A stretch of DNA of 64,000 nt from Streptomyces orinoci (GTDB taxonomy: Bacteria > Actinomycetota > Actinomycetes > Streptomycetales > Streptomycetaceae). Location of the stretch: the NCBI RefSeq assembly GCF_003121295.1, contig NZ_PHNC01000009.1:1-64000 (forward strand), in the 5' to 3' direction. Position numbers and translations under genes: made by a program. The notes below the pieces were generated by a model. The model was not told the DNA's origin, searched no databases, and was given only the letters and a program-made list of their open reading frames with translations. Shown in pieces: positions 1 through 64,000 of the stretch (its first letter is position 1; each line of letters begins with the position of its first letter).

Positions 1-419
1 CCGCCTGGACCGTCTCCGGCATCTCCTTCGGCGGCACCTGCTCGCTCCAGCTGGGCGTCAACGCACCCCAGGTGTACGGGGTGATCAATGACATCTCCGG
101 GCAGGATGTGCCGACCCTGGGCAGCCCCGCCAAGACCGTCAAGGCGGCCTTCGGCGGAGACACCGCCGCCTTCGCCCGGGTCAACCCGCTTGATGTGATG
201 GCCCGTCAGCGCTTTCCGGACACCAGCGCCGCCTTTGTCGCGGGCAGCAAGGACGCCACCTACCGGCCCCAGCAGCGCAGGGTCTACGAGGCCGCGGTAC
301 GGGCCGGGATGCGGGCCGAGTGGGTGCTGTTGCCCGGCGGCCACAGCTGGCAGGTCTGGCGGCCCGGCCTGGAGCGCCAACTCCCCTGGATCGCCCGGCG
401 GACGGGGCTGACCCCATGA
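1..419 (+). CDS. alpha/beta-hydrolase (esterase), 3' part
   Basis: The reading frame is open from the left edge, so the N-terminus lies outside the window. The first visible residues contain the nucleophile elbow G-I-S-F-G-G (Ser in GxSxGG), followed by V-Y-G-V-I-N-D. A C-terminal GGHSW gives the catalytic His and the FVAGSKDATY segment is where the acid usually sits, typical of the esterase D / putative esterase fold. The stop overlaps the ATG of the next gene (ATGA at 416-419), so the two are translationally coupled. The partner is an aminoacyl-lipid synthase-like protein. Inference: the esterase acts on aminoacylated lipids or a related ester at the membrane. The missing N-terminus prevents a signal-peptide check. 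Confidence 0.8.
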   Translation, partial: AWTVSGISFGGTCSLQLGVNAPQVYGVINDISGQDVPTLGSPAKTVKAAFGGDTAAFARVNPLDVMARQRFPDTSAAFVAGSKDATYRPQQRRVYEAAVRAGMRAEWVLLPGGHSWQVWRPGLERQLPWIARRTGLTP

Positions 420-2935
420 GCGCACCGGCCGCCGCGCCCAGGGTCGGCGACCGCCGGACCGCCTGGCGCACCACCCTGGAGAGGCTGCGGGCCCCCATCC
501 GGCACGCCCCCTTCACCCTGGGCTTCCTGGCGGTGCTGTGGATCGTCGGCGCGGTCACCGGAACCATAGCCTCCGGCCCCCGCCCGCACCGGATGGAACG
601 CATCGGCGTGGGACTGCCCGCCCTGGCCGGGGGCCGCTGGTGGACCCCGGCCAGCTCTCTGCTGTGGTGCCCCGGCCTCGGCGGCTACCTCAGCGCCACC
701 GCGCTGGTCCTGCTGCTGGTGGTGCCCTCCGAGCGGCGGCTGGGCGTGGCCCGTACCGCGGGCACCCTGCTGGGCGGGCAGATCCTGGGCACCCTGCTGG
801 GCGTCGGCGCGGTATGGCTCGGCTCGCTGGCCGGCGAACAGTGGCTGGACAGCCTCACCGGGGAGCTCACCGTCACCCCCACCGTGGGCGCCCTGGCGGC
901 CGGCGCCGCCCTCAGCTACCGCCTCACCGCCCTCTGGCGGCGCCGGATGCGGCTGGGCGTGACCGCCTTCGCCCTGGTGATGGCCCTCTATGTCGGCCAC
1001 CTCCAGGGCATCATGCGGCTGGGCGGGGCGGTGGCGGGCCTGGCCGGCGGTGCCCTGCTGTACCGCCGGCGCGGCCCGCTGCGGCTGCGGCACTCCTCGC
1101 ACACCGAGGCCCGGGTGCTGGTCGCCCTGGTGGTCGCCGCCTCCGCGATCGGACCCATGGTGGCCATCCTCTACAAGGACGCCTATGGACCCCTGAACTC
1201 CTTCGGCGACCTCTATGTCAGTGTTCAGCCCACCGCCGGGGAGGTCGCCGACTCCTGTGCGGTCTCCGCCCGGCTCTGCCATGCCGTGCACGCGGTGCGC
1301 AACTTCTATCACTCGCCCGCCACCGTGCTGGCCGTACTGGTCCCCGCCCTGCTGCTGGTGCTGGCCGAGGGGCTGCGGCGCGGGCTGCGGCTGGCCTGGG
1401 CACTGGCCATGCTGGCGCAGCTGGCCTGGATGGCGCTGTTCGCCTGGTGGCTGCATGACTTCCTGGCCTCACCCGCCGACTACATCACCGCCCCCGCCGA
1501 ACACACCGGTTACCTCCAGGCGCTGGCCGAACAGATGCTGCTGCCCTTCCTGGTGCTGCTGCTCCTGCTGGTCACCCGGGCCCGCTTCCCCCTGCTGCTG
1601 CCGCGTTCGGCGCTGCGCGGTCTGCTGCTGGTGGTGGGCGGTGCACTGCTGCTGTCCTGTGCCGCCTTCCTGGGCATCGGCTATGCGGTACGCGGTGAGT
1701 ACGACCCCGCGGCCACCCTGCCCCGGCTGGCCGCCGGCCTGGTCTCGGAGTTCCTCCCGCCCGCCTTCCTGGGCTACTTCGCCGACTGGCCGGTGCCGGT
1801 GGGCGGCACCGCCCAGGCCCTCTACCACTACTGCGGGCTGCTGTTCTGGGCCGTCACCCTGGTCGCGCTGCTGGTCACCTTCCGGCGGCCCCGGCTGCAC
1901 ACCGACGCCGACGCGGCGGTACGCGCCCGGCAACTGCTGGTCTGCCACGGCGGGCCCAACCTCTCCTATCTGACCACCTGGGACGGCAACTACTACTGGT
2001 CCGACCCGGCCGGGCGGGCCGCGGTCGCCTACCGGGTGATCGCCACCGTGGCCCTGACCACCGGCGACCCCTTCGGCGCCCCCGACGCCCGCCCGCCCGC
2101 GGTGGCCGGCTTCGCCCGCTACTGCGACGAACGCGGCTGGACCCCCTGCTTCTACAGCGTCACCGCCCAAACCCGGGCGCGGGCCGAGGAGTTGGGCTGG
2201 CGCTCGGTCCAGGTGGCGGAGGAGGCGGTGGTACCGCTGCCGGACCTGGCCTTCACCGGAAAAAAGTGGCAGGACGTGCGCACCGCGCTCAACAAGGCCC
2301 GCAAGGAGGGGATCGAGGCCCAGTGGTGGTCCTTCCCCGAGGCGCCGGTGGCCCTCACCGACCAGGTGCGTTCCATCTCCGAGGAGTGGGTCGCCGACAA
2401 GGGACTGCCCGAGATGGGCTTCACCCTGGGCGGCCTGGACGAACTCGACGACCCCGCCGTGCGGTGTCTGATCGCGGTGGACGCCGAGGGCACGGTGCAT
2501 GGCATCACCAGCTGGATGCCGGTGTACCAGGCGGGCCGGCCGGCGGGCTGGACCCTGGACTTCATGCGCCGGCGCAGCGATGGCTTCCGCGGGGTGATGG
2601 AGTTCCTGATCGCCTCCGCCGCCCTGGGCTTCAAGGAGGAGGGCGCCCGCTTCCTCAGCCTCTCCGGCGCCCCACTGGCCCGTACGGCCACCGAACGGCC
2701 ACCGGCCGCGCTCCAGCGGATGCTGGACCAGGCGGGCCGGATGCTCGAACCGGTCTATGGCTTCCGCTCCTTGCTCAACTTCAAGGCCAAGTTCCAGCCG
2801 GAGTACCACCCGCTCTATATGACCTACCCCGACCCGGCGGCGCTGCCCGCCATCACCCGGGCCATCGGCAAGGCGTATCTGCCGCATATGACGGCGGGTC
2901 AATGGGTGCGGCTGATGCGGCAGTTCTCGGCCTGA
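416..2935 (+). CDS. MprF/LysX-type aminoacyl-phosphatidylglycerol synthase-like membrane protein (DUF2156)
   Basis: This is an 839-residue protein. The ATG at 416 is chosen because it overlaps the upstream stop by 4 nt; an in-frame start at 320 would overlap the esterase by 100 nt. Roughly residues 30-500 hold many hydrophobic segments, the first part rhomboid-like. The C-terminal third (about 520-830) is the soluble DUF2156 domain, with segments such as FTGKKW, the KARKEG region and LNFKAKF that mark phosphatidylglycerol lysyltransferase-like proteins. Members move an amino acid from aminoacyl-tRNA to a membrane lipid, lowering surface charge and sensitivity to cationic peptides. The amino acid and lipid cannot be told from sequence. 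The partner esterase suggests a synthesis/hydrolysis pair. Confidence 0.82.
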   Translation: MSAPAAAPRVGDRRTAWRTTLERLRAPIRHAPFTLGFLAVLWIVGAVTGTIASGPRPHRMERIGVGLPALAGGRWWTPASSLLWCPGLGGYLSATALVLLLVVPSERRLGVARTAGTLLGGQILGTLLGVGAVWLGSLAGEQWLDSLTGELTVTPTVGALAAGAALSYRLTALWRRRMRLGVTAFALVMALYVGHLQGIMRLGGAVAGLAGGALLYRRRGPLRLRHSSHTEARVLVALVVAASAIGPMVAILYKDAYGPLNSFGDLYVSVQPTAGEVADSCAVSARLCHAVHAVRNFYHSPATVLAVLVPALLLVLAEGLRRGLRLAWALAMLAQLAWMALFAWWLHDFLASPADYITAPAEHTGYLQALAEQMLLPFLVLLLLLVTRARFPLLLPRSALRGLLLVVGGALLLSCAAFLGIGYAVRGEYDPAATLPRLAAGLVSEFLPPAFLGYFADWPVPVGGTAQALYHYCGLLFWAVTLVALLVTFRRPRLHTDADAAVRARQLLVCHGGPNLSYLTTWDGNYYWSDPAGRAAVAYRVIATVALTTGDPFGAPDARPPAVAGFARYCDERGWTPCFYSVTAQTRARAEELGWRSVQVAEEAVVPLPDLAFTGKKWQDVRTALNKARKEGIEAQWWSFPEAPVALTDQVRSISEEWVADKGLPEMGFTLGGLDELDDPAVRCLIAVDAEGTVHGITSWMPVYQAGRPAGWTLDFMRRRSDGFRGVMEFLIASAALGFKEEGARFLSLSGAPLARTATERPPAALQRMLDQAGRMLEPVYGFRSLLNFKAKFQPEYHPLYMTYPDPAALPAITRAIGKAYLPHMTAGQWVRLMRQFSA

Positions 2936-2954
2936 GCGAATCAGGTGCCGGGGG

Positions 2955-3030
2955 GCGCCCCGTCAGGGGCGCGGGGCGACCGCGTCATGCGGCTCTGCCG
3001 CGTGAGCGCGGCCAGCCACAGACTGCCCGC
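2955..3030. repeat. intergenic hairpin repeat, copy 1
   Basis: A perfect hairpin GCGCCCC-gtca-GGGGCGC (2955-2972) is followed by GCGGGGCGACCG, a GTCATGCGGCTCTGCCGCGTG segment and GCCAGCCACAGAC. The same arrangement occurs at 17370-17437 and, shortened, at 8883-8921. It lies just after the end of the MprF-like gene and may act as its terminator. Confidence 0.75.
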
Positions 3031-3144
3031 CAGTCGAAGAGCAAGCTGGATCCCCGCCGCCCCTGCTGGTGAGTGCGGGCACCCAGACCGATGCCCGGTG
3101 ATCAGCAACGTCGCGGCGAGGAGCGGCCCCGGGGGCCGCCAACC

Positions 3145-4101
3145 TCAGCACAGGTCCTCCCAAGTGATCACCGGACTCGCGGCCCGCATGCTGAAGTCCA
3201 TGGCGGCATCCCGCACCGGCCACTTCAGCCGCACCCAGCCCGGCAGCGTGGCCAATGCCCCGTCGTCCCCGGCCAGTTGCCAGAACGTATTGGAGTCCCG
3301 CCCCGCGAAATAGGGGCAGAACAGCGAAATGACCAGGGTCACCCGCCGCCCCTTGGTCACCGGGGTCACCGCGTGGAAGACGCGGCTGCCATGCAGGAAG
3401 AGCGCGGCTCCGCGCTCCCCGCGGGGTGCCTCCCTGATCCTGGGGTCGTCTTCCCTTACGTCCTCGAACTCCGCGGCGCGGCCCTGGAAATAGGTGAAAT
3501 GCCCGCCCTCGTACTCGTCCGAGCCGCTCAGCTGGACGGTAAACACATAGTCCATGCCGTCGCGGCGCCAGCGCACGATATCCGGACGGCCCTGGCCCTC
3601 GCAGTAGTTGATCTGCGCGGTGGGAATGCGCAGCGGATGCGGAATGAGCGGTACGCCCACCAGCCGGGAACAGGCCAGCAGAAAGGTCCGGTCCCGGATC
3701 ATATTGTTGAGGAACGGCGACATCAGATCCGCGCCGCGCAGCCGCCGGGCGGCGGCGAAGCCGCTGTCACCCGCAGCCGGTTCCAGCCGGTCGCAGACCT
3801 CGGCCAGGCAGTCCAGCCCCTCCTCGGTCAGCATCCGGAACGGGCCCACCAGCGCCGTGTCATCGATCCTGCCGAAGGCCCGGCCGAGTTCCCGGGACGC
3901 GTAGCCGAATTCCTGCAACCTCAGCCGCGGGCCGGTGAATTCAGCAGCCACATACTCGCTGCGCCACCGCGGTTCGCCCGGCAGGTCCGGCGCCCGCCGG
4001 GGCTTCCTGGCCCGCAGTGCGTGAAAGACCTGGCCGATTCCGGTGGCCGTACGGGGAGGATTGAGCACCCCGTCGCCGTGTCGCATACGCACCATCGCCA
4101 T
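3145..4101 (-). CDS. 2OG-Fe(II) oxygenase-like protein with substituted first metal His
   Basis: A 318-residue protein, start at 4101 preceded by GGAGGAG. Residues about 160-260 match the double-stranded beta-helix core of prolyl-4-hydroxylase-like oxygenases: DYVFTVQLS, then EYEGGHF, then GAALFLHGSRVFHAVTPVTKGRR. The distal metal His (H243) and the 2OG-binding Arg (R252/R253) are present. Where the family has W-H-x-D, this protein has W178-R179-R180-D181, so the first iron ligand appears to be Arg. It stands alone, divergent from the SDR gene at 4287. It could be an inactive or metal-independent relative; substrate unknown. Confidence 0.65.
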   Translation of the reverse strand: MAMVRMRHGDGVLNPPRTATGIGQVFHALRARKPRRAPDLPGEPRWRSEYVAAEFTGPRLRLQEFGYASRELGRAFGRIDDTALVGPFRMLTEEGLDCLAEVCDRLEPAAGDSGFAAARRLRGADLMSPFLNNMIRDRTFLLACSRLVGVPLIPHPLRIPTAQINYCEGQGRPDIVRWRRDGMDYVFTVQLSGSDEYEGGHFTYFQGRAAEFEDVREDDPRIREAPRGERGAALFLHGSRVFHAVTPVTKGRRVTLVISLFCPYFAGRDSNTFWQLAGDDGALATLPGWVRLKWPVRDAAMDFSMRAASPVITWEDLC

Positions 4102-4286
4102 GGGTCATCTCCTCCGACCCAGGCAGTATCCAACGCCCGGCCCCCGCCCGGGCAAGAACCGGATCCCGCCAGACCGGGCACATCGCGGGCCCGGCCCCGC
4201 CGGCCCGGAGCTGGTTCGCCCGGAGCGAGTTCGCTCAGAGCGTGCGGCGGTTCCCAAAACCGGCTGCCCAAAGCAAGATCGCAGCT

Positions 4287-5273
4287 ATGAAGCTGCTGAT
4301 GCTGGGCGGAACGGAATTCGTCGGCCACGCCATCACCGAAGAGGCGCTGGCCCGGGGCTGGGAGATGACGGTCTTTCATCGCGGACGGCACCAACCGCCG
4401 CCCGGCGTACGGACCTTGCTGGGGGACCGGTGCCAGGATGGCGGACTGGCCGCGCTGGAACGGGGCGAGTGGGATGTGGTTGTGGACACCTGGTCCGGGG
4501 CCCCGTCCGTGGTTCGGGCGTCGGCCCGGCTGCTGGCCGGCCGGGCCGGGCGCCATGTCTATATCTCCAGCCGCTCGGTGTACTGCGACCCCCGGCCGGC
4601 GGGCCAGAACGAGGCGGCGCCGGTGGTGGACGCCGCCCCTGATCTGGGCGAGGTGGAGTACGCCCAGGCCAAGCGGGGCGGCGAGCTGGCGGCCGAGGAG
4701 TCCTTCGGCGAGCGGGCCCTGCTGGTCCGGGCCGGGCTGGTTCTCGGCCCCCGGGAGAACATCGGCCGCCTGCCCTGGTGGCTGCTGCGCATCGCACGCG
4801 GCGGGAAGGTGATGGCCCCCGGCCCGGAGGACAGCCCGATCCGGTTTATCGATGTCCGTGACCTGGCCACCTGGACGCTGGACGCCGCGGTGCGGGGGCT
4901 GGGCGGTCCCTACGACCTGGTCTGCCCGCCCGGCCATGGCACCATGGGCGAACTGCTGCGCGCCTGCGCCGAGGTCACCGGCTCGGATGCGGAACTGTGC
5001 TGGACGGAGCCGGAGGCCGTACTGGCGGCCGGTGCCCGGCCCTGGATCGATCTGCCCGTCTGGCTGCCGCCGGGTGAGCTGCATGATGCGATCCATGGCG
5101 GTTCGGTGGACAAGGCGCTGGCCGCGGGGCTGCGGTGCCGTCCGATGCGGGAGACGGTGGCGGGCACCTGGCAGTGGCTCCGGGAGTTGGACGGGCCGCC
5201 GCCGCAGCGGCCGGACCGGCCGGTGGTCGGGCTCCAGCCGGATCTGGAGGCCCGGATTCTGCGCGGGGAGTAG
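4287..5273 (+). CDS. NAD(P)-dependent epimerase/dehydratase-like SDR protein
   Basis: A 328-residue protein. I chose ATG 4287 because it opens directly on the nucleotide-binding motif KLLMLGGTEFVGHA (GGTxFVG); the longer frame would add an unrelated tail. The conserved Y-I-S-S-R-S-V-Y segment and a later Y-A-Q-A-K-R-G provide the SDR-type Ser and Tyr-x3-Lys. Relatives are called NAD-dependent epimerase/dehydratase and act on nucleotide sugars or are reductase-like; the substrate cannot be assigned. It is a single gene, convergent with the GlxA regulator. Confidence 0.75.
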   Translation: MKLLMLGGTEFVGHAITEEALARGWEMTVFHRGRHQPPPGVRTLLGDRCQDGGLAALERGEWDVVVDTWSGAPSVVRASARLLAGRAGRHVYISSRSVYCDPRPAGQNEAAPVVDAAPDLGEVEYAQAKRGGELAAEESFGERALLVRAGLVLGPRENIGRLPWWLLRIARGGKVMAPGPEDSPIRFIDVRDLATWTLDAAVRGLGGPYDLVCPPGHGTMGELLRACAEVTGSDAELCWTEPEAVLAAGARPWIDLPVWLPPGELHDAIHGGSVDKALAAGLRCRPMRETVAGTWQWLRELDGPPPQRPDRPVVGLQPDLEARILRGE

Positions 5274-5328
5274 CCCCGGGCCGGTTACCCGTTCACCCGT
5301 GCCCCAAAGGGGGTGCGCCGGAGCCGCG

Positions 5329-6333
5329 TTACGCGGGTCCCCCGCGCCCCCGGCGGAGGCCGAAGCGCTCGCGGTAGGCGGAGGGGCTCAGGCCGGTACG
5401 GCGGCGCAGCTGGGTGCGGAGATTGGCGGCGGTTCCCAGGCCGCTGGCCCGGGCGACCGCCTCCAGGGGGAGTTCGCCGAGTTCTATCAACCGCCGGGCC
5501 AGCAGGGTCCGTTCGGAGGTCAGCCAGGCCAGCGGCGTGGTGCCCAGCTCGGCGCGGAACCGGCGGTGCAGGGTGGCCGGGCTGACCGCCGCCCGGGCCG
5601 CCAGCTCGGCGACGCCCAGCGGCCGGTCCAGCCGCTGCCGGGCCCACTCCAGCACCGGTGCCAGCGAGGTGTCCGGCAGCGCCGGAAGCGGCTGCTCCAC
5701 GAACTGCCGCTGTCCGCCGTCCCGGTGGGCGGCGAAGACCAGGCGGCGGCTGACCGCGTTGGCCACCTCCGCCCCATGGTCCCGGCCGATCACATACAGC
5801 CCGAGGTCCAGCGCCGCCGCGCTGCCCGCGGCGGTGAGCACCATCCCGTCGTCCACGAACAGCACATCCGGCTCCAGCCGGACCGCCGGATGGCGTTCGG
5901 CGAACTCCCGGCTCCAGAGCCAGTGCGTGGTGGCCCGGCGGCCATCCAGCACCCCGGCCGCGGCCAGCACAAAGGCGCCGGTGCAGAAGCTCATCATCCG
6001 GGCGCCGCGCCGGGCGGCGCGGGCCACCGCGTCCAGCACCGCGGGGTCCGGACCCCGCAGGGGATCCGGCCGGTTGGGGACGATCACCGTGTCGGCACCG
6101 TCCACCGCCTCCAGACCGGCCACCTGGGAGAGGGTGAAGAACCCGGCGTGCATGCTCAGCGCGGGCCGCGCCGAGCAGAGGGTGAAGTCGTACCACTGCC
6201 GCCCCAGTTCGGGGCGGCGCAGCCCGAACAGCTCGGTGGCCACACCCAGTTCAAAGGGGTTGGAGCCCTCATCGACGATGACGGCGACCCGGTGCGGACG
6301 GCCGCCGGCCGGCTGCGAGGAATCGTGCGGCAT
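5329..6333 (-). CDS. GlxA-family transcriptional regulator (DJ-1/PfpI domain + AraC HTH)
   Basis: A 334-residue protein. Residues about 15-190 are a DJ-1/PfpI-like domain with the MMSFCTGAFVLAAAG elbow and the ATTHW motif. Residues about 220-325 hold two helix-turn-helix units of AraC type (LGVAELAARAAVSPATLHRRF; LEAVARASGLGTAANLRTQLRRRTGLSPSAYR). Such regulators sense small molecules through the PfpI-like domain and usually activate a neighbouring gene. It is divergent from the cupin gene 51 bp away, the likely target. A TAGGAA hexamer lies six bases before the ATG, suggesting a leaderless transcript. Confidence 0.88.
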   Translation of the reverse strand: MPHDSSQPAGGRPHRVAVIVDEGSNPFELGVATELFGLRRPELGRQWYDFTLCSARPALSMHAGFFTLSQVAGLEAVDGADTVIVPNRPDPLRGPDPAVLDAVARAARRGARMMSFCTGAFVLAAAGVLDGRRATTHWLWSREFAERHPAVRLEPDVLFVDDGMVLTAAGSAAALDLGLYVIGRDHGAEVANAVSRRLVFAAHRDGGQRQFVEQPLPALPDTSLAPVLEWARQRLDRPLGVAELAARAAVSPATLHRRFRAELGTTPLAWLTSERTLLARRLIELGELPLEAVARASGLGTAANLRTQLRRRTGLSPSAYRERFGLRRGRGGPA

Positions 6334-6384
6334 ATGCGATTCCTAGCACTGTCGCCGGCCCCCGGCCAAGGTGAGGATGGCCGC

Positions 6385-6774
6385 ATGATCAATGAACCGG
6401 TGAATCTGCGGGCCGCTCTGGACACCTTCGACTCCCTGTGGAGCCCGCGCATAGTGACCCAGGTCAACGACTATGACGTACGGCTGGCCAAGGTGGCGGG
6501 CGAGCACCTGTGGCATGTGCACGAGAACACCGATGAGTTCTTTATGGTGCTGGCGGGGGAGTTGCGGATAGCGTTGCGGGAGCCGGCCGGGGAGCGGGTG
6601 GTGACGCTGGCCAAGGGCTCGGTGTTCGTGGTCCCGCGCGGGACCGAGCACAAGCCTTCCTCGCCCGAGGGGGCCGAGCTGCTGATGTTCGAGCCCACCG
6701 GCACGCTGACGGTGGGGGACCGGCACAATGAGGTGCCGGACCATGTGGACGCCACCACCGGGCACGCGCTTTAG
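6385..6774 (+). CDS. small single-domain cupin protein
   Basis: A 129-residue protein beginning at ATG 6385 behind GGTGAGG. It has one cupin barrel: LWHVHENTDEFFMVLAGEL carries the H-x-H-x(4)-E metal set, and VPRGTEHKP the second-motif His. The fold binds a metal and small polar ligands; such proteins are isomerases, dioxygenases or lyases, or simple binders, so function is open. It is divergent from the GlxA-type regulator and probably controlled by it. Confidence 0.8.
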   Translation: MINEPVNLRAALDTFDSLWSPRIVTQVNDYDVRLAKVAGEHLWHVHENTDEFFMVLAGELRIALREPAGERVVTLAKGSVFVVPRGTEHKPSSPEGAELLMFEPTGTLTVGDRHNEVPDHVDATTGHAL

Positions 6775-6790
6775 GCCGCACCCGCCGGCC

Positions 6791-7258
6791 TCAGTCCTCC
6801 TCGGTCAGCCGCCCCAGCAGCTCGATCGCTTCGATCACCACGGCCCGCTCCCGGTCGTCCAGGCGGTCGCGCAGCGCCTGGACGATCCAGCTCTCCTTGA
6901 TCCGGCGGCCTTCCTCGATCTTCCGCCGCCCCTGCTCGGTGAGCGACATGATCATCTGGCGGCGGTCGCTGGGATGAGGCGAGCGCTGCACCAGCCCGGC
7001 CTCCTCCAGGGCGGCGAGCGTGGCCCCCATGGACTGCGGACGCACCCGCTCGGCGCGGGCCAGTTCCACGGTGGTGGCCGGGCCCTTGCGGACGAGCCTG
7101 CTGAGCACGGCGGCCTGGGACATGGTGATCCCGTCCCCCTCGGAGGCCGCGCGCAGCCGCCGGGTCAGCTGGCCGGACAGCGCGCGCAGTTTCGACGCCA
7201 CCTCTGCAAGGTCCGGCTGGCCGGCGGAAACGGTGGTCTGCTGATCTTGGGGCCTCAC
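6791..7258 (-). CDS. MarR-family transcriptional regulator
   Basis: A 155-residue protein if the GTG at 7258 is used (RBS-like GGAAGG upstream); an ATG at 7291 would overlap the MFS stop. The winged helix spans roughly residues 45-110 (ITMSQAAVLSRLVRKGPATTVELARAERVRPQSMGATLAALEEAGLV, wing SDRRQMIMSLTEQGR). MarR proteins are dimeric repressors released by small ligands. It follows the MFS gene by 40 bp on the same strand, so it is probably co-transcribed, and is the obvious candidate for the palindrome in the MFS promoter (8768-8794). Confidence 0.85.
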   Translation of the reverse strand: MRPQDQQTTVSAGQPDLAEVASKLRALSGQLTRRLRAASEGDGITMSQAAVLSRLVRKGPATTVELARAERVRPQSMGATLAALEEAGLVQRSPHPSDRRQMIMSLTEQGRRKIEEGRRIKESWIVQALRDRLDDRERAVVIEAIELLGRLTEED

Positions 7259-7298
7259 ATGGCCAGGGTACCTTCCGAACCGGGCGCCCATTGCCCGG

Positions 7299-8762
7299 TC
7301 ATTCCCGCTCGCGGGCCAGTCCGCGGTCGGCCAGGGTGGCCAGCAACAGGACGCCACCCAGCACGCTCAGCACCACCGCCACCGTGTGCAGTCCGCCCGT
7401 ACTGGCCCGCTGTCCGTAGAGCAGGCCGATCAGGCTGGAGGAGGCGATGGCGCCCTGATACTGCGCGGTCCGGAAGAGCCCGGCGGCGGTGCCGGTCTGC
7501 TCGGCCGGCGTCTGGACGTACATCGCCGCCTGATTGCCCACCGCGTTCAGTCCGTTGGGCAGTCCGAAGACCAGGCCGATGGCCACCAGCAGCCAGACAG
7601 GGGTGCCGGGCCCGGCGAAGACGAGCGCCGCCGAGGCCGCCACCATGGCGGCCGTACCCGCCAGCAATGGGCCCCGCACCCGCCGCCGCCGGGCCGCCAG
7701 GGCCGAACACAGCGCCGCCATCACACACATGGGCAGCATCAGCACGCCGGTCATCAGCGCCGAGTAGCCCCGGGACTCCTCCAGCCACTGGGTGTAGCCG
7801 TAGAGGATGCAGTAGATGACCAGATAGGCGGCCCCGCAGCGCAAATAGGTGCGCACCAGCGGCCGGTTGGCGGCCAGCATCCGCACATCGAGGAACGGCT
7901 GCCGGGCCCGGCGCTCCCAGAAGGTGAGCGCTGTGCCCATCACCAGCCCCAACGCCAGCAGTGGCCAGGGGAGTTGGCGCAGCCGCAGCAGGAAGAACAT
8001 CACCGGCAGCAGGGTGCCGGTGAACAGCAGCACGCCCAGCGGGTCCAGTGCCGCCCAGCCGCCGCGCCGGTCCGGCCCGGTCCGCGGTGGCTCGTCCTTG
8101 GGCAGCCAGAGCAGGGTGAGGACCAGTCCGGCGGCGGCCAGTGGCAGGTTCACCCCGAAGACCGCCCGCCAGCCGGCCACCCCCACCAGCAGTCCGCCCA
8201 GTACCGGGCCGAGGGCTGCGCTGGAGAGAGCGGCGATGGTCAGCGAGCCAAGTACCCGGCCGGGGGTCTCCACCCCCAGCCGGGCCGACTGGCTGCGGAT
8301 CATGGCCATGGCGGCCGGATAGGCGGCCGAGGTGCCTATGCCGATCAGCACCCGCACGGCGATCAGCTCACCCAGCGAGCGGGCCAGTAGCCCGCCGGCA
8401 CCGGCCAGGCCCACCAGGACCAGCCCCGTCAGATAGACCCGGCGGGCACCCAGCCGGTCGGCCACCCTGCCCATCGCCGGCTGTGCCACCGAACTGGCCA
8501 TATAGAGCCCGGCGATCAGCCAGACGGTGGCCGACGCACCGGCCTGGAAGGCGCGGCCGATGGGCACCAAAGCGGTGGAGATCATTGTGGAGTTGACCGG
8601 GTTGAGCATGGATCCGATCACCACCGGGGCCACAAAGCGGGGGCCGAAGCCGGGATTCCGGCCGGGTGGTGCCGTGCTGACGGACGCCCTGCCCCGGGTG
8701 GTCCGTGCCGCGGGGCCGTGTGCGCCTGCCGCGCCTGGTATGCCTGGTGAAAGGAAGCCCAT
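7299..8762 (-). CDS. MFS drug exporter, DHA2-like
   Basis: A 487-residue protein with about 14 hydrophobic segments after a 40-residue soluble lead, as in the DHA2 (14-TMS) multidrug family. The loop motif GRVADRLGARRVYL (motif A) after the second segment and the GxxxGPVLGG motif C region (ALGPVLGGLLVGVAGWRAVF) point to a proton-driven antiporter that exports drugs. No Shine-Dalgarno sequence precedes ATG 8762; the -10 hexamer lies six bases upstream, implying a leaderless mRNA. Linked to the MarR gene downstream. Confidence 0.85.
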   Translation of the reverse strand: MGFLSPGIPGAAGAHGPAARTTRGRASVSTAPPGRNPGFGPRFVAPVVIGSMLNPVNSTMISTALVPIGRAFQAGASATVWLIAGLYMASSVAQPAMGRVADRLGARRVYLTGLVLVGLAGAGGLLARSLGELIAVRVLIGIGTSAAYPAAMAMIRSQSARLGVETPGRVLGSLTIAALSSAALGPVLGGLLVGVAGWRAVFGVNLPLAAAGLVLTLLWLPKDEPPRTGPDRRGGWAALDPLGVLLFTGTLLPVMFFLLRLRQLPWPLLALGLVMGTALTFWERRARQPFLDVRMLAANRPLVRTYLRCGAAYLVIYCILYGYTQWLEESRGYSALMTGVLMLPMCVMAALCSALAARRRRVRGPLLAGTAAMVAASAALVFAGPGTPVWLLVAIGLVFGLPNGLNAVGNQAAMYVQTPAEQTGTAAGLFRTAQYQGAIASSSLIGLLYGQRASTGGLHTVAVVLSVLGGVLLLATLADRGLARERE

Positions 8763-8767
8763 AAAGA

Positions 8768-8798
8768 AAGGCTACCTGTTAAACAGGAAGCCTTACAA
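8768..8798 (-). promoter_or_regulatory. MFS promoter with MarR-type operator
   Basis: On the minus strand there is TTGTAA (8793-8798), an 18-bp spacer and TAGCCT (8769-8774), then six bases to the MFS start codon. The 27-bp palindrome 8768-8794 (centre 8781; arms AAGGCT and AGCCTT outside, CCTGTT-a-AACAGG inside, one mismatched pair) fills the whole core promoter. A repressor bound here would block RNA polymerase. The co-transcribed MarR protein is the likely ligand. Confidence 0.75.
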
Positions 8799-8882
8799 GT
8801 TTGCCTGTCTGGCTTTGAGGCTCTCATGTATGGAGTTGAGCGGGCCGAGGCCCGCCTGATGGCTCTTGGCCGACCGCTGAGG

Positions 8883-8921
8883 GCGCCCCGTAAGGGGCGC
8901 GGGGAACTGTGCGACCAGCCA
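8883..8921. repeat. intergenic hairpin repeat, copy 2 (short form)
   Basis: GCGCCCC-gtaa-GGGGCGC (8883-8900) followed by GGGGAACTGTGCGACCAGCC and CACCGACG. It is the short form of the repeat at 2955 and 17370, lacking the middle ATGCGGCT...CCGCGTG part. Confidence 0.7.
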
Positions 8922-9044
8922 CCGACGACCCGCACATGACGAATGATCCGTAGGAGAACGGCACCCATTAGATGGGGCAGCCCATGAGTGTCAGCATCTG
9001 CCCGGTCGTGGCCCTCGCCACCGGGGCTCCGGTTGACCGAACCC

Positions 9045-9398
9045 ATGACGGACAACCGGAAGGCGGCCGGCGCCGTACTGCTGCACCGCCACGGCCACCG
9101 GCCCGCCGCACACTGGGCGGCGGCCGGTACCGTGCTCTACGGGGCGGCCCTGGCCGTCACCTTCGCGGTGAGCATCCCCCTCAACGATGAACTGGCCCGG
9201 CTGGGCCACCATGCCTCGGCCGCCCAACTGGCCCATATTCACCACCGGTTCACCGGCATCTGGCAACCGGCCAACCGGACAAGGACCTTGCTCTGCACCG
9301 GCGCGCTGGGCTGTCCGGCCAGGGCCCTGGTCCTGCGCGGGCGGGGCGGCCAACAGGCGTCCGCGTACCCGCGGCGGGGTGTCGCGGCCGGGGCGTGA
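9045..9398 (+). pseudogene. N-terminally truncated DUF1772 (anthrone-oxygenase-like) membrane protein
   Basis: The 117-residue frame from ATG 9045 covers only the last two-thirds of a DUF1772-type protein: a hydrophobic segment (VLYGAALAVTFAVSIPLNDEL), the N-x2-L family motif, the HHRFTGIWQPANRTRTLL helix and a final hydrophobic stretch (TGALGCPARALVL). The first transmembrane segments expected for this roughly 150-residue family are not found in any upstream frame. I infer a decayed gene, though a short functional protein is not excluded. Confidence 0.5.
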
Positions 9399-9403
9399 CC
9401 GGG

Positions 9404-10504
9404 TCAGTGTTCCCGGCGGAGGGCCAGCAGCGCGGCGTCGTCCGACAGCACCCCGCCCGCGTACGCCAGCAGATCCGCCACCAGACGGTCCAGCACCGCA
9501 TCCGGCGGACCCACCGGCAGCCGGGACAGACGCTCCGGCAGCGGGTAGAAGCGCCCGGCGGCGTCCCGGGCCTCGGTCACCCCGTCCGTGCAGAGCAGCA
9601 GGAGATCGCCGCGCCGGAGGACGAAGCGCTGGGTGTGGTACCCGCCGCCGACCAGGGCCCGCAGGGCCAGTGGCGGATCGGCCTCCGCCGCCCGCACCCC
9701 GATTTCGGACACCGTCCCGTCGGTGCGCCGCACCAGGGGCGGCAGATGGCCGCAGTTGACCAGCTCGGCCGGGGCGCCGTGCGGCGGCAGGCCGAGCAGG
9801 GCGGCGGTGACAAACTCCTCGCCCAGGCCCCGGCGCCGTACCGTCGCGTCCAGCCGCCCGGCCACCGCCGCCAGCTCGGCCTCCACCTGGGCCGCCTCCC
9901 GGAAGGTGCCCAGTACATCGGAGGCGGTCTCCACGGCGGCCAGCCCCTTGCCGCGCACATCGCCGAGCAGCACCCGGATCCCATAGGGGGTAGTGAGCAC
10001 CTCATAGAGGTCACCGCCCACCCGGGCGTCCGCGGCCGCCGCCAGATAGCGCACCGCCACCCGCAGCCCGTCGATCCGCTCCGGCACCGGGCGCAGCAGG
10101 GCCAGCTGTGCCGCCTGGGCCACCGAGCGCGAACTGAGCAGTTCCCGCTCCCTGGTGGCCACCAGCACCACATTGGCGGTGCTGACGCAGGTCACCGCCA
10201 GCACGGCGAAGGCCGAGGTGAGGTGGACGGCCAGGGCGACCTGTGGATCGGCCACGATCAGCAGCGGGACCACCGCCAGCGTCAGCAGGCCCACCAGCAG
10301 CGGCACCCGGGCCCGGCGGGTGCCGATGCCGGCCAGTGCGGGGGCGGTGGCCAGCACGGGGGAGAAGGTCAGCCGGGGATTGTTGACCACATCAAGGACC
10401 ACCGCCACGGTGAGCAGCGCATAGGCGGTCAGCACCAGCCCCCGCACATGGCGTGGCGGGGCCGGCGGACCGAAGGGGCTCTCACCGCGGGGGTCTCGCT
10501 TCAT
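9404..10504 (-). CDS. PP2C-type (SpoIIE-like) membrane serine phosphatase
   Basis: A 366-residue protein. Residues about 20-120 contain four hydrophobic segments. From about 135 the SpoIIE/RsbU PP2C domain begins: the linker helix AQAAQLALLRPVPERIDG, the metal motif DARVGGDLYEVL, GDVRGKGLAA, then NCGHLPP and the final LCTDGVTEARD and SDDAAL motifs. All expected Asp metal ligands are visible. Such proteins dephosphorylate anti-anti-sigma factors. There is no sigma-factor, anti-sigma or antagonist gene nearby, so its partner is elsewhere. Convergent with the DUF1772 remnant (5 bp gap). Confidence 0.88.
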   Translation of the reverse strand: MKRDPRGESPFGPPAPPRHVRGLVLTAYALLTVAVVLDVVNNPRLTFSPVLATAPALAGIGTRRARVPLLVGLLTLAVVPLLIVADPQVALAVHLTSAFAVLAVTCVSTANVVLVATRERELLSSRSVAQAAQLALLRPVPERIDGLRVAVRYLAAAADARVGGDLYEVLTTPYGIRVLLGDVRGKGLAAVETASDVLGTFREAAQVEAELAAVAGRLDATVRRRGLGEEFVTAALLGLPPHGAPAELVNCGHLPPLVRRTDGTVSEIGVRAAEADPPLALRALVGGGYHTQRFVLRRGDLLLLCTDGVTEARDAAGRFYPLPERLSRLPVGPPDAVLDRLVADLLAYAGGVLSDDAALLALRREH

Positions 10505-10609
10505 GGCTCGGCATCCACCCTAGGTACCGCCGGGGCGGCCGCAACCCGGCCCCGGCCGCCGCCGGCACCCCTCGCCGCCGACCGCCGGTGGCCGTCCTAC
10601 ACTCGCCCG

Positions 10610-11554
10610 GTGGACGCCTTGACCGGCCTGCTGGACGGGCCCAAGGCCCGGGGGGCCTTTCTGCTGCGGTCGGTGCTCAGCCCGCCATGGTCACTGCGGG
10701 TGGCCGACGGGGCGCCGCTCTGCCTGGTGACGGTGGTGCGCGGGCACGCCTGGATCACCCCGGGCATGGGTGAGCCGGTGCGGCTGGAGCCCGGCGCGGT
10801 GGCGCTGCTGCGCGGCCCGGATCCGTACACCGTCTCCGACGACCCCGCGACACCGGTGCAGGTGGTCATCGGCCCCGGACAGGCGTGCAGTACGGGGGAC
10901 GGGCAGGACGTCAGCGAGGGCATGGCGCTGGGCGTTCGTACCTGGGGCAATGACCCGGACGGGCCGGTGATGCTGCTCACCGGCACCTATCAGCTGCGCC
11001 ATGAGATCGGCCGGCGGCTGCTGGACGCCCTGCCCGGGCTGCTGGTCAGGCCGGCGCGGGACGCTCCCCGCACCCTGATCACTCTGCTCGCGGAGGAGAT
11101 CGGCCGGGCCGAACCGGGGCAGACGGCGGTGCTCGACCGGATTCTGGACCTGCTGCTGGTGAGCGTGGTGCGGTCCTGGCTGGCCGAGGCGGGCAGCGGT
11201 GCGCCCGCCTGGCTCCGCGCCCAGCGGGATCCGGTGGCCGGACCGGCGCTGCGGCTGCTGCACCAGGAGCCGGCACGGCCCTGGACGGTGGCCCTGCTCG
11301 CCGCCGAGGTCGGCGTCTCCCGGGCCGCCCTGGCCCGGCGGTTCGGCACGCTGGTCGGCGAGCCGCCGATGGCCTATCTCACCCAGTGGCGGCTCGCCCT
11401 CGCCGCGGATCTGCTGCGCGAGCCGGAGGCGACCTTGGAGGCGGTGGCGCGGCGGGTGGGGTACGGCAGCGCGTTTGCGCTGAGCGCCGCGTTCAAGCGG
11501 GTCCGGGGGGTCAGCCCCCGCAGTTACCGGGAGAGTGTGCTGGAGGATGGCTGA
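10610..11554 (+). CDS. AraC-family regulator with cupin-type sensor
   Basis: A 314-residue protein starting at GTG 10610. The N-terminal half is the AraC cupin-6-like sensor (APLCLVTVVRGHAWITP... LEPGAVALLRGPDPYTVSDDP). The C-terminal 110 residues hold two AraC HTH units (WTVALLAAEVGVSRAALARRFGTLVGEPPMAYLTQWR; LEAVARRVGYGSAFALSAAFKR) and end with GVSPRSYR. A TACACT hexamer lies six bases before the start, with no Shine-Dalgarno, suggesting a leaderless mRNA. No partner reductase or oxidoreductase adjoins; the only nearby candidate is the DUF1772 remnant. Confidence 0.85.
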   Translation: MDALTGLLDGPKARGAFLLRSVLSPPWSLRVADGAPLCLVTVVRGHAWITPGMGEPVRLEPGAVALLRGPDPYTVSDDPATPVQVVIGPGQACSTGDGQDVSEGMALGVRTWGNDPDGPVMLLTGTYQLRHEIGRRLLDALPGLLVRPARDAPRTLITLLAEEIGRAEPGQTAVLDRILDLLLVSVVRSWLAEAGSGAPAWLRAQRDPVAGPALRLLHQEPARPWTVALLAAEVGVSRAALARRFGTLVGEPPMAYLTQWRLALAADLLREPEATLEAVARRVGYGSAFALSAAFKRVRGVSPRSYRESVLEDG

Positions 11555-11586
11555 CGGACACGGCTGTCGGCCCGGCCGGGCCCGAG

Positions 11587-11623
11587 CCGTGCCGCCCGCC
11601 CGGCAGCCGGACGGGCGGCACGG
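11587..11623. terminator. bidirectional hairpin terminator
   Basis: A perfect 12-bp stem, CCGTGCCGCCCG / CGGGCGGCACGG, with a 13-base loop that can pair further (CCGG/CCGG). It lies between the convergent AraC gene and the secreted protein gene at 11635. Confidence 0.8.
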
Positions 11624-11634
11624 TGAAGGACCCG

Positions 11635-12183
11635 TCAGGAGCCGCCGACCTCGGTGCTCGCCGCGACCGGCGCGTCACCGGAGACCGAGCAGTTGACCGT
11701 CACCCCGAAGACATGCACCGCTATGTCGCCGGGAGTGAAGGTGGTGGTCCCCGCGCTGTCCAGCTCCACCGAGGCGGTGCCCCCGGTCACCGCGACGGTG
11801 GAGCCGCTGGCGACCGCGCTGTCATTGGTGGCCCCGGTGACCTGGACGCTGCCGGAGTTCGCCCCGCCGATGGCCAGGTTCATCTCGGCCGTCACGGTGT
11901 TCGCCGGCAGGTCGATGGGCGCGGTCATCTGGGTGGTGGCGCTGACCGTGAGGTTCGCGGAGCCGCCCTGGGGCACGCTGGCCGGCGCGGTCACGGTGAG
12001 CTGGATGGGGTTGTCGCCGCTGGGCGCCCCCGGACCGGTACAGGTGTAGCTGACGGACACGGTGTCGGTGCCGCCGGCCACCGCCGAGGGGGTGGCCAGT
12101 CCGATGCCCGCGGCCGCCAGCAGGGCGGCGGCCGCGGCGCTCGCCGCCGTCCGCCTGCGGGCCGACCTCTTCGCCGTATTCAT
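11635..12183 (-). CDS. secreted beta-rich hypothetical protein
   Basis: A 182-residue protein with a clear Sec signal peptide: basic start (NTAKRSARRR), Ala-rich core, and cleavage likely after ATPSAVA around residue 36. The mature part is Thr/Val/Gly rich, predicted all-beta, with two Cys (SVSYTCTG near its start and TVNCSVSG near its end) that probably form a disulfide. It resembles Ig-like extracellular domains of uncharacterised actinomycete secreted proteins. I do not recognise a function. Confidence 0.75.
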   Translation of the reverse strand: MNTAKRSARRRTAASAAAAALLAAAGIGLATPSAVAGGTDTVSVSYTCTGPGAPSGDNPIQLTVTAPASVPQGGSANLTVSATTQMTAPIDLPANTVTAEMNLAIGGANSGSVQVTGATNDSAVASGSTVAVTGGTASVELDSAGTTTFTPGDIAVHVFGVTVNCSVSGDAPVAASTEVGGS

Positions 12184-12279
12184 CGCCGCACTCCCTTCTG
12201 GCCTGATGTGGACACGTCATGAGTCGCACGCGGCGGCAAAGAAGTCAACAGCGATCGGGCGCTGGCCTAGAGTCGGGGC

Positions 12280-12657
12280 ATGGTTGCAGAACAGGGGAGC
12301 GTGCGGGTGGACAGCTGGATCTGGTCCGTACGCCTGACCAAGACCCGTTCCCTGGCCGCGGCGGCCTGCCGGGCGGGCCATGTCCGGGTCAACGGGGAGC
12401 GGGTCAAGCCCGCCCAGGCCGTACGTCCCGGCGACGAGGTGCGGCTGTTCCATGCGGGGCGGGAGCGGATCGTGGTGGTCTCGCGCCTGGTGCACAAGCG
12501 GGTGGGCGCCCCGGTGGCCGCCGAGTGCTATGTGGACAACAGCCCGCCCCCGCCCCCGCGCGAGGTGCTCGCCGCCGTGGGCCTGCGGGACCGGGGCGCC
12601 GGACGGCCCACCAAGCGCGAGCGCCGGGAGATCGAGCAGCTCCGTGGACGTTCGTAA
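12280..12657 (+). CDS. S4-domain RNA-binding protein (Hsp15-like)
   Basis: A 125-residue protein. After a short lead, VRVDSWIWSVRLTKTRSLAAAACRAGHVRVNGERVKPAQAVRPGDEVRL is a complete S4 RNA-binding domain; the C-terminal third is basic (GRPTKRERREIEQL). This matches the Hsp15/HslR family, which in E. coli binds nascent-chain-blocked 50S subunits; that role here is inferred only. TAGAGT lies exactly six bases before ATG 12280 without a Shine-Dalgarno sequence, so the mRNA is probably leaderless. Confidence 0.85.
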   Translation: MVAEQGSVRVDSWIWSVRLTKTRSLAAAACRAGHVRVNGERVKPAQAVRPGDEVRLFHAGRERIVVVSRLVHKRVGAPVAAECYVDNSPPPPPREVLAAVGLRDRGAGRPTKRERREIEQLRGRS

Positions 12658-12748
12658 GCGGGTTCGGGTGGGTGACCGGGAAGGTATGGTGACGGGAGAC
12701 CTTCGCCGGGCAGCGGCCACGGCGACCGAGGGGAAGAGGTGAGACGAC

Positions 12749-13027
12749 ATGCTGCGTAATGGCTTGGAGCCCTGGCACCTGCTCGTCGTGGCCATTGTGG
12801 TGCTCGTTGTCTTCGGCTCGAAGCGCCTTCCGGACACGGCCAGGGCGCTGGGTAAGTCCTTGCGGATTCTGAAGAGCGAGACCCGGGCGATGAAGGAGGA
12901 GAGCTCGTCGGCCGCCCCGCAGGGGCAGGCGCAGACGGAGGCGAAGCCGCACACCATCCAGGCGGCCCCCGGCGATGTGGCGTCCGCCCGTCCCGTGCAC
13001 GAGAACGACACCAGTTCGCCTCGCTGA
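12749..13027 (+). CDS. tatA: Sec-independent translocase subunit TatA
   Basis: A 92-residue protein: short N-terminus, one transmembrane helix (WHLLVVAIVVLVVFGSKRLPD), the FGSKRLP hinge, the amphipathic helix TARALGKSLRILKSETRAMKEE and an acidic/polar tail. This is standard for TatA, which forms the pore for folded Tat substrates. A GAGGGGAAGAGGTG ribosome-binding region precedes ATG 12749. tatC is not next to it. Two Tat-type signal peptides appear later in the window (39578 and 47351 genes). Confidence 0.93.
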   Translation: MLRNGLEPWHLLVVAIVVLVVFGSKRLPDTARALGKSLRILKSETRAMKEESSSAAPQGQAQTEAKPHTIQAAPGDVASARPVHENDTSSPR

Positions 13028-13059
13028 CCCCAGACGCACCCCGTTCCGGCCGGGACGGT

Positions 13060-13090
13060 ACGGCCACGCACTCATCAGGTGCGTGGCCGT
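13060..13090 (+). terminator. hairpin terminator after tatA
   Basis: A perfect 12-bp stem, ACGGCCACGCAC / GTGCGTGGCCGT, with a 7-base loop, 33 bases after the tatA stop. Confidence 0.8.
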
Positions 13091-13330
13091 CACCGTACCC
13101 GGCCGCAGCTCGTTGACGGGCTGGAAAGTCGCTCCGGTTCCCCGCAGCCGCCGCCCGCGCGCCCATGCGTCGGGCGGCGCCGGGGCCGAACGGCGGGGGA
13201 CCGCCCGCCGCGAGCGAGGGTGAGCCGCGGGGAGGAGCGGGGGCGTTGGACGGTACATCGTCCGTGAGGTCCCGGCGGGTCACCAGGACGGCGGGCAGGT
13301 GTCAAGACGACAGGCGGACGCCCCCTCGAT

Positions 13331-13358
13331 ACTTGCTATATTGCGCAACCGAGCAAGT
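13331..13358 (+). promoter_or_regulatory. TTGC-rich inverted-repeat motif upstream of DUF6542-LCP module 1
   Basis: ACTTGC (13331) and GCAAGT (ending 13358) form perfect outer arms around a central TATTGCGCAA. The same three elements in the same order and spacing occur upstream of the second DUF6542-LCP module (21887-21914, opposite strand). It ends 52 bases before the DUF6542 start, so it is probably an operator or activator site; the binding protein is unknown. Confidence 0.65.
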
Positions 13359-13410
13359 CAGGCATGGTTCTGGCGGTCTGTCTCCGCATGGCCGCAGAAG
13401 GGAAGCGCGC

Positions 13411-13977
13411 ATGGGGGGCAGCCCACCCGGTGCCCTGGGAAACCGGATGTGGCAGGAGGACACGGGGCGCGGTTCCGTGGCTCATGGTTCGGCCGGAGTG
13501 CCCAAGCAGCCGGTCAGATCCCGGGAACCAGGCGGCAACCGCACCGGGAGACCGGCACCCAGGAGGCCACAGCCCCCGCCGGCACCGGCCACCGGGCAGA
13601 AGCTGGCCCTGGCCGGAGCGCTGCTCGCGGTGGGGGCCGCGGTGGACGAGGCCACCGGCCCCGGCCTGGGCTGGGTCTACGCCCTGGGGGCCGCCGCGGC
13701 CGCCGCCCTGCTGGCCTCGGCCTGCGCCCGCCCCGGCGGCTGGTGGGTGCCGGCGGTGCCCCCGCCCGCGGTCGCCCTGGTGGCCCTGTGCGCCCAGCTG
13801 CTGACCGATGACTCCCATGCGACGGGCAAGGCCGCCACGGCGGCGGCGATGACCCAGGCACTGCGCTGGGCCAATGACAGCTTCCCGGCCATGGCGGTGG
13901 CGGAGGCCATCGTGCTGACGGTGCTGGTGGCCCGCGCCGCCGGCGCGGGGCGGGACGGAAGGACCAAACGTGCCTGA
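13411..13977 (+). CDS. DUF6542-type membrane protein, module 1
   Basis: A 188-residue protein; the start at ATG 13411 has a good RBS (GAAGGGAAG) and avoids a long low-complexity extension. Residues 1-65 are Pro/Arg-rich and cytoplasmic-like; then four hydrophobic segments follow (KLALAGALLAVGAAVDEATG, YALGAAAAAALLASACA, GGWWVPAVPPPAVALVALCAQLL, PAMAVAEAIVLTVLVARAA). This fits the small DUF6542 family, whose role is unknown. The stop overlaps the next start by 8 nt, so it is coupled to the LCP gene. A diverged copy of the pair is at 20086-21769. Confidence 0.75.
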   Translation: MGGSPPGALGNRMWQEDTGRGSVAHGSAGVPKQPVRSREPGGNRTGRPAPRRPQPPPAPATGQKLALAGALLAVGAAVDEATGPGLGWVYALGAAAAAALLASACARPGGWWVPAVPPPAVALVALCAQLLTDDSHATGKAATAAAMTQALRWANDSFPAMAVAEAIVLTVLVARAAGAGRDGRTKRA

Positions 13978-15538
13978 CATCACCCGCGTCCACCGCCCCC
14001 GCCCCACCACGGGCCGTACACCCGGCCGTACGGCCGGCGCCCAGCGGCGCCGCCGCCCCGGCCCGGGCGCGGCCGCCCGGATCGCGGTCTGCCTGTCCTC
14101 CGCGGCCATCATGGTGACCAGCGGCACCGGCTGGCTGGCCTACCACTGGCTGAACAACGGGCTGATCACCTCCAGCGCCCTGGACGCCCTGCGCAAGGGG
14201 GCGCCCCGAAAGCTGGACGACTCGGTCAACCTCCTGCTGATCGGCCTGGATTCGCGCAAGGACATGGACGGCAATGACCTGCCCAAGGAGTTCGTCCAGC
14301 AGGAACTGCACGCCGGATCAAGCGAGATCGGCGGCTACAACACCAACACCCTGATCCTGATGCACATTCCGGCCGACGGCGGGAAGGTGACCGCCTTCTC
14401 CATCCCACGCGACGACTATGTCCAGGTGGCCGGCGGACGCGGCGAGCACAAGATCAAGGAGGCCTATGGCATCGCCAAGGCCGAGGCCCAGGACACCCTG
14501 TCCGCGCAGGGCGTCAAGGGTGCCGAGCTGGAGCACCGCAGCCGGGAGGCGGGACGCGAGGCCACCCTGGCCACCGTGCAGGACTTCCTGGGCGTGCCCA
14601 TCGACCACTTCGCCGAGGTCAACCTGCTGGGCTTCTATGACATCGCCAAGGTGGTGCAACCGGTCCCGGTCTGCCTGAAGAACGCGGTGCACGACCGCTA
14701 CTCCGGCGCCGACTTCCCGGCCGGACCACAGAAGTTGAATGCCCGTCAGGCCCTGGCCTTTGTCCGCCAGCGGCATGGGCTGACCAATGGCGACCTGGAC
14801 CGGACTCACCGTCAGCAGGCGTTCATCTCCTCGGTGACACACAAGCTGAAGTCGCAGGGCGTGTGGAGCGATCTGGACAAGCTCCAGGGCCTGTTCGATG
14901 TGGTGAAGAAGGATGTGGTCATCGACGACCGGTGGAACATCCTGGACTTCGCCCAGCAGGCCCCCAACCTCACCGGCGGAAACGCCGAGTTCCACACCCT
15001 GCCGATCGCCGGATTCGCCAACCGCAAGGGGGAAGCGGTCAATCTGGTCGATCCGGTGAAGGTACGGGCCCTGGTCCAGTCGATGATCGGCCAGGCCCAT
15101 GCCGCGGCCGCCTCCCCGTCCCCCTCCTCCTCCTCGCCCCCCGTCCCGGCCGACGCCGCGACGACGGTGGTGGACGTACGCAATGCCTCGGGCACCCCGG
15201 GAGCCGCGGCCGCCGAGTCCAGGGCACTGTCCGCACTGGGCTACCGGCCCGGGAGGATCGCCAACGCCCCGGCGTCCGGCCATACTTCGGTGCTGCACGG
15301 CCCGGGGGCCGAGGCGGCGGCCCGGCAGATCGCCGCCGCGCTGGGGGTGGAGCCGACGGCCGGACGGGCGGTCCCGGCCGGGCATGTGGTGGTCACCCTC
15401 GGCCCCGGCTTCAAGGTCACCGCCCCCGCCAGGCCCTCGCCGAGCGCCAAGTCCAAGGCCGGGGAGCCCTCCCCCGTCTCCACGGACGACTTCCAGGGCC
15501 CCTCGGTGAAGATGGGCGGCGTCCCCTGCGTGGACTGA
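13970..15538 (+). CDS. LCP-family (LytR-CpsA-Psr) cell-wall glycopolymer ligase with LytR_C domain, module 1
   Basis: A 522-residue protein starting with GTG 13970. After a basic cytoplasmic tail (to about 40) there is one transmembrane helix (IAVCLSSAAIMVTSGTGWLAYHW). The LCP catalytic domain follows (about 80-310): NLLLIGLDSR, NTNTLILMHI, FSIPRDDYV, the HKIKEAYGI motif, VNLLGFYDI, and ALAFVRQRHG with the conserved Arg residues. LCP proteins transfer lipid-linked polymers (teichoic acid, capsule) to peptidoglycan outside the cell. Residues about 390-480 are the LytR_C domain (TVVDVRNASGTPG), absent from the second copy. It ends in GPSVKMGGVPCVD, almost identical to copy 2. Confidence 0.9.
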   Translation: MPDITRVHRPRPTTGRTPGRTAGAQRRRRPGPGAAARIAVCLSSAAIMVTSGTGWLAYHWLNNGLITSSALDALRKGAPRKLDDSVNLLLIGLDSRKDMDGNDLPKEFVQQELHAGSSEIGGYNTNTLILMHIPADGGKVTAFSIPRDDYVQVAGGRGEHKIKEAYGIAKAEAQDTLSAQGVKGAELEHRSREAGREATLATVQDFLGVPIDHFAEVNLLGFYDIAKVVQPVPVCLKNAVHDRYSGADFPAGPQKLNARQALAFVRQRHGLTNGDLDRTHRQQAFISSVTHKLKSQGVWSDLDKLQGLFDVVKKDVVIDDRWNILDFAQQAPNLTGGNAEFHTLPIAGFANRKGEAVNLVDPVKVRALVQSMIGQAHAAAASPSPSSSSPPVPADAATTVVDVRNASGTPGAAAAESRALSALGYRPGRIANAPASGHTSVLHGPGAEAAARQIAAALGVEPTAGRAVPAGHVVVTLGPGFKVTAPARPSPSAKSKAGEPSPVSTDDFQGPSVKMGGVPCVD

Positions 15539-15596
15539 CGGCCGCACTGTCGTCCGGCAACCGCCGCGTCCTCCGGCGGACATGGCGCGGCCCCGC

Positions 15597-15617
15597 CGCG
15601 GATCCCCGTGATCCGCG
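15597..15617. terminator. hairpin between convergent LCP and DUF4142 genes
   Basis: A perfect 8-bp stem CGCGGATC / GATCCGCG with loop cccgt, 59 bases after the LCP stop. The rest of 15539-15769 shows nothing else. Confidence 0.6.
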
Positions 15618-15769
15618 CACCGGAGAACGTACCGCCGCTTCCGCCGGGCCAGGCGCGGAGCCCGGTGGAAGCGGCGCGGTACGCCGCCGGTGCGCCCGGT
15701 GAGGTCCGGCCAGCCCGTCGTGCGCCCGGGCGGGGACCACAGGGGAGCGGCGGGGCCGCGCGGCCCGTA

Positions 15770-16300
15770 TCACCTGTGGTGCGTCTGGTGGCCCATCATG
15801 CAGTCGCGGATCATGTCCAGGTGCTTGGCGATGACCGGCCGGGCCTTGCGGGCGGCGTCCCGCACCATCGAGTCCCGGCCGTGCTCGATCTCGTAGTCCA
15901 CCAGGTCCAGGGCCTGGACGTGCCCGGTGTCCTGGGACCGCAGCCAGCCGTCGTCATAGCGCGGTGTGCGGGCTTTCTTCCTGAGGTCCTTCAGGTCCTG
16001 CTCCTGCTGTGCGCTGACCGAGCGCGGCAGCGTCACCCTGAGCTTGTCCGCCAGCGTCTTGGTGTCCTGGTCAAGCCGGGTGTGGTCGCGGACCAGGACC
16101 TGGCCGAGGTCCTTGACACACCGGGTGGCGCCATTGCTCTGGGCGTCGCGGCCCGCGGCGATCTCGGCCAGATTGCCCCGGTGAACGGACGTCAGAAACA
16201 CCTCGTCGTGGTCGTCATTGGTGGCCAGCGCGGTCCCGGCGGAAGCCGTGGTCAGTGCGATGGCCACCAGTGCTGTGGTGATCCGGTGTCGCATGCGCAT
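15770..16300 (-). CDS. secreted DUF4142-family protein
   Basis: A 176-residue protein with a Sec signal peptide (RMRHRITTALVAIALTTASAGTALA). The rest is helical and His/Asp/Glu-rich, matching DUF4142, a ferritin-like four-helix family: EVFLTSVHRGNLAEIAAGRDAQSNGATRCVKDLGQVLVRDHTRLDQDTKTLADKL. Two Cys and the C-terminal DMIRDCMMGHQTHHR are notable; the Met/His-rich end could bind metal. Function unknown; in other bacteria members are membrane or periplasmic and stress-linked. Single gene. Confidence 0.8.
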   Translation of the reverse strand: MRMRHRITTALVAIALTTASAGTALATNDDHDEVFLTSVHRGNLAEIAAGRDAQSNGATRCVKDLGQVLVRDHTRLDQDTKTLADKLRVTLPRSVSAQQEQDLKDLRKKARTPRYDDGWLRSQDTGHVQALDLVDYEIEHGRDSMVRDAARKARPVIAKHLDMIRDCMMGHQTHHR

Positions 16301-16479
16301 CGTTCATCGCTCCGTTTCTTCGTCGGCCCGCGGCACGCTTGCCTCTGGCGCGGGCCGGTCAGATGAAGGGCACGCCCATCGCGCCCTCGCAGGCAGATGA
16401 CTGCCCCAGGGCGGCGCGCCGCCCGCTCGCGGGCGGCCCGGAGTCCCCCGAACGGAGCAATCCCCGGCCCGGGGGGAGC

Positions 16480-17064
16480 TCAGCGGCCGAGCAGCCCCGA
16501 CTGAGTGCGCATCAGGCCGGACACCAGTCCGCCGGTGGTGTCCAGCAGCCCGGTCGCCGTTCCGGTGACGCTGCCCAGGAGGTTGAAGGCCAGGCCGGTC
16601 ACCGTGTTCAGCAGGCCGCCGACCAGCGACAGCAGCCCGCTGCCGCCGTCCCGGGAGAAGTCGCCGCGGGCCCGGTCGGACTCCGCCCGGGAGCCGTCCA
16701 CGGCCGCCCGGTCCGGCTGAGCGGCCGTCAGCTGGACGCGCAGCTGTGCCCGGTCCCGGTCCAGGACCGCGAGCCGGTCGCCGACCGCCTTGCACTGCCG
16801 GCCCTGCTCCTCGGTGCGGTTGCGGACGGCCGCGCACTCCGCGGCCACCTCGGAGGCCAGGCGGGTCATCCGGTCCCCCTCGATGGCCTGAAGCCCCTCC
16901 GCGGCGCTGCGGCGCAGCTGCTCGGGGCCGGCGGCCGGGACGGCGGGCGCGGGGGCCTGCCGCGGTACGACGGCGGTGGCCGGGGCGGCGGCCGGGGCGA
17001 TGGTGGCCAGGGTGGCACACAGGGTGGCGGCGATACGGAGGGCGGATCTGCGTGGGGCTGCCAT
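16480..17064 (-). CDS. secreted hypothetical protein
   Basis: A 194-residue protein; start at 17064 has a good RBS (GAAGGAG) and begins a signal peptide (basic PRRSALR, then IAATLCATLATIAPAAAPATA). The middle is a charged helical region with coiled-coil character and two Cys (AAECAAVRNRTEEQGRQCKAV), ending in a Gly/Leu/Thr-rich hydrophobic tail (LLSLVGGLLNTVTGLAFNLLGSVTGTATGLL). The tail resembles sequences in small secreted actinobacterial proteins with surface activity, but no family is recognised. Confidence 0.65.
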   Translation of the reverse strand: MAAPRRSALRIAATLCATLATIAPAAAPATAVVPRQAPAPAVPAAGPEQLRRSAAEGLQAIEGDRMTRLASEVAAECAAVRNRTEEQGRQCKAVGDRLAVLDRDRAQLRVQLTAAQPDRAAVDGSRAESDRARGDFSRDGGSGLLSLVGGLLNTVTGLAFNLLGSVTGTATGLLDTTGGLVSGLMRTQSGLLGR

Positions 17065-17474
17065 GACTGCTCCTTCACGGAGGGGATCTTGCCGGTCACC
17101 CTGCGTCCTGAAGCGGCGCCCCGCAATCGGAAGCGGCCGTGCGGCAGGCCGGCTGACGCACCGTCCGGCGCCATTCGATCGCAGCTGTAAGGCCGTCAGA
17201 TCGGGCTCGCAGAGCACCTCTACCGGATTCACCACCGGCGGTACGCCGGACGGGTTCCAGTGGCTATCCCCGTGCCACAGAGGATATTTGGCGACCGCAC
17301 AGCCTGGTCTATCTATCGACAAAGAGCTTCGGTTATTCAGAGAGCAACTGCGTGGTCAAGCGGACTGCCGCGCCCCAAAGGGGCGCGGGGCGGCTGCGGC
17401 ATGCGGCTCCGCCGCGTGGGCGCGACCAGCCACCGACCGCCGGCAGCCGCATCACCTCGTATCCAGCAGAGCGC
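17065..17474. other. gene-free region with hairpin repeat, copy 3
   Basis: No supported gene. It contains the upstream region of the 17064 gene and, at 17370-17386, the perfect hairpin GCGCCCC-aaa-GGGGCGC. This is followed at 17398-17437 by the long form of the intergenic repeat (ATGCGGCTCCGCCGCGTG, then CGACCAGCCACCGACC), closely matching the copy at 2955-3030. Confidence 0.7.
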
Positions 17475-18374
17475 TCAGCGCCAGTCGGCCGCGAACGCCC
17501 GTGCCGGGTTGCCGGTGAAGACCTGTTCGGTGAAGGCGGTCCCCAGCTCCGCCGCCAGCCGCGGCAGCAGTCTGCGCAGCAGATAAGGCATTCCGGGGCC
17601 GCCGCCCGAAGCCGCCCGCGCCGCCGCCGTGGTGGTGTCGCCGCCGATCAGGATCCGGTCCGCGTAACCCGCCTCCGCCAGCGCGGTCAGCTGGTCCAAC
17701 AGCCGCCAGTCGGTGGCGTGATGGGCGCGTGACGGGCCGTCGAAGGCGAGGAAGGCGCCCGATCCGGCGAGCTCCCGCTGGGCCCCGGTGTCCGGTGAGC
17801 GGCTCAGATGGCCCAGGATCACCCGGTGCGGCGGCACCGCCAGCCGGCCGCAGAGCAGGTCGAGTACGTCCAACGCACCGGTGCCCAGCTCCAGATGGAC
17901 GGCGATCGGCGCCCCGGTGGCGTGATGGGCCTGCGCGGCCGCCGTCATCACCCGGCGGGCATGGGGACTGAGGCCGTGGAAGTCCCCGGCGACCTTGATC
18001 AGTCCGGCTCTGACCGGCGCCGTGGTGAGGTCCGCGATGAACAGCTCGGCCAGCCGCGCCGGTTCACCGGCCGGCCGCTCGGGACGGTAGTGCGCGGCCT
18101 GGTGCAGCCCGGTGGCGGCCACCACCCGCACACCGGCGGCCCGGGACACCTCGGCGAGCTCGGTGAGCCGGCGGCCCAGCCCGCGCGGGGTCCACTGGAC
18201 GACCGTTCCGCCGCCCAGCTCACCGAAGGCCCGCAGCTCGGCCAGGGCGGCGTCCGGGTCGTCGAGCTCCTGCCCCGGCAGCCGGGCACTGCGGAAGAAG
18301 AGGTGGTCATGGGCGTTGGTGATGCCCAGCTCGGTGGCGGGGACATCGCCAAGTACGGTGCGCACGGCGCTCAT
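17475..18374 (-). CDS. phosphotriesterase-family (PTE-like) amidohydrolase
   Basis: A 299-residue protein. Metal-site signatures of the PTE family are all visible: the N-terminal H-x-H (NAHDHLFF), the bridging carboxylated Lys (AGLIKVAGD), two further His (VHLELG and LGHLSR regions) and the terminal Asp (ILIGGDTT). Members range from phosphotriesterases to lactonases and sugar-phosphate lactonases, so substrate is open. An RBS (GGGAGG) precedes ATG 18374. Two perfect palindromic operators lie immediately upstream. Single gene. Confidence 0.85.
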   Translation of the reverse strand: MSAVRTVLGDVPATELGITNAHDHLFFRSARLPGQELDDPDAALAELRAFGELGGGTVVQWTPRGLGRRLTELAEVSRAAGVRVVAATGLHQAAHYRPERPAGEPARLAELFIADLTTAPVRAGLIKVAGDFHGLSPHARRVMTAAAQAHHATGAPIAVHLELGTGALDVLDLLCGRLAVPPHRVILGHLSRSPDTGAQRELAGSGAFLAFDGPSRAHHATDWRLLDQLTALAEAGYADRILIGGDTTTAAARAASGGGPGMPYLLRRLLPRLAAELGTAFTEQVFTGNPARAFAADWR

Positions 18375-18395
18375 CGGGCCTCCCGGGATGATCTA

Positions 18396-18443
18396 GTAAC
18401 GGGCCAACCGTTACATGGATCGGCGTAACGCGCAAGGCGTTAC
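18396..18443 (-). promoter_or_regulatory. twin operators upstream of the PTE-like gene
   Basis: Two 19-bp perfect inverted repeats of the same design, GTAACGGGCCAACCGTTAC (18396-18414) and GTAACGCGCAAGGCGTTAC (18425-18443), centres 29 bp apart. Shared consensus GTAACG-N7-CGTTAC. They overlap the expected promoter of the minus-strand gene. This is typical of a TetR- or GntR-type repressor binding two sites; no regulator gene adjoins. Confidence 0.8.
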
Positions 18444-18474
18444 GGCGTGGCTTCGGGAGGGAAACGGGAACCGC

Positions 18475-19290
18475 TCAGGGGCTCTTGTAGCCCCGCGCCC
18501 ACTGCAGCCCCCAGCCATAGAGCCGGTCCAGGTCCGACTGGAAGCCATAGACATAGGTGGCCTCGCGGTGCACGGTCAGATGGCCGTCCCGGTTCTCGAT
18601 CAGGGCCACCGCGCAGGAACGTGCCTGCGGATCATGGCCGTCCAGCTCCATGGCGAACTGGTGGCCGTCGGGCAGGTAGAAGGTGATGGTGCTGTCGATC
18701 CGGCCGAACACCGGAGTGCAGTCGTAGTTGTAGACAAAGACCAGGATGCGGCGGAAGGCGTCCCGCTGGTCGAGGTTGATGTACAGGGTCTCCCCGGTCG
18801 GCCCGCCGAAACGGTTGTCCCCGCTGAGCGAGATATACGGGGGATGGAACAGGTCCCCATGGAACTCGCCCAGCGACTGGACCACGCCCTTGCTGCCGTC
18901 CATCAGCTCGTACAGACAGGCGAGATCGAGATCGACCGACACCAGCGGCTGCCCATGGGCCTGGAGTTGGGCGGCGGAGGGGGAGAACAGGGCGCGCAGC
19001 AAACCGGAGTTGCGCGGGACACTCGAGCTGCCCAGCATGCGCCAGGTGAGATTGACTCTCAAGGTGCCACCGGTGGTGCTGTGATGGGTGAGCCAGTCGG
19101 TGGGATGGGTTTTGGAGAGTCGTTTGTGGTGCGGAGTGGCCCAGTCAAAGGCGTGTTGCGCCTCTCTGCGCCGGTTGCCGTTTCCCACCAGGTATGACCA
19201 GAGGCTGCTCCCGTCCTCGCTGCGTACCACGGGGCCCGTACTCTGCCCGCCGGGCACCGGGCGCCGGGGCGTGCGTACTCGTGGGCGCAT
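18475..19290 (-). CDS. TerD-family-like (tellurium resistance/stress) protein
   Basis: A 271-residue protein with a strong GGAGGAGG RBS before ATG 19290. The first 90 residues are basic, Arg-rich and low in hydrophobics. The remainder resembles the TerD/TerA beta-sandwich: VNLTWRMLG, VSVDLDLACLYELMDGSKGVVQSLG, the DNRFGG motif, GETLYINLDQRDAFRRILVFVYNYD, and AMELDG. These include the acidic loop residues used for Ca2+ binding in TerD proteins. Probably cytoplasmic. No other ter genes are present. It precedes the PTE gene, but the operators separate the two. Confidence 0.75.
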   Translation of the reverse strand: MRPRVRTPRRPVPGGQSTGPVVRSEDGSSLWSYLVGNGNRRREAQHAFDWATPHHKRLSKTHPTDWLTHHSTTGGTLRVNLTWRMLGSSSVPRNSGLLRALFSPSAAQLQAHGQPLVSVDLDLACLYELMDGSKGVVQSLGEFHGDLFHPPYISLSGDNRFGGPTGETLYINLDQRDAFRRILVFVYNYDCTPVFGRIDSTITFYLPDGHQFAMELDGHDPQARSCAVALIENRDGHLTVHREATYVYGFQSDLDRLYGWGLQWARGYKSP

Positions 19291-19367
19291 CCGCCCTCCT
19301 CCTTCGCTGGATCCGGCGTTCAGCAGGATCAACGCGAGGCGGACGGACAGGACATGGGTGAAGCGGG

Positions 19368-20024
19368 TCAGCCGGCCCGGGCCACGGCCTTCCCGGCCTT
19401 GTCCCAGTTCTCCTTGAGGCGGTCCAGATAGGAACCGGCCGCGCTGCCGGGGGTGGCGCCCCGGGCGAAGGCCGCCATGTTCCCGGCACCGGCGTTGTAA
19501 CCCAGCGCCAGCAGCTGGTCCTTGGTGTAGGGACCGGCCCAGTGGGCGGGCAGCTGGGCGGCCAGGTCGTGCAGGAACCAGGACTCGGCGGTGATCGCCA
19601 GATCGGGGTCGTCGGGCAGTTCCTGCCAGTCGCGGTGGGCGAAGGAGCGGCCCTGCTTGGTCTGGTCGAAGGCCGCCTTGTGCATATTGGCGATGCCGAA
19701 CGCGGAATCCGGCTTGATCTTCTGCCAGGACCGCTCCAGGGAGGGATCGTGCGGCTTGTAGTCCTCGTTGTAGAGGATCGCCATCACCAGCCGCGGACTG
19801 ACCCCGGCCTCCCGGGCGTGCTTGATCACCTGGGGTGCGTAGTGCGCGGGGTCCTGGTTGGAGGTGTCCGCCGCGGCGCTCTGCCGAGGGGCGGCGGGGG
19901 CGGCGGACGACGGCCGGCCGTCCGGGTGCGTGGCGCCGGTACCGCCGGAACACGCCGTGGCGCAGCCGGCGGTCAGCACGGCCGCCACCGCGAGCAGGCG
20001 GGCCGTACCCCGGGTCTTCCTCAC
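19368..20024 (-). CDS. lytic-transglycosylase-like lipoprotein
   Basis: A 218-residue protein with a lipoprotein signal: charged start (RKTRGTAR), hydrophobic core and lipobox L-T-A-G-C21. A Ser/Ala-rich linker to about 55 precedes an SLT-like lysozyme fold: SPRLVMAILYNEDYKPH with the presumed catalytic Glu, AFGIANMHKAAF, and LLALGYNAGAGNMAAFARGA, where the GYNAG motif is typical of transglycosylases. It should cleave peptidoglycan glycan strands at the outer face of the membrane. It lies between the TerD-like and LCP genes, consistent with envelope remodelling. Confidence 0.78.
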   Translation of the reverse strand: MRKTRGTARLLAVAAVLTAGCATACSGGTGATHPDGRPSSAAPAAPRQSAAADTSNQDPAHYAPQVIKHAREAGVSPRLVMAILYNEDYKPHDPSLERSWQKIKPDSAFGIANMHKAAFDQTKQGRSFAHRDWQELPDDPDLAITAESWFLHDLAAQLPAHWAGPYTKDQLLALGYNAGAGNMAAFARGATPGSAAGSYLDRLKENWDKAGKAVARAG

Positions 20025-20085
20025 GTTCTTCCTCCTGTCCGGCTGTCCGGCGCGTGCGGCATGCCGGGGTCCATCATCCCCGACC

Positions 20086-21381
20086 TCAGTCCACGCAGGG
20101 CACCCCGCCCATGGTCACCGAGGGCCCGGCGAACTCCCGCTGCCCCGGGCCGCCGACCGCGGAGGCGGGGCGGCCCCCCTTGCCGTCCGGTGCGGCGGAC
20201 GGCGCGGCGGATGTTACGGCGGCGGATGGTGCGGTGGCGGACGGTGTGGCGGCTGGTGTGGTGCCGTCCGTTGCGCCGGGGGACGGAGCGGTGCCCTCCG
20301 GTCCGATCATCGACTGGACCGTCGCCCTGATCCGTTCCGGATCGACCAGGTTGACATCTTCCCCGCCGATGGTGGCGAAGCCGGTGATGGGCAGGGTGTG
20401 GAAGTCGGTCCGGCCGCCGGTGAGGGCGGGCGCCTGCCGGGCGAAGTCCAGTACGTCCCAGGAGCTGTCCAGCACCACATCCTTCTTCAGCACCTCGAAC
20501 AGCTTCCGCAACCGGCCCAGGTCGTCAAAGGCGCCCCGGCTCTTGAGCCGGTGGGTGACCGAGGAGAGGAACGCCTGCTGGCGGTGGGTACGGTCCAGGT
20601 CGCCGTTGTCCAGGCCATGCCGCTGACGGACAAAGGCCAGCGCCTGCCGGGGGTCGAGGTCCTGGACGCCGGCCGGGAAGTCCGCCCCCGAATAGCGGTC
20701 GTGCACCGGGTGGTTGAGGCAGACCGTGACCGGCTGCAGCACCTTGGCAATGTCATAGAAACCCAGCAGATTGACCTCGGCGAAGTGGTCGATGGGAACA
20801 CCCAGGAACTGCTGTACGGTCTGCAGGGTCGCCGCCCGGCCCGCCTCCCGGCTGCGGTGCTCCAGCTCGGCCCCCCTGATCCCCTGGGCGTCGAGCCTGT
20901 CGTGGGCGGCGGTGTAGGCGTAGGAGTACGCCTCCTTGATCTTGTAATGGCCCTGCGGGGAGCCGTCCCCGTTCAGGGTCTGCACATAGTCGTCCCGGGG
21001 TATCGAGAAGGCGGTCGCCCGGCCGTCGTCCGCCGGAATGTGCATCAGGATCAGCGTGTTGGTGTTGTAGTAGCCGATCTCGCTGGAACCGGCGTGCAGT
21101 TGGTCCTGGACGAACTCCCTGGGCAGGTCGTTGCCGTCCATGTCCTTGCGCGAATCCAGGCCGATCAGCAGCAGGTTGACCGAATTGTCCGGATGTCGGG
21201 GGGCGTGCCGGCGCGTGGTGTTGAGGGCGTCGGAGGTGGTCAGCCCGTCGGTGAGGGTGCGATAGGTGAACCAGGTCAGCCCGCAGGCGACCAGCACCAG
21301 GGCGGAGGCGGCCCACAGCAGGGCGCGCGCCACCCTGGCCGTCACCGGAGGACGGGGGGTGTGACGGGGGGTGTCACGCAT
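20086..21381 (-). CDS. LCP-family cell-wall glycopolymer ligase, module 2
   Basis: A 431-residue protein. One transmembrane helix (ALLWAASALVLVACGLTWFTY) is followed by the LCP domain (about 60-300): NLLLIGLDSR, NTNTLILMHI, FSIPRDDYV, HYKIKEAYSYA, VNLLGFYDI and ALAFVRQRHG. It is very similar to the module 1 protein but lacks the LytR_C domain; an Ala/Pro/Thr-rich linker leads to the same final motif GPSVTMGGVPCVD. It starts within the stop of its DUF6542 partner (8-nt overlap, ATGCGTGA), exactly as in module 1. Confidence 0.9.
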   Translation of the reverse strand: MRDTPRHTPRPPVTARVARALLWAASALVLVACGLTWFTYRTLTDGLTTSDALNTTRRHAPRHPDNSVNLLLIGLDSRKDMDGNDLPREFVQDQLHAGSSEIGYYNTNTLILMHIPADDGRATAFSIPRDDYVQTLNGDGSPQGHYKIKEAYSYAYTAAHDRLDAQGIRGAELEHRSREAGRAATLQTVQQFLGVPIDHFAEVNLLGFYDIAKVLQPVTVCLNHPVHDRYSGADFPAGVQDLDPRQALAFVRQRHGLDNGDLDRTHRQQAFLSSVTHRLKSRGAFDDLGRLRKLFEVLKKDVVLDSSWDVLDFARQAPALTGGRTDFHTLPITGFATIGGEDVNLVDPERIRATVQSMIGPEGTAPSPGATDGTTPAATPSATAPSAAVTSAAPSAAPDGKGGRPASAVGGPGQREFAGPSVTMGGVPCVD

Positions 21382-21769
21382 GCCCGTGCCCTCCGCCGCC
21401 CGGCGTCCTGATGGCCCGCAGGACCAGGACGGCCAGCGCCGCGCACTGGGCGGCCACCATCACCGGGAAGCTGTGGACCGCCCAGCGGGCCGCGGCCGTC
21501 GTCAGCGGCTCGCCACGCAGCGGAGAGGCGTCGGCGAAGAGCAGTGAGCCGACGGCCGTCACCGCGAACACCACCAGCGGCGGGAGCGGAATCACCCAGC
21601 TCACCCCGCCGTGCGCGGCCGCGAAGGCGGTCGCCCACAGCGCCGCCAGCACCGCGCCCAGGGCCAGCCCCCAGGCGTGCGCCGAGCCGGTCAGCAGATC
21701 CACACCACCGCCAACGGCCGGTGGAACCAGCGCGATCGCGGCGGTGACGGCCGCCGGTGGTGCGGTCAT
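21374..21769 (-). CDS. DUF6542-type membrane protein, module 2
   Basis: A 131-residue protein with four hydrophobic segments (AAIALVPPAVGGGVDLLTGS, LGAVLAALWATAFAAAHGG, VIPLPPLVVFAVTAVGSLLF, FPVMVAAQCAALAVLVLRAI). It lacks the long Pro/Arg-rich start of the module 1 copy, but the segment order and the (W)A-x-x-SFP-MV motif match it. It is coupled to the LCP gene by an 8-nt overlap. The TTGC motif lies about 120 bases upstream. Confidence 0.72.
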   Translation of the reverse strand: MTAPPAAVTAAIALVPPAVGGGVDLLTGSAHAWGLALGAVLAALWATAFAAAHGGVSWVIPLPPLVVFAVTAVGSLLFADASPLRGEPLTTAAARWAVHSFPVMVAAQCAALAVLVLRAIRTPGGGGHGHA

Positions 21770-21886
21770 GCGGATGCCCTCGCTTCACTGCTCCATACCC
21801 GGTTCGCTCTGTCCGGCGGTACGCCTGCCCGCCTCCGGCGCGGCTATCGCGGCCCCTGTTGGAGGACGCATGGGCCGGGGCCGGGG

Positions 21887-21914
21887 TTGCACACTTGCGC
21901 AATACGGCAAGTGT
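21887..21914 (-). promoter_or_regulatory. TTGC-rich inverted-repeat motif upstream of DUF6542-LCP module 2
   Basis: Perfect 8-bp arms ACACTTGC (21891-21898) and GCAAGTGT (21907-21914), overlapping a TTGCGCAA palindrome (21895-21902). Read on the minus strand it aligns without gaps to the motif at 13331-13358: ACTTGC, two bases, TATTGCGCAA, two bases, G-x-GCAA. It sits between the minus-strand module and the plus-strand cold-shock gene and could serve either. Confidence 0.65.
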
Positions 21915-22005
21915 CCTTCCGGTGTGCGCGCCGGGCGTGCGCGCCCCGGTCAGCGGGAATGACCCGCTGCGGCAGGGGAGTTGGGCCCGGCGGGAGGAAC
22001 AAGGA

Positions 22006-22212
22006 ATGAGTGAGCGGGTCGGCGGCGTGGTCCGCTGGTTCAACCAGGCCAAAGGCTATGGCTATATCAATGGCGACGACGGGCGCGAGGTGCTGGTGCG
22101 GCGAGGAGCCATCGAGGGCGGCACCTTTGTGACCGAGGGGATGCGGGTGACCTATGTGGCGGTGACCGAGGGGGAAGAGGTGCACGCGGAACACGTCCGT
22201 CCCCTGGGATAG
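22006..22212 (+). CDS. atypical cold-shock-domain protein
   Basis: A 68-residue protein with RBS GGGAGGAA before ATG 22006. It is a single cold-shock domain: VVRWFNQAKGYGYINGDDGREVLVRRGAIEGG. RNP1 is changed from KGFGFI to KGYGYI and RNP2 from VFVHxSAI to VLVRRGAI, replacing a Phe and the His that stack on nucleic-acid bases. The usual acidic CspA-type surface is also altered. It may bind RNA with different specificity. Single gene, 53 bases before the Ub-Mut7C gene. Confidence 0.82.
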   Translation: MSERVGGVVRWFNQAKGYGYINGDDGREVLVRRGAIEGGTFVTEGMRVTYVAVTEGEEVHAEHVRPLG

Positions 22213-22265
22213 GCCCATCCCGACCGGATCGGCGGCCCGGCCTGGGCACATGGCATGCTGAAGAG

Positions 22266-23000
22266 GTGAACGGACCGAAGATCCACGTCGTTCTGGCCCC
22301 CGCCCTCCGGCTCTTCGCCGCTCCCGAGCGGCGGACCGGAGAGCTGACCCTGGTCACCGACGGCGCCTCCTCGCTGGGGCATGTGGTGGAGTCGCTGGGC
22401 GTGCCGCTGACCGAGGTCGGCGCGCTGCTGGTGGACGGCAGGGCGGTGCCGGTGTCCCATGTGCCGGGCGCGGGGGAGAGGGTGGAGGTCCGCGCGGTGG
22501 CGCGTCCGCAGCGGGTGCCGGGGGCACCTCTGCGGTTTCTGCTCGATGTCCATCTGGGCACGCTGGCCCGGCGGTTGCGGCTGCTGGGCGTGGACGCGGC
22601 CTATGAGAGCGAGGACATCGGCGACCCGGCGCTCGCCGCCCGGTCGGCCGCCGAGCGCCGGGTGCTGCTCTCCCGCGACCGGGGACTGCTGCGGCGCCGG
22701 GAGATCTGGGCGGGCGCCTATGTCTACAGCGACCGGCCGGACGAGCAACTGCGCGATGTCCTGGGCCGGTTCACCCCGCGGCTGGCGCCCTGGACCCGCT
22801 GTACGGCCTGCAACGGCGAACTCCGCGAAGCGGACAAGGACTCGGTGGGGGAGCTGCTGGAGCGCGGCACCCGGCGCAGCTATGACGTCTTCGCCCAGTG
22901 CACGGTGTGCGAGCGGGTGTACTGGCGGGGTGCGCATCATGCGCGGCTGGAGGGCATTGTGGCGGAGGCGGTAAGGGAGTTCGGCGGGGTGGGGGTCTGA
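22266..23000 (+). CDS. Ub-Mut7C protein (ubiquitin-like fold + Mut7-C RNase domain)
   Basis: A 244-residue protein starting at GTG 22266. Residues about 1-85 form a ThiS/ubiquitin-like domain (IHVVLAPALRLF...LGHVVESLGVPLTEVGALLVDGRAV). Residues about 90-235 are the Mut7-C PIN-like RNase domain: RFLLDVHLGTLARRLRLLGVDAAYESEDIGDPALA, VLLSRDRGLLRRREI, then a zinc ribbon CTAC...CTVC. Asp residues in FLLDVHLG and LSRDRG would bind catalytic metal. The fusion is known across bacteria, with function untested; it could be an RNA-decay or toxin-like nuclease. Confidence 0.88.
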   Translation: MNGPKIHVVLAPALRLFAAPERRTGELTLVTDGASSLGHVVESLGVPLTEVGALLVDGRAVPVSHVPGAGERVEVRAVARPQRVPGAPLRFLLDVHLGTLARRLRLLGVDAAYESEDIGDPALAARSAAERRVLLSRDRGLLRRREIWAGAYVYSDRPDEQLRDVLGRFTPRLAPWTRCTACNGELREADKDSVGELLERGTRRSYDVFAQCTVCERVYWRGAHHARLEGIVAEAVREFGGVGV

Positions 23001-23044
23001 ACGGGTATTGCGCGGAGCCGTTGCCGGGCTTGTAGGCTCCCCGG

Positions 23045-23509
23045 GTGAGCAACGGCGGCACAACTCGGATCCGGTTCGCGGAGGAAGCGGACGCGGCCGT
23101 GATCGCGCGCATCCATATGGCCTCTCGGTCGGCGGCCATGCCCTACCTGCCCCCGCAGCAGCGCAGTCATGAGCAGGTGACCGGATGGGTCCAGGACGTC
23201 CTGCTCAAGCGGTGCCGCACATGGGTCGCGGTGCGTGATGCGGAGATCATCGGCTATGCGGCCCTCGACGGCGGCAGGCTCGAACACCTCTATCTGCGCC
23301 CGGACGTCCGCCGGCAGGGAGTCGGCACGCTACTGCTCGATGAGGTCAGGTGGCACAGTCCTGACGGGGTGTGCCTGCGTGTCTTTCAGCAGAACACCGA
23401 TGCCCGCGCCTTCTACGAGAGCCACGGTTTCACCGTCCTCGACACCAACGATGGTGATCGCAACATGGAGAACCTGCCCGATATGACGCTTCGCTGGACG
23501 CGGCGGTAG
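23045..23509 (+). CDS. GNAT N-acetyltransferase
   Basis: A 154-residue protein, GTG 23045. The GNAT fold is complete: TRIRFAEEADAAVIARIH at the N-terminus, IIGYAALDGGRLEHLYLRPDVRRQGVGTLLLDEV with the acetyl-CoA loop RRQGVG, then VFQQNTDARAFYESHGFTVLD. It transfers an acetyl group to an unknown small molecule or amine. TAGGCT lies six bases before the start with no Shine-Dalgarno, suggesting a leaderless mRNA. 225 bases of unassigned sequence follow. Confidence 0.87.
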   Translation: MSNGGTTRIRFAEEADAAVIARIHMASRSAAMPYLPPQQRSHEQVTGWVQDVLLKRCRTWVAVRDAEIIGYAALDGGRLEHLYLRPDVRRQGVGTLLLDEVRWHSPDGVCLRVFQQNTDARAFYESHGFTVLDTNDGDRNMENLPDMTLRWTRR

Positions 23510-23734
23510 GCCGTTCGGCAGGCGGTCGGGCTTGCCCTGCCTCGCCCGGCAGGAGCCTGCGGTGGGCCTGATCCCCGACCGGCGAGGACGACGCGTCCGT
23601 GCACCCGGCGCAGGCAGACGGCGAGACCTGTCGCAGCTGGTGCCCCTCCCTCCCGGTCGGTCTGCGCACCCGTACGGGCTCGGCCGCCCCACCTCCAGCG
23701 GTCGGAACGGACGCCACCGCCCGGCCAACCGCTC

Positions 23735-24502
23735 CTAGGCCAGGGTGAGGACCCGGGGGCCGTCCTCCGTGATGGCCACCGTGTGCTCGATATGAGCGGC
23801 CCGGCTGCCGTCCCGGGTGACCAGGGTCCAACCGTCGGGCGCCGTACGGTAGTTGTCGCCGCCCCCGGCCATCAGCATGGGCTCGATGGCCAGTACCAGT
23901 CCGGGCCGCAGCGGGTAACCCCGGCCCGGGCGGCCCCGGTTGGGAACCGGCGGGTCCTCGTGCATATGGCGGCCGATGCCATGGCCGCCGAAGTCGGCGG
24001 GCATTCCGCAGCGGGCCGCGCCGGCCACCGCGGCGATGGCGGCGGAGATGTCGCCCATCCGATTGCCGGGGAGGGCGGCGGTAATGCCCGCCTCCAGGGC
24101 GCGCCGGGTGGTCTCGATCAGCTCAAGGTCGCCCGGCCGGGGCGTACCGACCACAAAGCTGACGGCCGCGTCGCCGGTCCAGCCGTCGAGCCGGGCGCCG
24201 CAGTCCACGCTCAGCAGATCGCCGTCGCGCAGCCGGTAGCCGTCCGGTATCCCGTGCACCACGGCGTCATTGACCGAGGTGCAGATCACCCCGGGGAACG
24301 GGGTGGGTGCGAAGGACGGACGGTAGCCGAGGAAGGGCGAGTCCGCCCCGCAGCTGTCCAGTACCTCGCGGGCCACCTCGTCCAACTCCCTCAGCCGCAC
24401 CCCCACTTGGGCCGCCTTCTCGACCTCGGCCAGGGCCTGGGCCACGATCCGCCCGGCCTCGCGCATCGCCTCGATCTGTGCGGCCGTCTTCAGTTCCACC
24501 AT
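23735..24502 (-). CDS. map: methionine aminopeptidase, type I
   Basis: A 255-residue protein. All metal ligands of type I MetAP are visible: the H in VVHGIPD, D in LSVDCGARLDGWTGDAAVSF (two Asp), H in GHGIGRHMHEDP, E in AIEPML, and the final E in HIEHTVAITEDG. It removes the initiator Met from new proteins. The short length without an N-terminal zinc finger fits an accessory actinomycete copy. It is divergent from an Xre regulator gene (69 bp), suggesting this copy is regulated. Confidence 0.92.
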   Translation of the reverse strand: MVELKTAAQIEAMREAGRIVAQALAEVEKAAQVGVRLRELDEVAREVLDSCGADSPFLGYRPSFAPTPFPGVICTSVNDAVVHGIPDGYRLRDGDLLSVDCGARLDGWTGDAAVSFVVGTPRPGDLELIETTRRALEAGITAALPGNRMGDISAAIAAVAGAARCGMPADFGGHGIGRHMHEDPPVPNRGRPGRGYPLRPGLVLAIEPMLMAGGGDNYRTAPDGWTLVTRDGSRAAHIEHTVAITEDGPRVLTLA

Positions 24503-24530
24503 GCCGTCGGCACCCCCTGCTCGTTCCCAT

Positions 24531-24571
24531 TCTTATACCGGTATTTGTATCACGGGATTAGTATTGCCCGC
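24531..24571. promoter_or_regulatory. AT-rich divergent control region of map and Xre gene
   Basis: An A/T-rich island in GC-rich DNA: palindrome ATACCGGTAT (24535-24544), then GTATTTGTATCAC and TAGTAT (24559-24564), the last seven bases before the Xre ATG. Repeated GTAT units suggest an autoregulatory Xre operator; the -35 boxes are not clear. Confidence 0.5.
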
Positions 24572-24847
24572 ATGGTGAGGACCCCTCTGACTCCCGAGGA
24601 ACGACGGCGCGGCGAGCTCTTCGGCACCCTGCTGCGGCAGGCCCGGGGCGAGCGCAGCATGGTGGAGGTCGCCGCGGCGGCCGGAGTGTCCGCGGAGACC
24701 CTGCGCAAGATCGAGACGGGCCGGGCGCCCACCCCGGCCTTCTTCACGGTGGCCGCCCTGGCCTCGGTACTGGGCGTATCCCTGGACGAGCTGGCCGCCG
24801 TCTGCGACCGCGAAGCGGAGCACGACCGGGCGGCGCTGTCCGCCTGA
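24572..24847 (+). CDS. Xre-family HTH regulator
   Basis: A 91-residue protein starting at ATG 24572. It is a compact HTH: RGELFGTLLRQARGERSMVEVAAAAGVSAETLRKIETGRAPTPAFFTVAALASVLGVSLDELAAVC, the full Xre/cro-type five-helix unit. TAGTAT lies seven bases before the start. It probably regulates the divergent map gene and itself. Confidence 0.87.
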   Translation: MVRTPLTPEERRRGELFGTLLRQARGERSMVEVAAAAGVSAETLRKIETGRAPTPAFFTVAALASVLGVSLDELAAVCDREAEHDRAALSA

Positions 24848-24957
24848 GCGGTGTGCGTGGCGCTTGGGCCGCACGGGTGGGGGGCACTGCACGGGGGTGG
24901 GTGCCCACGCGCGTACGGGCGCCAAGGCACGTACGGATGGCACTCACGCACACACTT

Positions 24958-24997
24958 ACGGGCCGGGAACCCCGCTCCCGAGGGGGCACCGGCCCGT
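24958..24997. terminator. bidirectional hairpin terminator (rplY / Xre)
   Basis: A perfect 9-bp stem ACGGGCCGG / CCGGCCCGT whose loop contains a further CCCC/GGGG pairing. It lies 18 bases past the rplY stop, between the convergent Xre and rplY genes. Confidence 0.75.
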
Positions 24998-25014
24998 ACG
25001 TGCCGGGAAAGCGC

Positions 25015-25641
25015 TCAGGACTCCGCTGCCGGGGCCTCGGCCGGAGCCTCCGCCCGCTCCTCGGCGGCCTCCTCTTCCTCCTCCTCGGGCACCTCTTCGG
25101 CCTGGGCGGCCACCACCTGCAGCACGGCGGTGTCCGGCTCCACGGCCAGTTCGGTGCCGCGCGGCAGCGGGATGTCCCCGGCCTGCACCGTGTGCCCGGC
25201 CTCCAGGCCCTCGATGGACACCGTGACCGCCTCCGGAATGTGGGTCGCCTCGGTCTCCACCGGAAGGGCGTTGAGGATGTACTCCAGCAGATTGCCGCCG
25301 GGGGCCAGGTCTCCCTCGGTGTGCACCGGTACCTCGACGGTCACCTTCTCGCCCCGCTTCACGGCCAGCAGGTCCGCATGGACCAGAAAGCCCTTCAATG
25401 GGTCGCGCTGCACCTCCTTGGGAATGCAGAGCTCGTTCTTCTCGCCCTGGATATCCAGCCGGATCAGTACATTCGGCGTCTTCAGGGCCATCCACAGCGC
25501 ATGGCCCTCGACGACCACATGCTTTGGCTCGGCACCATGCCCGTAGATGACGGCGGGCACCTTGTCGTCCCGGCGGATGCGGCGCGCGGCGCCCTTGCCG
25601 AACTCCTTGCGTACCTCGGCGGACAGCTTGACCTCGGCCAT
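25015..25641 (-). CDS. rplY: large-subunit ribosomal protein bL25 (CTC/TL5 type)
   Basis: A 208-residue protein; ATG 25641 follows GAGGAG, and a longer upstream frame is not protein-like. Residues 1-95 are the 5S-rRNA-binding L25 domain (VKLSAEVRKEFGKGAARRIRRDDKVPAVIYGHGAEPKHV; GEKNELCIPKEVQRDPLKGFLVHADLLAV). Residues 96-180 are the C-terminal CTC domain (VEVPVHTEGDLAPGG...IEGLEAGHTVQAGDIPLPRGTELAVEPDTAVLQVV), then a Glu/Ala-rich tail. The long CTC form is normal for actinomycetes. Confidence 0.93.
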   Translation of the reverse strand: MAEVKLSAEVRKEFGKGAARRIRRDDKVPAVIYGHGAEPKHVVVEGHALWMALKTPNVLIRLDIQGEKNELCIPKEVQRDPLKGFLVHADLLAVKRGEKVTVEVPVHTEGDLAPGGNLLEYILNALPVETEATHIPEAVTVSIEGLEAGHTVQAGDIPLPRGTELAVEPDTAVLQVVAAQAEEVPEEEEEEAAEERAEAPAEAPAAES

Positions 25642-25822
25642 GACTGCACTCCTCGTCCTTCCAGGTCCAGTGGCCGTGGGCCGGCCCTGACAGACCTGGT
25701 GTAACCGGCCGGGGAGCGCCGCGATCCGCCATTGCTCTGTACGGCGCAACCCGGACCGGCGGCCCCGGTGCCCGGCCCCGGTGCCCGGCCCGGCGAGAAG
25801 CGCGGGGTCGCGGCCGGGGCCG

Positions 25823-27010
25823 TCAGGCCGGGCCGAGGACCGCCGCCATCCGCTCCACCGCCTCGGTCAGCACCTCCGGTGAGGTCGCCAGATTCAGCCG
25901 GACGTGTCCGGCGCCACCGGTGCCGAAGCCGGCGCCGTCGGTCAGCGCCACCCGGCCGCGTTCCAGGAACACCGCCGCCGGATCCTCGCCCAGGCCGCCG
26001 GTCCGGCAGTCCAGCCAGGCCAGATAGGTGCCCTGCGGCGGGCGGTGGCGGATGCCCGGCAGCCGCCGGCGCACCAGCTCGGCGAGCAGCCGCCGGTTCT
26101 CGTCCAGCCCGGCCAGTACCCCGTCCAGCCAGTCGTCACAGTGCGCCAGTGCCGCGGTGTGCGCGATCACCCCCAAGTGGCTTGGTCCATGGCTGACTTC
26201 GGGCGGTATCCGCCGCAAATCCTCGGCCGCGCCCGGCCCGGCGACCGCCACCGCCGCCTTCAGCCCGGCCAGATGCCAGGCCTTGGACGCGGACAGCAGG
26301 GCGAAGGCGCGCTCCGCACCCGGCACCGAGAGATAGGGCACGAACTCGGCACCGGGCAGCACCAGCGGTGCGTGTATCTCATCGGCGACCACCCGAACCC
26401 CATAGGTGTTCGCCAGGGCGGCCACCTCGGCCAGCTCCTGCCGGGTGTGCACGGTGCCGGTGGGGTTGTGCGGACTGCACAGCAGATGGGCCGCGCGCCG
26501 CCCGCCGGCCACGGCCCGCCGGAAGGCCCGCTCCAGGGACGCCGGGTCGATCCGGTGGCCGTCGCCCAGCGGAGCCTCCACCACCCGCCGGTCCATATGC
26601 TGCACAAATGAGTAAAACGGCGGGTACACCGGGGAGTTGACCACCACCGTGTCTCCCGGCCCGGTCACCAGCTTGAGCACCTCCACGATGCCCTGCATCA
26701 CATCCGGCACCACCGTGGTGCGTTCGGCGACCACCCCGTTCCAGCCCCATCTGCGGCGGGCGAAGCCGTCCAGCGCCGCGGCATAACCCTCCCCGGTCGC
26801 ATAGCCGGTGTCGCCGCGCCTGACCGCCTCGGTCACCGCCCGCACCACCGGTGCGGGCAGCGGCACATCCATCTCCGCCACCCACAACGGCAGTACATCC
26901 GGCGGGTATTCGCGCCATTTGGCGCTGGTGCGGCGGCGCAGCTCGGTCAGGGACAGCCGCCGCAGCGGTGCCTTCTCCGCGGAATCCGGGTGCTCCTCTT
27001 CACAGGACAT
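25823..27010 (-). CDS. PatB/MalY-type PLP-dependent aminotransferase (cystathionine beta-lyase-like)
   Basis: A 395-residue fold-type I PLP enzyme. The start [37 protein letters not shown] is characteristic of PatB/MalY. The PLP-binding region is [12 protein letters not shown] (Lys), with [11 protein letters not shown] and [10 protein letters not shown] supplying the Asn and Asp that hold the cofactor, and VRLNLATS the C-terminal carboxylate Arg. Relatives are cystathionine beta-lyases (C-S lyases) or aminotransferases. It precedes gnd in opposite order (minus strand, 40 bp downstream of gnd) and may be co-transcribed with it. Confidence 0.87.
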
Positions 27011-27050
27011 GACACCCAGTGTGCGCCCCCGCGGCCGTCCCGGCCCGGGG

Positions 27051-28511
27051 TCAGCCGGTGCGCTCCTCGCCCCGGTCGCCGCTCCAGCGGGTGTGGTACG
27101 AACCCCCGGCGTCCACCCGGCGATAGGTGTGCGCGCCGAAGAAGTCGCGCTGGGCCTGGGTCAGCGCGGCCGGGAGCCGCTCGGCCCGCAGCGAGTCGTA
27201 GTAGGCCAGGGCGGCGGCGAAGCCGGGGGTGGGCACGCCGTGCCCGGCCGCCGTGGTCACCACCGCCCGCCAGGCGTCCTGCGCCCGGCCCAGCTCGTCC
27301 GCGAACCTGCGGTCCGCCAGCAGCGAGGGCAGGGCGGGGTCGGCGCGGTAGGCGCCGCGGATCCGGTCCAGGAAGGCGGCCCGGATGATGCAGCCGCCAC
27401 GCCAGATGGCGGCCATGGCGCCCAGGTCCAGGTTCCAGCCGTATTCGGAGCTCGCCGCGGCCATCATGTTCCAGCCCTGCGCGTAGGAGACCACCTTCGA
27501 GGCGTACAGCGCCGCCTCCACCCGGTCCGCGAACTCCTCGGCCGCCTCCGGCGACAGCCCGCCGGCCGCCGGTCCGGGCAGCCCGGCCGCGGCCTCCCGC
27601 AGATCGGTGTGCCCGGACAGCGACCGGGCGAACACGGCCTCCGCGATCCCCGACACCGGCACCCCGAGATCCAGCGCCGTCTGCACCGTCCACCGCCCGG
27701 TCCCCTTCTGCTCCGCCGCGTCCGCCACCACATCCACGAACGGCCTCCCGGTGGCGGCATCGGTATGCGCCAGCACCTCGGCGGTGATCCCGATCAGATA
27801 GGAGTCCAGCCGCCCGGTGTTCCAGCTACGGAAGGTCTCGGCGATCCGGCCCGGCTCATATCCCGCGACCGCGCGCAGCAGGTGGTACGCCTCGGCGATC
27901 AGCTGCATATCGGCGTACTCAATGCCGTTGTGCACCATCTTGACGAAGTGTCCGGCGGCGTCGGGGCCGATGTGGGTGCAACAGGGGCTGCCGTCCGGGG
28001 CCTTGGCCGCGATCGATTCGAGCAGCGGGCCAAGTGCTTTGTAGGATTCGGCGGATCCGCCGGGCATGATGGACGGCCCGTTGAGCGCGCCTTCCTCACC
28101 GCCGGAGATGCCGGTGCCGACGAAGTGGATGCCGCGTTCGCGGAGTGCCTTCTCGCGGCGGAGGGTGTCGTGGAAGTGGGCATTGCCGCCATCGACGATC
28201 ATGTCGCCTTCGTCGAGGAGGGGTGCGAACTCGTCGATGACGGCGTCGGTGGGGTCGCCGGCCTTGACCATGATGATCAGGCGGCGGGGTTTGATGAGGG
28301 AGGCGACGAACTCCTCGGGAGTCTCGGCGGGGACGAAGTTTCCTTCGTGGCCGTGCTCGTCAATGAGGGCCTTGGTACGGGCCGTTGTGCGGTTGTGCAC
28401 GGCGACGGTATGGCCGTGCCGGGCGAAGTTCCGGGCGAGGTTGCTGCCCATGACGGCGAGGCCGGTGACGCCGATGTGGGCGGTGGGGTGAGGGGTGGGG
28501 GTGCTGGGCAT
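27051..28511 (-). CDS. gnd: 6-phosphogluconate dehydrogenase, decarboxylating
   Basis: A 486-residue protein of full length for the long (GndA) form. Residues 10-180 are the NADP-binding domain ([37 protein letters not shown]). Then come [23 protein letters not shown] and [22 protein letters not shown], the 6-phosphogluconate signature with catalytic Lys and Glu, and the helical C-terminal domain. It converts 6-phosphogluconate to ribulose-5-phosphate plus CO2 and NADPH. Upstream sequence carries no obvious operon partner. Confidence 0.95.
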
Positions 28512-28854
28512 TGCGGTCTTCCACTCCTGTCACGTGCGTCGAAGACTTGTATGAGGTGTCAACGTTGAAGAGCTCGAAGATCTTTCCTTCGGGCAGCTGG
28601 ACGTCGCCCGGCTATCGTTGCACGGGGCGCGCGAAGGCGGCCGGGTGCACGCTGGGGTGGGCTTTGATCTGTCACTTTCGCCTCTCAATGGGAGCCGCCA
28701 TTCTCGTGACTGGATTGTGCGACTTGGACAAGGTGGGACGTGGGTGCGCAACTCGCCTGCCGGGGGTTCGGGTCCCGGATTGGCGCTACGGATATCGCCC
28801 GGCCGTTTGCGTGATCTTGACGTTGTTCATTCCGTTGATCGCCCTTCTCCGGTT
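28512..28854. other. gene-free region upstream of gnd
   Basis: No supported gene; lower GC than its surroundings. It carries the gnd upstream region and ends where the IS110-type remnant becomes recognisable. I see no clear repeat or palindrome. Confidence 0.6.
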
Positions 28855-29130
28855 GCAGGCGAGGTGATTCTTAGGGTTGATACGCACCGAGATGTTCACG
28901 TGGCTGTCGTGATTTCGATGACGGGGAAGACTCTGGCCATTGAGAGCTGCCCGGCCAGCGCGACCGGATACTGTCAACTCGCGTAATGGTCACCCCAGTC
29001 AGGTGTCGTTCGGTGTGCAGGAGTAGAGGGGTCCGGCACCTATGGGCGGCCCTGTCCAGATATCTGCTGTCGCAAGGCATCGACGTCATCGAGGCCCCTG
29101 GGCCGGGGCGTTCGGCTCGCCGCCGACAGG
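28855..29130 (+). mobile_element. IS110-family transposase remnant (N-terminal part)
   Basis: The first frame gives LRVDTHRDVHVAVVISMTGKTLAIESCPASATGYCQLA, the DEDD-motif start of IS110 transposases, then a stop. After a gap, AGVEGSGTYG and, one frame on, AALSRYLLSQGIDVIEAPGPGRSARRRQG continue the same protein: a single missing base after TATGGG (near 29045) breaks it. Similarity stops near 29130, so the catalytic C-terminus is gone. Non-functional. Confidence 0.75.
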
Positions 29131-29518
29131 GAGTATCCCTCGGGTACGTACGCCGTGAATTCCAGGGGAGACAGGCCGGCTTCCCTCAGGCCGTCGATCA
29201 ACGCCTGAAAGCCCCAGCCACGCGAAGGCACACGCGGGCCACCAAGGTTGATCGTGGCGGGCAGTTGCCTCTGCGGGGAAATGCCTGCTTCGGCCAGGCT
29301 TCCCCGACCGATGCGGAGATTGCACGGGCCATCAACGAGCAGGCCAGCACGACCGTCGCAACGGCGGACGACGTCCGAGCGCTGCGCACCGGCACCAAAA
29401 CCTTCGCTTCCCCGGCGAGGCGTGCCGGCCTGTCGGCTGGGATGATCGCCAAGTTGAACGAACTCGTTGCCGAACTTCAGGGCAAGTTCCCCGGCGCACA
29501 AGGTGGCGCCTGACCCTG
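29131..29518 (+). other. unassigned stretch with possible HTH-protein relic
   Basis: The frame ending at 29513 carries PTDAEIARAINEQASTTVATADDVRALRTGTKTFASPARRAGLSAGM, reminiscent of the HTH portion of Streptomyces Xre-like regulators (SxAEIAxAIN...VxALRTG), but no intact N-terminus or start is seen. Treated as debris between two clear remnants. Confidence 0.35.
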
Positions 29519-29589
29519 GTGCATTGTGGGCGTCTGCGTGACCGTACCGGCTGGACGCCCCGGGAGAGCCTGCCCTTCACGATCAGCTG

Positions 29590-30178
29590 TGTCCGGCTGT
29601 CGTCGTCGGACCCCCGACGCCCACTCCACCGACGAGGCGATCCTCGCCGCGGCACCACGCTGGGAGGAGACCTCCCGTCGCCTGCACGTGCCCTTCCACC
29701 GGGGCGGCATCAGCCAGTTCGATGGCTACGGGGAACCGGCCGAGCTGGACGGGACGCCCGTCGCGAACACTACGGCGACATCAGGCGGTTGGACCGCATC
29801 CTGGGGGCCGAGGGCGACTCAATAAACCGCTACCAGGCATCGAGGCAGGCGGACGTGCTGATGCTCGGCTACCTCTTCTCGCTCGCCGAACTGTCCGCGC
29901 TGTTCCGGCAGTTTGGGGTACGAACTCACCGACGGGACATGGCGCCGTACGGCCGGCTACTACCTTCGGCGGACTGGTCACGGTTCCACCCTCAGCTCTC
30001 CGAGTTCGGCTTCACGATCCGCTACCGCGGCCACTGGGGGATCGGGGTGCGCGTGTGCGGTGACCGGCTGACGATCAGCGTGCCGGACTCGGAGGAGTCC
30101 GCGCTCAGGGTCGTCCTGAGAGGGCGTTCGGTCACCGTCCCGCCGGGGGAGACCAGCACGTTGGTGCTGTCGGATTGA
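29590..30178 (+). pseudogene. glycoside hydrolase family 65 (kojibiose/trehalose phosphorylase-like) remnant
   Basis: Several frames together spell GH65 C-terminal motifs: WEETSRRLHVPFHRGGISQFDGYGEPAELD (frame 1), then YGDIRRLDRILGAEGDSINRYQASRQADVLMLGYLFS (frame 2, from about 29781), then GYELTDGTWRRTAGYYLRRTGHGSTLSS (another frame), then FGFTIRYRGHWGIGVRVCGDRLTISVPDSE, the final beta-domain. At least two frameshifts and a deletion are needed, and the N-terminal two-thirds are absent. Not functional. Confidence 0.75.
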
Positions 30179-30204
30179 GTGTGGCGTGCGCCACTTTATT
30201 TTTA

Positions 30205-30251
30205 TTGAACATTCAAGAACGTAGGGTGTGAGCACTACTTGAAACTTCAAG
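30205..30251 (+). promoter_or_regulatory. paired palindromes upstream of the solute-binding-protein gene
   Basis: TTGAA-CA-TTCAA (30205-30216) and CTTGAA-AC-TTCAAG (30238-30251) share the form TTGAA-N2-TTCAA; centres are 34 bp apart. The second touches the ribosome-binding site of the GTG start at 30263, so binding there could block transcription or translation. The binding protein is unknown. Confidence 0.6.
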
Positions 30252-30262
30252 AAGGAGTTGCC

Positions 30263-31405
30263 GTGAAGTCCACCCGCAAGGCATGGGCCGTGGCCGTCGC
30301 AGTAGGTGTGCTCGCTACGAGCGGTGCCACCATCGCTGCCGCCGCCGCCCCCTCCGCCCGCCCCGCGTCGCAGAGTGCGAGCGAGGACGCGCAGTTGCAG
30401 AAGCTGTACAAGGAGGCCGTGGCCGAGGGCGGCCGTCTGGTCGTCTATGCAGGCGGCGACAAGCCGGGGCAGGCCGACTACCTCAAGAACGCGTTCGTCA
30501 AGCAGTTCCCGAAGATGAAGGTTGACACCGTCGTCGACTTCAGCAAGAACCATGATGCGCGTCTCGACAACCAGATAGCCGAGCACAAGGTCGTGGCCGA
30601 CGTCGTCCATCTCCAGACCCTCGACGACTTCCCGCGCTGGAAGAAGGAAGGGGCCCTGGAGAAGTACAAGCCGGTCGGCTGGAACAAGGTCTACGACAAG
30701 ATCAAGGACAAGGACGGCTACTACACCGGCCTGTACTTCATCGGTTTCGCCAACGTCACCGCGACGACGCTCGGCAGCAACGCCCCTGTCGAGGCCAAGG
30801 ACTTCCTCAAGCCCGAGTACAAGAACAAGCTCGTCTTCACCTATCCCAATGACGACGACGCCGTCCTCTACTACTTCAAGCAGCTCACCGACAAGTACGG
30901 CTTCGACTACCTGAAGAAGCTGCGCGCCCAGAACCCCAAGTTCGTCCGCGGCACCGCCGACGCCGCCGCCCAGGTCGGCAAGGACGGCTACGTGGCGAAC
31001 TTCGCCAGCTCGGGCAGCTCCAGCGGCCTGTCGAAGACGAGCATCCCCGAGAAGTCGCCCTGGGTCGCGTGGCCGCAGACCGGCGCCATCCTCAAGGACG
31101 CCCCGCACAAGGCCGCCGCCAAGCTGTATATGAGCTGGATCCTGTCGAAGCAGTACCAGCAGCACGCCTACGGCTGGAGCGCCCGTACCGACGTCCCTGC
31201 CCCGGCCGGCCGCAAGGGCATCTTCGACTACCAGAACATGAACCCGCTCGGCCTCGGCAAGTTCATGAGCGACCGCGCCGCCCTCGACCGCTACAAGGCC
31301 CGCGTCAGCCTCTACGTCGGCGACGTCAAGGGCACCGACCCGGCCGACCCCGAGGGCAGGCTCGGCCTGTACCCCGTTGACCAGAACGGCACCCAGGGCC
31401 ACTGA
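30263..31405 (+). CDS. extracellular solute-binding protein (ABC family, iron(III)-type fold)
   Basis: A 380-residue protein. GTG 30263 is chosen for its RBS (GAAGGAG, six bases away) and because it opens the signal peptide (KSTRKAWAVAVAVGVLATSGATIAAAAAP). The mature part resembles type 1 solute-binding proteins of the Fe(III)/AfuA class: GGRLVVYAGGDKPGQADYLKNAFVKQFPKMKVD, GYYTGLYFIGFANVTATT, GKDGYVANFASSGSSSG. No permease or ATPase gene adjoins, so it must share a transporter or act otherwise. The context (CoA and beta-oxidation genes) suggests a carboxylate ligand rather than iron. Confidence 0.82.
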   Translation: MKSTRKAWAVAVAVGVLATSGATIAAAAAPSARPASQSASEDAQLQKLYKEAVAEGGRLVVYAGGDKPGQADYLKNAFVKQFPKMKVDTVVDFSKNHDARLDNQIAEHKVVADVVHLQTLDDFPRWKKEGALEKYKPVGWNKVYDKIKDKDGYYTGLYFIGFANVTATTLGSNAPVEAKDFLKPEYKNKLVFTYPNDDDAVLYYFKQLTDKYGFDYLKKLRAQNPKFVRGTADAAAQVGKDGYVANFASSGSSSGLSKTSIPEKSPWVAWPQTGAILKDAPHKAAAKLYMSWILSKQYQQHAYGWSARTDVPAPAGRKGIFDYQNMNPLGLGKFMSDRAALDRYKARVSLYVGDVKGTDPADPEGRLGLYPVDQNGTQGH

Positions 31406-31427
31406 GGCTCCCTATTAGGGTGCGGCA

Positions 31428-32321
31428 GTGGAGATCTTTCACCTGCGCTACTTCGTGGCGGTCGCCGAGAACCTCAGCTTCTCCCGCGCCGCGCGCCAAC
31501 TGCACATGGCCACCTCGCCGTTGAGCCAGCGGATACGGGATCTGGAACGAGAACTCGACCAGCGGCTCTTCGACCGGGATTCGCACCACGTGGCACTGAC
31601 CCGGGCCGGCACGGCGCTGCTGCCGATCGCGAAGGACATCCTCGGACGGTTCGACGACATTCCCTGGCAGCTGCGCCGGGCCCTGGGGCCCGAGCGGCGG
31701 GCGGCGTATGTGGGCGTGGTGCCGGCCCTGCATCCGCGGCTGCGGGAGCGGCTCGCGCAGGTCGAGGCGCGCTGCGCCGAGGAGTACGACGTCAAGCGCT
31801 GGCCCGGCAACAGCGGGAATCTCCTGAACGCCGTACAGCGCGGCGACCTCGCCATGGCGCTGGTGCATCTGCCCGTGCACGCCGAGGGGATCGAGGTGCT
31901 GGAGCTGCTGCACGAGCCGCTGGGCGCGCTGCTGCCCGCCGCCGCATTCCGCGGGCGGCGGGCAGTGTCGCTGAGCGAACTCACCGACTACACCTATGTG
32001 ACCTCCGCGCCCGGCACGCTCCCCACGTATTTCGACCAGATCAAGGTGCGTCTGAAAGCCGCGGGAATTCACAAGGAGGTCAACCTCAATATCGGGGATT
32101 ACGCGAGCGTACGCGAGATCGTGGCGAACGGTTCGGTTTTCGCAATTACGTTGCTCAGTGCGGGGGATCGGGAGGAAGGGGAGGGCGGGAGCGTCGTCCT
32201 GCCCTTCCAGGACTTCTCGCCCGCCATGGCGACCGGCCTGGTCTGGCGCCGGGACCGGGCCGAGCCGGACGGTGATTTGCACGGTCTGGTGCGGGAAGCG
32301 GCGGCTGCGTTCTTGGCGTGA
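31428..32321 (+). CDS. LysR-family transcriptional regulator
   Basis: A 297-residue protein starting at GTG 31428. N-terminal HTH: EIFHLRYFVAVAENLSFSRAARQLHMATSPLSQRIRDLERELDQRLFDRDSHHVALTRAGTALL. The rest is the two-lobed effector domain. TAGGGT lies six bases before the start and there is no Shine-Dalgarno, so it is probably also transcribed as a leaderless mRNA. It sits between the solute-binding protein and the CoA-transferase genes, on the same strand, and is the natural activator of the block. Confidence 0.88.
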   Translation: MEIFHLRYFVAVAENLSFSRAARQLHMATSPLSQRIRDLERELDQRLFDRDSHHVALTRAGTALLPIAKDILGRFDDIPWQLRRALGPERRAAYVGVVPALHPRLRERLAQVEARCAEEYDVKRWPGNSGNLLNAVQRGDLAMALVHLPVHAEGIEVLELLHEPLGALLPAAAFRGRRAVSLSELTDYTYVTSAPGTLPTYFDQIKVRLKAAGIHKEVNLNIGDYASVREIVANGSVFAITLLSAGDREEGEGGSVVLPFQDFSPAMATGLVWRRDRAEPDGDLHGLVREAAAAFLA

Positions 32322-32332
32322 CCGCTGCGGTC

Positions 32333-32430
32333 ACACCGTTGTTCGTGCATCGGTGTCACTGATCGCTTGGGTTCCGCCACCGCGCCGGACTAGCGTTTTC
32401 CATGCGACCCGGGAATCCCCGGGAATTCCC
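32333..32430 (+). promoter_or_regulatory. promoter and LysR-type inverted repeat for the CoA-transferase operon
   Basis: TTGGGT (32367-32372), an 18-bp spacer and TAGCGT (32391-32396) form a sigma70-like promoter. Just upstream, ACACCG-N12-CGGTGT (32333-32356) is placed as a LysR activator site, and further matching bases surround it. Downstream, in the leader, GGGAATCCCC and palindromic GGGAATTCCC (32411-32430) form a second symmetric region. Confidence 0.6.
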
Positions 32431-32447
32431 CGGAAGAGGGAGTGGTG

Positions 32448-33638
32448 ATGGAATCCGCAGCAGAAACAGGCGCATGGGGCGGCCCATTGGCCGGAGTACG
32501 CGTCATCGATATGGCCACGGTGGTGATGGGGCCGTATGCCGCCCAGATCCTCGGCGATCTCGGCGCCGACGTCATCAAGATCGAGTCGCCGAACGACACC
32601 GTACGGGTCGGCGCACTGCACCGTACGCCCGGCATGACCCCCCTGAATCTCAACGTCAACCGCAACAAGCGCAGCGTGACGCTCGACCTCAAGGACGAGA
32701 GCGAGCACGCCAAGGCCCTTGAGCTCATCGGCACCGCCGACATCCTGATCACCAACATGCGCATCGACGCCCTGCGCCGCCTGGGCATGGACCACGACAG
32801 CCTCGCCGCCGCCAACCCCCGCCTCGTCCACGTCCACGCGCAAGGGTTCCGTCCGGACTCCGACCGGGCCCGGCTGGCCGCGTACGACGAGACCGTGCAG
32901 GCCGCCTCCGGGCTGCTGGACCTGGCTCAGCGCGCGGGCGACGTGGGGGCGCCCGTCGTGCTGCCGAGCATCTTCGGCGACAAGGTCGCCGCGCTGACGA
33001 TCGTTTACGCGGCGCTGGCGGCCCTGGTCCACCAGCGCGCCACCGGCCGCGGACAGCGCATCGAAGTGCCCATGGTGGACACGATGCTGGCGTTCAACCT
33101 CGTCGAGCATCTGCAGGGCCGCATCTTCGAGCCGCCGATGGGACCGACCGGCTTCCCGCTGTCCATGAACAAGGGGCACCGGGCCCGCCCGACCAAGGAC
33201 GGCCTGGCGATGGTCATCCCGTACAGCCCGCAGAACTTCCGTGACCTGTTCGCGGCGGCCGGACGCCCCGACCTGGCCGAGGACCCGCGCGTCAACGGCG
33301 AGTTCATCGACTCCGCGCGCGACGGCGAGGACTTGGCCGAATTGCTGGAGACGGTCACGCCCGAGCTGACCACCGCGCAATGGGCGGAGGTGTGCGCCAA
33401 GCACAGCATTCCCTTCGGCCCCGTGCTGCGGCTCGACGAGGCCGCCGAGGATCCGTATGTGCAGGGAGGCCACCTGCTGGATGTCGCCGAGCACCCCAGC
33501 GAGGGCGCCTACCGGGTGGTCGGCATACCGCTGGTGTTCTCCGCCACCCCGGCCTCGGTGCGCCGGCACGCGCCGCTGCCCGGCCAGCACACCGACGAGG
33601 TGCTCGGCGAGCTCGCCCGCGGTGAGGTGCGGCGATGA
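32448..33638 (+). CDS. family III CoA-transferase (CaiB/BaiF)
   Basis: A 396-residue protein. ATG 32448 is preferred over GTG 32442 because GAGGGAG lies five bases away. Family III features: GPLAGVRVIDMATVVMGPYAAQILGDLGADVIKIESPNDTVRVG, NLNVNRNKRSVTLDLKDE, and IPFGPVLRLDEAAEDPYVQGG. The Asp expected as the acyl carrier lies in the AAYDETVQAASG segment. It activates a carboxylic acid by exchange with another acyl-CoA. First gene of a translationally coupled run (next start overlaps its stop, ATGA). Confidence 0.88.
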   Translation: MESAAETGAWGGPLAGVRVIDMATVVMGPYAAQILGDLGADVIKIESPNDTVRVGALHRTPGMTPLNLNVNRNKRSVTLDLKDESEHAKALELIGTADILITNMRIDALRRLGMDHDSLAAANPRLVHVHAQGFRPDSDRARLAAYDETVQAASGLLDLAQRAGDVGAPVVLPSIFGDKVAALTIVYAALAALVHQRATGRGQRIEVPMVDTMLAFNLVEHLQGRIFEPPMGPTGFPLSMNKGHRARPTKDGLAMVIPYSPQNFRDLFAAAGRPDLAEDPRVNGEFIDSARDGEDLAELLETVTPELTTAQWAEVCAKHSIPFGPVLRLDEAAEDPYVQGGHLLDVAEHPSEGAYRVVGIPLVFSATPASVRRHAPLPGQHTDEVLGELARGEVRR

Positions 33639-34399
33639 ACAGCACCGTCCGCATGGACACCGTCGGCAGCGTCCTCGTCGTCACGATCGACCGGCCGCGG
33701 GCCCGCAATGCCGTGAACGCCGAGGTTGCGGAGGGCATCGCCGCCGCCGTCGATCTGCTGGAGTCCGAACCCGGCCTGCGCGTGGGCGTTCTCACCGGCG
33801 CGGGCGGCACCTTCTGCGCGGGCATGGACCTCAAGGCCGCCGCCCGCGGTGAGCAGATGACCGTGTCCGGCAGGGGCTTCGCCGGGCTCACCGAGGCCCG
33901 TGCGGCCAAGCCGCTGATCGCGGCCGTCGAGGGCTACGCCCTGGGCGGCGGCTTCGAACTCGCCCTGGCCTGCGACCTGGTGGTCGCCGCCGAGGGTGCC
34001 CGCTTCGCCCTCCCCGAGGTCAAGCGCGGCCTGATCGCCGGCGGGGGCGGGGTCGTACGGCTCCCCAAGCGCATCCCGTACCACCTGGCGATGGAGCTGC
34101 TGCTGACCGGCCGTACCGTCACCGCCGAACGCGCCCGCGAACTCGGCGTCGTGAACCACCTCACCCCCGACGGGCAGGCGCTGCACACCGCCCTGGAGCT
34201 CGCCGAGGAGATCGCGGCCAATGCGCCGCTGGCCCTGGCCGCGGTGAAGAGGGTGGTACAACTCGCCGACGGCATACCGGAGTCGGAGGCATTCGTGGTG
34301 CAGGCCGCCGAGAACGGCGCGCTGCTGCGCTCGGCCGACTTCGCCGAAGAGATACGTGCCTTCGCCGAGAAGCGCGCCCCGGAGTGGAGAGGGCAGTGA
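33635..34399 (+). CDS. enoyl-CoA hydratase/isomerase-family protein (crotonase)
   Basis: A 254-residue protein, ATGA-coupled to the CoA-transferase. Crotonase signatures: ARNAVNAEVAEGIAAAVDLLE, GAGGTFCAGMDLKAAARG (oxyanion hole), AVEGYALGGGFELALACDLVVAAEGARFALPEVKRGLIAGGGGVVRLP, ARELGVVNHLTPD. Of the two catalytic Glu of classical hydratases, the first position (GGGFEL) is Glu and the second (ALPEVKRG) is Glu, so hydratase activity is plausible. It would add water to the enoyl-CoA made by the acyl-CoA dehydrogenase. Confidence 0.88.
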   Translation: MNSTVRMDTVGSVLVVTIDRPRARNAVNAEVAEGIAAAVDLLESEPGLRVGVLTGAGGTFCAGMDLKAAARGEQMTVSGRGFAGLTEARAAKPLIAAVEGYALGGGFELALACDLVVAAEGARFALPEVKRGLIAGGGGVVRLPKRIPYHLAMELLLTGRTVTAERARELGVVNHLTPDGQALHTALELAEEIAANAPLALAAVKRVVQLADGIPESEAFVVQAAENGALLRSADFAEEIRAFAEKRAPEWRGQ

Positions 34400-35151
34400 A
34401 CCGCGCACAGGTCCTGCGAACCCTCAACACGCCCGCCACAGCGCCCGCGTACGCCCCGGCCGCCGTCCGCTTCACGGACCGCGAGTACCTCAGCATCGTC
34501 TACCGCACCGACCCCGAGGCGCTGCGGGCCGTGGTGCCCGAGCCGTTGCAGGTTGACTCCGGCGAACCGCTGGTGCGGTTCGAGGTGATGAAGATGGGCG
34601 ACGTCACGTCCTACGGCCCGTACGTCGAGGCCGGGCAGGCGATCCCGGTGCGGTACGGGGACGAGCGCGGCGAGTATCTGCACGCGATGTACCTGGACAG
34701 CTTCGCCGCCACCGCCGCGGGCCGCGAAGTGAGCGCCTACCCCAAGGCGATGGGCACGCCCGCCCTGTACACCGACCACGCCGCGCTCGTCGGGACGCTG
34801 GACTACGGGAGCGTACGCGTGGCCACCGCCACGATGGGCTACAAGCACCAGCCGCTGGACGCCGAACTCGCCCAGGAGCAGATCGCCGTGCCCACGTACA
34901 TGCTCAAGGTCGTTCCGGACTACGACGGCACCCCGCGTGTCTGCGAGCTCGTCCGTACGCGGATCACCGACCTCGTGGTCAAGGAGGCCCATACCGGGCC
35001 CGCGCGGTTGCAGCTCTTCGCGCATGTGCTGGCGCCGCTGGCGGATCTGCCGGTGCGCGAGATCGTCTCGGCGAGTCACATCGTCACGGATCTCACGCTG
35101 GACCGGGCCGTGCCCGTGCACAACTACCTGACCGAGGAGGAAGCATCATGA
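34396..35151 (+). CDS. acetoacetate-decarboxylase-superfamily protein
   Basis: A 251-residue protein. GTG 34396 forms a GTGA overlap with the hydratase stop, behind GGAGAGG. The sequence follows acetoacetate decarboxylase: FTDREYLSIVYRTDPEALRAVVPEPLQV, GPYVEAGQAIPV, and the Schiff-base Lys segment EVSAYPKAMGTPALY. The superfamily also includes non-decarboxylating aldolase-dehydratases, so the reaction is not certain. In context it may act on a beta-keto acid. The next start overlaps its stop (ATGA). Confidence 0.85.
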   Translation: MNRAQVLRTLNTPATAPAYAPAAVRFTDREYLSIVYRTDPEALRAVVPEPLQVDSGEPLVRFEVMKMGDVTSYGPYVEAGQAIPVRYGDERGEYLHAMYLDSFAATAAGREVSAYPKAMGTPALYTDHAALVGTLDYGSVRVATATMGYKHQPLDAELAQEQIAVPTYMLKVVPDYDGTPRVCELVRTRITDLVVKEAHTGPARLQLFAHVLAPLADLPVREIVSASHIVTDLTLDRAVPVHNYLTEEEAS

Positions 35152-36077
35152 CCACCGCTGTCGTCGGTGCCGGCACCATCGGCCTCGCGTGGGCCGCACT
35201 GTTCGCCGCGTACGGCAACGACGTGACCATCACCGATCCGCGCGAGGACCTGGACGAGGCAGTCGACGAGGCGCTGCCGATGCTCGCCGCCGGGCTGCCC
35301 GGCAGCGACGTGGCGGAGCTGCGCGGCCGGATCCGTACCACCCATGACCTGGCCGAGGCCGTGGCCGAAGCGCGGCTTGTGCAGGAAAACGGGCCGGAGA
35401 AGCTGGAGTTCAAGCAGCGGCTCTTCGCCGGCATCGTCCTTCACGCCCCGGCCGACGCGGTGCTCGCCACCTCGAGCTCCGGCATCGTCGCCACCCGGAT
35501 CGCCGAGCGGCTTCCGGACGAGGCCGCCGCGCGGCTGCTGGTCGCGCACCCCTTCAACCCTCCGCACATCGTCCCGCTCGTGGAGATCGTGCCGGGCGAG
35601 CGCACCTCGGAGCGGACCGTGGAGACGGCCATCGCCTTCTACCGGGCGCTGGGCAGGACACCGGTGCGGCTGCACAAGGAGCTCCCCGGATTCGCGGCCA
35701 ACCGGCTGCAGGGCGCGGTACTCCAGGAGGCGATCCATCTCGTCCTCAACGGTGTGGTCGACGCCGGGGAACTCGACACGCTTATGCGGTCGTCGCTGGG
35801 CGGCCGTTACGCGGCCGTCGGCCCCTTCGAGAGCTTCCACCTCGGCGGCGGCCCGGGCGGCATCCGGCACATGATGCGGCACCTGGGCCCCGGCCTCGCC
35901 GAGGGCTGGCAGCGCCTCGGCCACCCGGAGCTGGACGCCGATGCCATCGCCACGCTCGTGAGCCAGACCGAGGCCGCGTACGGCAGCGGGCCCGAGGCGT
36001 ACCGGCAGCGCGCCACGCTCCGTGACCGCAAACAACTCGCGCTGGATGCGGCGTTGCGCCAGGCCGAACACGACTGA
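35148..36077 (+). CDS. 3-hydroxyacyl-CoA dehydrogenase family (lambda-crystallin / carnitine-dehydrogenase-like)
   Basis: A 309-residue protein. NAD-binding GAGTIGLAWAALFAAYGNDVTITDP, LVQENGPEKLEFKQRLF, then LVAHPFNPPHIVPLVEIVPG with the catalytic His, PGFAANRLQGAVLQEAIHLVLNGVVDAGELD, and RYAAVGPFESFHLGGGPGGIRHM. This last part is typical of the lambda-crystallin, L-gulonate or carnitine 3-dehydrogenase branch rather than FadB. It oxidises a 3-hydroxyacyl-CoA or 3-hydroxyacid with NAD+. Fourth gene of the coupled run. Confidence 0.85.
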   Translation: MTTAVVGAGTIGLAWAALFAAYGNDVTITDPREDLDEAVDEALPMLAAGLPGSDVAELRGRIRTTHDLAEAVAEARLVQENGPEKLEFKQRLFAGIVLHAPADAVLATSSSGIVATRIAERLPDEAAARLLVAHPFNPPHIVPLVEIVPGERTSERTVETAIAFYRALGRTPVRLHKELPGFAANRLQGAVLQEAIHLVLNGVVDAGELDTLMRSSLGGRYAAVGPFESFHLGGGPGGIRHMMRHLGPGLAEGWQRLGHPELDADAIATLVSQTEAAYGSGPEAYRQRATLRDRKQLALDAALRQAEHD

Positions 36078-36098
36078 ATCGCACATAAGGAGTCATCG

Positions 36099-37283
36099 AT
36101 GCCCAAGCCCGCCAACCCCACCCCCGATTTCTTCGGCTTCGCCGAACTGCTCAGCGACGCCGAACGGGCCGAACTTGCCGCCATTCGCGACTACTTGGAA
36201 AGCGAGATCAAGCCGCTGGCCAATGCCGCCTGGGACCGGGCGGAATTCCCCTTCGAAGTGATCGAGAAGATGGCCAAGCTTCAGCTGGCCGGATACACCT
36301 ATCCCGAATACGGTGACGGCCGCCCTCGCAGCGAACTGTTCTCCGGCTTCCTCACCCTGGAACTCAACCGCGTTGACCCGTCGTTGGCGGTGTTCTCCGG
36401 AGTCCACACCGGACTGGCGATGGGCAGCATTTATGGCGGCGGAAGCCAGGAACAGCGCGACCGCTGGCTGCCGGACATGGCAGCGATGAAGAAGATCGGC
36501 GCCTTCGCCCTGACCGAGCCCGAGGGCGGCTCCGACGTCGCGGGCGGCATGCGCACCACCGCCCGGCGCGAGGGCGGCACTTGGGTCCTCAACGGCGCCA
36601 AGCGGTGGATCGGCAACGGCACCTTCGCCGACCTCGTCGTGGTCTGGGCCCGCGACACGGCCGATGACCAGGTCAAGGGCTTTGTGGTGGAGAAGGGCAC
36701 CCCCGGTTTCACCGCCACCAGGATCGAAGGCAAGATCGCGCTGCGGACCGTGCAGAACGCCGACATCACCCTCGACGACGTACGGGTCCCCGAGGCCAAC
36801 CGCCTGCAGGGCGTCAACAGCTTCCGCGACACCGCCGCCGTCCTCGCGCGCACACGGGGCGGGGTGGCCTGGCAGGCGCTGGCAGTGGCCGTACGCTCCT
36901 ACGAGCTCGCCCGCGAATACGCCGTCACCCGCGAGCAGTTCGGCAGGCCCATCGGCTCCTTCCAGCTGATCCAGGACCTGCTGGTGAAGATGCTCGGCAA
37001 TATCACCGCCATGTTCGGCATGGTCGTCCGGCTCAGCCAGCTCGTCGCCGCGGGGCGTGGCAGCGCCGAACAGGCCGCCCTCGCCAAGGCGTTCACCACC
37101 ACCCGGATGCGCGAATGCGTCGCCTGGGCACGTGAACTTTTCGGCGGAAACGGCATCGTTCTCGATTACGAGATCGCCAAGTTCTTCGCCGATGCCGAGG
37201 CCGTCTACTCCTTCGAGGGCAGCCGGGAGATGAACACCCTCATCGTCGGCAAGTCCATCACCGGCCACAGTGCCTTTGCGTGA
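36099..37283 (+). CDS. acyl-CoA dehydrogenase, glutaryl-CoA-dehydrogenase-like
   Basis: A 394-residue protein with RBS AAGGAG. FAD/acyl-CoA dehydrogenase signatures: FALTEPEGGSDVAGG, WVLNGAKRWIGNGTFADLVVVWARD, REQFGRPIGSFQLIQDLLVKM, LFGGNGIVLDYEIAKFFADAEAVYSFEGSREMNTLIVGKSITGHSAFA. The end (SFEGSRE with the catalytic Glu, then GKSITG-x-x-AF) is close to glutaryl-CoA dehydrogenase. The Arg that binds the distal carboxylate in that enzyme (LERVDSGYR region) aligns here with Ala in LNRVDPSLA. Last gene of the block. Confidence 0.87.
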   Translation: MPKPANPTPDFFGFAELLSDAERAELAAIRDYLESEIKPLANAAWDRAEFPFEVIEKMAKLQLAGYTYPEYGDGRPRSELFSGFLTLELNRVDPSLAVFSGVHTGLAMGSIYGGGSQEQRDRWLPDMAAMKKIGAFALTEPEGGSDVAGGMRTTARREGGTWVLNGAKRWIGNGTFADLVVVWARDTADDQVKGFVVEKGTPGFTATRIEGKIALRTVQNADITLDDVRVPEANRLQGVNSFRDTAAVLARTRGGVAWQALAVAVRSYELAREYAVTREQFGRPIGSFQLIQDLLVKMLGNITAMFGMVVRLSQLVAAGRGSAEQAALAKAFTTTRMRECVAWARELFGGNGIVLDYEIAKFFADAEAVYSFEGSREMNTLIVGKSITGHSAFA

Positions 37284-37408
37284 CGAGTGACTGTGGGCCG
37301 TGAGCGGTATCACCGGTGGCGGCCGGCCGAAGCCCGCTCACACGCTTGCGGAAGCTGCCACAAGTGACCCTGGCCTGCTGACGTCATGGGAACGGTGGTG
37401 AGAACGGG

Positions 37409-37966
37409 GTGACCTGCCTCGTCGGCTCCTCGAGCAACTCGCGTCTCACCGTAGGGGTTGAGGAGGAATTTCTCCTGGCCGACCCGGACTCCCGGATGCC
37501 GGCTCCCTGTGCCGAGGAAGTCATCGCCACGGCCGCTCTCGAGCTGGGCGGGCTCGTGGGGACTGAACTGACGTGTTATCAGGTCGAGGCGCGCACCGAC
37601 CCGCACATCGAACTCGCTGACCTTGCCGGGCAACTGTACGCGTACCCGCGTGCAGTTGGCCCGGGCCGCCGCCGAGCACGGGGTCCGGATCGTGTCCAGC
37701 GGCGGACCTGTGCCGGCTCCCACCGGCGCACCGCCGGTGATCGGTCAGCGGGCCACCGCCGTACTTCGCCTCGCTCCAGCACTACGACAAACTGGTCGGC
37801 GCCCTCATCGGTACCGGCACCATCCTCGACCTGGCGGGCATCTACTGGGACATCCGTCCCTCCCATCATCTGCCCACCCTGGAAATCCGCGTCGTTCGAT
37901 GCGGCATTGACCGTCGACGACCTCGTCGCACAGGTCCTCGCTCCGTCGGCGCCTCAACTCGCCTGA
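37409..37966 (+). pseudogene. carboxylate-amine ligase (YbdK/EgtA-type GCS2) remnant
   Basis: Frame 1 starts well, LTVGVEEEFLLADPDSRMPAPCAEEVIATAALELGG and LTCYQVEARTDPHIELADLAGQL, as in glutamate-cysteine-ligase-like proteins. It then shifts: RVQLARAAAEHGVRIVSSGGPVPAPTGAPPVI in a second frame, FASLQHYDKLVGALIGTG...LAGIYWDIRPSHHLPTLEIRVV in a third, and SFDAALTVDDLVAQVLAP back in the first. The frameshifts and missing middle make it non-functional. Confidence 0.7.
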
Positions 37967-38027
37967 CTGGCAGGATTACCTCGCTGACCTGCGTCGCTTC
38001 CCCCTGCCGGCGCAGCGGTCACACGAT

Positions 38028-39266
38028 TTACCGAAGAGGCGGGCGCGTCAAGGGAGGTATTGCGCCACCGACCGGAAACAGCGTCCCGGATTTGTACAGC
38101 CCTTGCGACGCCGGGGACTTGGCGACCGCCGGGGCGTTGATCCCAGTGCCGGGCCGATCGTGATGAATGGGCAGCAGCCCCCCGCTGAGCGGAACCCCCG
38201 TGCCGCCGCGCAGGTCGGCGACGATCTGGGCGGCGATGGACAGAGCCGTTTCCTCCGGGGTGCGGGCACCGAGGTCGAGCCCGATCGGCGAGCGGAGCCG
38301 CGCCAGTTGCTCCTCGGAGACCCCGGCCTCGCGCAGCAGTCGGACCCGGTCGAAATGGGTTCGCCGGGAGCCCATGGCTCCCACATAGGCGACCGGAAGT
38401 TGGAGGGCGTAGGTCAGCAGCGGAATGTCGAATTTGACATCGTGGGTCAGTACGCAGAGAACCGTCCGGCCGTCGAGACGTTGCGCCTCAAGGTATCGAT
38501 GTGGCCAGTCAACCACGACTTCATCCGCTTGAGGAAACCGTTCCGCCGTGGCGAAGACCGCACGGGCATCGCAGACGGTGACGTGGTAGCCGAGGAACTT
38601 TCCCAACTGCGCCAGGGCGGAAGCGAAATCGATCGCTCCAAAGATGATCAGACGTGGTGCTGGGTTACTTGTCTCTATCAGGACCCTGACGGCCTGGCCG
38701 CTCCCTGTGTCTTCGGCTCCCATGTCCAGGGCGCCGGTGTAGCCCTCATCAAGCATCCGGCGTGCCGCCTCGGCCACGGTCCGGTCGGCCGCGGGGCTGC
38801 CGCCGAGGGAACCGGTGAGCGTGCCGTCGGCCCGGATGAGGAGAGTGCGCCCCAGCTGTTCGCCGGGGCCATCGACCACGCGCACCATGGCCGCGGGCTC
38901 ACCGCCCGCGGCCGCCGCCACGGCGGTCGCGACCACTTCCCGGTCGGGGGCCGTCGCGCGGACCGGCGCGACCAGTATCTCGATGGATCCGCCGCAGGTC
39001 AGCCCGGCGGCGAAGGCGTCCTCATCGCTGTAGCCGAAGCGCTCGACGGTGGCTTCGCCGGTTCTGATCGCCGTACGGCACGACTCGTACACAGCCGCTT
39101 CCACACACCCACCCGAGACCGAGCCGATCGCCATGCCCTCGGCATCGACGGCGAGGGCGGCTCCGGGCGGACGGGGAGCACTTCCCTGGGTGGCAACCAC
39201 GGTGGCGACGGCGAATTCGCGCCCCTCCACGCACCATGCCCGCAACTCGTCCGCGATATCCAGCAT
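38028..39266 (-). CDS. XdhC/CoxI-family molybdenum-cofactor protein
   Basis: A 412-residue protein starting at ATG 39266. N-terminal XdhC domain: EFAVATVVATQGSAPRPPGAALAVDAEGMAIGSVSGGCVEAAVYESC. C-terminal Rossmann domain: RLIIFGAIDFASALAQLGKFLGYHVTVCDARAVFATAERFPQADEVVVDWPHRYL, AYVGAMGSRRTHFDRVRLL. XdhC proteins bind molybdopterin cofactor and its sulfurated form and load it into xanthine-dehydrogenase-type hydroxylases. It is divergent from the hydroxylase genes at 39578-42415, its likely client. Confidence 0.87.
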   Translation of the reverse strand: MLDIADELRAWCVEGREFAVATVVATQGSAPRPPGAALAVDAEGMAIGSVSGGCVEAAVYESCRTAIRTGEATVERFGYSDEDAFAAGLTCGGSIEILVAPVRATAPDREVVATAVAAAAGGEPAAMVRVVDGPGEQLGRTLLIRADGTLTGSLGGSPAADRTVAEAARRMLDEGYTGALDMGAEDTGSGQAVRVLIETSNPAPRLIIFGAIDFASALAQLGKFLGYHVTVCDARAVFATAERFPQADEVVVDWPHRYLEAQRLDGRTVLCVLTHDVKFDIPLLTYALQLPVAYVGAMGSRRTHFDRVRLLREAGVSEEQLARLRSPIGLDLGARTPEETALSIAAQIVADLRGGTGVPLSGGLLPIHHDRPGTGINAPAVAKSPASQGLYKSGTLFPVGGAIPPLTRPPLR

Positions 39267-39577
39267 CAGTGCCCCTGGTGGCCGGCCGGGCGGCCCATGG
39301 CCCGGCGGACGGCAGCCACGACGATGAGACGGTGGGTGAAGGACGCGTTGCGCAACTGCGCGGTCTGCGGATCGACGATTTCCTCCATCACTGGGTGCTT
39401 CGACATCGACGACACCACAGGTCACTTGATCTTTACAGGCGCCCGCCTGGTCGGTCAACCGTTACCCCAGCGGGCCAGGAGGGGTCCTGGCCGAGCAGAA
39501 TCCCTGGCTTCTGTCGTGCGCATGCCTTCGCTACCATCCGGTAGGTTGATCAACCATGCTCCGTGAGAGGACAGATG
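39267..39577. other. divergent intergenic region (XdhC / hydroxylase)
   Basis: No supported gene. One plus frame reads WVKDALRNCAVCGSTISSITGCFDIDDTTGHLIFTGARLVGQ, without a recognised family or start; it may be chance. The region should contain the promoters of both divergent transcripts, but I see no clear operator. Confidence 0.55.
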
Positions 39578-41926
39578 ATGGACGGTCACAATCGTCTGCC
39601 GCAGGAGCAGGACGAAGCCGCCCCGCACCCCCACGCGGGGGTCGGCCGTCGCAGGTTCCTCGGCTATCTCCTGGCGGCGCCGACCCTCGCCGTCGCCGCC
39701 CAGCTGGGCGAAGCGGCGGCCGGCACCGCGCCGGCACACGCCGCGCCCGCCTCGCTCCCCGAGCTGACCAAGTTGTTCGACTTCAACGACATGCTCACAG
39801 ACGCGGCGCTGCCGACGTCCGGCTTCATCACCATCGAGGTACACGCCGACGGCACGGCCTCGTTCGCCCTGCCGCGTGCCGAGGTGGGCCAGGGCATCAC
39901 CACCTCCACCGCGATGCTGATAGCCGAGGAACTGGACCTGCCACTGGAGAAGATCCGCGTCACCCTCGCCGACGCGCGCCCCGAACTGCTCTTCAACCAG
40001 CTCACCGGCGGCTCCAACGCCACCATCTCCACCTACACTCCGGTCCGCGTCGCCGCCGCGATCGCCAGAAAGCGCCTGCTGGAGACCGCGGCCGAAGTGC
40101 TGGACGCCGAGATGTCCACGCTGACCGTCAAGGCAGGTGTGGTCACCGCCCCCAATGGCCGGAGCGCGACCTACGGTTCGCTCGCGGAGAAGGCCGCCGC
40201 CCTGAAGACCGTAAGGGTCGCCGCCGACCTCAAACCACGCTCCGCCTTCTCGGTCATCGGCACCCCGCGCAACCGGATCGACGCGCTGGCGAGCGTCACG
40301 GGCCGCAAGAAGTTCGCCATGGACCTGCAGGTGCCGGGCGCATTCCCGGCCATGGTGTGCCGGCCGCCCACGGTCAACGGCACCGTGCGGTCCGTACAGA
40401 ACCTCGACGCGGTACGGGCGATGCCCGGCGTCACCGATGTCGCGGTCATCTCCACGGGCGTGGCGGTACGCGCCCGGACCTTCGGCCAGTGCATCGACGC
40501 GGTACGCGCGCTCAAGGTGGCCTGGGGACCCGGGACGGCGGAAGGGGAATCCGATGAGACGGTCCTGCGCGAGCTGAAGGCGGCGGAAGTCCCCCTGGCA
40601 GTACCGCCGTTGCATGTGCTGGCCAAGACCGTCGAGGCCACCTTCACCTTCCACTTCGCCAGCAACAGTGCGTTGGAGCCCAACTGCGCCGTGGCCGATG
40701 TACGGCAGGACCGGGCCGAGATCTGGGCATCCCTGAAGTCACCGATCGTCGCCAAGGAGAAGATCGCGGCGAAGCTGGGGCTGCCGCCGGGTGCGGTCAC
40801 GGTGCATGTCACCGAGGGCGGCGGCTCGTTCGGCCGCAAGCTGTTCTTCGACGCCGCCCTCGAAGCCGCCGAGATCTCCCGGGCGATGGGCAAGCCGGTC
40901 AAGCTCATGTGGCACCGCACCGACGAGTTCCGCCAGGGGCGTACGCACCCGATGGCCACCTCGCGCATACGGGCCACGCATGCGCTGGGCAAGGTGCTCA
41001 CCTACGAACAGCGGCACACCTCCGTGTCCACCGACTTCGGCCATGGCCTCGGGGAGATCATCACCGCGTCGGCCGCCAAGCTGCCGGTCGGCGATCTCGC
41101 CTTCTCCGAGACCATCTTCACGCTCACCCAGCAGACGCCCTACGACCTCGGCCTCCACACCCAATTCCTCAACGAGGTGGACAAGGGCTTCAACACCGGC
41201 AGCATGCGTGGCATCTACTCGCCCAATGTCCGGTGCGCGCAGGAACTCGTTCTCGACCGGCTCGCGGACGAGATGGGCAAGGACCGTCTCGGCCTTCGCC
41301 GGCAGCTCATCAAGGACGACCGGGCCAGGGCCGTCCTGGACAAGGTCGCGGAACGGGGCGGCTGGGGCAGGGAGTTGCCGAGCGGCATGGCGCAGGGCAT
41401 CGCCGTACACCCCGAGTACCACGGAGTCGTCGCCGTACTCGCCGAGATCGACTGCCGCCCGCAGACCACCGGCCGGCATGTTCCCGACGCCTGCACCGGA
41501 CCGCGCGTCACCAGGGTCGTCTGCGCCGTCGATGTCGGCCTCGCCATCAATCCGAAGGGCCTTGAGGCCCAGATGATGGGCGGCATCATGGACGGCATCG
41601 CCCTCACCCTCACCTCGGGTCTGCACCTCAAGGACGGCGCGTTCCTGGAGGGCAGCTGGGACAACTACTTCTACACCCGTCAGTGGAACACCCCACCCGA
41701 GCTGGATATCGTGGTCATGCCCCCGAGCAGTGAAAAGCCGGGCGGTGCAGGGGAGTTGGCGGTCGGTGCCGCCTCGGCCGCGGTCGCCTGCGCCTATGGC
41801 GCGGCCACCGGCACCATGCCGACGACGTTTCCCGTCAACCACTCCGGCCCGCTCGGCTTCGAGCCGCTGCCGACCGTCCCCCCGATCCCGCAATCGCCGG
41901 CCGACGGCCTGGACCGCGCCTACTAG
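39578..41926 (+). CDS. Tat-exported molybdopterin-binding subunit of an isoquinoline 1-oxidoreductase-type hydroxylase
   Basis: A 782-residue protein; ATG 39578 lies six bases after GAGAGGA. Residues about 20-55 are a Tat signal (GRRRFLGYLLAAPTLAVAAQL). The rest is the large subunit of the xanthine dehydrogenase family: LPRAEVGQGITTSTAMLIAEELD, LTGGSNATIST, FVTEGGGSFGRKLFFDAA-like segment, and the late GGAGELAVGAASAAVACAYG with the active-site Glu. Such a large subunit with a signal and without an FAD subunit is the IorB arrangement; it hydroxylates N-heterocycles or aldehydes. Substrate not determinable. Confidence 0.85.
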   Translation: MDGHNRLPQEQDEAAPHPHAGVGRRRFLGYLLAAPTLAVAAQLGEAAAGTAPAHAAPASLPELTKLFDFNDMLTDAALPTSGFITIEVHADGTASFALPRAEVGQGITTSTAMLIAEELDLPLEKIRVTLADARPELLFNQLTGGSNATISTYTPVRVAAAIARKRLLETAAEVLDAEMSTLTVKAGVVTAPNGRSATYGSLAEKAAALKTVRVAADLKPRSAFSVIGTPRNRIDALASVTGRKKFAMDLQVPGAFPAMVCRPPTVNGTVRSVQNLDAVRAMPGVTDVAVISTGVAVRARTFGQCIDAVRALKVAWGPGTAEGESDETVLRELKAAEVPLAVPPLHVLAKTVEATFTFHFASNSALEPNCAVADVRQDRAEIWASLKSPIVAKEKIAAKLGLPPGAVTVHVTEGGGSFGRKLFFDAALEAAEISRAMGKPVKLMWHRTDEFRQGRTHPMATSRIRATHALGKVLTYEQRHTSVSTDFGHGLGEIITASAAKLPVGDLAFSETIFTLTQQTPYDLGLHTQFLNEVDKGFNTGSMRGIYSPNVRCAQELVLDRLADEMGKDRLGLRRQLIKDDRARAVLDKVAERGGWGRELPSGMAQGIAVHPEYHGVVAVLAEIDCRPQTTGRHVPDACTGPRVTRVVCAVDVGLAINPKGLEAQMMGGIMDGIALTLTSGLHLKDGAFLEGSWDNYFYTRQWNTPPELDIVVMPPSSEKPGGAGELAVGAASAAVACAYGAATGTMPTTFPVNHSGPLGFEPLPTVPPIPQSPADGLDRAY

Positions 41927-41938
41927 AAACGAGCGACC

Positions 41939-42415
41939 GTGCCCGAACACACCTTCATCCTCAACGGCAAGCCCGTCACGGTGGACGTCGAGGACGATGT
42001 GCGGCTGCTGTGGGTGCTGCGCGACGTCCTGGGTGTCACCGGGCCGAAGTACGGTTGCGGACTCGGCGTCTGCCAGGCATGCACCAGCCACATCAACGGC
42101 AAGGCGTTCAACCCCTGTTCCGTGCCGGTCAAGAGCATCCGGCCGGACGACGAGATCACCACCATCGAGGGGCTGCCCGCCACCGTCGGCAAGGACCTGC
42201 ACCCCATGCAGGAGGCATGGCTGGAGCATGACGTCGCCCAGTGCGGCTACTGCCAGCCCGGCCAGATCATGGCCGCGGTCGCCAAGGTCAAACAGGCCCG
42301 CGCCACCGGGCGTGAGATCACCGAGGCCGACCTGGACGAGATCCGCAATGTCTGCCGCTGTGGCACCTACCACCGCATCCGCGAGGCCATCATGGCGGGG
42401 GCACAGCACTTCTAG
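41939..42415 (+). CDS. 2Fe-2S subunit of the molybdenum hydroxylase (IorA-like)
   Basis: A 158-residue protein starting at GTG 41939, 12 bp after the large subunit stop. Two 2Fe-2S clusters: plant-type KYGCGLGVCQACTSHINGKAFNPC and helical QCGYCQPGQIM with VCRCGTYHRIREAI. It passes electrons from the Mo centre to an acceptor. No signal peptide, so it would leave the cell together with the large subunit through Tat. Confidence 0.9.
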   Translation: MPEHTFILNGKPVTVDVEDDVRLLWVLRDVLGVTGPKYGCGLGVCQACTSHINGKAFNPCSVPVKSIRPDDEITTIEGLPATVGKDLHPMQEAWLEHDVAQCGYCQPGQIMAAVAKVKQARATGREITEADLDEIRNVCRCGTYHRIREAIMAGAQHF

Positions 42416-42424
42416 GGCGTGTAT

Positions 42425-43010
42425 CGGAAGTGGATTTCGCCGATGCCGAGAAGCTCATCACCTGGGACATCAACGTCGACTCCACCGTCTGCCGGGGCCG
42501 CCAGCATGCCGCCGGGGCTCGCCAAGGGGGGGCGCTGCAGAAGGAACCGCCGGGCGGGATCGGCATTGAGCCCGACGATCACGGTCTCGGGCGCTCGCGC
42601 GGCGGTCTGACCACCAGGCTGCACCTGGCCGTCGAGCAGGGCAGAAGCCGATGTCGATTGTGATCGCGGCCGGACAGCGCAGGGACTCCCCGCAGTTCGA
42701 GCCCGTCCTGAAGAAGATCCGTATGGCCCGGCTGGGTTCGGGCAGGCCCCGTACCCGCTCGGATCGGGACCGCGCCGGCAAGGCGTACGCCTCCCGCAAG
42801 AACCGCACCTGCCTGCGCCGACGCGGCATGCGTTGCGCCATTCCGGACAAGGCCGACCAGGCCCGTAACCGCAAGAAGCGCGGCTCTCGCGGTGGTCGCC
42901 CGCCGGAGTTCGACAAGGGCGACTACCGCGAGCGGCACGCGGTATGACACGCCCGCTGTCCGTTACGAAGCGACCGTGCTGGTCGCAGCCATCAACGAGT
43001 GGCTAGCGGC
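42425..43010 (+). mobile_element. IS5-family transposase remnant
   Basis: Frame 1 reads WDINVDSTVCRGRQHAAGAR...EPDDHGLGRSRGGLTTRLHLAVEQG; a second frame from about 42651 reads IAAGQRRDSPQFEPVLKKIRMARLGSGRPRTRSDRDRAGKAYASRKNRTCLRRRGMRCAIPDKADQ and SRGGRPPEFDKGDYRERHAV; and a third ends VRYEATVLVAAINEWL. This is the order of an IS5 transposase, broken by a frameshift and a deletion, with no N-terminal HTH. Inactive. Confidence 0.8.
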
Positions 43011-43021
43011 CTGGTGTCCCG

Positions 43022-43465
43022 TCACTGATGCTCCGTCTCGAATGCCTGGGCGACGGCGAGACTGTCCTCGTAGACATGGTGCCGGGTCACAAGACCGTCT
43101 TCGACGGTGAGGTGCAGGGCGAACCGGGCGCGATACGCACGTCCGGTGGGCCGGGCTGTCTGGCGGATCTCCCCGAGCACGACCGCGTCGTTTCCGTCGA
43201 TGAGGATGCGCTCGACCTCGGTCGCCACGTGTTCCGGCACGTGGTGCTCGGCAAGTTCGCGATAGTGGGCAGCTGCGTCGGCCCGGGTGGACCGCTGGCG
43301 GATCCACGGCGTGGCGGGGCGACCGTGTTCGGCTTCCGGCCAAGCCAGCTTCCAATCGCCCCGCTCGGCATACAGCTCAGCGATGCGCTCGGGATCGCCC
43401 TCGCCAATCCTGTGCAGCAATTCCTCAACCACAGTGCGCGTGTCCATGGGTGCGGCTATTGACAC
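43022..43465 (-). CDS. SnoaL/NTF2-like domain protein
   Basis: A 147-residue protein from GTG 43465 behind GGAGGGG. The fold is a small cone-shaped alpha+beta domain: TVVEELLHRIGEGDPERIAELYAERGDWKLAWPEAEHG, VERILIDGNDAVVLGEIRQTARPTGRAYRARFALHLTVEDGLVTRHHVYEDSLAVAQAF. Such proteins are polyketide cyclases, isomerases or ligand-binding proteins; function open. It lies between the IS5 remnant and a gene-free stretch. Confidence 0.78.
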   Translation of the reverse strand: MSIAAPMDTRTVVEELLHRIGEGDPERIAELYAERGDWKLAWPEAEHGRPATPWIRQRSTRADAAAHYRELAEHHVPEHVATEVERILIDGNDAVVLGEIRQTARPTGRAYRARFALHLTVEDGLVTRHHVYEDSLAVAQAFETEHQ

Positions 43466-43860
43466 GACTGCCCCTCCGTCTTGGTCCGCGCTTCGTCAAC
43501 GCGGAGAGATCAGCAAGCTTGCCCGTGCAGACCGGCTGGGGCGATTACCTCTGAAGTAAGGCAAGCGCAGCACCAAGATCCACTTTTGATACAGGGCCCA
43601 GCCCGGCGAAGGGAGAACCGCCTCGGCCGGTCCGATGGCCGGATGCCGCCGGCCGCGATCGGTTACGGCCAAGGCGCGGGAAGCCGCGGGAGTACGACCG
43701 GCCATCAGCCCATACTGAGGTCCGCCGGAGACCGCCCCGCCCTCTGATGCGGGCAGCCCGCCATGAGTTGGGGGAGGCAAAGGGACGACCTCGGCACCCA
43801 TATGTCCGTTGCCCTCGTCCCCTGGTGCCGGCGCCGCTCTCCAGGGGCGGCCCGGGGTCT
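43466..43860. other. gene-free region
   Basis: No supported gene on either strand; no recognised repeat. It holds the upstream region of the NTF2-like gene and the end of the CGNR gene. Confidence 0.55.
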
Positions 43861-44460
43861 TCAGTCTGTTTTCGGCTGGGTGCGTCGGGCGTAGGCGCGG
43901 GCGGCGCGGGCGCGGTCGCCGCAGCGGGTGGAGCACCAGTGGCGGCGTCCGTGGCGCAGCAGGTAGCGGTTACAGGGGGCGGAACCGCAGCTGGTGAGGC
44001 GGTCGGCGTCGGGGCCGGTGAGGAGATCGGCCGCGTTGGCCGCCAGAGTCGCGAGAGCGCGGTCGAGGATCTCGTTGGTGGGGCACGGCGCCGCGCGGTA
44101 GGGGCCGTTCTTCTCATCCCAGTACAGCAGTTCGGCCGTGGGAGCTCTGCCCAGGGCGTCGTTGACGGCGGACAGTGCCGCGGGCAGAGGGGGCAGTCCG
44201 GTGACGCGGGCGGCGAACAATGCCCTGATGTGTTCGCGCAGGGAGCGCAGCTGCGTCGCGCACATTTCCTGCACCCCGGCGTCGGCCGGCGCGAGGCCGT
44301 GTTCGGTGAGCCAGCGATTTGTGGACTCGGGGGTGCCGAGGAAATCGATGAAGTGCCCTGCGGGTAGTGCGACGGCACTGTTGACGAAGTCGAGGGCGAG
44401 GTATTCCTCCGCGCCCGGGGCGGGCGGTGGCGCGGATTCGGCGGTCGGGGTCTCGCTCAT
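43861..44460 (-). CDS. CGNR zinc-finger stress-type regulator (ABATE/CGNR)
   Basis: A 199-residue protein; start at ATG 44460 gives the usual N-terminal EEYLALDFVNSAVALPAG. The middle is the ABATE-like ligand domain. The C-terminus LTSCGSAPCNRYLLRHGRRHWCSTRCGDRARAARAYARR carries four Cys of the CGNR zinc finger and a basic DNA-binding helix; the name motif is here CGDR. It is divergent from the MBL gene, and the palindromes between them are its likely site. Confidence 0.85.
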   Translation of the reverse strand: MSETPTAESAPPPAPGAEEYLALDFVNSAVALPAGHFIDFLGTPESTNRWLTEHGLAPADAGVQEMCATQLRSLREHIRALFAARVTGLPPLPAALSAVNDALGRAPTAELLYWDEKNGPYRAAPCPTNEILDRALATLAANAADLLTGPDADRLTSCGSAPCNRYLLRHGRRHWCSTRCGDRARAARAYARRTQPKTD

Positions 44461-44477
44461 GACTCTCATGGTACGGC

Positions 44478-44541
44478 TTGCTTTCATCCGTGACACGCCG
44501 CTAGCGTGCTTCACGGATAATCCGCCTTCTGTCCGTGAGGT
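44478..44541. promoter_or_regulatory. divergent operator-promoter for CGNR and MBL genes
   Basis: TTGCTT (44478-44483), 18-bp spacer, TAGCGT (44502-44507) form a plus-strand promoter. Overlapping it: ATCCGTGA (44486-44493) and its inverted copy TCACGGAT (44511-44518), inside which CACGC (44494) and GCGTG (44504) also pair; a third GTCCGTGA follows in the MBL leader. Repressor binding would shut the MBL promoter. The CGNR protein is the likely binder. Confidence 0.7.
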
Positions 44542-44545
44542 TTTG

Positions 44546-45334
44546 ATGCCCGGTACCAGTACGACCCCTGAGCAGATCCCCATACGCGTCTTCGGCGGCC
44601 CGACCGCCCTCTTCGCATACGGTGGCCTGCGATTCCTGACCGACCCGACGTTCGACGAACCCCGCGACTACCACGTGCCGGGCGGCCGACTGACCAAGAC
44701 GGCGCCCGCCTCCGCCATGCCGGCCGGCCTCGGCCGTATCGACGTGGTCCTGCTCTCCCACGATGAGCACCCCGACAATCTCGACGACTCCGGCCGGGCA
44801 CTGCTCGCCGACGTCCCGCTGACCCTGACCACGCCCGGGGGCGGCCAGCGCCTGGGCGCGGGAGCCAGGGGGCTGGCCGACTGGGAGCCGATCGAGCTCG
44901 ACCGCCCCGGCGGCGGAACGATCACTGTCACGGGTGTGCCGGCCGTCCACGGGCCCGGTCCGCGCGAGGAAGTCGAACCGATCACCGGCCAGGTCGTCGG
45001 ATTCGTCCTGACCGGGGACGGCCTGCCCACGGTCTACGTCAGCGGCGACAACGCCTCGCTCGACCTGGTCAAGGAAATCGCCGAGCGGTTCGGCCCGGTG
45101 GACACCGCCATCCTGTTCGCCGGAGCTCCCCGCTTTCCCGTCCTCTTCGATGGCGCACTGATCGTCCTCGACAGTGCGCAGACCGCCGACGCAGCCCGGA
45201 TCCTTGGTGCCCGCCGGGTGGTTCCCGTCCACTACGACAGCTGGGCGCACTTCACCGAGGGCCGTGACGAACTGATCGCCGCCTTCACCGGTGCCGGGCT
45301 GCTCGACCGCCTGGACCTCTGCGACCAGGCCTGA
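44546..45334 (+). CDS. MBL-fold metallo-hydrolase-like protein
   Basis: A 262-residue protein starting at ATG 44546. It resembles UlaG-like members of the beta-lactamase fold: LLSHDEHPDNLDDSGRALLAD, ITVTGVPAVHGPG, YVSGDNASLDLVKEIA, VVPVHYDSWAHF. The usual HxHxDH is here HDEHPDN: the final His is replaced by Asn, but His/Asp/Glu positions remain. Target unknown. Divergent from the CGNR regulator with a shared operator, a typical arrangement for a regulated detoxifying enzyme. Confidence 0.8.
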   Translation: MPGTSTTPEQIPIRVFGGPTALFAYGGLRFLTDPTFDEPRDYHVPGGRLTKTAPASAMPAGLGRIDVVLLSHDEHPDNLDDSGRALLADVPLTLTTPGGGQRLGAGARGLADWEPIELDRPGGGTITVTGVPAVHGPGPREEVEPITGQVVGFVLTGDGLPTVYVSGDNASLDLVKEIAERFGPVDTAILFAGAPRFPVLFDGALIVLDSAQTADAARILGARRVVPVHYDSWAHFTEGRDELIAAFTGAGLLDRLDLCDQA

Positions 45335-45474
45335 TCGCGCAGCCGGGCAGGCCGGGACGCCGACCGATGCCTCGGCAGGGCCGGTGGGGTCCGCCTCCCC
45401 TGGCCTGGCTTGCCACGGCGCTACCCCCGCGTCCTCTTCAGACCTGCCGGACCGCCAGAGGCGCCGTCCGGCGG

Positions 45475-45594
45475 GTCACGCTCAGCGAAGGAACTCGATT
45501 GTCTTGACCGTCGCTCAGGTCTTCAGCGGTGCCGGACTGGCGGCAGGGGTGACCGTCGGTGCCCTGCTCGCGCAGGACATGCTTGGCTCACCGG
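45475..45594 (+). pseudogene. N-terminal fragment of an MFS transporter
   Basis: [35 protein letters not shown] reads as the first transmembrane segment and first loop of an MFS protein. It is cut off after about 35 residues, where a resolvase fragment in the opposite strand begins. No intact continuation is found. Confidence 0.4.
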
Positions 45595-45891
45595 CCGATG
45601 CGGCGGCCCGCGGCCTCGGCGACGGCGCGGGCGGCGCGTTCGGCGGTGAAGGTGCGTTCCCATCTCGGCGAACAGGGCCGGCAGCAGAAAGGCGATGCGG
45701 CCCATGCCCTCGTCGGCGGTGTTGACCGACAGCGGGTCGGCGAGCGAGCGCACTCCGATGCGTTTTTTGTTCAGGTCGTGGACGAGGTTGAGAACTTCGC
45801 GCAGATTACGGCCGAGCCGGTCGAGGGTGCGGCATCCGATGGTCAGCAGGGCGAGAAGCTGCCGCACGGTGGGCGGGTCGGTGCGGGCCAT
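45580..45891 (-). pseudogene. serine resolvase (Tn3-type) fragment
   Basis: [58 protein letters not shown] is the conserved middle of Tn3-type resolvases. A one-base shift moves to [23 protein letters not shown], the next part, before a stop. The N-terminal half with the catalytic Ser and the C-terminal HTH are missing. Confidence 0.75.
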
Positions 45892-46097
45892 GGTGAGCGC
45901 CCCCTCGAAGGCGGCGGTGAAGTCGGGGTGCCGGTAAGAACGCTGTCACCAGCCGCAAACGACGGATGCCACGTGCCGCGACGTGCGGCGGTGTCGCGTT
46001 CCGTGACGTGCCGGGGGGGGAGGTGCCGTCCTCGACGTCGTAGGGTCAAGCCGCAATGGCGTAGCCGGTGGAGTGTCCTGTCTGCCGCCGGGCCGTT

Positions 46098-47351
46098 TCA
46101 GCCGCCGCCCCCGTCGCCGGGCGAAGCCCCGGTGATGGCCCGCATCTCCCGCCCGGTGATCTCCTGCAACGGAAGGCCGTCGCAGTTGCCGAGGACTACG
46201 CCGACCCAGCCGGTGTACGGGTAGATGTTCCAGTTGGCGCTGACACCGGGGTTGCTACCGCCGCACCCGAACACCCACTGGCCGTTGACGATATGGACCG
46301 GCATGTCGTAGGCCCCGAACGACGAACCGCTGTGGGGGATCTTGGCCCCGGTGAGCAACTCGGCCCAGGGCCGGTCCAGCACCGTGCCATCGCCCAGCGC
46401 GTGCGCGAACCGGACCAGATCCGGCGCGGTGGCGAAGCCGCCGTCCCCGGGGGCATCGATGAAGCTGCGGCCCGGGTTCTTGCCGAGTACGTCCGGGGAC
46501 GGGCTGCCCTTGTCCAGATTGCGGACCGCGTCCACCTGGCTGCCCTCGGCCAGCGTCATATACGGGTGCGCGATGTGCTCATCGGTGAGCCACTGCGGCC
46601 TGGTGCAGAACGCCGAGCCGGTCATTCCGCAGCGCCCGAAGATGTTCTCCTGCACGTAGTCCCAGTACGTCTTGCCGCTCACGGCCTCCACGATCAACGC
46701 GGGAATGGCGATATCGGCGCCGGAGTGGCCGGTGGGAGTGCCGGGCGGGGCCACCACCTTCGACTGCCGGGCCCACTGCTCGTAATACTCGTGCACTTCC
46801 TCCCGGCTCTGGAAGGTGCGTTGCACGTCCTCATCCGGGGTGTTCAGCCCGGATGTGCCGGAGAGCAGGTGGTGGATGGTCACCTGCTCGGCGATGTCCT
46901 TGGCGTAGCCCTTCAGGTGGGTGCCCACCGTGTCCGACAGGCTCAGCTCGCCCTGCTGTGCCAGCTGCAAGATGGCCACCGCGCCGAACGGCTTGCCCGC
47001 CGAGCTGAGGCTGAACGCGATGCCTTCGTGGTTGCGGATCCCCTTCTCCTTGTCGGCCATGCCGTAGCTGCGGGACAGCACCGTCCGGCCCCGGTGCGAC
47101 AACAGCACCACGCCGGAGAACTTCCCCTCGGCGGCCAGCTTCGCCACGTACTGGTCGTAGGCTCCGCCGGGACGGGTGGCCGGTGGGATGTCGGAGTCGG
47201 TTGAGGCCGGACGGTGCTGTCCCGCAGCTACGGCATGCCCGGGTCGGGCGCCCACCAGCGGCGCGCCGGCCGCCGCCACGCCGGCGGCCGCCAACCCGCT
47301 CCACCCGAGCAGCCGCCGCCGATTGAAACCACGTATGGAATCCGAGTCCAT
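46098..47351 (-). CDS. Tat-exported serine hydrolase (beta-lactamase/DD-peptidase fold)
   Basis: A 417-residue protein. ATG 47351 follows GGAAAGGA by eight bases. Residues 10-40 form a Tat signal (FNRRRLLGWSGLAAAGVAAAGA). The penicillin-binding fold shows the S-x-x-K of SLSSAGKPFGAV (with Ser and Lys) and later GCGG in place of KTG. The second motif, Y-x-N in class C enzymes, is HSG here (PTGHSGADIAI), so Tyr appears replaced by His. Likely an esterase or peptidase rather than a beta-lactamase. Single gene. Confidence 0.82.
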   Translation of the reverse strand: MDSDSIRGFNRRRLLGWSGLAAAGVAAAGAPLVGARPGHAVAAGQHRPASTDSDIPPATRPGGAYDQYVAKLAAEGKFSGVVLLSHRGRTVLSRSYGMADKEKGIRNHEGIAFSLSSAGKPFGAVAILQLAQQGELSLSDTVGTHLKGYAKDIAEQVTIHHLLSGTSGLNTPDEDVQRTFQSREEVHEYYEQWARQSKVVAPPGTPTGHSGADIAIPALIVEAVSGKTYWDYVQENIFGRCGMTGSAFCTRPQWLTDEHIAHPYMTLAEGSQVDAVRNLDKGSPSPDVLGKNPGRSFIDAPGDGGFATAPDLVRFAHALGDGTVLDRPWAELLTGAKIPHSGSSFGAYDMPVHIVNGQWVFGCGGSNPGVSANWNIYPYTGWVGVVLGNCDGLPLQEITGREMRAITGASPGDGGGG

Positions 47352-47793
47352 GATCACGGTCCTTTCCTGATCGACAAATCGACCGTTGCAGGTCTGCCGG
47401 AGACCGCTGTCGGCAACTGATCACCCACTCATGTGGTCCCCGTTGCCTCCACTGAAGACGGAAGACCGTTGCGGTGGCGTATGCGATTTCCGATACGCCC
47501 GCGATACGCCCGAATCCCCGGCATCAAGGAACTGGCGCATGCCGGCAGTGTGTTGGTCCTGCCGCTGGTGATCGCGCAGCCCGGGTACTGCAGGTGCTGG
47601 TGTGTATTCCCAGGGTGAGGGTGTATTCGCTCACCGTGTGTGGTCGCCGGAGGCGTAGCGGCTCCAGGGACCGGTGTGTTGAGCGGCGAGGCCGGCGACG
47701 CATCTCGTTGTGGGCGACGGGCCGTTCGGCCGCCTATTCCTGCGAACCCTGGCCCTCGCGACGCCGCCGGCGAAGTCTCCCTCGTGGAGCCGA
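47352..47793. other. gene-free region
   Basis: No supported gene; several short frames on both strands give nothing I recognise. It separates the serine hydrolase start from the histidine-kinase end. Confidence 0.55.
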
Positions 47794-48909
47794 TCAACGA
47801 TCTAGTGGGCCCCGCTCGGGGGACGATGTCTGCGGCGTGCCGGGGAGTCGAATCGTGACGAGGAGACCGCCGGTGGGGCGGGGCGCGAGGTCGATGGTCC
47901 CGTCGTGTGCCCGGACGATGCTGTGCACGATGGCCAGCCCGAGGCCGACCCCGGCATGTTCGTCGGTGTGTGTGCGTTCTGTTCCGCGTTGGAAGGGTTC
48001 GGTGAGGGCCGGTAGGAGTTCCGCTGGAACCCGATGGCCGGTGTTCTCGACCCGCAGCACGCTCGCGTCGCGCTGTGATTCGGTGTGGACCGTAACGGTG
48101 CCGCCGGAGGGGAGGTTGTGGACGACGGCGTTCTGGACGAGGTTGGTCACCATCCGCAGAATGAGCGCCGCGGAGCCAGGGGTCTGTGCCTTCTCGCCGG
48201 TGACTTCGAGCGTGATCTGACGCCTTTCGGCAAGGGAAAGCAGCGTTTCGGTGGCTTCTTCGGCGATGAGGGACAGGTCTACGGGCTCGCGGGTGAAGCT
48301 CTTGCGGTCGGCGCGGCTGAGCAGCAGGAGGGCCTCTGTGAGGTCGATCGCCCGCGTGTTGACGGTGTGCAGGCGTTCGATGAGTTCGCCCTGGTCCCGT
48401 GTGGGGTTGTTGCGGGCGAGGTCGAGGAGGGTCTTCGAGATCGCCAGCGGGGTGCGCAGTTCGTGGGAGGCGTTCGCAGCGAATCGTCGCTGTTCGGTGA
48501 CGTGGGATTCGAGTTGTTCGAGCATGATGTCGAATATGTCGGCGAGTTCGCGGAATTCGTCTTGGCGGCCTTGCATGCGGATCCGGTGGGACAGTGATCC
48601 GTTCGCGGCCATCCGTGCCGCGTCTGCGATCCGTGTGAGCGGTGCGAGCATCCGGCCGGCGAGGATCCAACCTCCCAGGAGGCCGAACGCCAGCAGGAAG
48701 GCCAGCGCTACGGCCGCCGCGGGGGCGAACATGCGCACGAGGAGGTAGCGGTTGGGTGCGACCCCGAGAAGGCCCTGGGGGCTGTCGGGTACATAGCGCA
48801 GCAGGAACACCCATACCACGGCCAGCAGGAGGGTGCCGGCGATGAGGAGGAATCCGGCGTAGCTGATGGTGAGTTTCAGGCGGGCGCTGAGCCCTGGGCA
48901 CCTATTCAT
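47794..48909 (-). CDS. sensor histidine kinase (EnvZ-type)
   Basis: A 371-residue protein starting at ATG 48909, overlapping the regulator stop by 8 nt. Two transmembrane segments flank a very short outer loop (about 11-35 and 53-82), then a HAMP-like linker. The H-box is FAANASHELRTPLAIS, followed by N-box VTNLVQNAVVHN and G-boxes VENTGHRVP and GVGLGLAIVHSI. It phosphorylates the partner regulator; the near-absent sensor loop suggests membrane-internal sensing. Confidence 0.92.
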   Translation of the reverse strand: MNRCPGLSARLKLTISYAGFLLIAGTLLLAVVWVFLLRYVPDSPQGLLGVAPNRYLLVRMFAPAAAVALAFLLAFGLLGGWILAGRMLAPLTRIADAARMAANGSLSHRIRMQGRQDEFRELADIFDIMLEQLESHVTEQRRFAANASHELRTPLAISKTLLDLARNNPTRDQGELIERLHTVNTRAIDLTEALLLLSRADRKSFTREPVDLSLIAEEATETLLSLAERRQITLEVTGEKAQTPGSAALILRMVTNLVQNAVVHNLPSGGTVTVHTESQRDASVLRVENTGHRVPAELLPALTEPFQRGTERTHTDEHAGVGLGLAIVHSIVRAHDGTIDLAPRPTGGLLVTIRLPGTPQTSSPERGPLDR

Positions 48910-49597
48910 GAGTGCTGCCAGGGTGGGTGGTGTCCATGCCGGTGTCGATTCGGTAGCCGACGCCGGGCACCGTGGCGATGAGCCATGGTTCGCCGAGTCG
49001 TTTGCGCAGGGCGGAGACGGTGATGCGGACGGCGTTGGTGAAGGGGTCGGCGTTGGCGTCCCAGGCCCGCTCCAAAAGTTCTTCGGCGCTGACCACACCG
49101 CCTTCGGCGGCGACGAGGACTTCGAGCACGGCGAACTGCTTGCGGGTGAGCGCGACATAGCGTCCGTCGCGGAAGACCTCCCGGCGGAAGGGGTCCAGCC
49201 GCAGGTCCGCGATCTCGCTGACCGGGGGTCGGGCGTGCACGCGTCTGCGGTCCAGCGCCCGCAGCCGCAAGACGAGCTCCCGGAGCTCGAACGGTTTGGT
49301 GAGGTAGTCATCGGCGCCGAGCCCGAACCCGGACGCCTTGTCGTCGATCCGGTCGGCAGCGGTGAGCATGAGGATCGGGATGCCGCTGCCGGAGGCGACA
49401 ATTCGTCGGGCGATCTCGTCGCCGGAGGGGCCGGGGATGTCGCGGTCGAGGACCGCGAGGTCGTAGGAGTTGACGCTGAGCAGTTCCAGAGCGGAGTTGC
49501 CGTCGCCGGCGATGTCGGCGGCGATCGCTTCCAGCCGCAGACCGTCCCGGACGGCCTCGGCCAGGTAGGGCTCGTCCTCCACGATCAACACGCGCAT
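48902..49597 (-). CDS. OmpR-family response regulator
   Basis: A 231-residue protein. Receiver domain: VLIVEDEPYLAEAVRDGL (acidic pair), LAVLDRDIPGPSGDEI with the phosphoryl Asp in the LDRD context, LTAADRIDDKASGFGLGADDYLTKPFELRELVLRLRAL with the conserved Thr and Lys. C-terminal winged helix (RYVALTRKQFAVLEVLVAAEGGVVSAEELLERAWDANADPFTNAVRITVSALRKRLGEP). First gene of the pair; its targets may include the adjoining genes or itself. Confidence 0.93.
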   Translation of the reverse strand: MRVLIVEDEPYLAEAVRDGLRLEAIAADIAGDGNSALELLSVNSYDLAVLDRDIPGPSGDEIARRIVASGSGIPILMLTAADRIDDKASGFGLGADDYLTKPFELRELVLRLRALDRRRVHARPPVSEIADLRLDPFRREVFRDGRYVALTRKQFAVLEVLVAAEGGVVSAEELLERAWDANADPFTNAVRITVSALRKRLGEPWLIATVPGVGYRIDTGMDTTHPGSTHE

Positions 49598-49634
49598 ACC
49601 TGGAGCCTAAGCGGCACGGCATATCGCCGACATA

Positions 49635-49930
49635 TGCTTCCTCACCCAGCTCGGACTCAGCCCCGCCGTCGTCCGCCGCGACGGCGCCGCCAAACTCGCA
49701 CCCGCTCCCTGGACGCCCGCCGGCAAAAGCGCTGCCTGCGCGCCGTCGAACGCCGCCACTCTCCGCGACCGCGCCATCGGCCGGCTGCTGTTCTACTCCG
49801 GGCTACGCATTGCCGAACTTGTCGCCCTGAGCGACACCGACCCCCCGCGAGGTCCCGCTCATCGACACCACTGCCCTGATCCCGCTCGCCGAACGGCGGC
49901 CCGAACGCATCTACTGGCGCGCCGCTCATG
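49635..49930 (+). pseudogene. tyrosine recombinase (integrase) remnant
   Basis: Three frames together give LTQLGLSPAVVRRDGAAKLAP, SLDARRQKRCLRAVERR, RDRAIGRLLFYSGLRIAELVALSDTD and EVPLIDTTALIPL, successive parts of an actinomycete tyrosine recombinase. The catalytic R-x-x-H and Tyr regions are missing. Inactive. Confidence 0.7.
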
Positions 49931-50725
49931 TGGCTGCCCCGGCATCGGAGGAGGTGCCACTGGTGAGCTTGGCCCGCTTGGCAGCCACGGCCTCCGGGCC
50001 GGCGGGGCCATGGGTCTTGTCGAAGTCGGCGATCAGCTCGCCCAGGTTGTCGCGGTGTTCCCTCCTTCCGCATGCGTGCGGAGAGCATCTGTGCGGGGCG
50101 TCAAGCCCGAGGGAGCTCGGTCCCGGTTGACAACGATGTGACATATCGCCGGGAGTCGTCGGATGGATAGAGCGCTGAGTCGCGCCCGGGGAAATCGTTG
50201 CGACGGCAGCGGCGAATCGGCTGTATTGCCTCCCCGGGGAAGGCGGTCAGTGCCTCAAATCATGAGAAATCAGCGGTCATGTATTGCAGAATGCCCGATT
50301 CTGGGGTGAGTTCAGGATTCTGTCAGTCCAGTGCCGGTCACAACCGGGCAACATGCTCCGTCTCCTCACAAACCGGCGGACCTGGACCCTGGACCACTGG
50401 TCCCGTTCTGTTGCGGGACCGCCTGACCTGGCTTGACACCTCGACTGTGCAGGAGGTTAGGTGGCCGAGAAGTTGATCACCGGGGCGAGCGAAGTCGGTC
50501 CTGATGGTCACCACTTCTGGCACACGGGGGCGCTGCGCGGCAGTTCTGGCGCACGCGTGCATAACGGGGATAGATATCTGGTGTCCGCAGGTGCAGTTGG
50601 CGATTCCTTGTCGTCGGACGTGCTGTCTTGTGTGATGCATTCAAAGCATTGACCCCCCGTGAATTGCGACACCCCCAACCTGAGTCATATCCGTTGAGGC
50701 ATCCATCGGTTGCGGGGGCAGGAGC
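49931..50725. other. unassigned stretch before the PKS gene
   Basis: No intact gene. Minus-strand bases 49935-50060 encode RDNLGELIADFDKTHGPAGPEAVAAKRAKL, which resembles the end of a small antitoxin-like protein (weak). The remainder holds stop-rich frames. The first A-P-A-K-S/ATG signal of the PKS lies at 50726; AGGAG is only one base before that ATG and a GGGGG run lies eight bases before. Confidence 0.5.
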
Positions 50726-52390
50726 ATGGGCGAATCGCGTTCTCAAGGACGGCTGGAAGGCGATTCGCCGGCGCTGCCCTGGGTGATTTCCGCGCCGACC
50801 GAGGATGCCCTGCGGGCACGGGCGCGGCTGCTGCGGGAGCACCTCGGCCCGCGGCCCGAGTGGGCCGTCGCCGATGTCGGCCATGCGCTGCTCGGCGTGT
50901 CCGGTGGCGCCGAGGGACGGCACCGGGCCGTGATCGTCTCCCGGGACTGCGAGGAACAGCGCCTGGGGCTGAGCGCGTTGGCGGACGGTACGGCCGCACC
51001 CAATCTCGTCCTGGGAACGGCCCGCGAAGGCACCCGACCGGTGTTTGTGTTCCCCGGGCAAGGCCCTCAGTGGCCCGGGATGGCACGTGAACTCCAGCAC
51101 TCCTCGACCGTGTTCCGGCGCACCCTGCAAGAGTGCGCCGAGGCACTGAAGCCACATGCCGACTGGTCTCTCGAAGACGTCCTGACGTCCGATCAAGACT
51201 CCTCCGTCTGGGCGCGTCCGGAGGTCACGCAGCCGGCACTCGCCGCGGTGATGATCTCCCTTGCCGCGCTGTGGCGCTCCAGTGGCGTCGAGCCCGGTGC
51301 AGTGGTCGGCCACAGCATGGGCGAGTTCGCCGCCGCCCAGGTCGTCGGCGCGTTGTCGCTCCCGGACGCCATGCACGCGGTCGCCGCCTTCAGCCGGGCC
51401 CAGGCATCGCTGGTGGGCCATGGCGAGATGCTTTCCGTCCTGCTCCCCGCCGACCGGCTGCTTCCGCGACTGGAGCCATGGGGCGACCGACTGGCCATCG
51501 CCGGTGTCAACAGCCCCTCGTGGACCGTGGTTTCCGGTGACACCGAGGCGATCGAGACCCTCCGCGCCCAACTGGTCACCGAGGACATCCGGGCACAGCT
51601 CATCTCCGTCGGCTATGCGGCCCACTCCCCGCAGATCGAGAAGGTGCGCGACCGGCTGATCCGCGATCTGGCCCCGGTCACCGCCGGCCCCTCGGACATC
51701 CCCTTCTATTCGGGACTGACCGGCGGGCGGTACGACACCACGCGACTCGACGCCGAGTACTGGTACCGGATGGTCCGCAGCCCGGTCCTGTTCCAAGGCA
51801 CCATCCGCGCGGCGCTGGCCCAGCGGCCCACGGCCTTTGTCGAGGTGAGCCCGCATCCGGTACTCACCCTGGGAGTTCAGCAGACCCTGGACGACGCGGG
51901 CGCCGACGCCGCCGTCGCCGGCACGCTGCGCAGGCACCACGGCGGTCGCGGGCAGTTCCTGACCAGCATGGCCGAACTCCATGTCCAGGGCGTATCGGTG
52001 GACTGGTCCACGGCATTCGCCGGGACCGACCCGCACCCCATCGAACTGCCAGCCTACGACGACCCGCGGCAGGAGCCGGACGAGACGCCGACGGCCACCA
52101 CATCCCGCTTCGCCGGGCTGCCCGACACCGAACTGCCGCGCGCCCTCACCAGGTTGGTACGCACCGAACTCGCGGCGGTCCTGGGGGAGCAGGCCACGGA
52201 ATTCGCCGACTCCGGCCGTGCCTTCCGCGATGCGGGCATCGACTCCGCGGCCGCCCTGGTGCTGCGCAACCGGCTGGCCGCGGCCCTGGGAGTGCGGCTG
52301 CCCGCCGCCGTGATCTTCGATCATCCGACCCCTGAGTCACTGGTCCAGCGGCTGCACTCCGAAATCCGCGGCGCCATGGCCGAGGAACCG
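50726..52390 (+). other. PKS loading module (AT-ACP)
   Basis: The AT starts at about 51041 ([11 protein letters not shown]). Its nucleophile motif GHSMGE is at 51308-51325 and the specificity-loop motif is YAAH at 51614-51625, rather than YASH or HAFH. The Arg after GHSxGE that binds extender carboxylates (aligned with LRSQ in module 1) is Phe in AAFSRAQ. The ACP follows, with the phosphopantetheine Ser in GIDSAAAL near 52244. Arrangement as in AT-ACP loading modules that take a monocarboxylic CoA starter. Confidence 0.85.
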
Positions 52391-55300
52391 GACGCACCGG
52401 CGGCACCGGATGCCCTCGACGGCGAACCGATCGCCATCGTCGGCATGGCATGCCGTTTCCCCGGCGGTGTGCACAGCCCCGAGCAGCTGTGGGACCTGCT
52501 GCTCACGGGCGGCGACGCCATCTCAGGCTTCCCCACCAACCGTGGCTGGGCCCTGGACGAGCTCTATCACCCGGACCCCGACCACCCCGGTACCTCGTAC
52601 AGCCGGGAAGGCGGATTCCTGCACCAGGCGGACGAGTTCGACGCGGCCTTCTTCGGCATCCCGCCCCGCGAGGCCCGGGCCATGGATCCGCAGCAGCGGC
52701 TGCTGCTGGAGACCTCCTGGGAAGCCTTTGAAGCGGCCGGTATCGACCCCGGCCGGCTCAAGGGCAGCAGAACCGGGGTGTTCGTCGGAGCCATGACCCA
52801 GGACTACGGCCCACGCATGCACCAGGCGCCGGACGGAGTCGAGGGCTTCCTGCTCACCGGCAACACCGCCAGCGTCGCCTCCGGTCGCATCGCCTACACC
52901 TACGGTCTCGAAGGCCCCGCCGTCACCGTGGACACCGCCTGCTCCTCCTCGCTGGTGGCGCTGCACCTGGCCGGCCAGGCACTGCGCCAGGGCGAGTGCA
53001 CGCTGGCCCTGGCCGGCGGTGTGACCATCATGCCCAACCCCGGCATGTTCGCCGAGTTCAGCCGGCAGCGCGGGCTTGCCCCGGACGGCCGCTGCAAGCC
53101 GTTCGCCGAGGCCGCGGACGGCACCAGCTGGGCCGAGGGCGTCGGGCTGCTGATCGTGGAACGGCTCTCCGACGCCCGGCGCAACGGGCACCAGGTGCTG
53201 GCGGTCGTGCGGGGCAGCGCGATCAACCAGGACGGCGCCAGCAACGGACTCTCCGCACCGAACGGACCCGCCCAGGTGCGGGTCATCCGCCAAGCCCTGG
53301 CCAACGCCCGGCTGACCGCTTCGGACATCGAGGCGGTGGAGGCGCATGGCACCGGGACCCGGCTCGGCGACCCCATCGAGGCCGAGGCACTGCTGGCCAC
53401 CTATGGACGCGACCGCGCCGCCGACCGGCCGCTGCTGCTGGGCTCGCTGAAGTCCAACATCGGCCACACCCAGGCCGCCGCCGGCGTGGCCGGCGTCATC
53501 AAGATGGTCCTGGCGATGCGCCATGGCTTGCTGCCCGGGACCCTTCATGTGGACCGGCCCACCACCCATGTTGACTGGTCGGCGGGGCAGATCGAGCTCC
53601 TGACCGAGGCCGTCGCCTGGCCGGACAGCGGCCCGGTCCGCCGCGCCGCGGTCTCCGCCTTCGGCATCAGCGGCACCAACGCCCACGTGATCATCGAGTC
53701 CGAGCCCGAGCCCGTAGCGGTGCCCATGGACACGGACCCGGCATCCGCGGGCACACCTACGGCCCTCGACGGCCCGCTGCCCTGGCTGTTGTCCGCGCGC
53801 TCCGAGGCCGCGCTGCGCGACCAGGCGGCCCGGCTGCACGCCCACCTGGAGGCACACCCCGCTCTCCGTACCGCCGATGTGGGGCACACGCTGGCCACCC
53901 GGGCGGCGCTGCCGCACCGTGCCGTGCTGGCGGCCGGTGACCGGCAGCAGGCCCTGAGGGCGCTGACCGCACTGGCCGAAGGACGGGACACCGCCGGGGT
54001 GGTCCGCGGCACCGTCACCCCCGGCACGGACCGCGAGGCCGTGTTCGTCTTCCCCGGCCAAGGCTCGCAGTGGCCCGGCATGGCCGCCGAACTGCTGGAC
54101 TCCTCACCGGTGTTCGCGGACCGGATACGGGAGTGCGCCGACGCGCTGGCGCCCTATGTGGACTGGTCGCTGACCGAGGTGCTGCGCGGCGCCCCCGGAG
54201 CGCCCAGGCTGGACCGCGACGACGTGGTACAGCCCGCGCTGTTCGCGGTCATGGTGGCCCTGGCCGAGGTCTGGCGCTCCCATGGAGTGCGGCCCTCGGC
54301 GGTGGTGGGACACTCCCAGGGCGAGATCGCCGCGGCCTGTGTGGCCGGCGCCCTCTCCCTGCCCGATGCCGCCAGGATCGCGGCGCTGCGCAGCCAGGCG
54401 CTGCTGGGGCTCGCCGGAACCGGCGGCATGGTCTCACTCCCGCTGCCCGCCGCACAGGCCCGTGAACTGATCGCCCCCTGGTCCGGCCGGCTGACCATAG
54501 CGGCCGTCAACGGGGCGTCCTCCAGCGTGGTCGCCGGTGACGCGGCCGCGCTCGACGAACTCCTCGCCGCCTGCGCCGAGCAGGGGCAACGGGCCCGCCG
54601 GGTGCCGATCGACTACCCGTCCCACACCACCGGCGTCGAAGCGATCCGCGAGCGGATGCTGGCGGACCTGGCGCCGGTCGCCCCACGCAGTTGTCCGGTG
54701 CCCTTCTACTCAACGGTGACCGGCGAACGGATCGACACCGCCGAACTGGACGCGGAGTACTGGTACCGCAACCTGCGCCGGCCGGTGGAGTTCGAGCGCA
54801 CCACCCGCAGCCTGCTCGCCGACGGGCACCGGGTCTTCATCGAGACCAGCCCGCATCCGGTGCTCACGGTCGGGCTCCAGGAGACCCTGGACGCCGCCGG
54901 GGCCGACGACGCACTGGTCCTCGGCACCCTGCGCCGCGATGACGGCGGCGCCACCCGACTGCTGACCTCGCTGGCCGAAGCCCATGCCGCCGGAGTACCG
55001 GTGCACTGGGCGGAGGCATTCGGCGGATCCGCCGCCCGCCTCGTCCCGCTGCCCGGCTACCCCTTCCAGCGCGAGCGCTACTGGCTGCTGCCCGGTGCGG
55101 CGGAGCGGGACATCACCGCGGCCGGTCTGCTGGCCGCCGACCACCCGCTGGTGATGGCCGCCGCCGAACTCCCCGACTCCGACGGGCTGCTCTTCACCGG
55201 CAGGCTCTCCCTGGAGACCCACCCCTGGCTCGCCGACCACCTGGTGCTCGGACAGATCCTGGTACCGGGCACGGCCTTCGTGGAGATGGCGCTGCGCGCC

Positions 55301-58300
55301 GCCGCCGAAGCGGGCTGCGACCGCATCGCGGAGCTGACCATCGAGGCCCCCCTGGTGGTCCCCGAGCACGGCAGGGTGCGCCTCCGGCTCGCGGTGGGCG
55401 CACCCGACGAGACCGGCCACCGCCCGGTCAGCGTGCACTCCAGCCGCGAGGAGGCGGACGCCGACGCGCAGTGGACCCGGCATGCCACCGGCCTGCTGAC
55501 CACCGCGCCCGGCGCCCTCCCCGAACCGCCCGCCCAGTGGCCGCCGCGGGACGCTGTCCCGGTCGCGCTGGATGGCTTCTACACCGCGCTCGCCGACCTC
55601 GGGTACGCCTATGGGCCCGAATTCCGCGGGCTGCGCACCGCATGGCGCCGGGACACCGGCTCCGGCACCACCCGGCGCACCGAGGTGTTCGCCGAGGTCG
55701 CCCTGGACGGGGCGCAGCGGGACGAGGCGGACCGCTTTGGCATCCACCCGGCGCTGCTGGACGCTGCCTTGCACGCCGGACTGCTGGACGGTTTCCGGGA
55801 GGAGAGCACGACCCCGCGGCTGCCCTTCGCCTGGACCGGCGTCACCCTGCACACCACCGGTGCCGACAGCCTGCGGATACGGATAGCGTCCGGCGACGGC
55901 ACCGAAGGCGCCGGGCTGACGGTCTCCGCCACCGACGGTATGGGCCGACCGGTGGTCGCCGTCGATTCGCTGGTGATGCGCCCGGTGTCCGCGGAGCAAC
56001 TGCGTTCCGCCGCGACCCGCTCGCTTTATCAGGTGGAGTGGGCGCCGCTGTCCACCACGGGCCTGCGGCAGCCCCCGGCCTCCTGGGCCGTCCTCGGCCC
56101 CGTGGCGGAGGGGCTGAGCGCCGCGCTGTCCGAGGCCGGGGCGACCGTGGTGAGCCATTCCGGCATCGCCGCCCTGCGGCAGGCCCTTGACGCCGGCGCA
56201 CCGGCCCCGGACGTCCTTGTGACCTTCCGCACCGGCGGCGAAGGGCACTTGGACGGCGACGGACCCGCCGCCGCGGCACGCGCCGCCACCTCCGAGCTGC
56301 TGGCGCTGGTCCAGGACCTGCTGTCCGACGAGCGACTGGCGCACACCGGAGTGGTGGTCGTCACCCGTGGCGCGGTCGGCATCCGCGTAGCGGAGCCCGT
56401 CACCGACCTGGTGCACGCACCGCTGTGGGGTCTGATCCGCTCCGCCCAGACCGAGCACCCCGGCCGCTTTGTCCTCCTCGACCTCGACCAGGACAGCCAC
56501 CTGGCGGCCGTGCTCCCGGCGGCGGTGGCATCCGGTGAGCCGCAACTGGCCGTGCGCGGCGGCAACATGACCGCCCCTCGGCTGACCGCCGTCCCGGCGG
56601 AGGCCGAGACCGAGCCCACGCCGCTGTTCGACCCGGCCGGCACGGTGCTGGTGACCGGAGCCACCGGCACCCTGGGCGGACTGATCGCCCGCCACTTGGT
56701 CACCGAGCACGGTGCCGGGCACCTGGTTCTCACCGGCCGCCGGGGCCTCGACGCCCCCGGCATGGCCGAGCTCCGCGAGGAACTGCACGCCCTGGGCGCC
56801 GAGGTCACCGTGGCCGCCTGCGATGTGGCGGACCGGGACGCACTGGCCGCACTGCTCGCCCGGATACCGGCCGCACACCCGCTGACCGCGGTGGTGCACG
56901 CCGCGGGTCTGACCGACGACGGAGTCCTCGAGGCGCTCACCCCCGAGCGCATCGACCAGGTGATGCGTCCCAAGACGGACGGCGCCTGGAACCTCCACCA
57001 GCTCACCCAGGACGCCAACCTCGCCGCCTTTGTGCTGTTCTCCTCGGTCAACGGCGTCATCGGTGGCCCCGGCCAGGCCAACTACGCCGCCGCGAACACC
57101 TTCCTCGACGCCCTCGCCCACACGCGCCATGCCCAGGGCCTCCCGGCCACGGCGGCGGCCTGGGGCCTGTGGGAACAGGCATCCGGCCTGACCGGCGACC
57201 TGGCCGACACCGATCTGACCCGGATGGCCCGCTCGGGCATCCTGCCCATGCCCACCGACCAGGGACTGGCGCTCTTCGACGCCGCCATTCGCCGGGACCG
57301 GGCCCTGCTGGTGCCTGCCCTGCTGGACATCCCCGGGCTGCGTGCCCAGGCCGCCACCCGGCCCGTGCCGGACCTGCTGCGGCGCCTTGTCCGGCCGGCC
57401 GCCGCATCCCGCACCGTGCTGCCCGGTGCAGCCGACGGTGCGGCGTCACTGGCCGGACGGCTGGCCACCCTGCCCGAGGCCGAACAGCACAGCGCTCTGC
57501 TCACCCTGGTACGCCGGCAGGTGGCGGCCGTTCTCGGCCATGACTCGGCCGAGGCCATTGGAGCCGATCACACCTTCAAGGACCTCGGTTATGACTCGCT
57601 GACCGCGATCGAACTGCGCAACCAGCTGGGCACCGCGGTCGGCCTGCGCCTGCCGCCCACCCTGGTTTTCGACCACCCCACGCCACTCGCCGTCGCCCGT
57701 CATCTGCACGGCGAACTCCTCCTCGGCGAGGCGCCGTCCGCCACGCCGGAGCCGCAGCCGGTCGCGGACCCGGACGAGCCGATCGCCATCGTCGGCATGG
57801 CCTGCCGCTACCCGGGGGGCGTCAACTCCCCGGAGGAGCTGTGGCAGTTGGTCACCGCCGGACTGGAGGGCATCGGCGAGTTCCCCGCCGACCGCGGCTG
57901 GGATCTGGACAACCTGTACCACCCGGACCCCGAGCACGCCGGCACCTCCTACACCCGTACCGGTGGATTCCTGTATGACGCCGGGCATTTCGACGCCGGG
58001 CTCTTTGGTATCTCGCCGCGTGAGGCGCTGGCGATGGACCCGCAGCAGCGGCTGCTGCTGGAGACCTCCTGGGAGGTCTTCGAGCGGGCGGGCATTGACC
58101 CGGCCTCCGTCAAGGGCAGCCGGACCGGCGTTTTCGCCGGGCTGATGTACCACGACTACGCGGCCCACTCCGCGGGACTCTCCGACGACGCCGAGGGCTA
58201 CACCATCACCGGCACCGCCGGCAGCGTGGTGTCCGGCCGGGTGGCCTACACCTTCGGCCTCGAAGGCCCTGCCGTGACGGTGGACACCGCCTGCTCCTCC

Positions 58301-61300
58301 TCGCTGGTGGCCCTGCACCTCGCCGCTCAGGCGCTGCGGCAGGGTGAATGCGAGCTGGCGCTGGCCGGCGGTGTCACCGTGATGGCCACGCCCACCACCT
58401 TTGTGGAGTTCTCCCGGCAGCGCGGACTGTCGCCCGACGGGCGCTGCAAGTCCTTCGCCGCGGACGCGGACGGCACCGGCTGGTCCGAGGGTGTCGGCAT
58501 GCTGCTGGTGGAGCGGTTGTCGGACGCCCAGCGGAACGGCCATCAAGTGCTGGCGGTACTCCGTGGCTCGGCGGTCAACCAGGACGGTGCGTCCAATGGT
58601 CTGACCGCGCCCAACGGACCCTCCCAACAGCGGGTGATCCGGCAGGCGTTGGCCGCGTCGGGGCTGTCCACGGCGGATGTCGATGTGGTGGAGGCGCACG
58701 GTACCGGTACGCGGCTGGGTGACCCGATCGAGGCGCAGGCGCTGCTGGCCACCTACGGCCAGGGGCGGGACACCGCCCGGCCGTTGTGGCTGGGTTCCAT
58801 CAAGTCCAACATCGGGCACACCCAAGCTGCCGCCGGTGTGGCCGGTGTGATCAAGATGGTGATGGCGATGCGGCACGGCATGCTGCCGCGGACCCTCCAT
58901 GCCGATGACCCCACTCCCCAGGTGGACTGGTCCATGGGCGCGGTGGAGTTGCTGACCGAGGCGCGGCCGTGGCCGGAGCTCGACCGTCCGCGCCGGGCGG
59001 CCGTGTCTTCCTTCGGTATCGGCGGCACCAACGCCCATGCCGTCATTGAGCAGGCACCGCCGAGCGCCCAGCCCGACGTCGCCGAGGCCACCGGGTCCTC
59101 CCCGGTGGTGCCCTGGCTGCTGTCGGCAAACACCGCACCGGGGCTGCGGGACCAGGCGAGGCGACTGCTCACCCACGTTGATGCTGCGGGCGCTGCGGAA
59201 CCGGTCGATGTCGGCCGTACGCTGGCCACCGCTCGCACGGCGCTGGACCATCGCGCGGCCGTGGTCGCCGCCGACCGGGACGAATTCCTGGCGGCACTGG
59301 CGGCGTTGGCCGCGGGCCGTCAGGCGCCGGGACTGCTCCAGGGCGTAGCAGCTGAACAGGGCAAGCTGGCCTTCCTGTTCACGGGGCAGGGTGCGCAGCG
59401 GGTGGGGATGGGCCGGGAGTTGTATGAAACGCTCCCGGTGTTCGCCGAGGCCTTTGATGCGGTATGCGCCGAGTTCGACCGCGAGTTGGACCGTCCGCTG
59501 CGTGAGGTGGTGTTCGGCGGGGTCGGGTTGATCGACCGGACGGTTTACGCTCAGGCGGCGTTGTTCGCGGTTGAGGTGGCGTTGTTCCGTCTGGTGGAGT
59601 CGTGGGGGATTGCGCCGGATTATCTGGCGGGCCACTCGATCGGTGAGCTGGCCGCTGCTCATGTGGCGGGTGTGTGGTCGTTGGGGGATGCGTGTGTGCT
59701 GGTGGCGGCGCGTGGCCGGCTGATGCAGGCGCTGCCTGAGGGTGGTGCGATGGTGGCTGTCCAGGCCACCGAGGCCGAGGTCCTGGAGGTGCTGGCCGGC
59801 TACCGGGGCCGGGTGTCGATCGCCGCCGTCAACGGTCCGTCGTCCGTGGTGATTTCGGGTGACGAGGACGCGGTTGTCGAGTTGGCGGCCGGGTTTGTGG
59901 AGCAGGGTCGTAAGACCAAGCGCCTGACGGTGTCGCATGCGTTCCATTCGCCGCGCATGGAGCCGATGCTGGCCGACTTCCGGAAGGTCGCCGAGAGCCT
60001 GTCGTACCAGGCGCCGCGTATCCCGGTGGTATCGAATCTGACGGGTGAGCTCGCCACCGCCGAGGAGCTGTGTACTCCGGAGTACTGGGTGCGGCATGTC
60101 CGGGAGGCCGTCCGGTTCGCCGACGGCATAGGCGCGTTGGCCGGCCAGGGCGTGACCACGTTCATCGAACTGGGCCCGGACGGCGTGCTCTCCGCCCTGG
60201 GCCAGGACAGCGCCGACGCGCTGTTCGTACCGGTCCTGCGCACCGACCGCCCCGAGGCATTCACCCTGACCGCGGCGGTGGCCGAGGCTTATGCGCGCGG
60301 CGCGGCCGTGGACTGGCAGCGGTTCTTCGCCGGTCGGGGTGGCAGGCTCGTGGACTTGCCGACCTACGCTTTCCAGCGTGAGCGGTACTGGCCGGACGCG
60401 GCGCCGCTCGGCGGGCGCGCGGACCAGGTGGACGCGGCGGACGCGGCGTTCTGGGACGCGGTGGAGCGTGCCGATGTGTCGGCGGTGGCCGGTGCGCTGG
60501 AGGCTGGGGCGGCCGAACAGGCCTCGCTGACCGCGGTGTTGCCGGTGCTGTCCTCGTGGCGCAAGCGGCACCGTTCCCGCTATCTGGCGGATTCCTGGCG
60601 CTATCGGATCACTTGGCGAACGGTGGCGGACGTCCCGGGGCCGGTGCTGACGGGCACCTGGCTGGTGGTGCTTCCGGAGGGCCTGGAGGATCACGCGTGG
60701 GTGAGCGGGTGCGTTCCCGCGCTGACCGCACATGGCGCCCGGGTGCTGCCGGTTGTGGTCGGTGCGGCGGCGAGTGAGCGAGCGATGCTCGCCGAGCGCA
60801 TCGCCGAGCTGATCGCTGGGACGGACGGCCCGGTCAGCGGTGTGGTGTCGCTGCTGGCGCTTGCCGAGGAACCGTACGCACCGGTGCCGGGCGTGTCATC
60901 CGGCCTGGCGGGGACGCTCGCGCTGGTGCAGGTGCTGGGCGATGCCGGTGTGGGGGCGCCGCTGTGGTGCCTGACGACCGGCGCGGTGTCCACGGGCCGT
61001 TCGGACCGCCCGGCCCATCCGGTGCAGGCTCAGCTCTGGGGCCTGGGCCGGGTGGCGGCGCTGGAACATCCCAACCGCTGGGGCGGCTTGGTGGACCTGC
61101 CCGAAACTCCGGACGAACGGTCCATGGCCCGGCTGGTGGCCACGCTGGCGGAACCTGCGGATGAGGACCAGCTGGCGGTGCGCGCCTCCGGCGTCTTTGT
61201 ACGGCGACTGACTCGCGCCCCCCGTGTGGCGGCCGGGGCGGCACCGTGGCGGCCGCGCGGCACCGTGCTGGTGACCGGCGGCACGGGCGCCCTGGGTGCC

Positions 61301-64000
61301 GAGGTCGCGCGGTGGCTGGCCCGTCAGGGTGCCGGTCATCTGCTGCTGACCAGCCGTCGGGGTCCGGCGGCCGAGGGCGCCGCCCAACTGCGGGAAGAAC
61401 TTGCGGAGTTCGGCGTCGAGGTGACGGTCGCGGCCTGTGACGCGGCCGACCGGGAGGCACTGGCCGGACTGCTGGCCTCGATACCCGCCGAACAGCCGCT
61501 GACCGCGGTGATCCATGCGGCCGGTGTGCTGGACGACGGTGTGCTGGCCGGGCAGTCGGCGGAGCGGTTCGCCGAGGTGCTGCGGTCCAAGGTGGACGCG
61601 GCACGGAACCTGCATCAACTGACCGCGGGCCAGGAGCTGTCGGCGTTTGTACTGTTCTCGTCGATCGCGGGCACGGTGGGCAATGCCGGGCAGGCCAACT
61701 ACGCGGCGGCGAACGCTTATCTGGACGCGCTGGCCGAGCAGCGCAGGGCCGACGGTCTGCCCGCGACCTCCATCGCCTGGGGTCCTTGGGCCGGCGCCGG
61801 GATGGCCGCCGCCGAGAACCTCACCGGTGATGGCCTGCGACGCATCGGTCTGTCGGCGATGGACCGGGAACCGGCCCTCGACGCACTGCGCCAGGCTGTG
61901 GAGAGCGGTGCGGCGCTGACCGCCGTCGCCGATATCGACTGGAGCCGGTTCGCCGGTGTGTTCACCGCGGCACGCCCGAGCGCACTGCTGGCCGACCTCC
62001 CGGAGGCACGACGGCACACCACCGACATGGACAGGGCAGACGCGGACGCGTCCCAGCAGTGGCGGTCGCGCATCGTGGCGCTGCCTGAGGAGGAACGGGA
62101 ACCGGCCCTGCTGGAGCTGGTCCGCGAACAGGTCGCCCTCGTCCTGGGACATGCCGCCTCGGCGGCGGTCCCGGCCGACAAGGCGTTCAAGGAGACCGGA
62201 TTCGACTCGCTGACCGCCGTCCAACTGCGCAACCGGCTCACCGCCGGTACCGGACTGGCGCTCCCTGCCACCCTGGTGTTCGACTACCCGACCCCGGCCG
62301 CCCTGGCGCGGTTCCTGCTGGCGGAGCTGGCCGGATCGGCGGCGGTGGCCGAGCTCGCGCCGCAGGTCGCCGCCACCGAAGCGGAACCGATCGCCATCGT
62401 GGGCATGGCCTGCCGCTTCCCCGGCCGGGTGGCGTCCCCGGAGGAGCTGTGGCGGCTGATCGCCGACGGGAGTGACGCGATCTCCGGCTTTCCCACGGAC
62501 CGTGGCTGGGACCTGGAGCGGCTGTACCACCCCGACCCCGACCACCAGGGCACCTCCTACGTTCGCGACGGCGGCTTTGTGCACGATGTGGCCCGGTTCG
62601 ACGCCGAGTTCTTCGGCATCAGCCCGCGTGAGGCGCTGGCGATGGACCCGCAGCAGCGGCTGCTGCTGGAGACCTCCTGGGAGGTCCTGGAGCGGGCGGG
62701 CATCGACCCGAGCTCGCTCAAGGGCAGCCGGACCGGCGTCTTCGCCGGTATCAGCAACCAGGATTACGGGGTTCTGACCGGCGCCTCGTCGGACGCCGCC
62801 GAGGGCTATATCGGCACCGGGAACGCGGGCAGTGTGCTCTCCGGCCGCGTTGCCTACACCTTCGGATTCGAAGGGCCCGCTGTCACCATCGACACCGCCT
62901 GCTCCTCCTCGCTGGTGGCGCTGCATCTGGCGGCCCAGGCACTGCGCCAGGGCGAGTGCTCCATGGCGCTGGCCGGCGGAGTGACCGTACTGTCGACCCC
63001 CGGGCTGTTCATCGAGTTCTCCCGGCAGCGCGGGCTGTCGCCGGACGGACGGTGCAAGGCGTTCGCCGCGGACGCGGACGGCACCGGCTGGGGCGAAGGC
63101 ATCGGCATGCTGCTGGTGGAGCGGCTCTCCGACGCCGAACGCCATGGCCACCCGGTGCTCGCGGTGCTGCGTGGCAGCGCCATCAACCAGGACGGCGCCT
63201 CCAACGGCCTGACCGCGCCCAACGGCCCCTCTCAGCAGCGGGTCATCCGGCAGGCCCTGGCCAACGCCCGGCTCACCTCCTCCGACATCGACGCGGTGGA
63301 GGCACATGGCACCGGCACCAGCCTCGGTGACCCGATCGAGGCCCAGGCACTGCTGGCCACCTACGGCCAGGACCGCGACCCCGGGCAGCCGCTGTGGCTG
63401 GGGTCGGTGAAGTCGAACATCGGCCACACCCAGGCCGCCGCGGGCGTGGCCGGTGTGATCAAGATGGTGATGGCCATGCACCACGGCGAACTGCCGCGGA
63501 CCCTGCATGTGGACGAGCCCTCACCGCATATCGACTGGTCCACCGGTGCCATGGCACTGCTCACCGAGACCGTGGCATGGCCGCGGACCCAGCGGCCGCG
63601 CCGGGCCGGAGTCTCGTCCTTCGGCATCAGCGGCACCAACGCCCATGTGATCATCGAGGAGGCCGCGGGCAACCGACTGCCCGCCTCCGCCGACCCCCAC
63701 CTGGCTTCGGCCCCCCAACTCCGGCCCACCGCCTGGCTGTTGTCCGCCGCGAGCAAGGCGGCGCTGCGCGATCAGGCGGCCCGTCTGCTGGAGCGGATGA
63801 GCACCGAGCCCGCTCCGTCCGTCAGGGATGTGGCGCACGCCCTGGTATCCAGCCGGACCGCCCTGGAACACCGGGCAGCGGTGGTGGCCCAGGACCGGGA
63901 CGACTTCCTGCTCGGCCTGAAGACCCTCGCCGCCGGCGACAGCGCCCCCGGCCTGGTCCAGGGCACCGCCGGCCCCGGCGGCAAGGTCGTCTTCGTCTTC
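50726..64000 (+). CDS. modular type I polyketide synthase, loading to module 3 (partial)
   Basis: An open frame of more than 4,420 residues from ATG 50726, running off the window. The frame has been followed through all active-site motifs without a stop. Order: loading AT-ACP; module 1 KS-AT-DH-KR-ACP; module 2 KS-AT-KR-ACP; module 3 KS and the first residues of its AT. No KSQ domain precedes the loading AT. The only start in the frame before the AT is 50726; its ribosome-binding site is poor. It builds a reduced polyketide chain; product class cannot be named. Regulators, tailoring enzymes and later PKS genes lie beyond the window. Confidence 0.92.
52421..57720 (+). other. PKS module 1 (KS-AT-DH-KR-ACP)
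   Basis: KS about 52421-53690, Cys at 52940-52942 in DTACSSSL, with EAHGTGT and [12 protein letters not shown] about 54040-54950, GHSQGE at 54308-54325, specificity motif YPSH at 54614-54625. DH about 55135-55990, His in [10 protein letters not shown] at 55238 and Asp in [11 protein letters not shown] at 55760. KR about 56627-57190 with TGATGTLGG, and Tyr of GQANYAAAN at 57083; TDDG in place of LDDG suggests B-type. ACP Ser at 57596. No ER. It would add an extender, probably methylmalonyl, and yield an alpha,beta-unsaturated unit. Confidence 0.85.
57775..62330 (+). other. PKS module 2 (KS-AT-KR-ACP)
   Basis: KS about 57775-59040, Cys at 58292. AT about 59365-60260, GHSIGE at 59630-59647 and HAFH at 59936-59947, the malonyl-CoA pair of motifs. 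KR about 61250-61810 with [14 protein letters not shown] (B-type) and [12 protein letters not shown] Ser at 62207 (GFDSLTAV). No DH or ER, so a beta-hydroxyl is left. The AT has a different codon pattern from its surroundings. Confidence 0.88.
62383..64000 (+). other. PKS module 3 (KS, start of AT; cut by window end)
   Basis: KS about 62383-63655 with Cys at 62900-62902 (IDTACSSSL), EAHGTGT and [10 protein letters not shown]. The KS-AT linker follows, and the sequence ends at VVFVF, the first strand of the AT. Specificity and reductive domains lie beyond the window. Confidence 0.9.

Follow-up and report, generated by a model that had tools for sequence, protein, structure and literature searches.

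A putative palindromic operator upstream of LCP ligase genes in Streptomyces orinoci and its co-occurrence with an ArsR/SmtB-family protein

The window, a stretch of 64,000 nucleotides from Streptomyces orinoci, carries two modules on opposite strands in which a DUF6542 gene overlaps the gene of an LCP ligase, each behind a similar upstream motif. This raises the questions of whether the ligases are controlled together, which protein reads the motif, and whether DUF6542 is a partner of the ligase.

Two modules behind one palindrome

Module A consists of a DUF6542 gene at 13411..13977 on the plus strand (start at 13411 or 13447; PF20177 at 39.5 bits, with a cut-off of 27) and the gene of LCP ligase A at 13970..15538 (plus). 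Module B comprises a DUF6542-like gene at 21374..21769 on the minus strand, whose PF20177 score of 23.6 bits lies under the Pfam cut-off of 27, and the gene of LCP ligase B at 20086..21381 (minus). The opposite orientation and the 8-nt overlaps (13970-13977 and 21374-21381) proposed in an earlier, sequence-only reading of this DNA are borne out, as is an upstream motif common to both modules with identical spacing. The distance between the modules, given there as about 6 kb, needs correction: the stops of the two LCP genes are separated by 4.5 kb and the two sites by 8.5 kb. An SLT-type transglycosylase gene (19368..20024, minus) follows LCP B in the same direction and may be a third gene of this unit. 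At a related locus (L056), an SLT homologue (69% identity, 159 aa) lies directly 3' of a putative operator. A tatA paralogue (12749..13027, plus) is located upstream of site A and points at it, and is not on the downstream side of any operator here.

The motif is longer than first described. Sites A and B share one palindrome, ACTTGC-N4-TTGCGCAA-N4-GCAAGT, built of four TTGC/GCAA half sites. By motif match, site A is a putative 28-bp operator at 13331..13358, reading ACTTGC-TATA-TTGCGCAA-CCGA-GCAAGT, and site B is a putative operator at 21887..21912, reading ACTTGC-CGTA-TTGCGCAA-GTGT-GCAA on the minus strand. The window holds two exact copies of ACTTGCNNTATTGCGCAA; a third match, with 2 mismatches, is site A on its opposite strand. 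In 100 dinucleotide shuffles of the window, matches with ≤3 mismatches average 0.15, with a maximum of 1.

In the whole 7.5-Mb genome, the palindrome TTGYNNNNTTGCGCAANNNNRCAA occurs exactly four times, compared to none in a reversed control. All four copies lie upstream of LCP genes, so the objection that the motif might be common and without a link to LCP genes does not hold. The third site precedes a further DUF6542-LCP module, C (PF20177 at 53.4 bits, above the cut-off of 27), and the fourth (D) lies between an LCP gene without DUF6542, LCP_D, and a divergent tatA paralogue. The idea of paired modules was sound, although too small, as the set now comprises three DUF6542-LCP modules and an LCP gene without DUF6542. 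The LytR_cpsA_psr catalytic domain (PF03816) scores 132 to 143 bits in LCPs A, B, C and D, against a cut-off of 24.6, and a LytR_C domain is present in A, C and D. Seven of the 11 LCP genes of S. orinoci have no site.

Sites across the genus and the position of DUF6542

Among 61 genomes of the genus, 30 exact sites are found in 20 genomes. Of the 24 examined, 23 adjoin an LCP gene, a TatA gene or both, and the last precedes a tatC gene. The sites of relatives precede ligase genes, tatA, tatC and one SLT gene. Together with the four of four sites in S. orinoci, this genus-wide repetition gives positional support to the proposal that the ligases form a paralogous set in one regulon, and joint control of the LCP ligases is, by position, well supported. 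Among the weaker matches, the L109 site (2 mismatches) is unaccounted for, and the L107 site (1 mismatch) is followed about 260 bases further by an LCP match cut by the contig end. The site at L113 (1 mismatch), which has a broken core, looks like chance and was rejected.

The suggestion that each ligase has its own membrane partner stands in part. The usual single DUF6542 gene of a genome has no LCP gene nearby in any of 30 housekeeping loci examined. Frequent DUF6542 genes without LCP were named in the sequence-only reading as grounds for refutation, and for DUF6542 in general these loci show just that; an obligate partnership with LCP is rejected, and a general one is not supported. The LCP-linked copies form a separate accessory subgroup, with the module A protein showing 39 to 48% identity to six LCP-linked copies and 18 to 26% to eight housekeeping copies. 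A motif-independent Pfam search of the 61 genomes yields 62 DUF6542 matches, three of which (those of modules A and C and one at G068:C9) are LCP linked, and all three have a site within 0.5 kb. The remaining 59 include the 30 loci mentioned above, in which LCP genes were looked for, and 21 whose positions were set against those of 46 listed sites; for none of these 21 is such a site nearer than 200 kb on the same contig. Modules C, L104, L171, L177, L187 and L188 were found via the motif or ArsR, and a figure of 8/8 modules with a site is for this reason not an independent count. The structure model of DUF6542 (pLDDT, 64.6; pTM, 0.29) supports only "several helices."

An ArsR/SmtB-family protein as the candidate reader

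The sequence-only reading named no regulator for the motif. A strong candidate is now an ArsR/SmtB-family protein that co-occurs with the site, encoded in S. orinoci at G000:C25:1434724-1435032 (minus strand). Its gene lies 5.8 kb from the fourth site, in an apparent operon with that of an MgtA-type Mg2+ ATPase. An orthologue (>130 bits) is present in 23 of the 61 genomes. Every one of the 20 genomes with an exact site is among them, and the 38 genomes without the orthologue all lack an exact site (Fisher p = 2.8e-13, an optimistic value because related genomes are not independent). At ≤1 mismatch, 22 genomes have a site; 21 of them contain a strong ArsR orthologue, and the 22nd (G010) contains a frameshifted copy. 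Two genomes (G036 and G055) have the ArsR gene and no site at this threshold.

The same tie appears when loci are collected by protein instead of by motif. In 80 ArsR loci, retrieved with the L064 copy, which was chosen as the query because it is near a site, a site with ≤1 mismatch is found in 58 of the 61 loci with an LCP gene and in 1 of the 19 loci without one; five Markov replicates contain no sites, and three LCP-bearing loci have none. The ArsR gene and an LCP gene are often found within one gene cluster, so part of the tie could stem from coinheritance. Since the palindrome and the ArsR gene go together in the sampled genomes, the ArsR-type protein is, on these comparative grounds, the most likely reader of the palindrome.

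The L064 copy matches PF01022 (HTH_5) at 37.6 bits (cut-off, 22), and the S. orinoci copy matches NF033788 at 79.2 (cut-off, 55). Its structure model (mean pLDDT, 77.8) shows a winged helix with a recognition helix and wing. SqrR and SmtB are nearest by both sequence and Foldseek (TM-scores of about 0.5 by query and 0.7 by target), with CzrA among the Foldseek matches and HlyU among the related structures. The protein resembles the ArsR/SmtB repressors SqrR, mycobacterial SmtB, SmtB, CzrA, BigR and SrnR in its winged helix and in its link to a metal-transport ATPase; the operon partner scores 643.7 bits against the model of MgtA/MgtB Mg2+-translocating ATPases (TIGR01524; cut-off, 610.75). In contrast to these repressors, the candidate has no conserved cysteine and no α5 histidine pair, its putative targets belong to cell-wall ligation and protein export, and its putative operator has four half sites. 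Canonical metal ligands of the family are a cysteine motif in α3 or D-x-H...H-x-x-E in α5. Neither set is present in 16 aligned rows; 13 rows have no cysteine and three have one each. The α5 equivalents read D-x-D...Q-x-x-D/E, with the aspartates in 15 and 14 of the 16 rows and D/E in 13. The candidate may act like an ArsR repressor. Many ArsR repressors have an operator before their own operon; by contrast, no operator is found upstream of the S. orinoci arsR-mgtA operon at ≤6 mismatches, and autoregulation as a general feature is rejected. Weak operator candidates upstream of the ArsR gene occur in a few of the 80 loci: L158 (1 mismatch) and L145, L163, L178 and L200 (2 mismatches).

Promoter overlap, mode of control and alternatives

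A predicted sigmaE-type promoter overlaps site B at 21863..21891 on the minus strand (TGCAACC-N16-CGTCCT, −10 at 7.1 bits). At site A, a possible promoter of this type lies at 13352..13380 (plus), with a −35 of AGCAAGT, weak because the consensus AAC is absent, a 16-nt spacer and a −10 of GGTCTG (5.7 bits). The sigmaE pattern of a −35 with AAC and a CGTC-type −10 at a distance of 16 to 17 nt is seen at site B and in part at site A; site C has no such −10. Scored with a −10 matrix from 34 hand-picked rows of the 91 in a table of PMC6767563, all with 16-nt spacers and neither random nor complete, a sigmaE-type −10 lies exactly 16 nt off on 30 of 68 LCP sides (22 spacer clusters), against no more than 5 at each of the other spacings between 4 and 43. 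The remaining 38 LCP sides have none at 16 nt, nor has any of the 60 TatA sides or 68 other sides. G063, a genome without a strong ArsR orthologue, carries CAGAACC-N16-CGTCTT at its LCP_D orthologue, with no operator there. Published sigmaE promoters include forms such as NNCAACC-N16-CGTCTN, and the LCP genes sco3044 and sco5358 of S. coelicolor are targets of the sigmaE (CseBC) envelope-stress regulon (PMC6767563, Table 1 for the promoters). The present set resembles that regulon in its LCP targets and in promoters of this type at site B and the 30 LCP sides. It differs from the regulon as presented in PMC6767563 in that the −35 doubles as a putative operator half site and Tat genes are included; the passages on sigmaE in that paper do not mention an ArsR operator, and its main text does not mention tatA.

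The sites and how many the genome holds, the genes beside them, the phylogenetic link to the ArsR protein and the N16 spacing to sigmaE-type −10 elements are directly observed; from these we infer binding by the ArsR protein, repression and use of sigmaE. The ArsR protein probably reads the palindrome as a four-half-site operator and represses LCP and Tat genes at the level of envelope-stress transcription. An ArsR dimer, or two dimers, would sit on TTGC-N4-TTGC|GCAA-N4-GCAA, where one outer half site (RCAACC) is at the same time the −35 of a sigmaE-type promoter at many LCP promoters. While bound, the protein would deny RNA polymerase and the envelope-stress sigma factor access to the promoter, until released by a signal. 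Accessory LCP glycopolymer ligases would then be induced together, those of three modules along with their DUF6542 partner; in relatives, the induced set would extend to paralogues of tatA and tatC and to an SLT transglycosylase. The neighbouring genes hint at Mg2+ shortage or acid/envelope stress as a possible signal.

Activation or antisilencing at these promoters, a mode known from HlyU-type ArsR proteins, is rather unlikely. It would suit the presence of HlyU among the related structures, the LCP and TatA sides without a −10 at 16 nt and the lack of an operator before the arsR operon, but the overlap of half site and −35 in a fixed register on 30 of 68 LCP sides is the arrangement expected of a blocking repressor. 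The missing operator and the frequent proximity of the ArsR and LCP_D genes could also mean that the palindrome is read by another DNA-binding protein, coinherited with the ArsR-mgtA-LCP-tat cluster, and that ArsR serves the ATPase only. This is unlikely in view of the sites on contigs other than that of the ArsR gene (three of the four in S. orinoci, and others in G024, G022 and G043). In addition, at four loci (L171, L177, L187 and L188, from S. noursei and three others), a site with 1 mismatch, DUF6542, LCP and ArsR follow each other in one direction, with no mgtA match in the sequence stretch examined around ArsR, and other regulator types appear only singly in the neighbourhoods inspected by eye.

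Two further alternatives concern the sites themselves. A cold-shock-domain (CSD) gene at 22006..22212 (plus), divergent from site B, starts about 95 bp from it on the other side from module B and is a possible second target. That site B acts on this gene, instead of or besides module B, is very unlikely: it is the only CSD-adjacent site among 102, a sample drawn from loci selected by motif and by ArsR together and labelled by tblastn within 1.3 kb, and the sigmaE-type −10 is on the DUF6542-LCP side. An ancestral duplication that copied the modules with their promoter, with no shared control, was already disfavoured and is hardly tenable. Modules A, B and C are indeed paralogous (LCPs 65 to 72% identical over the compared parts), but flanks and N4 stretches differ between sites while the half sites agree, and the fourth S. 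orinoci site and most sites of relatives precede non-DUF6542 LCP, tatA or tatC genes.

Beyond repression by the ArsR protein, a wider reading is tentative: an ArsR protein without conserved cysteine, with an all-carboxylate α5 site, might sense Mg2+ or acid, gate sigmaE-type promoters and control LCP anionic-glycopolymer ligation and Tat rebuilding with TatA/TatC paralogues, as an undescribed actinobacterial regulon. A literature search with poor coverage of subscription papers yielded nothing recognised as this regulon and no paper coupling an MgtA/MgtB ATPase to ArsR and LCP genes. CglA of S. venezuelae, an LCP-LytR_C ligase from a c-di-AMP mutant suppressor screen (PMC11481543), resembles LCPs A, C and D in domain architecture, and the main text of that paper mentions neither TatA nor magnesium.

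The interest of the system lies in the number of LCP proteins. LCP enzymes link teichoic-acid-like polymers to the cell wall; to our knowledge, the reasons for their abundance in Streptomyces and the conditions under which each acts are poorly understood. A regulator-operator pair that singles out some of the LCPs, ties them to Tat export and an Mg2+ ATPase and overlaps sigmaE-type promoters would offer a direct handle on this multiplicity. If true, cell-wall assembly would join the roles of the ArsR family, which is mostly associated with metal and redox detoxification.

Palindromic sites at four LCP loci of Streptomyces orinoci

The sequence-only reading described two inverted DUF6542-LCP modules (LCP is a cell-wall glycopolymer ligase) with 8-nt overlaps and a common upstream motif, which is confirmed at both. 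Module A lies on the plus strand of the window (DUF6542, 13411-13977; LCP, 13970-15538), and module B lies on the minus strand (DUF6542-like gene, 21374-21769; LCP, 20086-21381). The same palindrome, a putative operator, is found upstream of each, with the full sequence ACTTGC-N4-TTGCGCAA-N4-GCAAGT at site A. The 7.5-Mb genome, assembled in 44 contigs and including the window as one part, contains the pattern TTGYNNNNTTGCGCAANNNNRCAA exactly four times, with zero occurrences in the reversed control. Site C is located upstream of module C, a third DUF6542-LCP module outside the window (L024; DUF6542, 6052-6597; LCP, 4440-6032; both minus) without the 8-nt overlap. Site D lies at locus L025 between LCP_D (6517-7992) and a divergent tatA paralogue (∼6102-6370, minus). 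Since the genome encodes 11 LCP genes, four of which have a site, 4/11 are site bearing. The palindrome is neither a chance occurrence nor common in the genome; the objection that it might be widespread with no link to LCP genes does not apply, with all four copies at LCP loci.

Beyond modules A and B, five modules of other species (L104, L171, L177, L187, and L188) retain the 8-nt overlap (RTGCNTGA), which suggests conserved translational coupling of DUF6542 and LCP. DUF6542 as a general LCP companion is not supported. The domain is present in 59 of the 61 genomes sampled, as a single match in 57 of these, and inspection of 30 single-match loci found no LCP gene up to 1.5 kb away from any of them. 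DUF6542 is thus often found without LCP, the case that the earlier reading had set against its proposal; the copies linked to LCP genes belong to a subgroup that has diverged from the rest.

The tatA paralogues of the window (12749-13027) and L025 (6102-6370) are of the same type (MLRNGLEPWH and MLRNALEPWH), and both adjoin operator-bearing LCP loci, in different orientations. The tatA gene beside site A does not lie downstream of this site, nor is there an operator on the upstream side of the gene.

Distribution of the sites and the ArsR candidate regulator

The sample of 61 genomes of the genus Streptomyces (S. orinoci and 60 others) shows 30 exact sites in 20 genomes, compared to none in the control. 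Of the 24 exact sites examined, 23 adjoin LCP and/or tatA genes, and the remaining one precedes tatC (L053:4932-6086, minus, over the Pfam cut-off). The fetched loci together contain 102 distinct sites with up to one mismatch. For 94 of them, an LCP, DUF6542, or TatA match that reads away from the site lies no more than 1.3 kb off. Of the remaining eight, two adjoin X195-type genes (a small membrane protein family) and two adjoin ArsR genes, and single sites precede SLT and tatC; the last two are a clear chance match and a site close to the end of a contig. Small membrane proteins of about 190 to 270 amino acids, from a family that has no name, are encoded behind or near sites in three genomes (L103:5424-6011; L105:5212-6030; L053:4289-5002, minus); the L103 and L105 proteins have no Pfam match over the cut-off. 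With both strands pooled, the consensus is roughly GGTTGYWCRGTTGCGCAAYSTRGCAACC. Inside the pattern used for searching, most of the conservation follows from the search itself; the G and C that flank it were not constrained.

An ArsR/SmtB-type gene is seen near sites in three loci, and one of these proteins served as the search query. Strong orthologues (at least 67% identity and >130 bits) occur in 23/61 genomes, including all 20 with exact sites, and none of the 38 genomes without one has an exact site (Fisher P = 2.8e-13, an optimistic value because the genomes share ancestry). Allowing one mismatch adds two site genomes, G027, which has ArsR, and G010, in which the ArsR gene is frameshifted; G036 and G055 contain ArsR with no site at up to one mismatch. 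In G010 (L111, around 9300-9650), the site is kept at one mismatch, and the frameshift represents decay or an assembly error. In S. orinoci, 5.8 kb separate the ArsR gene from site D, and the gene appears to share an operon with that of a Mg2+-translocating ATPase (TIGR01524 over the cut-off).

In a motif-blind scan, named genomes were searched with the ArsR alignment, and the best 80 of 399 relatives were kept. Among these 80, loci containing an LCP gene with its upstream region have a site (up to one mismatch) in 58 of 61 cases, and the other loci have one in 1 of 19; two of the 80, labelled Microtetraspora (L190 and L192), also have exact sites. In S. noursei (L187), S. albospinus (L177), L171, and L188, a site with one mismatch, DUF6542, LCP, and ArsR follow in one direction, so the window-type module is physically tied to ArsR there; TerD genes lie further on beyond ArsR. 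Tat components beyond tatA recur around the regulator, with a tatA-tatC pair that immediately precedes ArsR and mgtA (L115:4510-5886, over the Pfam cut-offs) and a TatA/B-family gene beside ArsR (L171:2998-3414, minus, over the Pfam cut-off).

ArsR has no conserved cysteine. The positions of the α-5 ligands of SmtB are occupied mostly by D, D, Q, and D/E, a set that might accommodate a hard metal, although this is no proof. A second ArsR subfamily (L096 to L099 in G033, G023, G004, and G049) is 55 to 60% identical to the first over 81 to 86 residues and adjoins a seeming major-facilitator transporter, judged by eye; these four genomes have no operator at up to two mismatches.

Promoter geometry and the proposed mechanism

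On 30 of 68 LCP sides of the sites, a CGTC-type hexamer follows RCAACC at a spacing of 16 nt, compared to at most 5 at any other spacing from 4 to 43. This arrangement is found on 0 of 60 TatA sides and 0 of 68 other sides. The 30 cases are spread over 22 spacer clusters and therefore do not represent one copied promoter. Examples of S. coelicolor σE promoters in PMC6767563, such as those of the LCP gene sco5358 and pkaA, show the same -35/N16/-10 form. Site B fits with TGCAACC-N16-CGTCCT. At site A, GGTCTG is correctly spaced but the -35 is poor, and site C shows no fit. In L171, L177, L187, and L188, AACC-N16-CGTCTT begins some dozen bases past the downstream end of the site, by eye. G063, whose best ArsR match is weaker (54% identity), has an LCP_D orthologue (67%) with CAGAACC-N16-CGTCTT and no operator, by eye; this one natural case agrees with the view that the operator is an addition to a σE-type promoter. 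Many TatA-side flanks (e.g., L043 and L023) read GCAAGTATGGT, and 14 of 60 have GTAT at offset 1; this sequence may serve as a -10 element, for which the outer TTG half site would be the -35 at a spacing of 19 nt.

The sites, their gene neighbors, the co-occurrence with ArsR, and the fixed register to a σE-type -10 are the observed basis of a mechanism in which ArsR would bind the palindrome as one or two dimers and, once bound, would block the -35. The neighbors MgtA and TerD point to divalent cations as a possible releasing signal. The acid-stress transcriptome of S. albulus (PMC7317143) reports as acid responsive the LytR-family gene MAGL008579 (log2, 1.29 and then 3.12), which its authors attribute to SigE, the TerD gene MAGL008582 (1.14 and then 2.52), and SigE-annotated genes. 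The tag spacing of MAGL008579 and MAGL008582 matches the order LCP, ArsR, TatA/B family, and TerD in L171, which, with gene identity only presumed, provides a lead only.

The literature searched, with ArsR plus LCP, ArsR plus MgtA, DUF6542, and TTGCGCAA among the topics, yielded no recognizable description of this proposed regulon. The components are of known kinds; within that literature, the regulon appears new, as do its operator and the way in which sites overlap σE-type promoters.
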